A stretch of 38,663 nucleotides of DNA, from positions 1 to 38,663 of the forward strand of contig WREX01000007.1 in the NCBI GenBank assembly GCA_009779115.1. The letters are read 5' to 3'. This stretch comes from Propionibacteriaceae bacterium (GTDB taxonomy: Bacteria > Actinomycetota > Actinomycetes > Propionibacteriales > Propionibacteriaceae). Below, piece after piece: positions 1 through 38,663 of the stretch. The translations under genes and the position numbers were made by a program. How positions within the stretch are numbered: position 1 is the first letter of the stretch; each line of letters opens with the position of its first letter. The notes under the pieces are model-generated. The model saw nothing but the letters and a program-made list of their open reading frames with translations, was not told where the DNA came from and searched no databases.

Positions 1-402
1 CAACCCCGGAGAATCCTGGCATTGGAAAGCCTTGCCGCTAAACGCTCAAACTGGAAAAACTTGCCACCCGAAACTGGAAACTTCCTAACGCTCACACTGA
101 CAAAAAAGAACCTACGTCACACACCGGGTGCCTGCGGCGAGGTGGATCCTCAGAGTCGAAAGAGTGCTCCAACGCCGCGCTGCAATGAAGACCTCCACAA
201 CCGCCGCCCCGGCCCACCAACGGAATCCTGGAACACCCCTCAGCGGAACAATGGCACACCCCACGACAGAAAATCGGAGCTCTAAGACTGTGCGACGTAA
301 ACTGAATCAAGGTTCGGAGCACTCCTCTGAGAACTGGTGTATCAATTGATTCACGGGAGGGGTTCGTTTGGCATGGAAAACATACAATTGTTCTAGTGGC
401 AT

Positions 403-1851
403 CTATTTATCCCCGCGCCAAACAAGAATTCCAGCAGATAACGCCAGACCCTTTGTCTCCCAACCATGCAAATCAATCTGGGGACTTCTCCTGATGTCCC
501 CAGCACTGACACCCTGTTTGTTTGTTGACCTGGAGAGGGAGTGGTCTCGTGTCAGAACGGTTTCAAAGCGAACTGAGAACTCACGGCCACTCCACTGAAG
601 TTTCAAGGTCTGTGTTGGATAGATATCTTGTCCGAAAAAGTTCTGGGACATCCTCCCCATTAACCCGCTTGAGAAACTGACCAAGGTGCCCGAAACAACA
701 CATACATCTAAGTGAATCAGTGGACTAACTCGACGATAGGTTATCTCCAATTCACATCCCTCAGGGGTTACTTGGAAACCTGTGACGTGAACATTCCAAG
801 GCCAACTTGCTTGAACTGGCCCAACACGCAACTGTCCGTCCGGAGTCACGGCTGGAGGCCCGTGCATGCGTTCCAGTATGTAGGCTTGCAACATACGATG
901 CAGCGAACTCTTCACCACAAGATTCGGATCAAGCATAGTTGCTGATCTACCGAGAAGACCATCCATCGCAACCAAATCCAGGTTTGATTCAGGTATTCGG
1001 GAAGGCCCAGTTCCCAGGAAATCTAAGAACTCAAGCTGGGCTACGGCTGGCAGTGTGCCGTTTGCCGGAACATCCCGGTCAAGCATGCCCTCCACTTTTC
1101 TAACAAGATTAATATCGTATTTTTGACCATGCTTACCGCGCGGTCCCCTGGCCATTCTCAAGGCAGCAGAATTCTGTCCACTCAGACTGGACTCATCTGC
1201 TCGAAACCTAAAGTAATATAAGGTCTCTGCGATAAACCCAAATTTGCTGCCATTAAGTTTGGTGACTTTCCTCGAGAAGTCACGATCCTCGTTCATCTTT
1301 TGTCCATCCACAAATGTAACGTTCCCGATTGCCGAACGCCTCCATACACCCGTATTGACATTAGACACCAAGCGAAATGCGTCCGGTTCAACTGACAGAT
1401 CAATGACTCTTGTTCCACGAGCAATGTGAGGGGGATACCTCGGTTCAATACCACTGAGATCGCCAAAATACTGACTTGCAACGCGCACCATGGGCACTTC
1501 TGGATGACTATCTAAAAAACCATGACACTTGGCATACATCCCATCTGCCAGGTAGTCGTCCTGATCAATGAAGGATACGAAAGGTGTTTGAACCGCCATC
1601 AAGCCGATATTACGTGGTGTTGCAGGCGACCCACTGGTTTCTTGGGTGCGAACGTAAGTGACGCGATCAGGAAATCGTGATACGAATTCTATGGTTTTGA
1701 TAGCACCATCCGTGGAACAGTCATCCACGCAAATGACACGGATAGGAATATTGGCATCACAGAATCCCTCTTGGGCCGTAAGTGACTCAAATGCTTGACC
1801 AATCCACAGGTCGGCATTATAGATCGGGAACACAACCGTCAACCACGCCAT
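403..1851 (-). CDS. Family 2 (GT-A) glycosyltransferase with about 150-aa C-terminal extension
   Basis: 482-aa ORF; N-term TVVFPIYNADLWIGQAFESL, CVDDCSTDGA, FIDQDDYL (GT2 nucleotide-sugar motifs); C-terminal region predicted beta-rich by eye. Confidence 0.85.
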   Translation of the reverse strand: MAWLTVVFPIYNADLWIGQAFESLTAQEGFCDANIPIRVICVDDCSTDGAIKTIEFVSRFPDRVTYVRTQETSGSPATPRNIGLMAVQTPFVSFIDQDDYLADGMYAKCHGFLDSHPEVPMVRVASQYFGDLSGIEPRYPPHIARGTRVIDLSVEPDAFRLVSNVNTGVWRRSAIGNVTFVDGQKMNEDRDFSRKVTKLNGSKFGFIAETLYYFRFRADESSLSGQNSAALRMARGPRGKHGQKYDINLVRKVEGMLDRDVPANGTLPAVAQLEFLDFLGTGPSRIPESNLDLVAMDGLLGRSATMLDPNLVVKSSLHRMLQAYILERMHGPPAVTPDGQLRVGPVQASWPWNVHVTGFQVTPEGCELEITYRRVSPLIHLDVCVVSGTLVSFSSGLMGRMSQNFFGQDIYPTQTLKLQWSGREFSVRFETVLTRDHSLSRSTNKQGVSAGDIRRSPQIDLHGWETKGLALSAGILVWRGDK

Positions 1852-2098
1852 CAGTCATCCTCTTATTTCAAGTGATCATTCAAAGGGGGCAATAGAGCCA
1901 TCCAGTTGCAAGAATAAGCTAGTATGATACCATTATCATTTTGGATTGGCGCACATTCCTCCTTGAGTAATGAACAACAGACCACCAGCATCAATGTCTC
2001 ACCCTCACTCATTCGGGTGAAACCCAATGTCAGCCCAAATCCTGCGACTCAAGGAGTTCGATTGAAGACCTTGCCATCGCCCCTACTGCGGAGAAAGC

Positions 2099-3859
2099 AT
2101 GATTTTTCGGGCGCTGAGTCCAGCCACTGAAGCCACATCCCCAGGAAATCAGAATTTATCGGATGCTAGACTAACGTTCATGCCTGATGGCACCGAAAAA
2201 AACAGCAAACAAGATGCCAAACGTATAGGTCGTCGGAGCAGTCTGCCTGATACTCCATGGCGGTGGGACACCCTGGGTGACAACCCGGAATGTATGGGGT
2301 GTGCGGGGTGTGTAGCGGCCTGTCCATTCGATGCTCTGTCAATGGGTAGCGATGCTCTTGGGTATTTTCGGCCTATCTTGGACCCATCGAAATGCCCTGA
2401 GTGTGGACTCTGTGTGCGGATGTGCCCGGCCATAGTACTTCCTAAAAAACCGTCTCAAGAGATGCCGCAGTTGTATGCGTTTGTTGGTGCTAATCCGGAT
2501 GAGGTGCGAAACAGCACATCTGGTGGTATTTTTCCCCTACTCGCCAAGGCAGTCCTGGATCAGGGCGGGAAAGTGGTCGGCACCCAGTGGACGAAGGAAT
2601 TGGGCGCTGAGAGTGTCATCATTGATGCCGTCGATCAAATCAAGCCACTTCAGAAATCGAAGTATGTGCAGCCGTGGACCGGTTCAACATTCCGATCAAT
2701 CCAGGAAGAGTTGAAGGCTGGACTCCTGGTCCTGTACACAGGCCTGCCTTGTCAGTGTGCAGCGTTGCGAGCATTTTTACACAAGTCGTACAGCAATTTG
2801 TTTGTTGTTGACATCCTCTGCGGTATGGCACCTTCAACGGCATATTTCCAGTCCTACGTTGGTGAGACGTGGGGAAAGGACAACGTTGCCCAGTACGAAT
2901 TTAGATACAAGTCTGAGCAAGCAAAGTGGCACGAGCACGCAGCGAAGGTGACGATGCGCAATGGCCAAGTAACGGTTGTTGACCGATGGTCTGATCACTA
3001 TCAACTCATGTACCACGACCACACCATGTCACCTAACCACTGCGAACACTGCACGTACCAAGCTGTTCCCCGATATGGAGACCTGAGCATCGGTGACTTC
3101 TGGGGTATCACTCAACACGACCGAGCGATTCCGACAGCAAATGGCGTCAGTGCCATACTGGTGAACACTCCCAAAGGGCAAAAATTGCTTGATCTTGTTA
3201 AACCTGATGATACAACTATCTTAAAGGAGGAACCCCTAGACTATCTGGGTCAGAACGGATACGCGATTCAAGGCGGGCATGGTTTCGCCTCCCTACATCG
3301 GGATGCCTTTGTCGAAGCTTTTCGAACGACACAATCATTCGAGGCCGCCTACGCTGCCGCTAGGCAAGGGGCCGGCATCAAGTCGACTATTGACAACGCA
3401 ACTCGGCGTAGGAATTTTCGGTCTCTTACGCCACTTCACTTTGATTCCCGAGAGACTCATGTCGTAGCTGATCAAGATTCATGGGCCGTGGAGTGGCAGA
3501 ATGATGCGATCACATTCACAGTACATCCCGATGCCGTACGTAAGGGCAATCACGCGGCGTTTCGATTACCCGCAGCACTTGAACCTTCACAAGCCTACAT
3601 ACTTCGTGTGAGTGGTGATGTGACAACGAATCATGTGGAGTTCTCTCTTCACGTCAAAAATTCGACGACGGGTGAATTCAAGGTAGTCCGACGGCTCCTC
3701 ATGGACGGTCACCACGCTCGTTCGTTCGATGAGTCGATATTTCTCCAACTTCCTGGACCGGGATTTGACGAGATCATGATCGCGTCCTCACATGTGTACG
3801 GGCCGGGCGCAACCGTTGCATTTCGTCGGGTCCAACTTCAGATGGCAACAGCACAGTAG
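2099..3859 (+). CDS. 4Fe-4S / coenzyme F420 hydrogenase-dehydrogenase beta-subunit (FrhB)-like protein with C-terminal beta-rich domain
   Basis: 586 aa; two ferredoxin motifs CMGCAGCVAACP and CPECGLCVRMCP; FrhB-like SGGIFPLLAKAVLDQG, GLPCQCAALRAFL, GDLSIGDFWGI; RBS-like ggag upstream of ATG; 12 bp before the next PPT gene. Confidence 0.85.
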   Translation: MIFRALSPATEATSPGNQNLSDARLTFMPDGTEKNSKQDAKRIGRRSSLPDTPWRWDTLGDNPECMGCAGCVAACPFDALSMGSDALGYFRPILDPSKCPECGLCVRMCPAIVLPKKPSQEMPQLYAFVGANPDEVRNSTSGGIFPLLAKAVLDQGGKVVGTQWTKELGAESVIIDAVDQIKPLQKSKYVQPWTGSTFRSIQEELKAGLLVLYTGLPCQCAALRAFLHKSYSNLFVVDILCGMAPSTAYFQSYVGETWGKDNVAQYEFRYKSEQAKWHEHAAKVTMRNGQVTVVDRWSDHYQLMYHDHTMSPNHCEHCTYQAVPRYGDLSIGDFWGITQHDRAIPTANGVSAILVNTPKGQKLLDLVKPDDTTILKEEPLDYLGQNGYAIQGGHGFASLHRDAFVEAFRTTQSFEAAYAAARQGAGIKSTIDNATRRRNFRSLTPLHFDSRETHVVADQDSWAVEWQNDAITFTVHPDAVRKGNHAAFRLPAALEPSQAYILRVSGDVTTNHVEFSLHVKNSTTGEFKVVRRLLMDGHHARSFDESIFLQLPGPGFDEIMIASSHVYGPGATVAFRRVQLQMATAQ

Positions 3860-3871
3860 AGAGAGTTAATC

Positions 3872-5440
3872 ATGGGGTATGACATAGGAATAGTGGGTTG
3901 GTGGTATGGAGACAACTATGGTTCAATGGTGACCTATTATGCCTTGCACGATGTATTGTCAACAATAGGCTTCTCCACAGCGATGATCCCCTCAGGGTCA
4001 AGGCAAGAACCCGTTCAGCCACTTCCTAACACCTACCCTATTCGCTTTGCTCGGGAACACTATGCCGTTGTTGAACGCAGAACAAAACAAGCGATGGGCG
4101 AACTGAACAACGAGTTCCAGGCCTTCCTCTGCGGTAGCGACCAACTCTGGAATCCAACTATCGACATTGTCGACGACGAGAACTTTCTTTCTTTTGCCGA
4201 CGATGGAAAACTACTTGTTTCGTACGCCACGTCCTTCGGCGGCAATGCCATGGACGCCCGCTGGAAGAAACCCGTCATCCAAAGAAACATCAAGAACCTT
4301 CAGCGCTTCGATTCGGTCTCGGTCCGAGAGGATTACGGGGCAAAAATCGCTCGGGATGTGTTCGGTGTCACAGCCACATCCGTACTTGATCCAGTTTTCT
4401 TGGCAGGTCGTCCCGCCTTCGACAAACTCATCTCGGCCCCACCGATCACGGATCCTGGTGACACACTCTTCGCATTCATCCTGGATCCCACAGTAGAGAA
4501 ACGCGACACCGTCGAGCGAATTTCCCGGCAACTCGGCCTTGGAAGAATTGCCGTCATGACTGGAGCCGACCCACGGACTTTTCACGTGCTCCGCGACATC
4601 TTTGACACCCATCAGGTCCTTGATGTCATCGGAATGGATTTGTTCTTGGGTCTTATCTCGCAGTCTGCTTATATTGTGACTGATTCCTTTCATGGAACAT
4701 GTCTTTCATGGATTTATCAACGTCCATTTTCCTCATTCTTCAATGAGAAACGGGGATCAGATCGATTCGTGTATCTCATGGATCTCCTGGGGATGGAGAG
4801 TCGGCGCGTTGAAGTCGGCGCTTCAACTCAATCGCTTGCTGAAAATGGCAACGTCTCCTTTGATCTTGATTTCTCTGCGTCACGTGAACGCGTCGCACTC
4901 GAAGCAACGCGTTCTCTGTTCTGGTTGCAGCAAGCCCTGAAGCCACTTGGTGCACCACATGTGCAACCACCTGCAGAACGGAAGAACTCTGAGATCCACG
5001 AGGCAGGTGATGTTCGATCCATTTTTGACGTGGCACCTGTTCACACTCGCGTGAGGTTGGTCTCGGATTGGTCCTCATGGATAGACGAGAAGGGGATCGG
5101 CCTGAAGGTGACCCGACACGATCACGAGGGAGCCCAGCACTGGGAGTTTCCATTAGACCAACCTTTGCTTCAAGGTTTCGAGTACGAGGTCGTCATCGAC
5201 TACACCGTCGAAGAGGGTGCTGTTGAGGCGGCGTGGTCGCTCCAGGCTTCACATACGACTAATAAGCCCCTTGTTATCACTGCGGAACCCACAACCACAG
5301 AGGACGCTGCACCCATTTCCACGAGGATTCAGATTCGTGACGCTGGTGTGGACACCCTGGTCCTCAACGTGAGACTGACAACTAGCGGGTCAGCAATCAT
5401 CATTGTCCGAAGGCTCAGCATCGAACAAGTTGCGCTCTAG
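3872..5440 (+). CDS. Polysaccharide pyruvyl transferase family protein with C-terminal beta-rich domain
   Basis: 522 aa; GIVGWWYGDNYGSMVTYYAL, FLCGSDQLWNPTI, AYIVTDSFHGTCLSW (PPT signature motifs). Confidence 0.88.
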   Translation: MGYDIGIVGWWYGDNYGSMVTYYALHDVLSTIGFSTAMIPSGSRQEPVQPLPNTYPIRFAREHYAVVERRTKQAMGELNNEFQAFLCGSDQLWNPTIDIVDDENFLSFADDGKLLVSYATSFGGNAMDARWKKPVIQRNIKNLQRFDSVSVREDYGAKIARDVFGVTATSVLDPVFLAGRPAFDKLISAPPITDPGDTLFAFILDPTVEKRDTVERISRQLGLGRIAVMTGADPRTFHVLRDIFDTHQVLDVIGMDLFLGLISQSAYIVTDSFHGTCLSWIYQRPFSSFFNEKRGSDRFVYLMDLLGMESRRVEVGASTQSLAENGNVSFDLDFSASRERVALEATRSLFWLQQALKPLGAPHVQPPAERKNSEIHEAGDVRSIFDVAPVHTRVRLVSDWSSWIDEKGIGLKVTRHDHEGAQHWEFPLDQPLLQGFEYEVVIDYTVEEGAVEAAWSLQASHTTNKPLVITAEPTTTEDAAPISTRIQIRDAGVDTLVLNVRLTTSGSAIIIVRRLSIEQVAL

Positions 5441-6116
5441 CGGAAGCCTTTCCCATGCCGAGGCACAGTGAGTCCGAGACCTCAGCAAGGCCCAGGAACC
5501 ACTGCCACTTCACCAAACCTGACACCTATACAAGCCCCGCTGCTCTACGACGCCAGACTCGATAGTTGGCCAGCCCTCTCCCCCTGTAAATGACCGAGCT
5601 GACTCTCACCTCCGAACTCAGGAAACGCATGGTCCACCACCGGTCTGCTCCTTCGCCGAGACACACTCTCTTGTTTGGTCAAGGAATTCGGGGTCAACTA
5701 AAAAATGACATGGTGAGTAACAGGCACCGACACACTCAACAACAGCTAACAGAATCTTCAAACTATATTTGGCTAGCATAAACACTCAGTTAAGACATAC
5801 TATTTCAACCAGCACCGAGGCGATCAGGAAGCACAGACACTCCCAACTATAGATATTAAAAAAAACAGAAACAATGATTTACTAGTATATTTACTCTACT
5901 GAGGCGCACCATGTCAACTTCCAACGGGGCATCGGGCTGTTTTAAAATTTCGAAATTAAGATCAAAATATGTTGGAATCGTTTATCGTCGGATGATAGAG
6001 TTTCTTGGAAAGTCGATATCGTATGACAAGGCAACCTTTGTCTTTGCCGGCTGATAGCCCTGTGGCAATGGGATTCGATTTCCGCGCTATGGATCAGAGC
6101 AGTTCAGGAGATCCGA

Positions 6117-7982
6117 ATGAATCGATCAGTGATCATCAACAAACTGTTGGAAAAAAGCACAAGCAGACGGTATCTCGAGATAGGTGGAGAAAGTGGAGCA
6201 AATTTCCTGTCTGTGCGAGCGAAGGACAAGGTCTGCGTCAATCCAAGGACACCGTCAGAACAGGTGACCTCTCGTCTCGGACCACATGTCCACTATCATC
6301 TCATCTCTAGTGATATGTACTTCAGTGAAAACCCTTCAACCGAGTTTGACGTGATACTGGTGGATGGTCTCCACGATGAGCAGCAAGTCCTGGCCGACAT
6401 CACTAACAGCTTGGATCACATCTCTGCTCATGGTTTTATCGTGTGCCATGATTGCCTTCCGCGCGACAAGACATGCCAACTTAACCGCAACGATTTCGAG
6501 CAGGTTTGGCAACAGGCAATCCGGGATAAAGCGCCATTTCACGCGGGTTGGACAGGTCCCGTCTGGAGAGCGATAGTCAGGATGAGAATGAGTCGGAAAG
6601 ACCTCGTCATTTTCACGCTGAATTGTGACTGGGGATGCGCTGTGATCACCCGTGGGGAACCGGACCATCTCCTCGCCACTGATACACTTCCAGACTATGA
6701 ACAATTTGCAGAGAACACAGACTATTATCTGAATCTAAAAGACCCCACCTATCTGTATGAGTTCATTTTCAAACAACGCGGCCAACCCGTTCCACGACTG
6801 TATGTGGAGGACTATGCTTCAGAAATCGAGTACCTTGCCAAGGACAGATTCTTGCCCGACGTGACCAGTTCACAGTCAATATCCCATGGAGTTATCCTCC
6901 CGTGCATTCCCGCTTCTCCAACCACCCGAGTGACGTATTTGGGCGGAGTGGTTGACAACCGCCAGCACTTTGTCGCTGGCCTTGCGAGAACTCAGAATAA
7001 CGCGACCAGGCCCCGCACCATCATCAATTCATACCCCTATGACCAAGAAAAAGTTCTCCACAGCGATGAAATAGTCTTGTTCGGAGGTGGGGTATGGGGC
7101 CACTTTGGCCATGTTTTAGTGGATGCTTTAAGTCGACTCTGGTGGCTGGCAAGAAATCCACAATACACCGGCAGAGTTGCGTACGTCCTGATGGGAACAA
7201 GGTTACTTTATAGACCATTTGTCGACATAATGGCCTTGCTAGGAGTCCCCGAAGAAAAAATTCTCATTGTTGAACAACCAACTCAGTTTTCCGAGATCCT
7301 AGTCCCCGATCAGACCTTCTTCTCTTACGATAGTGGGTATAAAGAGAAGTTTACAGAGATCTTCCACACAATCAGGGATCAGGTCCGACCTGGAAACCTC
7401 AGCAAAGTGTATTTGACGCGAACACAACTCACCAAGCAAGACACTGTTAACGAGGAATACTTCGAAACATTCTACAGAAACCATGGATGGAACATTGTCG
7501 CGCCAGAAAAGTTGTCGGTAGCCGAACAAGTTTCGATGATTGCTGGAGCTGATGAACTCGCCTGCGTTGAAGGGACTCTATCGCATCTTGTATTATTCGC
7601 GAAAGAAGATGTGAAACTCACTATTTTAAAACGCACTTCCGCTCACACTGTTCCCCAATCAATCATCAACCAAGCCACTGGAATAGACGTCACCTACGTT
7701 GATGTGAGTATGAACTTTCTGCCCACAAGCCATGCCACAGGAGCATTTCTCATGGGGCCAACACCCTTTTTCCGGCAATACGCTTGGGACCAATACCAAG
7801 AATCTGTGCCAGACTTCGACATTGATTCGTATGTCGCTGACTACATCAGAGTATGGGTTAGAAGACACGGTTCGTCACGAGGAGGATTCGGATACATACG
7901 CAATCGCACCCCAGTCGACTTCGTAGAATCTCTGAGCAAATACGTCTCAGGCCACATGGTCGACAGAAAAACAATCATCTGA
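6117..7982 (+). CDS. Fusion: class I SAM methyltransferase (N-term) - DUF563/GT61-family glycosyltransferase (C-term)
   Basis: 621 aa; N-term RRYLEIGGESGANFLSV...FDVILVDGLHDEQQVLADI (SAM-MT); C-term VLFGGGVWGHFGHVLVDALSRLWWL...VYLTRTQ...EGTLSHLVLF (GT61/DUF563); RBS aggag upstream. Confidence 0.8.
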   Translation: MNRSVIINKLLEKSTSRRYLEIGGESGANFLSVRAKDKVCVNPRTPSEQVTSRLGPHVHYHLISSDMYFSENPSTEFDVILVDGLHDEQQVLADITNSLDHISAHGFIVCHDCLPRDKTCQLNRNDFEQVWQQAIRDKAPFHAGWTGPVWRAIVRMRMSRKDLVIFTLNCDWGCAVITRGEPDHLLATDTLPDYEQFAENTDYYLNLKDPTYLYEFIFKQRGQPVPRLYVEDYASEIEYLAKDRFLPDVTSSQSISHGVILPCIPASPTTRVTYLGGVVDNRQHFVAGLARTQNNATRPRTIINSYPYDQEKVLHSDEIVLFGGGVWGHFGHVLVDALSRLWWLARNPQYTGRVAYVLMGTRLLYRPFVDIMALLGVPEEKILIVEQPTQFSEILVPDQTFFSYDSGYKEKFTEIFHTIRDQVRPGNLSKVYLTRTQLTKQDTVNEEYFETFYRNHGWNIVAPEKLSVAEQVSMIAGADELACVEGTLSHLVLFAKEDVKLTILKRTSAHTVPQSIINQATGIDVTYVDVSMNFLPTSHATGAFLMGPTPFFRQYAWDQYQESVPDFDIDSYVADYIRVWVRRHGSSRGGFGYIRNRTPVDFVESLSKYVSGHMVDRKTII

Positions 7983-8139
7983 CTGAAGACACAAAAACTT
8001 TATCCGCGCGTTGCTTGACCTGGGTTCCGGGTTTGAGATAGCTCAGAGGGCTGTGGAGAATGTGTTAGTACAGCCATGTCAACGCACAATCCGTTTCGAA
8101 GAGCACGGTCATTTGCTGATTAACAGGCGGCTAGACTCG

Positions 8140-11100
8140 CTACAGGTCAAGGTACTTACGCCAGAACTCGGCAGAATGAAAAGTACTCGAGTAGTCACGG
8201 TATCGCTGGCAGATTGCAGAACCGTCCGTTTCATAGCGTGACAGCAGTGTGTCATGTCGCATGATCAATTCCGTGTATCGCTTCCGGTCCATGGTGTGTA
8301 CCACAGCAGTCTTGTCGTGAATATTGACCGATAGAACTCTCTTCCGCAAGAATTGTTTGCCTGGTGACACGAAATACAAGTGGGCAACTTCAGGAACAGT
8401 GTCATCTCTGAGGAGATAATCTGGCAGCAAATGTCCGTTATCTGTGTCTTCGAATAGCTTCATGTCCTCCATGCCCAGAGCTGCATATTCATACACTCTG
8501 CTCTCATCAAGGGGATAACCGAGAGTGTCATATGGGTACAGCTTTTCATTTCTCGCGCTTTGCGCCTTAATAACCTGCTCCCCATCAAGGTTGACATAGT
8601 ATTCCGGCCCCTTCAAATAATCCTCCAGGGCATCAAGCAGATGCTCTGCAGCTTGATAATTGAACTTTCGGATCTCTTCTCTGAATAATCGTTCAATTCG
8701 TTTCACATAGTCCACTTGAGGAACAATACTGCTAATTGCCTGGGCAATCAGTGCGTTTCTGATCACCAAGTAGTACTCAAGCGATGTGGTCACTTTCGCA
8801 TCAAAGCCCATATGCCACACACATATACCATTAAACGCAATGAAGCCAGGATTATTCCTGAGACTGAACTCAACATCGTCGCCTCGGTAAAAAATTGGTA
8901 TTGTTAAAGAATCCTCAGCGACGTATTGCATGGGTATACAGCAATACCACCACCCGGCGTACATGTGCTCAAGGCTATATTCAATATCATTGCGAAGGAT
9001 GGCATCACTCTCGTGTAAAAGGTATCTTGGTTTCACAGGCGTATGGATGCCAAGTTGCGTTGAGACGTAACCAACGTCCTCGTGCTGCTCATTCATTTGA
9101 TCGAGATCGAGCATTGCCCCGGAAATAAATTTTCCTCGATGCTCATCCTTCAGCAACCTCAACAGAGCATACGTACGCTTCAGTGTTTCCGGCAATAGCT
9201 GAACGTCATCATCCATGAGAAGGATATGTGTTGCCGCAAACTCACCTCGCTCGCTGAGAGCTAAGGTTTCCAACATTCCACGTGTGAATCCTCCCGATCC
9301 ACCTGTGTTGATGTTGTGATGGAGCCTCATCCGATATCCATTAAAATCCTCTGGATCCAGGGTTCGTCCATTATCCACTATGTTGACAAACAAATGCTTT
9401 GACAAGTCATCCATTCCCCCAGTCCGAGGATTGACCAGTACTTCACGATTTATTAACTCAGCATTTCTGGTGACATAATCCTCTTTCTTGAACGTTGTGG
9501 TACACAAAGAAATGTCAACCCGATTGAGGTCTTCTTCATAGCAAAGAACTGAATACCAACCTTCATACAACTCGCAAGGCGTTTCCGCGATGATTTCGAA
9601 GCCAACGATGGAGGCATCTTGATACAGAATTGGCACGACAACTTCCCCTGAATCGGAGTTCGATTCCCCTGATTCCTCACAATTGAAGATATATTCCTTC
9701 AAAGCCTCTTCTTTAACCACCGCTTCACCAACGATTTGATGACAGAAACTTCTTCTCGCCGCATCACCGATCGGGAGAGCAAGAGTCTCTTCCAATTGAT
9801 GATCCATACTCTTGTGGCTTTGATCAGCGTTCTCGCTCTTGGGTTCAAGCCAGCGACCAAATAACCGGACACGAAACTTTCCTTTAACCCTCAAATGCAA
9901 AAAAAACTTGGTAGATATCGAGTATTTTGTCCATTTTTTGACTGCTAGCGAGTTGAAATAGGTAAAGAACTCCACACTTCCTTCAGTCAATGTCCAAAAG
10001 GGGTTAATTGGGTTGCCATTGTAGAACAACCGAGTGCCACGATGAAACAACCACCAGTGGTCATTCTTCCATTCGCAATCTGGCAACATAAGGTTCTGGA
10101 TTTTATAATGCACTGGTTGATAAACGGGTTTCGGCGAAACATGTTCATCGCAACCAGAGATGACGGACATATCGTCTGCCAACGGCTCACTCTTGGGCAT
10201 TGCACTTGCAAGTGCTTCCTGCAGCCACGTTTCAGCCTTCTTGCGCATGAATTCGACCTGTGGGTTTACCACAGCGTAGTTGATCGCACGATTGAATAAT
10301 TGTTCCCAGCCGGGTGGCAAGTCATCAATGTTCAGTATCTGCTGTGTCAGGTGCATGGGGTTGAGAGTGTCAGCAGCAACGCGATCGCTCCCGTCACTAG
10401 CGGTAGTCATCAAGACGAATGGCTTGTTTAGGACAATAGAAACAATTGCGATTCCAGGATCGTCTGTTATAACAAGCGCCGCATTACCAATGTGAGCCAA
10501 ATACTCGACTGCTCCCATCGACGGATCCGCATTGATTGGTTTTAAACCACAGTACTGCTCAGCAGCATTGGAGATATCCCACTTAGTTCTATCTGCAGAA
10601 CTCAGACATACAGCTGCGTATGCCTCGCTGCTACTCGGGGTAACCCCTTCCGTAATACTCGCGATGTCAGCATTCTGCAATAGTAAAAGCGGTGAAGATA
10701 ACGCATCGGATTCCAATGCATAGTCATGGTTCAGTATTCGCTTACTACTGGAAGCAGCCGCAGAAATCTTGGAAAACCGATGAAGACAATCCTTTGCAAA
10801 GCGCATATATTCTTGAGGAGCATAATAATCAAGTGGAAATTCAATCTCAAAGGCAACTTTAGGCTTACTCTCCGGAACAAAGTCCAAGTAATAATAGTGT
10901 CCCGAACTGCCATTCAAGCCATAGTCCAATGCATCCCCAAAGACAACAAAAGAAGAACATGTCTTGATAGCTGACATGTATTCAGTTTGTGTCTGTAGGA
11001 CAGGAAAAATACTGCACCGATCCAGTATGAGTCTTCCGGCCCCGGAGTGAGCGCCCGCATAGTCCATGGGCGCATTGAAAAACACAGGATCATAACCAAG

Positions 11101-11271
11101 TTTTTTTACATACTCAAAAACTGCCCAGGCACTGAGTTCAGAGACAATACTTCCAAACCAGTTCCCAATCATTCCAAGCTTGGTTCCATCGCCCACAAGC
11201 TCAACCTGTGGGCGACTCACACCAACGGACTCGCTGGACAAGGTTGGTTCTACATTCCGACTCGAAAGCAT
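8140..11271 (-). CDS. Fusion: degenerate polysaccharide pyruvyl transferase-like domain (N-term) - GlfT2-like galactofuranosyltransferase (C-term)
   Basis: 1043 aa; C-term HHNINTGGSGGFTRGMLETL, HILLMDDDVQLLPE, YAGWWYCCIP, YRGDDVEFSLR, CVWHMGFDAK (GlfT2 features); N-term GMIGNWFGSIVSELSAWAVFEYVKKLG...FVVFGDALDYGLNGSSGHYYYLDFVPESKPKVAFEIEFPLDY aligns with PPT domains in this window. Confidence 0.82.
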   Translation of the reverse strand: MLSSRNVEPTLSSESVGVSRPQVELVGDGTKLGMIGNWFGSIVSELSAWAVFEYVKKLGYDPVFFNAPMDYAGAHSGAGRLILDRCSIFPVLQTQTEYMSAIKTCSSFVVFGDALDYGLNGSSGHYYYLDFVPESKPKVAFEIEFPLDYYAPQEYMRFAKDCLHRFSKISAAASSSKRILNHDYALESDALSSPLLLLQNADIASITEGVTPSSSEAYAAVCLSSADRTKWDISNAAEQYCGLKPINADPSMGAVEYLAHIGNAALVITDDPGIAIVSIVLNKPFVLMTTASDGSDRVAADTLNPMHLTQQILNIDDLPPGWEQLFNRAINYAVVNPQVEFMRKKAETWLQEALASAMPKSEPLADDMSVISGCDEHVSPKPVYQPVHYKIQNLMLPDCEWKNDHWWLFHRGTRLFYNGNPINPFWTLTEGSVEFFTYFNSLAVKKWTKYSISTKFFLHLRVKGKFRVRLFGRWLEPKSENADQSHKSMDHQLEETLALPIGDAARRSFCHQIVGEAVVKEEALKEYIFNCEESGESNSDSGEVVVPILYQDASIVGFEIIAETPCELYEGWYSVLCYEEDLNRVDISLCTTTFKKEDYVTRNAELINREVLVNPRTGGMDDLSKHLFVNIVDNGRTLDPEDFNGYRMRLHHNINTGGSGGFTRGMLETLALSERGEFAATHILLMDDDVQLLPETLKRTYALLRLLKDEHRGKFISGAMLDLDQMNEQHEDVGYVSTQLGIHTPVKPRYLLHESDAILRNDIEYSLEHMYAGWWYCCIPMQYVAEDSLTIPIFYRGDDVEFSLRNNPGFIAFNGICVWHMGFDAKVTTSLEYYLVIRNALIAQAISSIVPQVDYVKRIERLFREEIRKFNYQAAEHLLDALEDYLKGPEYYVNLDGEQVIKAQSARNEKLYPYDTLGYPLDESRVYEYAALGMEDMKLFEDTDNGHLLPDYLLRDDTVPEVAHLYFVSPGKQFLRKRVLSVNIHDKTAVVHTMDRKRYTELIMRHDTLLSRYETDGSAICQRYRDYSSTFHSAEFWRKYLDL

Positions 11272-11557
11272 ACTACCCCTTTCGATAAATTATCTGACAT
11301 GCCCCACAACAAGTCTGAGCTGTTCCTTCGACAGATTCACACCATTCCAAAGAATGTATCGTTGTCATGTAAGGCAGCAACCTGCATTATATTAGCATTC
11401 AGCTGTCGACAGAGAGACGGTCCAGAACACATTTCAGAAGATGAGCCCCTAATTACTTTAGTCATTTCTCGAGCGAAGACATACAAAACCATCAATGATG
11501 AGATATTCAGTCGTAGGATGAAGGGGTTAGAACAGTAATCAAAAAATGGAGGATTCT

Positions 11558-14530
11558 ATGTATGATGTGGCTCTTGTTGGAGTGGGAACCGGCGCAAACT
11601 ATGGTTCTGCCCTTTCCTACTTCGCCATTGTTGAGACTATCCAGAGCATGGGGAAGTCGGTTCTCCTTATCAACAAGATCGGAACATCCTCGAGTGACAG
11701 GGAGGCATCAAACGACAACCCATCCCTGGCCTTCGCTCGACAGAATGTCGCAGTTAGTAGTTCTTTTTCCTTTGACGACATCCACCAGGTGAACGACATG
11801 GCTGAAACGTTTGTGGTGGGGACAGACCAAGTATGGAATTACGGCATCTCGCGAGGGTTTCGGGACAGCTTTTATCTTGACTTCGTCGATGCAAGCAAAA
11901 GAAAAATATCTATAGCCTCATCATTTGGGCATCCGATCGACTTTGTGCCTGATGACGTCCGGCCAAGGCTGGACAAACTGTTTAAGCGTTTCAATGCCAT
12001 ATCTGTACGAGAATATTCGGCGGTAGACCTGATGAAGAGCAAGTATGGACTGACGCCGACTCAGATACTTGAGCCCATCTTCTATGTCTCAAATGATCGT
12101 TACTTCGAATTGGCACAGAAAGCGACCGTTCTGACGGCTCAACCATATCTACTGTCCTACCTTCTCGACAAGACTGATGAAAAACAACAGGCGGTAGAAG
12201 CAATGGCTAATAAGTTAGGCCTTGAAATCCGAGAATTGCCTGACGGAATGGCGGCCGTGCAGACGAGGGCAGAGGCTTTGTTCACGCCAAACGATGTGCT
12301 GCAGTTGTTCAAGAACGCCTCCTACGTGATCACTGACTCATTCCACGGGACGTCTTTTTCGATTAAGTTCAATAAAAATTTTGTGTCATTCGTGAACAGA
12401 CGTCGGGGGGTCACTCGTTTCGACACAATTTTTAATATTATTGGAGACGAGAGTCGGAAAGTTTATAATCCAGTGGATGTCACATCCGACGTGAGCAAGT
12501 TCATCGACGGTTTTGATTATTCCACCATCAACGAGTCGATCCGGAATGAGGTTTCCCGGGCGAAGAACTGGATCAGGGAGGCATTGGCCAAGGACATACA
12601 TCAGCTAGTAAAGGCTCCTAACCTGGCACAGCCCGAGATTGAAAAATTCCTGACAAGCAGAACCTTCAGCTTTGGCAGAGTTTCCGACAATGTGACGTTT
12701 TCCCGGAGTTGGATATTTCTACGCAACGGAAGTATTGGCGGATATGACAATGAAAATGAACGCAAGTGGAGAGTCGTTGATGACACTTTGGAAATCCTCA
12801 ATGACAATAACGAAGTAACGTCGTCGTTTCCACTATCAAAGCAATACAAGAAGGGCATGATCGGTCACAGTATCAAGTCCAACGACGTGGAACTCTTTCT
12901 ACGGACAAAAAGACCCTACGACATGGTTCAAGTAAAAATCCTGGTATCTTTACTGAAACAGCACGGAATCCAACACATTGTCGCCTCTTCCGGCACCAGA
13001 GATGTCTCCATTCTTCGAATGATCGAGAGGAACTCAGACTTTTTTAAGGTTCATCCAATGGGAGATGAACGATCAGCGGCCTATTTTGCTCATGGCCTCT
13101 CGATCAAGCTTGGTAAACCTGTTGCTTTGGTATGCACGTCTGGAACAGCAGCCTCCAACTATTTGCCTGGGGTAAGCGAAGCATATTACTACCACACGCC
13201 TCTTGTCGTGATTACGGCTGACAGACATCCAATGTTTCTAAATAATCATGATGATCAGACTATTCCCCAATCGGACATGTATAGGGGAGTGGTGAAGAAA
13301 TCTGTAACACTAACATCCGGTGAGCATTCCCGCTTTGAGTGGTTTGCCACGAAAGAGATCCAATCCACCATTCTCGAAGCCACTCACGGGACTCCTGGCC
13401 CCGTACATATCAACATTCCTATTCTGACAATCGAGCGTTCTGCGCCCGAAGACGAAGACTTCGAACTCCTCAAGACACGACTTGTCAAGCGGATCACTCG
13501 TCATGATCCAGAGAGTGCTTGGAACGCTTACGCCAACACCTTAAAACGTACAGACAGAATAATGGTTTTGTATGGTCAGAATCAACCATTGGCGGAGGAT
13601 AAGAGTGAAAGAATCCAAGATTTCGCTCGGACCTACCATGCTGTTGTAATTGCTGAGCACATCTCGAACGTGCACGGGCCTCGCGTCGTAAACCCATTTC
13701 ACTTCTTGTCTCAAGTTTCCCAGCGTGACTTCAACCGGGATCTCATGCCCCAGGTGTTGATATCGGTCGGTGGGACTCAAATCATGAATCACCCAATTAC
13801 CGGACTACTGCGTGGTTCCAGTAACAAAATGAGGCACTGGATCGTCGACCCAAACGGTGATTACACGGATAAGTTCTATCATCTGACTTCCATCATTGAG
13901 TGTAACCAAGACTATTTCTTCGACTTTTTAATTCGCAAAGGTGAGCAGCTCGACAAAGGGGATGTGTACTTTCAGACATGGATGGATCGTTTGGCAGAAC
14001 ATCCACAGCTTGAGACCGGAACAAGTCAATATGATCAGTTCAATATTGAAGGAAAACTACTATCTCATTTACCACAAGGTTCAATGCTTCACCTGGGGAT
14101 TGGGAACACTTTCATGATGACTCAACATTTCGCTCTCCATCCAAGCATCGAAGTTCAGTGCAACATGGGAACAAATGGCATTGATGGTTCTGCATCGACT
14201 TTCATGGGCCAGCTACTTGCTACTCCAACAACACAATATGCATTTTTACTCATAGGTGATCTGTCGTTCTTCTACGACATGAATTCTGTCATCAATAAGC
14301 CATTGACGAGAAATATCCGTATCATGTTAATTAACAACGGAAAAGCTGGATTACTTGAGCATCACAAAGTGGATTCGATCACCCAGTCGTTCACGGCTAC
14401 CGCACGGGGATGGGTTGAGTCACTTGGGTTTTCCTACATATCAGCCCGAAATACCAGTGAATTTGACTCCCAGTTATCAGTATTTGTCTCTGATCGACCT
14501 GAACCGCTTTTCTTTGAGGTGTTCATCTAA
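11558..14530 (+). CDS. Fusion: polysaccharide pyruvyl transferase (N-term) - short linker domain - MenD-like ThDP-dependent enzyme (C-term)
   Basis: ORF given as 11546..14530 (994 aa); ATG at 11558 preferred because ggagg lies just upstream. PPT motifs GVGTGANYGSALSYFAI, VVGTDQVWNYG, YVITDSFHGTSFSI; MenD-like motifs ASSGTRD, GDERSAAYFAHGLS, CTSGTAASNYLPGVSEAYY, VVITADRHP...DQTIPQ, GDLSFFYDMN...IMLINNGKAGLLE. Confidence 0.85.
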   Translation: MYDVALVGVGTGANYGSALSYFAIVETIQSMGKSVLLINKIGTSSSDREASNDNPSLAFARQNVAVSSSFSFDDIHQVNDMAETFVVGTDQVWNYGISRGFRDSFYLDFVDASKRKISIASSFGHPIDFVPDDVRPRLDKLFKRFNAISVREYSAVDLMKSKYGLTPTQILEPIFYVSNDRYFELAQKATVLTAQPYLLSYLLDKTDEKQQAVEAMANKLGLEIRELPDGMAAVQTRAEALFTPNDVLQLFKNASYVITDSFHGTSFSIKFNKNFVSFVNRRRGVTRFDTIFNIIGDESRKVYNPVDVTSDVSKFIDGFDYSTINESIRNEVSRAKNWIREALAKDIHQLVKAPNLAQPEIEKFLTSRTFSFGRVSDNVTFSRSWIFLRNGSIGGYDNENERKWRVVDDTLEILNDNNEVTSSFPLSKQYKKGMIGHSIKSNDVELFLRTKRPYDMVQVKILVSLLKQHGIQHIVASSGTRDVSILRMIERNSDFFKVHPMGDERSAAYFAHGLSIKLGKPVALVCTSGTAASNYLPGVSEAYYYHTPLVVITADRHPMFLNNHDDQTIPQSDMYRGVVKKSVTLTSGEHSRFEWFATKEIQSTILEATHGTPGPVHINIPILTIERSAPEDEDFELLKTRLVKRITRHDPESAWNAYANTLKRTDRIMVLYGQNQPLAEDKSERIQDFARTYHAVVIAEHISNVHGPRVVNPFHFLSQVSQRDFNRDLMPQVLISVGGTQIMNHPITGLLRGSSNKMRHWIVDPNGDYTDKFYHLTSIIECNQDYFFDFLIRKGEQLDKGDVYFQTWMDRLAEHPQLETGTSQYDQFNIEGKLLSHLPQGSMLHLGIGNTFMMTQHFALHPSIEVQCNMGTNGIDGSASTFMGQLLATPTTQYAFLLIGDLSFFYDMNSVINKPLTRNIRIMLINNGKAGLLEHHKVDSITQSFTATARGWVESLGFSYISARNTSEFDSQLSVFVSDRPEPLFFEVFI

Positions 14531-14696
14531 AACTAGAGCTAATTTGGGCGTGCTTGACGGGCTCGGCATCACTGCCAACGGCAGACACCACGGCTCAGAC
14601 CCTCGCCACACTCATTGTGGTTGACAAGGCGATAGGTCATGTGGGTACTAAAAAGGCGTCATTCAACCAAATGACGTGGAGAGAAGGAGGATCGTG

Positions 14697-16244
14697 GTGA
14701 ACCGAAAGGTGCTATTGATCGGAGGTACTGGCGCCATCGGTACCTACCTGGCCCCTCAATTGGTAAGAGCAGGATACGACGTCTGTGTGACTACCCGCCA
14801 CCAGATACAAAGTTCAGACTCCTCCATCGGTTACGTTCGTGGAGACGGGCATGATGTCGGCTTCTTAGACAGGCTTAAGGCAAATGACTCCTACTCTGCT
14901 GTTGTTGACTTCATGCATTATTCCACGATTGATTTTTCAGAAAGAGTTGATCGTTTGTTGTCTCTTTCGCCTCACTACTTTTTCCTATCCAGTTATCGAG
15001 TTTTTGCAGATGCGGCTGGATTGATAGTTGAATCGTCCCCCAGGCTACTAGACGTTTGCAAGGATCATCGGTACATGAAATCTGACGAGTATGCCCTCGC
15101 AAAAGCCCGACAAGAAGACATCCTGATGAAAGAAAAAAACCGACCGTGGACCATCGTCCGTCCAGCTGTTACATATTCTAAGAGGCGATTTCAATTGGGC
15201 GTCCTTGAGACAAATCTCACCGTAAGTAGAGCTTTATTATCGGCCAAGACAATTATTGCAGCAGAGCTGTTGAACAAATTTACTACGATGACTTGGGCTG
15301 GTGATGTCGCCTGGATGATTGCCGAGTTGATTGACAACCCAAATGCAATCGGGGAGGCGTTCAACGTGTCTACTAGTGAGTACCACACATGGGAGGAGGT
15401 CGCAGACATCTACAAGACCTTGTTCGGGCTAGATTACACAGTCATCCCCCTTGACGCGTACATCGCTGTAACCAAACGAGCCTGGCAACTAAAATATGAT
15501 CGCCTATACGATCGGCAAATGGACAATTCCAAGATTCTGAGTCTCACTGGTCGAACCTCTGAGGACATGCTGCCACTCTACAAAGGTCTGGAGCGGGAAC
15601 TCGCTGCCATTGATCAACCTCAGTGGAGAGGCGAGATCACCAATTGGGAACAGCATGCTGAATTGGACTTCGCCAGTGGCTCAAGGATCAGCCTGACTGA
15701 AGTTCCAGATGAGGCAAAGACACGATATTTTAATCGACTGGAAAAACTCCAGCAGACGAAGCAAATGCGAGATCTTGGAAATGTTTATTTTCACGACTGG
15801 GATGTGTTAATCCCTACATCAAGTGAGTTTTTCCATGTCTTACTTGAAACTAGTTTGTTATCAGCGCTCCTTATTATTACTCGTAAGGCTTCGATTCTAG
15901 CCAATCCAGGCCCACGGAAATGGCTTGACTTCAGATTGAAGAGTCCGTTGGTCTACAACAATTGGTACGAACTGACAGTTTGTCTAGCTGACAAAAGTCC
16001 TGAATTGCCACTTTTCCTCCGTGACAGTCAGCAAGGAAGCACGCAACGCATCAGCCTCCATGCATCGGAACAGACAAATAGTTACAATACTTTCAAGTAT
16101 GTTTTTCTAGCTCAAGCCAATCATGATTTCATTACAACTACCAGTACCTGGTGGCAGGTCGGATTGGTCATTTCTGTCTCAAGTATCCACATCAAGATGA
16201 TCCAAGGCCCAACAAGTCTCGGCCCGTCCAGTTATCCGGAATAG
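14697..16244 (+). CDS. Extended SDR / NAD-dependent epimerase-dehydratase family protein with about 170-aa C-terminal extension
   Basis: GGTGAIGTYLAPQL Rossmann motif, YALAK catalytic pattern; ORF called from 14676 but agaaggagg SD at 14682-14690 favours GTG at 14697. Confidence 0.8.
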   Translation: MNRKVLLIGGTGAIGTYLAPQLVRAGYDVCVTTRHQIQSSDSSIGYVRGDGHDVGFLDRLKANDSYSAVVDFMHYSTIDFSERVDRLLSLSPHYFFLSSYRVFADAAGLIVESSPRLLDVCKDHRYMKSDEYALAKARQEDILMKEKNRPWTIVRPAVTYSKRRFQLGVLETNLTVSRALLSAKTIIAAELLNKFTTMTWAGDVAWMIAELIDNPNAIGEAFNVSTSEYHTWEEVADIYKTLFGLDYTVIPLDAYIAVTKRAWQLKYDRLYDRQMDNSKILSLTGRTSEDMLPLYKGLERELAAIDQPQWRGEITNWEQHAELDFASGSRISLTEVPDEAKTRYFNRLEKLQQTKQMRDLGNVYFHDWDVLIPTSSEFFHVLLETSLLSALLIITRKASILANPGPRKWLDFRLKSPLVYNNWYELTVCLADKSPELPLFLRDSQQGSTQRISLHASEQTNSYNTFKYVFLAQANHDFITTTSTWWQVGLVISVSSIHIKMIQGPTSLGPSSYPE

Positions 16245-16294
16245 ACTAATATTGTATCAACATTGTCTCATGCTGATCTTCAAATATTGTTCTT

Positions 16295-19270
16295 TTACAA
16301 TTCATCCTCAAGTTCTTGTTGAATGCTCGCCCCCAACGGAAGCAGATCAGCCTCTGTGATAAATACTCTGTTTTCCGCCCTAATGCCAACTGATTGCGTC
16401 GCCGCACGACTCTCCAGCATCAACGCCTTCCAAGCATAACCACTGTACTGGCCATTGTACGCGCCGTAGAACAACATGGTTGAGTCATGAATCTCAAGGG
16501 ATATACAGCTTTCCAGATCAGCCCCCTCCCTTTCCCATTCAGCTTGATGAACCTTCAGTTCGAAAGATCCCGATTCGCTCATCCAAGTGGCAGCCACGCG
16601 GAAGGTGTCGTCACTGAACGGTCCAACATTGCGTAACCACATAAACTGGATAATGGCACTCACATCTGAGTAGTCGAAGGGCTCAAGTTCTACAGAGAAT
16701 AGTAGAGCACGCATCGCCTCTCCCGGTGGGGGGGGAGGGCACGTAAAGATACGCTTGCCATAAAGACTACCTGTCTCACCTGGGGCATTTTGATCCATTC
16801 TCGGAACAACCTGCTGCATCTCCTCTGGCGGTATCTTAGTGGCCTTAACACTGGCTAGGTGCTGGGATTCCAGCAACAGTCTTGCATGGTCGCTGTAACT
16901 CAATTCAATATTTCCCTCTCCTTGACCCATCTTTACCCCGTATACCTCACGAAGGTCTAACCAATGGGAATGCATTGTAGTCAGCCCTCGATGGGAATCC
17001 CAATACAAGTCCAAATCATCTGGATGATCCATAAAGTGAATGACCTTGTCTTGAAAATCCCTTGTGTCTCCAACTCGGAAGCGGAAAAGACCGCTGTCGC
17101 TCAGCTCTGATGCTCCACCTGCACTGGAACACAACACCGGCACGCCATGTGCTACCATCTCAAGAGCAATTTGAGGCAGATTATCCTCCCACAAAACTGG
17201 AACAATGCCAAGGTTGCAGCCATACAGAATCGCTCCCAAGTCGGAGTGTTGATAACTCACCCGAACACTCACCGAACGAAAATTACTGCACATACTGAAG
17301 ATTTCCGAATGCTCAACGTTCTTGGTCGTCATCACTAGATCAATTTTTCTGGCGTATTCCGGAGGGAAGCTATACAGCGCGTCTAACAGCCACGGATATC
17401 CCTTTTCTTCGAAATTAATATCACCTCCAAGGAAAACGAGGCGGAGTCCATCATGTCGATCTGCGAGAGAGCGTTGAACTTGTCCCTCAGCAACAGGTGA
17501 ACCAATATAGGATACAATGGTCTTTTGTTGATCGATTCCCTCGGCTGCAATAATTTCTGCCACTCGCTTGGATACAGCCAGAATAGAGTCGCAATTCTCA
17601 TTAATCTTTTCGACTGCAGTCCTGGCGAATTCGATCACATCTGTCGGACTGGCTTCCTCATCCAGTCTGTTCAAACCCAGGTCTCGAAGCCACCTACTTT
17701 GTGACATGCATTTTGCTCGATCATTGTTAAATAAGCCTCTTTCCCAAGTCTTACTGCCGATCTGTCGGTCGATGTCAGCATCAAGGCAGGAACGGCAGTC
17801 TGCAGCGGTATGTTCTGGCGTGCATATCCGATGCTTGTGTCGCATATAGTAATAACCAGTTGCGCACACGGTCATGTAGTTGTGAGCCGAATATATGAAC
17901 CTCGTGTCAGGCAATTCACGCCGTAAGTCAAAGATGTCAAGAGACAACCCTTCAACATTATTGAAATGAACAACTGAGAATCCTCCAAATCCCAGAATAA
18001 AATCCCGCAACACCGACTGGATTGCCGGATTTTCCACTGCAATACCAGGATTCATATAAATATTTCGCTGATCAGCAGGAACTGGAGAATTGACAATTTC
18101 AAATTGTTGCAGTTTACTACTACTCGTCTTACTGAGGCGCCTCACATAAGTGTCGGAGCGAGTGGAATCATATGCGAAGCCACTGGATAAGAAACATACT
18201 TCGGCTGTGGGCTCCATCTCCAAAATAGCTTCAACCAAATTACGACAATAGACCGTCACACCACCACCGACATCCCACGGATTATCAAAAGGAACATAGT
18301 TGTACAGAAGAATCCTGGTAGAAGGCTCGATCTCATATTCGTATAGTGGCGAATTCCATGTATAGTAAATCACCTGCATTTTAGGATCAAGCACTCTAAT
18401 GATGCTCTGGTCAAGAAGAAGCACAACCCTATGGGCCAATTTTTGGAGTCGATTGATATTTCCGTTCTCGTGCAAGAGAAGATCGACGAAGAGTAAAACA
18501 AGCTTATAGAGCGTCTCAATCGACGACTCCCGGGCCTGATTGTTGGCCAACACTTTGGGTAACACAGTGCCAAGCTTTTGGAAAGCCTGTGCACAAGTGT
18601 TGGTATCCACCCCTTCCTCACTGTCGTGGTCGATTCTGTGAGCCAGCGAGTAGGGAATATATAGCGCCGTATTCGCGACACCGCAGGCTTCAAAAACGAA
18701 TAAGCGTTTCGCCCACCTATCGTTGGCGATTGCACTTGAGAGTTCTGGCCTGAGGCCTGCTCTCTGCAACCAATCCCTGGAAAAGAAGAGGTCGCCCATG
18801 AAACACTCCTCCCAGAACGAGTCCCGTAAATCAGCAAAACTGAACTGTTCCACGATGCTTGATCGACTAGTTGCAGAAGACTCCGTGGGAAAAACTTCAG
18901 CACCGGATCTGGGCTCTGCGCGTGTGTGCCGGGCTAGAATCAGGTCTGGATAACCATTCTCTGAAGCGGTGGCAATCACACTGAGGGTTCGTTCGATATC
19001 CAACGCATCGTCTCGGCTCAGGAATGCCACATAGGAACCATGAGCAGACATCAATCCGGCGGCAGTCCGATCACCCCAAGTGATTCCCCCTTGCACTCCT
19101 GCCGGGTGCACGCTTCTACTATCGATCCCTAACTGGATAAAGGACTCTTCCCCGTCACTCACGATCACCTCAACCTGACTTTTCAGGTCTCGATCAAGCC
19201 CGTCAAAGCAATTGGCCAACCTCCAGGAGTGAACAGAGTCCATTGAGACAATCGACAATTGACATGACAT
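16295..19270 (-). CDS. Multi-domain glycosyltransferase: GT2-like N-term, GT4 middle, beta-rich C-terminal domain
   Basis: 991 aa; SQVEVIVSDGEES...FLSRDDAL (GT2-like); RILLYNYVPFDNPWDVGGGVTVYCRNLVEAIL, LRLVFLGGDINFEEKGYPWLLDAL, IVPVLWEDNLPQIALEMVAHGVPVLCSSAGGASEL (GT4); RBS ggagga upstream. Confidence 0.82.
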   Translation of the reverse strand: MSCQLSIVSMDSVHSWRLANCFDGLDRDLKSQVEVIVSDGEESFIQLGIDSRSVHPAGVQGGITWGDRTAAGLMSAHGSYVAFLSRDDALDIERTLSVIATASENGYPDLILARHTRAEPRSGAEVFPTESSATSRSSIVEQFSFADLRDSFWEECFMGDLFFSRDWLQRAGLRPELSSAIANDRWAKRLFVFEACGVANTALYIPYSLAHRIDHDSEEGVDTNTCAQAFQKLGTVLPKVLANNQARESSIETLYKLVLLFVDLLLHENGNINRLQKLAHRVVLLLDQSIIRVLDPKMQVIYYTWNSPLYEYEIEPSTRILLYNYVPFDNPWDVGGGVTVYCRNLVEAILEMEPTAEVCFLSSGFAYDSTRSDTYVRRLSKTSSSKLQQFEIVNSPVPADQRNIYMNPGIAVENPAIQSVLRDFILGFGGFSVVHFNNVEGLSLDIFDLRRELPDTRFIYSAHNYMTVCATGYYYMRHKHRICTPEHTAADCRSCLDADIDRQIGSKTWERGLFNNDRAKCMSQSRWLRDLGLNRLDEEASPTDVIEFARTAVEKINENCDSILAVSKRVAEIIAAEGIDQQKTIVSYIGSPVAEGQVQRSLADRHDGLRLVFLGGDINFEEKGYPWLLDALYSFPPEYARKIDLVMTTKNVEHSEIFSMCSNFRSVSVRVSYQHSDLGAILYGCNLGIVPVLWEDNLPQIALEMVAHGVPVLCSSAGGASELSDSGLFRFRVGDTRDFQDKVIHFMDHPDDLDLYWDSHRGLTTMHSHWLDLREVYGVKMGQGEGNIELSYSDHARLLLESQHLASVKATKIPPEEMQQVVPRMDQNAPGETGSLYGKRIFTCPPPPPGEAMRALLFSVELEPFDYSDVSAIIQFMWLRNVGPFSDDTFRVAATWMSESGSFELKVHQAEWEREGADLESCISLEIHDSTMLFYGAYNGQYSGYAWKALMLESRAATQSVGIRAENRVFITEADLLPLGASIQQELEDEL

Positions 19271-19294
19271 GCAATCCTCCTCGCGCTGCTCACC

Positions 19295-20491
<1,197 letters not shown>

Positions 20492-20539
20492 TCACCGGAT
20501 ATGTCGTACATAAACGTCACGGGGTCAAACACGACCAGA

Positions 20540-22780
20540 TCAGGGACGTGTCTCTTGGGACTCGGGAGTTTCATTCCTCTCTGCCTCTATGAGCTGAACC
20601 AATTCATTCACCGAGTTGCGGATGCTGGCAAGCATCTGCTGCTGCTGGTCCAACCGCTTCTCTAGGGTCTTCATTCTCCGAGCAAATCCTGCACGAGAAG
20701 GAGGAACGACTCTTCTCAGGGGCTGCACAATCCAATCCGATCGACCGACCTTCCAAAGATTAAGCAGAACATTCGGATGTCGTTGGAGATCCCTCAAGAA
20801 GTTGCTCTGTGCCTTATTGAGATTCTCCGTTGCCCCCAACAGATGGTGTTTGGAGAGCAACTTGAGGAACTTGCGTATCTGTAGACTCTTCCCTGGCTCA
20901 GGGCATGATGTAATGGCTCCATACATGAACTCAAGTGCAAGTTGCAAGACCTTATCGGGACTTGCGGCTTCACTATAAGAGTAAATAATGTCAAGCACTT
21001 CAGAAATGATCGTCAATTGTTTCTGTGTGAATCTTGAGGGATTGTTTGTTGCCGTGTTCATGAGAGAGTTTGCTCGATAGTGACGATAGCGGTACAACTC
21101 ATCGCTCAGGGTGACAACCCCGTGTGTTACCTTGGGAAACGCCAGGAACGAAAAAACAACATCCTCCCCAAAAGGAGTACCTTCCGGGAACGTCAACTCG
21201 TTGTCCAGCAGGAAATCCCGTCTAAAGCAGTGGCGCCATGAAAACACCCGAAAACAAGACTCATTAAAGAGATCATCCAGGGTGATCCGTTCCCGGTAGC
21301 CCTTCATTACTGTAAGCGTCTCGTGTAGCCATTGAGAAGGTCTGGGGACTCCGGGGTAAATGGTGGTTCCAAAGACAACAGCATCAACGGGATCTCTACC
21401 GTCGAGAGTCTCGTGCAAGACCTCACAGCATTTGACCGATACCCAGTCATCAGAATCGACAAATAGGACGTACTCGCCTTGAGCGATTTTCAATCCGGCG
21501 TTGCGAGCAGACGATAGTCCGCCATTGTTCTTGGTGATCACACGTACTCTGGAGTCCCTCTGGGCGTATTCCTTGAGAATCAACGCCGAATCGTCCGGAG
21601 AGCCATCATCCACACAGATGATCTCTATGTCTTCAAACGTCTGATTGACCAAACTTTCGAGGCACCCGCGGAGATAGGCCTCAACCTTGTAAACAGGCAC
21701 GACCACACTAATAAACGGTGTATCAACACTGGGGTGAGGTACAAAGCCAGCAGGAATTGGATGAATGGTGGCCTTTGCTCCAAGCTTCTGAGCTTTCTCA
21801 TCCTCGCGCCATGTGTGGTACGACATCGGCTCATGAGCAATGGATTGGAAACCTTCTTTTTTCCATTGTTGCCGACTGAAAAAATTCCAATTGACCTTGC
21901 CGTCATCAATCAGGTGGTTGAACCATTCCGATACCCGTACGAGGAATGGGTACTTCAGCGTTTGATCCAGCCGCTCGTAATTCCAGATAAACGAGTCATA
22001 GATCGTGGGGACCTCGATGCCATACAGGGAATGCAAATCAGGAGAGCTTTCGATGAACTCCTCAATTGCTTCATATTCATCGCAGACACAAAATGCTTTA
22101 CCACGAGAGTTCACTGACGACTCTTCATTATCCTGTCTGTAGTGAATGTAGGCTCTGCTCACACACGTCATCCTGTCTGCCAAAGCAAAAGCTTTGAAAG
22201 CAAACGACGTGTCCTGATACGACGCTCCTGGAGTTTCTAGGAACTCGATGTGATTGCTGGTGACAAATTCTCTGGAGTAGATCGCCGACCAGATCGATGG
22301 CTTCTTGCGAAACAGCTTCGCTCCGTCATAGTTCCGTGGAGTGATCGTGATTCCGTGCTCGGTGTAATCAAAGTACTCAAATACTTCCGAACGTACTGAT
22401 GGAGCAGTCCAATCCATATAGAAGTTACTCTTCACGATCTGAGCGTCATTGGCCTCAGCGAAATCGGACAACTGTTCAAACATGATTGGATCCGCCCAAT
22501 CATCACTTTCAACTATGCCAATGTATTTCCCCGTTGCCTTGCGGATCCCCCGATTCATCGAATACCCATACCCATGGTTTGGATGACTCAAGATGGTGAT
22601 ACGCGGATCAGACTTCGCAAAGCTTTCCATGATTGCCAGGCTGCCATCAGTTGATCCATCATTGACACAAATAATCTCAATATTGCGAAGAGTCTGTGAC
22701 ACAACACTGTGTAAGCATTTCGGCAAATAACGCTCTACGTTGTAGACAGGCACAATAATAGACACAAGCGGAGTTGCCAT
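20540..22780 (-). CDS. Tandem GT2-GT2 glycosyltransferase with C-terminal coiled-coil-like tail
   Basis: 746 aa; two complete GT2 signatures: VSIIVPVYNVERYLPKCLHSVVSQTLRNIEIICVNDGSTD and ISVVVPVYKVEAYLRGCLESLVNQTFEDIEIICVDDGSPD. Confidence 0.92.
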   Translation of the reverse strand: MATPLVSIIVPVYNVERYLPKCLHSVVSQTLRNIEIICVNDGSTDGSLAIMESFAKSDPRITILSHPNHGYGYSMNRGIRKATGKYIGIVESDDWADPIMFEQLSDFAEANDAQIVKSNFYMDWTAPSVRSEVFEYFDYTEHGITITPRNYDGAKLFRKKPSIWSAIYSREFVTSNHIEFLETPGASYQDTSFAFKAFALADRMTCVSRAYIHYRQDNEESSVNSRGKAFCVCDEYEAIEEFIESSPDLHSLYGIEVPTIYDSFIWNYERLDQTLKYPFLVRVSEWFNHLIDDGKVNWNFFSRQQWKKEGFQSIAHEPMSYHTWREDEKAQKLGAKATIHPIPAGFVPHPSVDTPFISVVVPVYKVEAYLRGCLESLVNQTFEDIEIICVDDGSPDDSALILKEYAQRDSRVRVITKNNGGLSSARNAGLKIAQGEYVLFVDSDDWVSVKCCEVLHETLDGRDPVDAVVFGTTIYPGVPRPSQWLHETLTVMKGYRERITLDDLFNESCFRVFSWRHCFRRDFLLDNELTFPEGTPFGEDVVFSFLAFPKVTHGVVTLSDELYRYRHYRANSLMNTATNNPSRFTQKQLTIISEVLDIIYSYSEAASPDKVLQLALEFMYGAITSCPEPGKSLQIRKFLKLLSKHHLLGATENLNKAQSNFLRDLQRHPNVLLNLWKVGRSDWIVQPLRRVVPPSRAGFARRMKTLEKRLDQQQQMLASIRNSVNELVQLIEAERNETPESQETRP

Positions 22781-23404
22781 TGATTACCTCTCTCCAGAGC
22801 TATTTTGCCTTTCTGCGAGGATCAGCGTAACACACTCGTGTCAACTCGAACACAGCGTGTGAAATCCCTAGACGATCGCTTGAAACCCTCTGTCGGCACT
22901 CACAGCCCCCACACGGTTTCCAGGCAAAACTACACAAGTTCCGGTAAATCACATTTCGAGATGTACTCCGGAATTGGTCCTGCGTAAGACCGCTCATCAT
23001 CACAGATACCGTAAGCATACATGGATCAAAAATAATACCTGTTTGGTGTCCGGAAAGCAGAAAATGAAGTCACAGGACCAACGGGCTTGCCTAGTCCAGA
23101 CGTCAATTCCAGTACGTTAGAGTCATTGCCACTGGAGCCGTAAACTGCATCCTTCTGTCCCTTCGTGTAGCCCATCTGTTTCACTCTGAGCGCGATAAAG
23201 GCTGATCTCAGCACTCACGAGGAAACCAGGTGTGACGAGACCCGGTACAAGGTGACAGCCCCTCCGATGTCTCGCCCGATCGAGCAGCACTGGCCCTATA
23301 CCATCAGGATTGGAAGGGTCCCATATACTCTGATGGTGTGACCTGCATACCTGGCATTTATCTTTCTCGAGTCTTCGATAGACGAGGTTGAGAAGGAGCC
23401 ACTC

Positions 23405-26032
23405 ACGAGCAAATATCTCTTCACCATCGTCATCCCCATCTTCAATTCCGCGAAGTACCTCCCCGCTACACTCCATTCACTCGACTGGCAGACCTACCCA
23501 CATTCGCGCATTCAGATCATTTTGGTTGATGACGGTTCCAACGATGAGTCAGGCTCCATCGCCCACGCCTGGGCATCCGATAGAAAAAACGTCGCCGTGA
23601 TGACACAAACTAACAGTGGTCCTTCTGTCGCCAGGAACCGAGGACTGGACGCGGCCGCAGGAGAATGGTTCGCCTCAGTTGATGCCGACGACATCCTTGA
23701 CAAACACTATTTCGCCTCCGTCGCCGATGTGCTCGACAGGGATCTCGACAAGGTGTCTTCAGCCGTGTGCACACACCTTTGGATGCTCGATAGCCAGACT
23801 GGTCGCGCGAATGACACACATGCGTTGGGTGAGAAGTTCAGACATGGTGACAGACTGGTTGATCTTCGAGATGAACCGAGTGCTTTCGCCCTGAGCAGCA
23901 CCACTTTCTTGCGAACAGCAGTCCTGCGGGAAAACGGTCTTCGCTTTGATCCGGCTGTTCAGCCGACTTTCGAGGACGCCCATCTCATCGGAAGATACCT
24001 TGCGTGTTTCGAGGCCCCGGTGATGGCGATCGCTTCACGTGCTCGTTACTATTATCGTCATCGGGTAGCACTTTCGACTTCCCTGACTCAAGCCACGTGG
24101 CAGAAATCCGAAAACTATACCGTTGTCCCACGCGTGGGGTATCTCGGCATGCTCACTGCCATCCAGGCCAGGCTCGGACAAACCCCACTTTGGGCCCAAT
24201 ACATGATTCTGTACTCAATCATGTGGTATCTGTCTGAAGAACAGTCGATGACTTCAAAGACAGCCTGGGTCGACACTGAGACCGCGACCCAATTCCTCCA
24301 AACGCTGGAACAGATCATGAGATATATCGACCTCAGTACGATCGAAGATTTCCCTGTCACTCAACTAACCTGGGAGATGAGACAGGCTCTCCTGGTACGG
24401 TTCAAGGCTTACCCACAAATGCCCCGTGTCTTCAATCTTCCCAAGAGAGGGAGGATAGCTCGCGTGACAGTCTTCTTCCACGGAGATTCTCCCGCTTTCT
24501 CTATCAGATCCGATGACGGCACCCGAGCTTTCGATATTGAAATGCAGCGTTCCCATGTCTATTTCGGTGAGGAATGGGCGACTCAAGTGACATTGGCCTG
24601 GGACACGGGCACAACCGAACCGACCTCAGACTCTGTATGGACCGATGGTGTCCAGACACAGCTCAGGCATGTTATCCCTCCGCAACGACAGTCACCAACC
24701 ACCAGTCGATTCCGGTTCAGCTCAGAACAATCAGATAATGGGCTTGATCGGGTTGTCGATCAGATCGGGAGAGTCTTGAGGATAGCCCCCCTGGCGACAA
24801 GCCGATCCATGCCACGGACTGTCACAGAGAGTCTGAGTCGTCAACGCGATCGACTCATTCACCGGCACCGCATCCGGATGACGAAAGCAGTACAGCGCAA
24901 AACTAGTAACGGTCGTTGGCCACAGTACGCCAACGCATGGGTGGTCATGGATCGAACGAACACTGCCGACGACAACGGGGAACACCTGTACCGCTATCTC
25001 AAGTTCTCTCGACCTGAAATAAACGCATACTTTTTATTGTCAAAGACCTCACCACACTGGAATAGGCTTGCATCCGAGGGGTTTCGTCTAATCGAATACG
25101 GCAGCAGGATGGCGACAGTGATTGCTCTCCACGCGGCAGTGAGGATCTCCTCGGACATCGTGCCATCCTGCCTGTATCCGGTGACCCAACAAGATGATGA
25201 TGCGTTGCCAGGCATTTTCGTCTTTCTTCAGCACGGAGTCATCGTAAACGACTTGTCCCGGTGGGTGAACGGCAAACCGATTGCCTTGATGACCACTTCC
25301 ACGTTGGCAGAATGGGCCAGTATCGTTGGGCCTGGTTCTCCGTACTCCCTCACCACGAAGCAAGTCGAACTTCTGGGGCTCACTCGCTGGGATCGGTTGA
25401 CGACCCTTCGGTCGGCTCAAGTGAATACAGACACTATTCTTGTCGCCCCGACGTGGCGCGCCGATCTGGAACGCGATCTGGCAACATGTCTCAACCAGGA
25501 TTCCCGGCGTCAAGTTTTCGAAGAGTCCGACTATTGGCAGGCTTGGCATAAACTACTTCATTCTCCAGCTCTTGCTTCCTCCGGCAAGCATATTCACTTG
25601 ATTCTCCACCACCGTCTGAACGCTCTGGTTCCCGAACTCGACTTGCCACCCTACGTCACCCGACTCACTGGCGATGAGATCAACTACCAACAAGAATTGT
25701 CCAGAGCATCGCTGTTCATCACCGATTTTTCTTCGCTGGCATTCGATGCAGCCTACGTGGGTTTGCCTGTGGTCTACTACCAGTGCGACAAAGATAGTTT
25801 CCTCACAAGCCATACATCTCGGCCGGGGTATTTCTCCCATGAACGCGACGGGTTCGGACCAGTCGTTTACGACGCGGAGGCAGCCTGCGTCGCCATCCAG
25901 AACATCATGGATGCCCACTACACAACCAGTGAACCCTACCTGTCCCGGATACAGAATACTTTTGCCTTTCACGACACCGATAACTGTGCCAGAACTGTCG
26001 CTGCCATCGAACGGAAACTGAAGGAGACGTGA
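23405..26032 (+). CDS. Fusion: GT2 glycosyltransferase - CDP-glycerol glycerophosphotransferase (TagF-like); start codon uncertain
   Basis: ORF track starts at 23522 mid-motif, but the frame is open back to a TGA at 23339-23341 and encodes SKYLFTIVIPIFNSAKYLPATLHSLDWQTYPHSRIQIILVDDGSND; C-term ILVAPTWRADLE...HHRLNALVPE...ASLFITDFSSLAFDAAYVGLPVVYYQCD (TagF). No in-frame ATG/GTG/TTG near the agaaggag at 23391-23398; ACG at 23405 sits where a start is expected. Confidence 0.75.
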   Translation, partial: TSKYLFTIVIPIFNSAKYLPATLHSLDWQTYPHSRIQIILVDDGSNDESGSIAHAWASDRKNVAVMTQTNSGPSVARNRGLDAAAGEWFASVDADDILDKHYFASVADVLDRDLDKVSSAVCTHLWMLDSQTGRANDTHALGEKFRHGDRLVDLRDEPSAFALSSTTFLRTAVLRENGLRFDPAVQPTFEDAHLIGRYLACFEAPVMAIASRARYYYRHRVALSTSLTQATWQKSENYTVVPRVGYLGMLTAIQARLGQTPLWAQYMILYSIMWYLSEEQSMTSKTAWVDTETATQFLQTLEQIMRYIDLSTIEDFPVTQLTWEMRQALLVRFKAYPQMPRVFNLPKRGRIARVTVFFHGDSPAFSIRSDDGTRAFDIEMQRSHVYFGEEWATQVTLAWDTGTTEPTSDSVWTDGVQTQLRHVIPPQRQSPTTSRFRFSSEQSDNGLDRVVDQIGRVLRIAPLATSRSMPRTVTESLSRQRDRLIHRHRIRMTKAVQRKTSNGRWPQYANAWVVMDRTNTADDNGEHLYRYLKFSRPEINAYFLLSKTSPHWNRLASEGFRLIEYGSRMATVIALHAAVRISSDIVPSCLYPVTQQDDDALPGIFVFLQHGVIVNDLSRWVNGKPIALMTTSTLAEWASIVGPGSPYSLTTKQVELLGLTRWDRLTTLRSAQVNTDTILVAPTWRADLERDLATCLNQDSRRQVFEESDYWQAWHKLLHSPALASSGKHIHLILHHRLNALVPELDLPPYVTRLTGDEINYQQELSRASLFITDFSSLAFDAAYVGLPVVYYQCDKDSFLTSHTSRPGYFSHERDGFGPVVYDAEAACVAIQNIMDAHYTTSEPYLSRIQNTFAFHDTDNCARTVAAIERKLKET

Positions 26033-27310
26033 TCAGAGCTTCAGCGACTGACGCACGTTGCGTACCCTGGCTATCAATGCTTGAGACGTTCCAGGTTCAG
26101 CCTGCGTATCCATCGCCCGTGTCAGGGCAAAGCGTCTGGCGGTGAAGTCCCCAACCGATACTGGTTTGGGAAAACGAATGGATTTCAACTTCTGGTCGAA
26201 TTTTCGTGGTGACTGACCTGGGAGGTACACGTGGGCTAGGTCGTTGCGCCGCAGGAACTCAGTCACGCGCTCCCATCGCTCGCTGTGACCCGTGAGAGTC
26301 GCCTCCCAGCTGGCCCCGGCGTAAAGGTCAGCGGCGTCGACATCAGTCTGGCCTGTCAGGATCTGGCGGGGGATTTCGTGGTAGTCGGCCAATTCCAAAG
26401 TACGCGAGTCGTGCGCAAGAACAACGGCAGGGACACCGGCCAACAAGGCGACGATATTCCCGTGAATCCTGGAGCCGAATGAGAAGTCGAAGCCGGACAG
26501 ATGGCGAATCCAGGTGGTCGGGTCCACACAGAACCTGGTCCTGTTCTGGCTCAACAGCGGGTGGTCCAAGGTGGTTGGAGAACCCTCTGGTTGGGGCTTC
26601 TTGGCATAGTACGTCCCGGTCAGCATCAGGCCCAGGGTGAGGTGGTCTTGGGCTGTATATATAAGGTTCTGATATCGTGCAGCGTGGTCTAATGAAATTG
26701 GCCCCATTTTAGGGACATACGGAGAGATATTCATCGAGATGCGTGATTGTTCCGTGATGGCCTCGACCGTCTTTGTGATGCTCAGGTTCGGCCCGGCCAT
26801 GAACATGGACGGACAACCGATCACGTCGACCACATCGGACCCAAAACCCAGGCGCTTGAGATAGCCGGCTGTGACCTCTCCACGGACGCCCATGGTGGCC
26901 GACCGGTTCAACACGCTTGAAACAAACTCTTTCACGATGGCGTCGAGGCCGGAGGCTGGGATTCGCCCGCTCACTGGGCCCTGGCAACCTACGCCGAGGA
27001 CCACGACGGGGATGGTGAGCCGATTGAAGAGGTCGGTCATCGCCTGGAGTTCATCGGTGAAGGATTTCCGGAAGGCATCAGCCAAAGGCACGACGACCAA
27101 GTCGTAATTTGCGTTGACTCGATCTGGGTCAAGGTTCACGAATTTGCGGGCGTCGATCTTCGTCCCCTGCGTGGACAGAAGTCGGTAGACCGATTGGGAA
27201 AAGACCAGGTTGCCGACATTGTTGCCGATGAGGTTCTTGGAGAGAGTCTTGCCCGCGCTGGCCACACGGAACGGGCTCTTGTGAGCACGTAGCAGAATCC
27301 GCATCGGCAC
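26033..27310 (-). CDS. Polysaccharide pyruvyl transferase family protein
   Basis: 425 aa; GNNVGNLVFSQSVYRLL, YDLVVVPLADAFRKSF, VVVLGVGCQG, FSFGSRIHGNIVALLAGVPAVVLAHDSRTLELADYHEIP. Confidence 0.82.
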   Translation of the reverse strand: MPMRILLRAHKSPFRVASAGKTLSKNLIGNNVGNLVFSQSVYRLLSTQGTKIDARKFVNLDPDRVNANYDLVVVPLADAFRKSFTDELQAMTDLFNRLTIPVVVLGVGCQGPVSGRIPASGLDAIVKEFVSSVLNRSATMGVRGEVTAGYLKRLGFGSDVVDVIGCPSMFMAGPNLSITKTVEAITEQSRISMNISPYVPKMGPISLDHAARYQNLIYTAQDHLTLGLMLTGTYYAKKPQPEGSPTTLDHPLLSQNRTRFCVDPTTWIRHLSGFDFSFGSRIHGNIVALLAGVPAVVLAHDSRTLELADYHEIPRQILTGQTDVDAADLYAGASWEATLTGHSERWERVTEFLRRNDLAHVYLPGQSPRKFDQKLKSIRFPKPVSVGDFTARRFALTRAMDTQAEPGTSQALIARVRNVRQSLKL

Positions 27311-27387
27311 CTCTGAATTGTCGCGAGTCCCGGTTCTCTGCCCGGATCAGGTACTCATCTTACCTTGAAGTCCCACAATGCCTGTCG

Positions 27388-28683
27388 TCAGTGAGCACCA
27401 CCAGCGAGGATCGCCTCGGGAGGAATCTGTTCAGCTTGTCGCCTTCCCACCCGACGGGTGGAGAGGGGCACGTCCGCCGATTGGTCGAGTTGCCATCCCG
27501 GTAACCACGCCAGCAGACCTTGCGAGTCTGAGCGAAAAACCCACGGCTTGAGGTTCCGGCCATCAGCCTCCAGAAATGATTGGGCGGCCTCCAAGTTCAT
27601 GCGCATTACGACAGCTTGCAGCACCCGGTCCTGGACATCGACCTGTTCAGCGTACGTCTCTTGTCCCACTTCGGCGATCGCCCACTCCAAGAACTGGCGG
27701 GCGATGTCGAAGTACTCCTCGGAGGCGGTGGACAGTCTCGTCAGAGTCAACTGGTCTGTCGCCAGGATTTGAGCCAGTCTGGCCACTCGGATCTCGGGTC
27801 TGCCCTCGTTCAGGAGGAAGTCCGCTGTCTCCTTGTAGGCCCGGACGCGTTCACGCAGGTTGTGGGCCTCACCCGCCTGTTGAGTCGTGGTGTCTTTGGT
27901 CTCCCGCCGACGCCATTGGAGGGCCGGCTGGTGCAGGATGTCGAAACCCCGCGCTCGTACGAACGCCCTCATCGTCAACAACTGATCCTCGAAGAAAACG
28001 CCTTCCGGTTGTGGGGCGACGGCCCGCTCATAGAAGTCTCGGCGATAGACCCTCGTGCACATCAAAGCGTTGGTCATCACCTCTGGCACTTGGCTCAAGA
28101 CGACACCGCGTCTGCTGCTGCGGTGAAGTACCTGGATGTATGGAGGGGGCAGGCACAGTTTGGAGTCGATGAGGGTGCCGTAAGACCCCACTGCGAAATC
28201 CGAATGCGTTTTCTCCAGTCCGAAAATCGCCTGCCGGTAGAAGAAAGGATCCGCGATGTCATCGGAGTCGAAGAAGGCCAGGTATTTCCCCTTCGCCAGT
28301 GACGCTCCCACATTGCGCGCGGCCCCTGGTCCACGATGAGATTGACGGATCAGGCGGATCGTCGAGCCTGTGAACTGGGCCGCCACGTCCGCAGTACGGT
28401 CAGTGGAACCGTCGTCCACAATGATGATCTCGATGTGTGACCACTGCTGCCGGATAAGACTTTTGAGCGCTTCCCCCAGATAATTTTCAGTATTATGTGA
28501 TGCCACCACGATAGATAGTAAAGGCATGCCTGGATAGTGCGGAATTCGGAATTGAGCCTGCACTGTTCGAAATCTACGGCGAGCGCCCTGCAGCAGATCC
28601 CAGGTCTGAGGAGGAACAACGCGCCGCACTGCCACGCCTAAGACGTGGCGAATGCTGCGGTATCTGAACCCCAGGTCACCCAT
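27388..28683 (-). CDS. GT2 glycosyltransferase
   Basis: 431 aa; LLSIVVASHNTENYLGEALKSLIRQQWSHIEIIIVDDGSTDRTADVAAQF, YLAFFDSDDIADP; SD agaggag before ATG. Confidence 0.9.
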   Translation of the reverse strand: MGDLGFRYRSIRHVLGVAVRRVVPPQTWDLLQGARRRFRTVQAQFRIPHYPGMPLLSIVVASHNTENYLGEALKSLIRQQWSHIEIIIVDDGSTDRTADVAAQFTGSTIRLIRQSHRGPGAARNVGASLAKGKYLAFFDSDDIADPFFYRQAIFGLEKTHSDFAVGSYGTLIDSKLCLPPPYIQVLHRSSRRGVVLSQVPEVMTNALMCTRVYRRDFYERAVAPQPEGVFFEDQLLTMRAFVRARGFDILHQPALQWRRRETKDTTTQQAGEAHNLRERVRAYKETADFLLNEGRPEIRVARLAQILATDQLTLTRLSTASEEYFDIARQFLEWAIAEVGQETYAEQVDVQDRVLQAVVMRMNLEAAQSFLEADGRNLKPWVFRSDSQGLLAWLPGWQLDQSADVPLSTRRVGRRQAEQIPPEAILAGGAH

Positions 28684-28963
28684 CGAATCTCCTCTTGCAC
28701 GGGCGAATTGTCACTAAATACTAGCGTCCCAGGTGTGGTCTTCGGTGAGAAAGGGAGTCCCAATCCGTGGGATCACTGTCAGGAACCACACAATGTCCGA
28801 CTTGGCATCTACAGGCAAACCGAGTAGTGTTTCCTGAGGAATCCTTAGGAAGGAAGAAGCAGTTCGTGGGTACTGAAGAGTCTGTGAGGACTCGGGCTTC
28901 TTCTCCTCAAGAGTAACTACTACCTAATTAACCCTATCGTTTTGAGTGCATCAAGGTTGGCAG

Positions 28964-29704
28964 ATGAATACGGCTTTAATAATTGCAGGTGGATCCGGGT
29001 CGCGCATGGGCTTGGACATGCCCAAGCAGTTCGTCATGGTCGACGGCAAGCCGATCCTCATGTATACCCTCCAGCCTTTCCAGGACCACCCCAGCATCGA
29101 CTCCATCGGTGTCGTGTGCATTGAGGGATACCAGAATATTCTGATGGACTATGCGCAGGAGTACGGCATCACCAAGCTCGACTGGATTGTGGTCGGCGGC
29201 GATAGTGCACAAGATTCGATCCACAACGGCATCTTGCATCTCCAGGGACTCTGCCATCCCCAAGACATCGTGGTCATCCATGACGGTATCCGGCCCCTGG
29301 TCGACGCCTCTGTCATTTCCGATGTCCTGGCCACTTGCCGGGCTTTTGGCAACGGCGTGGCAGCCCTGCCGTACAACGAACAAATCTTCCAGATCGATCA
29401 AGAAGACCCCTACTCGACCGTTGACTTCATCCCGCGTGACTCCATCCGCCGTGTCGCCACTCCTCAGGCCTACCATTACGACGTGCTCGCGTCACGCTAC
29501 CAGGAAGCCTACGAGAAGCACCTGGGTATCGGGCCGTCGTCGTACACCAACACCATGATGGTGGAACTCGGTGAGCGTCTCTACTTCTCGGTGGGATCGG
29601 ACAAGAACATCAAGCTGACAACCCCCGACGACTTGGCGCTCTTCCAAGCCCTGTTGAAGGTGACACCTCCTGAGCACTTGCTTCCGGTCAATCAGCTCCT
29701 GTGA
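28964..29704 (+). CDS. IspD/TarI-like cytidylyltransferase (2-C-methyl-D-erythritol 4-phosphate or polyol-5-phosphate cytidylyltransferase)
   Basis: MNTALIIAGGSGSRMGLDMPKQFVMVDGKPILMYTLQPFQDHPSID, VVGGDSAQDSIHNGI, VVIHDGIRPLVD, RVATPQAYHYDVL; substrate inferred from TagF-like neighbours. Confidence 0.88.
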   Translation: MNTALIIAGGSGSRMGLDMPKQFVMVDGKPILMYTLQPFQDHPSIDSIGVVCIEGYQNILMDYAQEYGITKLDWIVVGGDSAQDSIHNGILHLQGLCHPQDIVVIHDGIRPLVDASVISDVLATCRAFGNGVAALPYNEQIFQIDQEDPYSTVDFIPRDSIRRVATPQAYHYDVLASRYQEAYEKHLGIGPSSYTNTMMVELGERLYFSVGSDKNIKLTTPDDLALFQALLKVTPPEHLLPVNQLL

Positions 29705-29734
29705 GGCGTTGTCCGCGGGCGCAGGAGTTGAGAC

Positions 29735-30958
29735 GTGGACCGGTTGAGCAGTCATACCTATCGGCAAGACCTCGATCGCGTCGCATCCCTCAATCTTGAT
29801 TGGGATTTGCTCCGCGACTCCACAGTGATCCTGTCCGGCGCTTCCGGAGCGATTGGCACCTTTCTGGTCGACGTCTTGATGGCCCGCAACAATCAGTACG
29901 GCATGAACTGCACCGTGCACGCACTTGCCAGAACTTTGCCGTCTTTGCTTCAGCAGTTCAGCCAGTACGACGGGTATCCGAATCTGACCATGTCGGCAGT
30001 TGACCTTGGCGACGGCATGGTCACCTCACAGTCTCCTGCCTCCGACAATGTTCCTCTACCGTCTGAACCGGCGGATCTTGCACAGATGGAACCCCTGCCC
30101 CCGCCCGGAAAACCAGCCCCCACCCCCACACCGTCCGCTTACTTCGCACCCGCCTCACCCCCACCCACAGCACCCATCAGGTCCCTTCCCATCGCATCGG
30201 CTGACTATGTCATCCATGCCGCCAGCAACACCCACCCCGTGGCATACGCTTCCGATCCGGTCGGGACCATCATGGTGAACGTAGAGGGCACACGAACCAT
30301 GTTGGAGCTGGCCCTGCGCACCCACGCGCGACGTACCCTCTTCTTGTCGACCGTGGAAATCTACGGCGAGAACCGCGGCGATGTGGACCGGTTCCGGGAG
30401 TCCGACCTGGGCTACATCGACTCCAATACCCTGCGCGCCGGATACCCCGAGAGCAAGCGCACCGGCGAAGCCCTCTGCCAGGCCTACCGGGAACAGTACG
30501 GCGCCGATGTCGTCATCGTCCGCTTACCTCGCGTGTTCGGGCCCACAGTGAGGGCCGATGACACCAAGGCCATGTCGCAATTCCTCACCAATGCGGTCGC
30601 CGGCCGCGATGTCGTCTTGAAGTCCGCTGGCGAGCAGTTCTATTCGTACTGCCATGTCGCTGACGCGGTCAGTGGTATTCTGACTTGTCTGATGGCGGGC
30701 ACGTCCGGCGAGGCGTACAACGTGGCTCATCCTTCGTGCGACATCCATCTGAAAGACCTGGCCCGGCTGGTCGCCCACACGGTCGGACAACAGGTGGTCT
30801 TTGACCTTCCCGGCGCGGTGGAGTCACGGGGATTCTCTACGGCGAGCCTGGCGGTCATGGACGGATCCAAGCTCGCCGGCCTGGGCTGGCAGCCTCTCTA
30901 CACCATCTCAGACGGAGTCGAGAGAACAATGACAGTTCTGAAGGAGACTCGAACCTGA
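29735..30958 (+). CDS. Extended SDR / NAD-dependent epimerase-dehydratase with internal Pro-rich insertion
   Basis: 407 aa; VILSGASGAIGTFLVDVLMARN, ADYVIHAASNTHPVAYASDPVGTIMVNVEGTRTML, GYPESKRTGEALCQAY, VRLPRVFGPTVRADD; insertion SEPADLAQMEPLPPPGKPAPTPTPSAYFAPASPPPTAPI; TGA overlaps ATG of the next gene. Confidence 0.88.
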   Translation: MDRLSSHTYRQDLDRVASLNLDWDLLRDSTVILSGASGAIGTFLVDVLMARNNQYGMNCTVHALARTLPSLLQQFSQYDGYPNLTMSAVDLGDGMVTSQSPASDNVPLPSEPADLAQMEPLPPPGKPAPTPTPSAYFAPASPPPTAPIRSLPIASADYVIHAASNTHPVAYASDPVGTIMVNVEGTRTMLELALRTHARRTLFLSTVEIYGENRGDVDRFRESDLGYIDSNTLRAGYPESKRTGEALCQAYREQYGADVVIVRLPRVFGPTVRADDTKAMSQFLTNAVAGRDVVLKSAGEQFYSYCHVADAVSGILTCLMAGTSGEAYNVAHPSCDIHLKDLARLVAHTVGQQVVFDLPGAVESRGFSTASLAVMDGSKLAGLGWQPLYTISDGVERTMTVLKETRT

Positions 30959-32160
30959 TGCCCGCGCAATGGCGACTCTGGCTCCACCCCCAGTTGCAAC
31001 GACTGCGAAACCTCCCCAGTATTCTCGCGTATTCCCTTGTCAGCCTGGTGTGCCCTATTCGGCCCAACAGTGTCATCTTCGTCACGAATCGGCTCGGGGT
31101 TTTGACCGACAACCTCAAGTTCGTTTACGACAGCCTGGACAAGAACCAGTACGCGGTCACGGAAGTCTGCCTGCCGACGCGGACGGCATCTGGTTGGACA
31201 CGATTGATTCACAATCTTCGTTTTGTTGTCGCGATGGCACAGACCCAGTACGTCCTGGTCGACGACTTCCTGCCCGTTTTGTATCCGCTTCGGTTGCGGC
31301 GGGGTACGCGTCTGGTGCAGGTCTGGCATGCGCTCGGGGCTCTCAAGCGTGTTGGGTACAGCCGTCAGGGCCGAGGGGGCGGGCCGCCGTCGACCTCCAT
31401 GTCGCACAAGAATTACACTGATGTCATTGTGTCGGCTGAGTCGATTCGCAAGGATTTCGCCGAGGCCTTTTCCGTGCCGTTGCAGACTGTCCATGCCACA
31501 GGGGCACCGCGTTCCGACCTGTTCTTCGACGCCGACGAGCAGGACCGTATTCTGGAGCCCCTCTACGATGCCGTGCCGCAACTGAAGGGCAAGCGTGTGA
31601 TCCTCTTCGCACCCACCTTCCGCGGGGGGCAGAAGCGCGGGGCCCATTATCCGGCAAAGTTCATCGACCTGGACAGGTTCGGGGCCGCCCTCGGTGATCA
31701 CGACCTTTTGGTCATCAAGATGCACCCGTTCATCACCGACCCGCTGCCGATCCCGCCCGCGTACGCCGATAAGATCATCGACCTGAGTTCGTACCACGAA
31801 TTCAACCACCTCCTCCTGGTGGCCGACGTCCTGGTGACCGATTATTCGTCCGCCATCTTCGACTACGCCCTGCTCGGACGCCCGGTCGTCTTCTACGTTC
31901 CCGACCTCGACGACTACACCCGGCATCGCGGCTTCTATTACGACTTCGACGAGTACGCGTACGGTCCTCTCGCACGTACTTTCCCCGAACTGCTGTCCGC
32001 GCTGCGAGACCCGCAGGTTGACGAAGCACGCCTGCGCCAGTTCCACGACAAGTTCCTCGACCGCTGCGACGGCCACGCCACCCAGCGTTTCATCGACCTG
32101 ATCTTCCACCAGGGGCCCCCCATCGCCGTGGATGTGGACCACTGGAACAGTGATTCGTGA
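30958..32160 (+). CDS. CDP-glycerol/ribitol polyol-phosphotransferase (TagF/TarL-like)
   Basis: 400 aa; VQVWHALGALKRVGYS, VHATGAPRSDLFFD, ILFAPTFRGGQ, LVIKMHPFI, LLLVADVLVTDYSSAIFDYALLGRPVVFYVPDLDDY. Confidence 0.92.
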   Translation: MPAQWRLWLHPQLQRLRNLPSILAYSLVSLVCPIRPNSVIFVTNRLGVLTDNLKFVYDSLDKNQYAVTEVCLPTRTASGWTRLIHNLRFVVAMAQTQYVLVDDFLPVLYPLRLRRGTRLVQVWHALGALKRVGYSRQGRGGGPPSTSMSHKNYTDVIVSAESIRKDFAEAFSVPLQTVHATGAPRSDLFFDADEQDRILEPLYDAVPQLKGKRVILFAPTFRGGQKRGAHYPAKFIDLDRFGAALGDHDLLVIKMHPFITDPLPIPPAYADKIIDLSSYHEFNHLLLVADVLVTDYSSAIFDYALLGRPVVFYVPDLDDYTRHRGFYYDFDEYAYGPLARTFPELLSALRDPQVDEARLRQFHDKFLDRCDGHATQRFIDLIFHQGPPIAVDVDHWNSDS

Positions 32161-32260
32161 CGGGTGCGGACTGGCTCCTCGACGATATATTCGTCTCAGT
32201 CGACAGATACACCATCCATCAACTACCGTGTCAGGCCTGGACAGGAGTAGGTTGTGAGTA

Positions 32261-33466
32261 ATGAACAACCACGCGCCACCGAAACATCAAACGCGCTCCG
32301 ACAAGGCTAAAGTCTCTGTTGAGCGAATGTTGTTGCGTATTGGCGTGCCGGTGGCGAACGCAATCTACTCTGTGATGAAGCTGCTGCCCGTGCGCAACAA
32401 AGTGGCGTTCATCACGTGGAACTCGAACGCCATCACGGCTGACTTCCAGGTGTTGGTCGACCGGTTGCAGGCTGTTCCCCATCCACCAAAGACCGTTGTT
32501 CTATGCCGCGAATTCGGAGGGAGCCTGCTGTCGCGAGCCAGGTATGTGCTCCATCTGTTCCACCAGATGTACGAAATGGCGACATCGCGGGTTGTCGTCC
32601 TCGACGCCTATCTGCCGCTCGCGTCCCTGCTGAACCACCGCCCGAGCCTGCGAGTCGTCCAGCTCTGGCACGCCCTCGGCGCCTTCAAAAAATTCGGCTG
32701 GTCGATCGTCGACAAGTCCGAAGGATGGTCGGCACAATCCAACATCCCCTCGCGTACCCTGGCCGGATTGTTGCGCATGCACGCCGGGTACACCGATGCC
32801 GTCGTCAGCTATTCCGGCGCGATCCCGTACTTCGCCGAGGCCTATCACTGCGACCCGGGCATCTTCCACGTCGCCTGGCTGCCGCGAGTGGAGCTGTTGA
32901 GCGACCCCCATCACATGGCCGATGTGCGCAAACGTATCTTGGCGGCCTATCCGCAGTTGGCCGGGCGGCGTGTCGTCCTCTACGCCCCGACGATCCGGCG
33001 TACTGCCATGGACACCTCGCGGGTCCTCTCGCTCGTCCAGACCATCCACGACAACGACTGGGCCCTCATCGTCAAAGCCCACCCCATCCGCGGCGAGCGC
33101 TCCGGGGCGGCCTTCCCATCCGTGTCCATCGACGTGCCCGACTTCTCCGCCATCCAACTCCTCGCGATCGCCGACGCCGTCGTCACCGACTATTCCGCCA
33201 TCGTCTACGAGGCCTACCTGTGCGGCATCCCCGTCTATTTCTACGCCCACGACATGGAACAGTACGAGCAGGCCCGCGGTTTCTACACCCACCCCAGCCA
33301 GTTCCCGTCCAAGATCTACGCCACCGTCAACGACCTGATCACCGACATGAACGCCGGCGTCGGCGACAAGGAAGCCATGAAAGCCTTCGTCGAAATCTTC
33401 CTCGAACAAACCAACAAAAAAGTCGACATCCTAGACCTCATCAACCCCAACAAACGAGTCCGGTAG
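32261..33466 (+). CDS. CDP-glycerol/ribitol polyol-phosphotransferase (TagF/TarL-like), paralog of preceding gene
   Basis: 401 aa; VQLWHALGAFKKFGWS, VVLYAPTIRRT, LIVKAHPIRGERSG, AIADAVVTDYSAIVYEAYLCGIPVYFYAHDMEQY. Confidence 0.92.
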   Translation: MNNHAPPKHQTRSDKAKVSVERMLLRIGVPVANAIYSVMKLLPVRNKVAFITWNSNAITADFQVLVDRLQAVPHPPKTVVLCREFGGSLLSRARYVLHLFHQMYEMATSRVVVLDAYLPLASLLNHRPSLRVVQLWHALGAFKKFGWSIVDKSEGWSAQSNIPSRTLAGLLRMHAGYTDAVVSYSGAIPYFAEAYHCDPGIFHVAWLPRVELLSDPHHMADVRKRILAAYPQLAGRRVVLYAPTIRRTAMDTSRVLSLVQTIHDNDWALIVKAHPIRGERSGAAFPSVSIDVPDFSAIQLLAIADAVVTDYSAIVYEAYLCGIPVYFYAHDMEQYEQARGFYTHPSQFPSKIYATVNDLITDMNAGVGDKEAMKAFVEIFLEQTNKKVDILDLINPNKRVR

Positions 33467-33498
33467 TCGGCGTCACCACATTTCGGCACTCGGAGATA

Positions 33499-33657
33499 CC
33501 CCGAATCCACCGATTGCTGGCGTCGCGAGCGACACTGTGGGGGTGCGATGGGTCGGCGGGTGGCGTGAGGGCAGACTGGACGTCTGTTGAGCGACGCCCG
33601 ACGAGCCAGCGTACCTCCACTGGGTCGCGCAGCAGCCATGGATCGGTGGATTCGGGG
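33499..33657. repeat. Inverted repeat with 16-bp perfect arms in intergenic region downstream of the second TagF-like gene
   Basis: ccccgaatccaccgat (33499-33514) and atcggtggattcgggg (33642-33657). Confidence 0.65.
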
Positions 33658-33679
33658 ATACCTCTACCCCATGGTTACG

Positions 33680-33723
33680 AAGCGAACACTAGCTGCCAAA
33701 ATAGAGGAAAAATATGAGCTAGT
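33680..33723. repeat. Direct repeat copy A, distal side of fic
   Basis: aagcgaacactagctgccaaaatagaggaaaaatatgagctagt; matches 34725-34768 at 36/44 positions by hand count. Confidence 0.8.
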
Positions 33724-33770
33724 CCGGTATCGCGCCTGCCTCATCGGACCTCTCGCCAACGCACACGTCC

Positions 33771-34724
33771 TCACACCCGTACCTTCTCCACGACATCCAC
33801 TGAATGGTCGAGGATGTCGATCCACTCCCGGATCCGGCCCTCAGCATACTCGGCGACCAGGAGAGTCATGGGAAGTGAGTCTTGGTTATTGTCCCAGGCC
33901 TCAAAACACTCATAGTAGCGCTCGCGGTCGGCGTACTTGATGTTGACCGGAAGGTATCCCGCCTGGAGCAGCATCAGGTTGAGGACCAGCCTCCCCGTAC
34001 GGCCATTACCATCGATGAACGGGTGGATCGATTCGAACCGCAGATGGAACCGTGCGGCACGTACCACCGGATGACGACGATCCTTGGACACTTCCGACAC
34101 AAGGTCTTCCATCAGCTCTGGCACCAGCAGCGGTTCTGGAGGCCGATGGGTGGTTCCCAGAATGCGCACGGGAATGGTGCGGAAAGCCCCCCGAGCCTGA
34201 GGCTGATCGGCCAGGACAAGAAAGTGCAGTTCCCTGATCACCCGCGATGTGATCGGTTCAGGTGGGATGTGAGCTGCCAGAGTTTCAACAAAGTCGTACG
34301 CATCCCTGTGGCCCACCGCTTCCAAGTGCTCCTTGAGCGCCTTCTGCCCGATGGTCGCACCCTCAAGGACAAGTGCGGTTTCCCGCAAAGTCAGGCTACT
34401 CCCCTCGATTGCGTTGGAATCATAGGTGTATTCCACACCGAACTCCCGCCGAATCCGGTCCAATTCCGAACGAGTGAAAGGCCGCCTGCGCTCCAACTCA
34501 GCCTTGAGAGCATCGATCCGCAACAACCGTTCCCTCAGCTCTTCTCGAATATTCTGATACCGGAACCCACGCCCATCGACCGGCTTGGGAGCGGACTGAG
34601 GAATCAGCCAGCGTCGCCCTTCCCGCACAGCCCCCGGAATCCGTTCCGCAACCAGCAGTCGTTGCACCCACCGTTCGGACACCCCCCACGCCCGAGCCGC
34701 ATCCCCCACGTACCAATATTTCAT
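33771..34724 (-). CDS. Fic-family protein with N-terminal helix-turn-helix-like domain
   Basis: 317 aa; Fic motif HPFIDGNGRTGRL, inhibitory-helix-like SNAIEG ((S/T)xxxE(G/N)); N-term YWYVGDAARAWGVSERWVQRLLVAERIPGAVREGRRWLIP resembles excisionase/MerR-type HTH. Confidence 0.92.
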   Translation of the reverse strand: MKYWYVGDAARAWGVSERWVQRLLVAERIPGAVREGRRWLIPQSAPKPVDGRGFRYQNIREELRERLLRIDALKAELERRRPFTRSELDRIRREFGVEYTYDSNAIEGSSLTLRETALVLEGATIGQKALKEHLEAVGHRDAYDFVETLAAHIPPEPITSRVIRELHFLVLADQPQARGAFRTIPVRILGTTHRPPEPLLVPELMEDLVSEVSKDRRHPVVRAARFHLRFESIHPFIDGNGRTGRLVLNLMLLQAGYLPVNIKYADRERYYECFEAWDNNQDSLPMTLLVAEYAEGRIREWIDILDHSVDVVEKVRV

Positions 34725-34768
34725 AAGCGAACACTAGCAGATAAAAATGGCGAAAAATCTGAGCTAGT
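34725..34768. repeat. Direct repeat copy B, immediately 5' of fic
   Basis: aagcgaacactagcagataaaaatggcgaaaaatctgagctagt; same length as copy A. Confidence 0.8.
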
Positions 34769-34775
34769 GTTCGCT
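34726..34775. promoter_or_regulatory. Perfect 13-bp inverted repeat adjacent to fic start codon, candidate operator
   Basis: agcgaacactagc (34726-34738) ... gctagtgttcgct (34763-34775), one base from the fic ATG (cat at 34722-34724). Confidence 0.6.
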
Positions 34776-34819
34776 CAAAACGACAACCACCACTACGCGA
34801 ATTGCGTCCGCGTTTGCTG

Positions 34820-35830
34820 TCAGTTCGTGAGAACGACCTTGCCCAGGTTGTGGCCGGAGTCTAGGTGAGTGTGGGCTTCGGCGGCTTGGGACAACGGGAA
34901 TGTTGTGATCTTGGGGAGGGGGATGGCTCCCGACTCGAAGAGGGGCCAGATGTGTTCGGCGACGTGGCGTACGATTTCGGCTTTTTCCCTCAGGGGGCGG
35001 AAGCGGAGACTGGTCGCAGTGACTGTTGCGGCTTTGGATAGTAGTTCGTTGATGTCGAGAGTGGCTTTGCGGCCGCCTTGTAGGCCGATGATGCACAGTC
35101 TGCCGCCTCGGGTGAGCAGGCGGACATTGGCCTCCAAGTACTTCGCACCCATGATGTCGAGGATGGCGTCGACGCCTGCACCAGACGTGGCCTGGCGTAC
35201 CTCTTCTTCCCAGTCACCGTGGTAGTCGACGGCCACATCGGCGCCCCGCTCTCGGGCGTAGGCGGCGTTGGTCTCGGACCCGACGGTCGTGATGACACGC
35301 AAACCGAGTTGTTTTGCGTACGGAAGGGCGAACGAGCCGATGCCGCCCGTACCCCCGTGAATCAGGATCGTTTCGCCTGCTGACAAGCGGATGTGATCGA
35401 AATTAGACACCACTGTTGCCGCGGTCTCCATGATGCCTCCGGCATCAGTCATATCCATCGACGCGGGTACGGGCGCGCACTGCCCCACCGGGGCGACCGC
35501 GTACTCGGCATACCCACCACCAGCCAGCAAAGCCACCACTGGAGTGCCCACGACAGGAGTCCACGCAGCAGACCCCGCCGTACTCGCATCCGAAGCCTCG
35601 GCTACATCCGGTCCAACCGCATCCACAACCCCCGAAACTTCGAGCCCAAGGATGTCCGTGATCCCCGGAGGCGGAGGATAAAACCCCCGCCGCTGCGCGA
35701 GGTCTGCCCGGTTCACCCCCGCCGCCGCCACGGCGATACGTACTTCCCCAGGCCCCGGCCGAGGTGTCTCCACCTCAGCAAATTCAAGTTCTTCGGGTCC
35801 GCCTGGCTTGTGTACGATAATCGCGCGCAT
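34820..35830 (-). CDS. NAD(P)H:quinone oxidoreductase, zinc-type alcohol dehydrogenase-like (PIG3/QOR family)
   Basis: 336 aa; MRAIIVHKPGGPEELEFAEVETPRPGPGEVRIAVAAAGVNRADLAQRRGFYPPPPG, ILIHGGTGGIGSFALPYAKQLG. Confidence 0.93.
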   Translation of the reverse strand: MRAIIVHKPGGPEELEFAEVETPRPGPGEVRIAVAAAGVNRADLAQRRGFYPPPPGITDILGLEVSGVVDAVGPDVAEASDASTAGSAAWTPVVGTPVVALLAGGGYAEYAVAPVGQCAPVPASMDMTDAGGIMETAATVVSNFDHIRLSAGETILIHGGTGGIGSFALPYAKQLGLRVITTVGSETNAAYARERGADVAVDYHGDWEEEVRQATSGAGVDAILDIMGAKYLEANVRLLTRGGRLCIIGLQGGRKATLDINELLSKAATVTATSLRFRPLREKAEIVRHVAEHIWPLFESGAIPLPKITTFPLSQAAEAHTHLDSGHNLGKVVLTN

Positions 35831-35890
35831 AACTCCAGCATGCCATATAATCCCCCAACGACACGTTGATCAGGACGATCAGCGAGGCCC

Positions 35891-37021
35891 TCAGGACACT
35901 GACCAGTTGCCTGTTCCGTTGGGGACTAGTTCGACCCAGGTGATGCCAGGGAGGAGGGTGACGGGCTGGCCGTTGGCGTCGAGGAACTGCCAGACGGAGG
36001 TCTCGGTGTCTTTTTTCCAGGTGATGGGGACTGACGCGCCGCCGGAGGCGAGCAAGCCCTGGCCCTGGCCGGTGACGATGGATTCGGGAACATGGACATT
36101 GTTGGCGTCGACTTCGGGTTGCATGACGATGTCCACGCCGAGTACGAGGACGTTCGTGGCGGACAACTGTGTGCCGGAGACGACGACAGCGGGCTTGTCT
36201 TTTTCGAAGCGCAACCATTTCTGACCGTCCCAGGTCCAGCGGGGTTGGGCGATGGAAGAGATGTTGACTGTGAGCTTCGATGCGGGCGTACCCTCGGTTT
36301 GGGCGGTTCCTGGCGCACCGCCAGATGCGAACGTGGCGAAGGGCGGAGGCGGCGCCTGGTGGTTGGCATCGGCTCTGGCAAGCAGTTTCTCGGGGTTGCC
36401 GGCCAAGTTGTGCGGGGCCACCCGGTCGCTGACCCGACCCAAGCCTGACCCCGTGCTGATCAATTGCAGGCCGTCGGTCTGGGCCCGGGTCTTGAAGCGG
36501 TCCTTGCCACCGGCGAATACGATCACCCCATTGGTCCAGCCGGCGATGGGACCGTCCATCGGACGAATCGAGCGTACTGGCACAACGTGAGTAGGCAAGG
36601 TGGAATTGAACATAGCGACATATCGACTAATCCCGCCTTCGACCATCTCCTCGAAGACGACATCCGCCGAATCGAGCCCCTCTTGGGGGCGGGCATCCGA
36701 GGAGTTCTCCACCTTGATGACCAGGGCAGGCCGCTGGACCACGTCGCCTGGCATTCCCGTCAAGGGCCACGTCGCCGTTGTCTCAGTAGGCGTGGGTACG
36801 GACCGGGGAGAAGGCGATGGGCTGGGCGACGGCACCCCCGACGCGATGGGCTGTGACGGGAGCGTCTTGGGCTTCGTCATAGCCGACACCACGACTGTCG
36901 TACCGGCAGCGACGACGACCACAGCCGTGATGATGATCAGCCACGTGCGCCATCTCGGGGCTCGTGCACGCTGGGCGTCGCCATCGTCGGGCGGTTGCCA
37001 CTCATGGGATGGACTAGACAT
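35891..37021 (-). CDS. DUF3048 (YerB-like) domain membrane-anchored protein
   Basis: 376 aa; N-term single TM segment; RPALVIKVENSSDARPQEGLDSADVVFEEMVEGGISRYVAMFNST...VPVRSIRPMDGPIAGWTNGVIVFAGGK. Confidence 0.85.
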   Translation of the reverse strand: MSSPSHEWQPPDDGDAQRARAPRWRTWLIIITAVVVVAAGTTVVVSAMTKPKTLPSQPIASGVPSPSPSPSPRSVPTPTETTATWPLTGMPGDVVQRPALVIKVENSSDARPQEGLDSADVVFEEMVEGGISRYVAMFNSTLPTHVVPVRSIRPMDGPIAGWTNGVIVFAGGKDRFKTRAQTDGLQLISTGSGLGRVSDRVAPHNLAGNPEKLLARADANHQAPPPPFATFASGGAPGTAQTEGTPASKLTVNISSIAQPRWTWDGQKWLRFEKDKPAVVVSGTQLSATNVLVLGVDIVMQPEVDANNVHVPESIVTGQGQGLLASGGASVPITWKKDTETSVWQFLDANGQPVTLLPGITWVELVPNGTGNWSVS

Positions 37022-37075
37022 CTCAACCTCCGATCAGATGATCCCGCGTTTCAAGCAGGACGCGGGGAGCAGCCG

Positions 37076-38212
37076 TTACGAGACCGACCACGTTCCCGAG
37101 TTAGGCACCAATTCGATCCATGTGTTGCCAGGCGTCAGCGTGACGGGTGCACCGGTGGCGTCCAGGAATTGCCACGGTGACGATTCGTCGGCCTTTTGCC
37201 ACGTGATCGGGGCACTCATCTGCCCAGACACGACGATACCCGACCCCTGGCCCACCACGATGGATTCCGGTATATGATTTCCGGCCGCGTCTGTTCCAGC
37301 CAAGTATTGAACCTGGACACCCAGGACGAGCACGTTGCTCGCGCTCAGTTGGTCCCCGGCCGCGTCCTTGGCGGGAGTGTTGCCTTCGGAGCGCAACCAG
37401 CGACCGGACGACGCGTCCCAACTCCAACTCGGATGCGCGATCGAGGAGATCGTCACCGACACCTGGGAGGTCATCGTGCCCTGACGTTGGGCCGTACTGC
37501 CAGAACCATCGGTGTCGAACGCGGCGAAAGGCGGCGGGGGCGATTGATGGGAAGAGTCGGCCTGGGCCAGGAAAGCAGCGGGGTCGCCGGCGACGTCGTG
37601 GGTCGACGCCCGGCCTGAGACCCGGCTGAAGCCCTTCGCGCCCGCATCCATGGAAAGTAGCTGCAACCCGTCGTTCTGCGCTCGACTGGTGAACTGGGCT
37701 TGTCCACCGGAGAACGCCAGGACTCCACCGGTCCACGCTGTGATGGGGCCATCCATGGGACGTACGGAACGAATCGGCACAATCCGGGGTGGCAAGGTGG
37801 AGTTGAAGATTGCCGCGAACCGGCTGATGCCGCCCTCGACCATCTCCTCGTAGACGATGTCAGCGGACTCCAAACCCTCCTGCGGACGGGCGTCCGAGGA
37901 ATTCTCGATCTTGACGACCAGAGCCGGACGGTCGACGACATCGCCGCCGACTCCGGTCAACGGCCATGTCGGCAAGGGCTCCAGTACGGGAGGCGGCGTG
38001 GGGGTGGGTGTTTGGATGACCCGCGGACCGAATGACGGCGGCGTGGGCGTCGGGGTGTTTTGCGCGGTCGAAGAGAAGGGCCAGAAGCCTGTTCCGTACG
38101 CGACACCCACTCCACCGCCACAAACGACAACAACAGCTACAACGACGATGATCCAAATATTCCGCCGATGATGCTCGGGCACGGCTCGGCGGGGAGTTAG
38201 TTCTTCGTTCAC
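37076..38212 (-). CDS. DUF3048 (YerB-like) domain membrane-anchored protein, tandem paralog
   Basis: ORF track extends to 38482, but GTG at 38210-38212 (VNEELTPRRAVPEHHRRNIWIIVVVAVVVV) gives about 378 aa matching its neighbour; RPALVVKIENSSDARPQEGLESADIVYEEMVEGGISRFAAIFNST; Pro/Thr-rich linker. Confidence 0.82.
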   Translation of the reverse strand: MNEELTPRRAVPEHHRRNIWIIVVVAVVVVCGGGVGVAYGTGFWPFSSTAQNTPTPTPPSFGPRVIQTPTPTPPPVLEPLPTWPLTGVGGDVVDRPALVVKIENSSDARPQEGLESADIVYEEMVEGGISRFAAIFNSTLPPRIVPIRSVRPMDGPITAWTGGVLAFSGGQAQFTSRAQNDGLQLLSMDAGAKGFSRVSGRASTHDVAGDPAAFLAQADSSHQSPPPPFAAFDTDGSGSTAQRQGTMTSQVSVTISSIAHPSWSWDASSGRWLRSEGNTPAKDAAGDQLSASNVLVLGVQVQYLAGTDAAGNHIPESIVVGQGSGIVVSGQMSAPITWQKADESSPWQFLDATGAPVTLTPGNTWIELVPNSGTWSVS

Positions 38213-38568
38213 AGTGGTCCTATCTTTTTCTTCAGTCCCTGCCCCGGCTGACATGCTACCTGGCACACCATCTCCGCAACCGCGACAATGTGAGTCGTAC
38301 CCTGAGACAGCATGCCTGGTTCCAGACATCGGGCCCGTCAGCGAACAACCGTCAAATGAGCATTTACAGGGACAGACACAAGACGGGTCAACGGCACTTC
38401 GGCGTACTGGGGACACGCTCTCACCACTGACAACTCGACCGGGTGACCGATCCAGAAGCCATACGCGATGGTTCTTCACCAACGGGTCCTCATTGTACTT
38501 CAGTTTGTGGCAACAGGTTGAATCTCACGATATCTCCCGACAATGAGGCATATAGTTTCTTTGTCGAC

Positions 38569-38591
38569 ACCCACTTTTGTTGGGTTTTTTT
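38569..38591 (+). terminator. Possible weak rho-independent terminator
   Basis: acccac-tttt-gttgggt followed by T tract; short stem. Confidence 0.3.
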
Positions 38592-38663
38592 GCCCAAAGA
38601 ATCTGAATTCGGTGTGATTGCGTGTAAAATAGTATGTGAGGGGCGGAGAAAACACACAGTATA

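Follow-up and report, generated by a model that had tools for sequence, protein, structure and literature searches.

A Predicted Pyruvyltransferase Pseudoenzyme Fused to a GlfT2-Type Galactofuranosyltransferase in a Propionibacteriaceae Genome

Introduction

Among the described pyruvyltransferases (PPTs), CsaB of Paenibacillus alvei and Pvg1p of Schizosaccharomyces pombe (5AX7) share a two-Rossmann fold. In CsaB, residues R148, H308 and K328 bind PEP; the single variants R148K, R148Q, H308A and H308R are inactive, and H308S and H308K are partly active (PMC10435577). The DQ-type PPTs (PF04230) of gut bacteria are often modules of multidomain proteins, combined with FrhB/Fer4 domains, MenD-like TPP enzymes or nitroreductases.

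A galactan-building transferase working with a PPT is known from Klebsiella O1, where WbbY and WbbZ are separate proteins, the PPT is active and the chain consists of galactopyranose. WbbZ adds pyruvate to the Gal at the non-reducing terminus of the galactan and halts the galactan's polymerase in a PEP-dependent manner, i.e., a PPT of this type targets the growing end of a galactan that another protein polymerizes (PMC10629545). For galactofuranose, a 5,6-pyruvylated residue has been described in the Klebsiella K12 capsule (PMC6801904). The M. tuberculosis galactofuranosyltransferase GlfT2 requires two Asp motifs, D256-D257-D258 and D371-D372, and forms a tetramer, the central cavity of which is a proposed determinant of chain length (PMC7168186). 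A literature search returned no paper on a fusion of a PPT with a galactofuranosyltransferase, and no enzyme pair making pyruvylated galactofuranose in Gram-positive bacteria.

The window analyzed here, the entire 38,663-nt contig WREX01000007.1 of a Propionibacteriaceae assembly (GCA_009779115.1; 2.25 Mb, 231 contigs, 64.6% complete), encodes such a fusion. Its N-terminal domain shares whole-domain homology and the predicted fold with the DQ-type PPTs, but lacks their PEP-site residues and has a glycosyltransferase as its partner instead of a redox or TPP enzyme. The equivalents of R148/R217 and H308/H339 of CsaB and Pvg1p are missing, and in contrast to the WbbY-WbbZ pair the PPT is fused and predicted to be dead. 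The C-terminal half follows the order of M. tuberculosis GlfT2 (4FIX/4FIY) and its actinobacterial and clostridial relatives, i.e., a Glft2_N region, a GT-A domain and a C-terminal helical part, with the DDD, GWW, DD and WH residues likewise kept; however, none of the GlfT2 matches seen carries an N-terminal PPT-like module.

Architecture of the Fusion Protein

The open reading frame (ORF) of 1043 aa lies at positions 8140-11271, as proposed in a first-pass annotation of the window, and is read from the minus strand (from 11271 to 8140), a strand that the annotation had not given; the plus strand carries many stops in this region. The protein consists of a PPT-like domain (aa ~30-357), a short linker of ~28 aa and a full-length GlfT2-type galactofuranosyltransferase (aa 386-1043; Table 1). 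Stand-alone clostridial GlfT2 proteins of ~615-632 aa align end to end from ~aa 386 with 36-42% identity, the closest relative (42%) being that of Pseudoruminococcus, and therefore a complete PPT-like domain is joined to a complete GlfT2.

Table 1. Coordinates of the fusion protein's parts and of related genes in the window.
Feature	Position	Strand	Evidence
PPT-like, predicted catalytically degenerate domain	10201..11184	-	aa 30-357; subfamily profile, AlphaFold, Foldseek to Pvg1p 5ax7
Ala172-Ala173 replacing Arg-Glu of the SVRE motif (CsaB R148 equivalent lost)	10753..10758	-	Alignments
TDDPGI replacing TDSFHG, aa 269-274; His to Gly273 (CsaB H308 equivalent lost)	10450..10467	-	PF04230 alignment
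Interdomain linker, aa 358-385	10117..10200	-	Low-pLDDT tail; clostridial stand-alone GlfT2s start at ~aa 386
Full-length GlfT2-type galactofuranosyltransferase	8140..10116	-	aa 386-1043 plus stop; 4FIX match, Glft2_N, clostridial identity
Divergent neighbor: intact PPT (aa 6-347) fused to MenD-type TPP enzyme	11546..14530	+	PF04230 2.3e-24; NCBIfam menD 253.6 bits, cut-off 244.2
Another intact PPT of the neighbor's subfamily; probably an active partner	3872..5440	+	PF04230 8.8e-15; PPT profile E 4.9e-113
FrhB/Fer4 protein; in Clostridia fused with PPT as one polypeptide	2099..3859	+	
UDP-galactopyranose mutase (source of UDP-Galf, the donor substrate of GlfT2)	19295..20491	-	GLF 1.6e-77
PPT of another subfamily	26033..27310	-	PF04230 2.8e-15; no match with subfamily profile

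Residues 548-896 match the sequence of M. tuberculosis GlfT2 4FIX in a phmmer search (E 9.5e-24), and residues 430-472 match Glft2_N at 3e-4, under the curated cut-off. The GlfT2 features previously read by eye in this half (NTGGSGG, DDD, GWW, GDD and WH) were all found, with DDD at 687-689, GWW at 773-775, DD at 798-799 and the His of WH at position 820, and the homology extends over the full length. The C-terminal enzyme thus appears to be an intact processive galactofuranosyltransferase of the GlfT2 type.

The GC content by codon position is coding-like in the PPT-like domain and shows no break at the join with the GlfT2 half. The occurrence of the fusion in one genome only, and in a fragmented and incomplete assembly, might indicate an assembly chimera; as the two halves meet in frame precisely where native GlfT2 begins, the composition does not change there and the ORF is single and uninterrupted, such an artifact is very improbable.

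Homology and Predicted Fold of the N-Terminal Domain

The first ~360 aa had been noted to resemble the PPT half of the divergently encoded neighbor, and this resemblance was borne out by BLASTP (E 5e-13, 23% identity over 365 aa). To obtain a profile, 80 loci with PPTs of the neighbor's subfamily were collected by scan patterns that included the NYG and TDSFH columns, and 67 sequences were aligned, comprising 65 domains from these loci and two PPTs of the window. The profile matched aa 33-354 of the fusion protein over profile positions 4-349 of 349 (E 2.6e-28). At the sequence level, the homology to PPTs is thus far beyond chance, although the Pfam profile PS_pyruv_trans (PF04230) gives no match with the domain even at E<=10. 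A recent local duplication of the neighbor's PPT was considered and ruled out, as the clostridial protein L031 scores 72 bits against the domain (64 bits of these within its own PPT domain) compared to 35 bits for the neighbor.

An AlphaFold model of the domain, for which the PPT alignment served as input so that it is not independent of the PPT homology, shows two Rossmann folds with a pLDDT of 89.6 and a pTM of 0.87. In a Foldseek comparison, the model matched the solved pyruvyltransferase Pvg1p (5ax7) with an E-value of 6.4e-6 and TM-scores of 0.49/0.54, the same level as the intact neighbor PPT modeled likewise (E 5.6e-6, TM 0.49/0.52). A search of the PDB sequences with the PPT-alignment profile retrieved no PPT structure. 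The structure-prediction check suggested for this domain therefore yields a PPT-like predicted fold, in a model guided by PPT sequences.

The structural neighbors of the model also include GT-B-like proteins and UDP-GlcNAc 2-epimerases. The domain could accordingly have evolved another catalytic function, or come to bind nucleotide sugars, on a shared GT-B-like scaffold, and an arginine at the probable K328 position (Arg297, see below) has been kept. However, the intact neighbor PPT has the same kinds of structural neighbors, which argues for a superfold effect, the match with Epimerase_2 (E 0.012-0.048) stays under the curated cut-off and no new motif is visible. A newly acquired role of either kind is consequently regarded as improbable.

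Loss of the PEP-Binding Residues

A comparison of active-site residues revealed that both motifs previously described as altered are indeed changed, GSDQ-W reading F-G-D-A-L and TDSFHG reading TDDPGI, and in addition identified the most telling loss, missed in the first-pass annotation: the SVRE motif has become SAAA at aa 170-173. As a result, Ala172 replaces the Arg equivalent to CsaB R148 and Gly273 the His equivalent to CsaB H308. Furthermore, Ser193 is found where an Asp (neighbor position 176) is near-invariant, and Asp271 where the wider PPT family has Arg and the subfamily Ser. Retained are Asp113, Asp270 and Arg297, the last in a K/R column (27/28 K/R in the PF04230 set) and probably, as judged from spacing and alignment, the equivalent of CsaB K328.

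The Arg and His equivalents are present in 67/67 rows of the subfamily alignment. As the NYG and TDSFH columns had served as scan patterns, the invariance there is partly selected, and the count was therefore repeated on an unbiased set, the PF04230 members of the same bacterial family as picked by the Pfam profile; here, Arg was found in 28/28, His in 28/29 and the Asp at neighbor position 176 in 28/29 sequences. The domain retains 16 of the 40 strongly conserved subfamily columns, compared to at least 30 in every other row. It also lacks the subfamily motifs GSDQxW and NYG; parts of these lie near the acceptor site of CsaB (Y14, F16), so that acceptor binding may be lost as well.

Since the R148 and H308 equivalents are both lost, and unbiased PPT sets show next to no variation at these positions, pyruvyl transfer by the N-terminal domain appears very unlikely, and the earlier description of the domain as a PPT pseudoenzyme is well supported. 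A still active pyruvyltransferase with substitute residues would find some precedent in the partial activity of CsaB H308S and H308K (PMC10435577). Yet Arg, His and the invariant Asp have all been replaced, R148K, R148Q and H308A are each sufficient to inactivate CsaB, and Asp271 occupies a position held by Arg or Ser elsewhere, making retained activity highly improbable.

Distribution of the Fusion

The count of homologs with the same architecture, proposed as a check, left a single example: a second fusion of PPT and GlfT2 was not found in any of the ~1,900 genomes searched, some of them with the N-terminal part only. In 397 genomes of the order, 167 of which matched the query, no GlfT2 protein contained a PPT-like part, and the same holds for the searches of clostridial genomes. 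Relatives of the N-terminal part in 199 genomes of the family and 397 genomes of the phylum were ordinary PPTs only. Peptide-pattern scans with the N-terminal domain, which detect close relatives only, were negative in the 85,462-species and viral collections, and the PPT profile identified no PPT domain in the fetched GlfT2 loci L002-L011 and L015-L021. Apparent fusions turned out to be long open frames in high-GC genomes, their N-terminal extras representing read-through of a non-coding frame (inspected in L138 and L139). Each half belongs to a known family, and within the scope of these searches the pairing of the two is new.

With a single known fusion, cross-species conservation cannot serve as proof of selection on the PPT-like domain. 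The domain might be a mere passenger, the product of an accidental fusion in which GlfT2 was kept and a functionless PPT half drifts neutrally; the single occurrence fits this reading, as does the loss of many otherwise conserved positions beyond the catalytic ones. It is nevertheless judged quite unlikely, given a frame that has stayed open over 357 codons, a fold predicted with high confidence and coding-like codon-position GC that continues unbroken into the GlfT2 half.

Genomic Association of GlfT2 and PPT Genes

In gut Clostridia, the two functions are encoded side by side. Among the eight closest clostridial GlfT2 loci, a PPT gene lies directly downstream in six, and in five of these six it takes the form of a single FrhB-PPT polypeptide (FrhB being assigned by Pfam in the two scanned proteins and by length in the other three). 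In four loci (G958, G1315, G1214 and G1307) the open frames of GlfT2 and FrhB-PPT share 28-46 bp; the G1044 locus falls on two contigs, on one of which the 3' end of GlfT2 adjoins FrhB-PPT; and in G1191 a separate PPT follows GlfT2 after an unannotated gap of ~1.3 kb. A UDP-galactopyranose mutase (UGM) and a Wzm/Wzt exporter are each found nearby in six of the eight loci. At a more distant GlfT2 (26%) in G1188, genes for UGM, GlfT2 and a long PPT protein stand in a row. Within the family of the window itself, a PPT is encoded at most 7 kb from GlfT2 in G107, G108, G111, G168 and G187; as judged by the subfamily profile, these PPTs belong to another subfamily.

The clostridial gene pairs suggest that the fusion echoes a real partnership of GlfT2 and PPT, and action of both on the same glycan is well supported by the fusion in combination with the repeated pairing of the genes in distant taxa. 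Taken with the clostridial set of GlfT2, FrhB-PPT, UGM and Wzm/Wzt, the fusion points to a widespread pyruvylated-galactofuran pathway for which candidate proteins can now be named. Coupling of this pathway to export via a carbohydrate-binding module of Wzt, as in Klebsiella O-antigens, was considered and is unsupported, the clostridial Wzt proteins being too short at 267-335 aa. Module-bearing Wzt proteins are typically longer, with a long C-terminal module.

Pseudoenzyme halves often pair with active partners. The dead PPT could, without binding any glycan, be a protein-docking module that tethers an active PPT, e.g., the PPT-MenD protein at 11546 or the PPT at 3872, to the transferase. In favor of this reading, the window encodes intact and probably active PPTs of the same subfamily, proteins with tandem PPTs occur (PPT-PPT-TPP in L029 and PPT-FrhB-PPT in L063, L067 and L049), and GlfT2 has PPT partners in other taxa; a single fusion sequence, however, gives no measure of interface conservation, and docking is considered rather unlikely.

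A Possible Accessory Role in Galactofuran Synthesis

The explanation favored here, tentatively, is that the catalytically dead PPT serves as an accessory glycan-holding module on a working galactofuranosyltransferase and couples elongation with pyruvylation. In this model, a PPT module once active beside the polymerase would have lost its PEP-binding residues and with them pyruvyl transfer, while keeping the ability of its family to bind a galactose-containing acceptor. As a non-catalytic module it would then hold the growing galactofuran chain, thereby coupling elongation by GlfT2 with pyruvylation by the active PPTs encoded alongside. In its most economical form, the model has the module retained for holding either the chain or a partner PPT. 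As GlfT2 and PPT have adjacent genes of their own in related gut bacteria, the dead copy probably assists the galactofuran-building enzyme in working with the pyruvate-adding machinery. The first-pass annotation had proposed a PPT pseudoenzyme acting as a glycan-recognition or regulatory module in connection with pyruvylation; of this, the fold, the residue loss, the apparently intact GlfT2 and a pyruvylation context (three further PPT genes in the window and the GlfT2-PPT gene pairs) were recovered, and the glycan-holding and coupling role is hypothetical. If the dead domain does bind the chain, a pyruvyltransferase fold would have been reused as a glycan-binding module.

A more specific version would have the dead PPT read the chain end, telling pyruvylated from unmodified galactofuran termini and stopping or starting the fused polymerase, so that chain length would be set within one polypeptide; this is regarded as doubtful. 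More speculatively, the added N-terminal domain might alter the cavity of the GlfT2 tetramer and thereby the chain length.

Further Features of the Locus

Several other domain combinations were encountered. Fusions of a PPT with a complete MenD-type TPP enzyme recur in L034, L048 and L029 (Pseudoruminococcus, Lactococcus), L029 carrying two PPTs before the TPP enzyme, and fusions with a nitroreductase-like domain occur in L024, L025 and L041 (Microbacterium, Pararhizobium, Demequina). The FrhB/Fer4 gene and the PPT gene that follow each other at 2099-5440 (plus strand) in the window correspond to one polypeptide in many gut Clostridia (L027, L031, L056, L156, L159), and the FrhB unit is flanked by two PPTs in the three PPT-FrhB-PPT proteins. 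A redox FrhB/Fer4 protein tied to PPTs has no obvious role in known PEP chemistry.

The GC content rises from ~46-49% in the galactofuran part to ~60% over positions 26000-38663, where GC3 is high; this suggests acquisition of the left part of the locus from another source. An ORF at 23339-26032 (plus strand) combines a GT2 domain with a CDP-glycerol glycerophosphotransferase; its listed start, TTG 23522, lies inside the GT2 domain. The open frame continues upstream of this TTG, where the beginning of the domain is encoded (FTIVIPIFNSAKYLP) but no ATG, GTG or TTG occurs, indicating either a non-standard start or a sequence error. A methyltransferase is fused to a GT61-family glycosyltransferase at 6117-7982 (plus strand), and at 16295-19270 (minus strand) an N-terminal stretch that by eye resembles a GT2-type domain is fused to a GT4-type glycosyltransferase. 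Finally, two similar secreted or membrane-anchored proteins with a common C-terminal domain are encoded in tandem at 35891-38482 (minus strand).

Follow-up and report, generated by a model that had tools for sequence, protein, structure and literature searches.

MenD is known for a Stetter-type 1,4-addition, and MurB reduces enolpyruvyl ethers by adding hydride at the CH2= carbon. Polysaccharide pyruvyl transferases (PPTs) use PEP, not free acids. In MenD of B. subtilis R409 and R428 serve 2-oxoglutarate, R409 serves isochorismate as well, together with R32 and R106, and I489, F490 and L493 form a hydrophobic patch; the chief damage in the R428A mutant is to 2-oxoglutarate binding, and the substrate residues R32, R106, R409, R428, I489, F490 and L493 are strictly conserved (PMC2914249). 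As for the glycans, 2-ethers of 2,4-dihydroxypentanoic acid occur in Providencia alcalifaciens O31 (PMC10609480). A survey of 79 Klebsiella capsule clusters reported a pyruvyl transferase gene without pyruvylation in K8, K22, K37 and K66, and also counted two genes for nitroreductases and one for an F420-hydrogenase (PMC4616057).

The gene described here joins a PPT to a MenD-like enzyme. It lies in a stretch of 38,663 nucleotides from a Propionibacteriaceae bacterium (contig WREX01000007.1), the whole of which is called the window below. A single open reading frame (11546-14530, plus strand) runs for 994 aa from an ATG start with zero internal stops. Pfam places PS_pyruv_trans (PF04230) on residues 18-284 (E 2e-24, 87.2 bits against a cut-off of 25.3) and TPP_enzyme_N on residues 464-568 (E 2e-18). 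The NCBIfam menD model TIGR00173 scores 253.6 bits, narrowly above its cut-off of 244.2, against 53.4 bits for the best acetolactate-synthase model. In AlphaFold models the ThDP half has a pLDDT of about 90, with the MenD structures 3lq1, 9e9b and 2x7j as top Foldseek matches, and the PPT half (modelled as residues 1-460) adopts a GT-B fold, for which the structural matches include Pvg1p. The linker of about 105 residues between them gave no match in Pfam and none among the proteins of the other loci or of the window; strands are predicted at residues 383-429 with moderate confidence. The GC content is flat at 46-47% along the whole gene. The preliminary description had proposed an uninterrupted PPT and MenD-like protein in a glycan context; the reading frame, the Pfam and menD-model matches, the structure models and the surrounding genes bear this out, and every PPT and ThDP-enzyme motif it quoted is present. 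Two complete enzymes are joined in one reading frame, and the fusion is real. The PPT-ThDP fusion itself is known from one metagenome-assembled genome in one assembly. It was absent from all 18 other genomes of the genus that were searched, where matches were partial and to ordinary ThDP enzymes or PPTs.

Table 1. Features of the fusion gene and of neighbouring genes, in positions of the window
Feature	Position	Strand	Family, motif or likeness
FrhB-type flavin/Fe-S oxidoreductase	2099..3859	+	PF04432, Fer4
Second PPT, 522 aa	3872..5440	+	PF04230; 29% identity to the PPT half of the fusion; same clade
Methyltransf_24 fused to Glyco_transf_61	6117-7982	+	Side observation
GlfT2-like protein, 1043 aa, with N-terminal PPT-like domain	8140-11271	-	27% to the PPT of the fusion over 264 aa
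Fusion, N-terminal PPT domain, aa 1-350	11546..12595	+	PF04230; GT-B fold; motif TDSFHG
Fusion, linker region, aa 351-455	12596..12910	+	Small predicted beta-sheet; no family
Fusion, MenD-like ThDP enzyme, aa 456-994	12911..14527	+	menD model, tree, residues, fold
NAD(P)-dependent SDR (aa 11-312) with 210-aa C-terminal extension	14676..16244	+	Cassette-SDR ortholog; YxxxK kept
Third PPT	26033-27310	-	R-x-H motif (SRIHG) as in ketal-forming enzymes

The fusion sits in a glycan locus and not in a men operon. FrhB, other PPTs, UDP-galactopyranose mutase, several glycosyltransferases and CDP-glycerol/ribitol-type transferases are encoded around it, and this content therefore indicates a wall glycopolymer locus. 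The GC content of the fusion region is 46-49%, compared to about 60% further right. The second PPT is the closest relative of the fusion's PPT half in the window, and the FrhB-type protein encoded before it is likely its partner. The C-terminal accessory domain of this FrhB-type protein resembles an accessory region of a Gemmobacter protein (E 1e-13), and a similar domain stands between PPT and MurB or nitroreductase in Rhodobacterales fusions, so this extension could perhaps be a shared docking or glycan-binding domain. C-terminal extensions are found on several enzymes of the locus, namely the FrhB-type protein, the second PPT and the SDR. In the GlfT2-like protein the site of the catalytic motif reads ITDDPGIA, not ITDSFHG, and this protein probably combines a galactofuranosyltransferase-like enzyme with a PPT domain that is inactive. 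Since the third PPT has the R-x-H motif, both PPT types may occur in the locus.

The ThDP half was compared in a tree of 58 enzymes, comprising the fusion, 43 enzymes from glycan loci and 14 MenDs. The fusion and the 43 glycan-locus enzymes form one clade of 44 (support 100/100) apart from the 14 MenDs, of which those from Bacteroidota are nearest. The fusion is the earliest branch of this clade and its branch is long (1.55). Judging from the tree, the ThDP half belongs to a previously unrecognised glycan-locus family that split from MenD. The active-site residues are given in B. subtilis MenD numbering. R32, R106, S405, R409, R428, F490 and L493 are retained in 14 of 14 MenDs. R428 is gone in all 44 members of the clade, and among the 43 cassette enzymes L493 is gone in all, K299 in 42 and S405 in 41. 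Position 489, which is Ile or Leu in all 14 MenDs, is Glu in 43 of 43 cassette enzymes and Leu in the fusion. The catalytic Glu is intact throughout, and a single enzyme lacks an intact ThDP/metal motif. The fusion retains E56, R32, R106, Q118 and GDL/NN, and carries the changes R409 to M, R428 to M, K299 to H, I489 to L, F490 to L and L493 to H. While R32 and R106 are missing from most cassette enzymes but retained in the fusion, R409 and F490 are kept in 43 of 43 cassette relatives and lost in the fusion alone. The fusion is the most divergent cassette member, without the R409, E489 and F490 of the 43 others, and its substrates may differ because of the long branch and the loss of R409 and F490.

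The ThDP half is not the menaquinone MenD of this genome. In the assembly, which is 2.25 Mb in size and 65% complete, a canonical menD was found on another contig (C1:15395-16591, 323 bits) beside o-succinylbenzoate-synthase-like (menC-like) and menA-like ORFs. The presence of this gene and the loss of both R409 and R428 uphold the earlier suggestion that the fusion does not serve menaquinone synthesis. Its TIGR00173 score exceeds the cut-off, but this cut-off is also passed by clear cassette relatives in menB-less genomes and is therefore not specific for MenD. A search for MenB in 18 other cassette genomes, among them assemblies of unstated completeness, left 12 without a score above the cut-off, and 11 of these had no match. 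The cassette ThDP enzymes above the TIGR00173 cut-off come from loci L078, L079, L082 and L098 (first copy), partly in menB-less genomes, and they are likely misannotated as MenD. The annotation error is systematic, in that cassette enzymes score above or close to the curated menD threshold where the genome has no menB that can be recognised. In locus L098 (Bifidobacterium oedipodis, 1-10059) two PPTs occur together with two MenD-like ThDP genes, each of a different subtype.

The preliminary description had missed the SDR gene next to the fusion, which completes the system as its third part. A plasmid search revealed a cluster in Ruminococcus albus with PPT, flippase, 'thiamine pyrophosphate-binding protein' and NAD-epimerase genes together, and searches in a related actinobacterial class gave PPT, MenD-like and SDR genes together in Olsenella (G225) and further genomes. 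The SDR downstream of the fusion shares 44% identity with the Olsenella cassette SDR, 38% with the R. albus SDR and 48-51% with the SDRs of loci L088-L092, two of which are fused to a PPT. From these identities we conclude that it is orthologous to the SDRs that accompany the MenD-like gene in other phyla. Linkage was examined by scanning about 85,000 species genomes with an SDR alignment as the query and without use of the ThDP enzyme. The scan gave 80 loci from many phyla, including Saccharibacteria, Bacteroidota, Synergistaceae and Dehalococcoidia. A ThDP gene is present in 40 of the 80, and a PPT accompanies 27 of these 40 as against none of the 40 loci without a ThDP gene (Fisher p=2e-11). 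If only loci of at least 18 kb are considered, a PPT is present in 18 of 24 with a ThDP gene and in 0 of 15 without; laxer score limits give slightly different totals (42, 28, 28). The gene order varies (PPT-ThDP-SDR, SDR-ThDP-PPT or ThDP-SDR-PPT), and in three loci (L088, L089, L095) SDR and PPT are fused. Loci that lack the extended SDR have a classical SDR next to the ThDP gene instead, a substitution that favours a plain redox step. The fusion locus likewise combines a MenD-like enzyme without R428, a PPT and an SDR. As judged by gene content, PPT, MenD-like enzyme and SDR are a conserved cassette across many phyla, of which the fusion is one fused, divergent member. The literature searched contained no paper describing a MenD-like enzyme with a PPT.

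About 40 loci have an SDR homologue without ThDP or PPT (L093-L097, L099, L101-L107 and others), many of them from gut Clostridia and Lentisphaeria. The apparent 961-aa frames of G620 and G764 (L080, L081), considered as N-terminal ThDP fusions, are Arg-rich read-through of GC-rich sequence with no model match. A phosphonopyruvate decarboxylase was considered for the R. albus cluster, where a cytidylyltransferase and a class V aminotransferase are encoded, and rejected because the cytidylyltransferase is fused to GFO_IDH_MocA and not to PEP mutase.

What the PPT makes is suggested by the enzymes that take the place of the ThDP partner. The plasmid PPTs closest to the PPT half of the fusion are Rhodobacterales proteins of about 850 aa. 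A PPT-MurB fusion is present in Paracoccus aestuarii, PPT-nitroreductase fusions in Gemmobacter and P. alcaliphilus, and a PPT-FrhB fusion in Marinibacterium. The P. aestuarii PPT-MurB and Gemmobacter PPT-nitroreductase proteins are 68% identical through residue 499, after which unrelated reductases follow. Similar pairs occur as separate genes: FrhB or nitroreductase adjoins PPT on K. aerogenes and E. coli plasmids, MurB-like FAD proteins adjoin PPT in Cetobacterium and Novosphingobium, and MurB is found near PPT in L. brevis, where the order PPT-flippase-MurB compares with PPT-flippase-ThDP in R. albus. In the PPT tree, read without the ExoV row, the PPT of the fusion is in one clade (99/91) with MurB-, nitroreductase- and FrhB-linked PPTs. 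The simplest reading of these partners is that PPTs of this clade would make enolpyruvyl ethers. Because the partner classes fail to separate into PPT clades, PPT sequence alone cannot tell ketal from ether. Most of these PPTs have, with few variants, D-S-F-H where Pvg1p and WcaK, the two ketal-forming PPTs used in the motif comparison, have R-L-H, of which the Arg contacts PEP in the Pvg1p model. Two cassette PPTs retain R-x-H and are exceptions to D-S-F-H.

In view of the above, the best explanation would be a pathway in which the PPT, the ThDP enzyme and the SDR act in succession, and we consider the chances for and against it to be evenly balanced. The individual reactions, the donor and the product are what we infer from the comparisons. 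The PPT would move the enolpyruvyl group of PEP onto a sugar hydroxyl of the growing wall polymer to give an enolpyruvyl ether, sugar-O-C(=CH2)-COO-, the usual cyclic pyruvate ketal not being closed. The ThDP domain would decarboxylate a small 2-oxo acid, with pyruvate as the likeliest candidate, to an acyl carbanion, which would attack the CH2= carbon of the enolpyruvyl ether, the same carbon that receives the hydride in MurB. This would be the Stetter 1,4-addition of MenD shifted to a new acceptor. The loss of R428 is the sole basis for regarding pyruvate as the probable donor. The neighbouring SDR would then reduce the resulting 4-oxo group, and the predicted product is a sugar 2-O-ether of 2,4-dihydroxypentanoic acid. 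The fusion would thereby combine two consecutive steps of glycan decoration, with the adjacent SDR providing the third. In Klebsiella, we infer that the pyruvyl transferase genes of the capsule types without pyruvylation and the nitroreductase and F420-hydrogenase genes belong together.

Other explanations should be weighed against this pathway. The ThDP half could act like YerE, taking two carbons from pyruvate and attaching them to a keto-sugar nucleotide by 1,2-addition, with the SDR producing the ketone or reducing the acetyl branch and the PPT separately pyruvylating the same sugar. Pairs of ThDP enzymes and ketoreductases do build branched sugars in polysaccharides and antibiotics (PMC12247030, PMC4753412), and the SDR is similar to sugar-nucleotide epimerases and dehydratases. 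However, the MenD lineage, evident from the menD and acetolactate-synthase scores, speaks against it, and it explains neither the fusion of PPT to either partner nor the occurrence of MurB, nitroreductase or FrhB in the place of the ThDP enzyme, so that it appears unlikely. The preliminary description had left the choice between a pyruvyl-type and a keto-sugar substrate for the ThDP half; the comparative evidence favours the former, and the lineage is that of MenD rather than of YerE or acetolactate synthase. It is quite unlikely that the three enzymes share a pathway in which the ThDP enzyme uses another donor, reacts at another position or, in this divergent fusion, is only structural. The long branch and the loss of R409 and F490, unique to the fusion, would fit such a change, but the fusion still has the cofactor residues E56, GDL and NN and keeps the SDR ortholog as its neighbour. 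An improbable possibility is that the ThDP half releases a small molecule made from a 2-oxo acid, such as an aldehyde or a hydroxy acid, which is reduced by the SDR and attached by the PPT or another transferase. The gene set would be identical, hydroxyacyl groups are present on many glycans, and the ThDP domain has retained its decarboxylation machinery. Against it, the PPT family takes PEP rather than free acids, an activating enzyme is not a recurrent member of the cassette loci examined, and MurB as an alternative partner is unexplained. Finally, a second or moonlighting menaquinone MenD caught in a glycan locus, in spite of a menD score slightly over the cut-off and the retained isochorismate-binding R32 and R106, is close to refuted by the separate canonical menD, the alteration of R409, R428, K299, F490 and L493, the cassette relatives in menB-less genomes and the linkage to SDR and PPT.

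The proposed sequence of PPT transfer, ThDP-dependent extension and SDR reduction can be widened to the related loci, with a confidence a little short of even. The PPTs with D-S-F-H would be enolpyruvyl-ether synthases. The MenD-derived ThDP family, whose members are at present annotated as 'thiamine pyrophosphate-binding protein' or MenD, would act as a Stetter ligase on glycans and lengthen the enolpyruvyl group by an acyl unit before reduction by the SDR; the MurB, nitroreductase and FrhB partners would lead to lactyl ethers from the same intermediate. This points to carbon-carbon bond formation on glycans by a second family of Stetter-type ThDP enzymes. Bacterial polysaccharides carry ether-linked lactate and 2,4-dihydroxypentanoate, whose chemistry has been known for a long time but to which no enzyme was assigned in the literature that could be searched; the proposal would also offer a general and testable way of making them. 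As a means of building a small side chain of carbon on surface glycans, the proposed route has not been described before.

Compared to known systems, the ThDP half is closest to MenD (TIGR00173) of the Bacteroidota branch. It has the fold, lineage, ThDP-activating Glu, R32, R106 and Q118 in common with these enzymes and is 34% identical to a Bacteroides MenD across the whole domain. The fusion differs from MenD in lacking the 2-oxoglutarate-binding R409 and R428, in its altered K299, F490 and L493, and in its position next to a PPT and an SDR in a glycan locus of a host that has its own MenD. The YerE-like enzymes of yersiniose and erwiniose synthesis also pair a ThDP ligase with a reductase to add carbon to a surface-glycan sugar, as proposed here, but they are of acetolactate-synthase-like lineage, perform 1,2-addition to a keto sugar nucleotide and have no PPT partner. 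The ketal pyruvyl transferases Pvg1p, CsaB and WcaK share PF04230 and the GT-B fold with the PPT of the fusion, whereas they form cyclic ketals without such a partner and, in Pvg1p and WcaK, have R-x-H at the PEP site in place of D-S-F-H. The R. albus pRUMAL01 cassette (WP_013483600) contains the same three enzyme families in one cluster, with the SDR ortholog adjoining the ThDP gene; there the genes are separate and the ThDP enzyme keeps R409 and is without R32 and R106. The PPT-MurB protein of Paracoccus aestuarii plasmid pAES7 (WP_015063318) has a PPT half that is 35% identical to that of the fusion and belongs to the same clade. Like the fusion, it joins a PPT to an enzyme that would process the PPT product, but its partner is an enolpyruvyl reductase, which would give a lactyl ether, whereas that of the fusion would be a carbon-carbon ligase.
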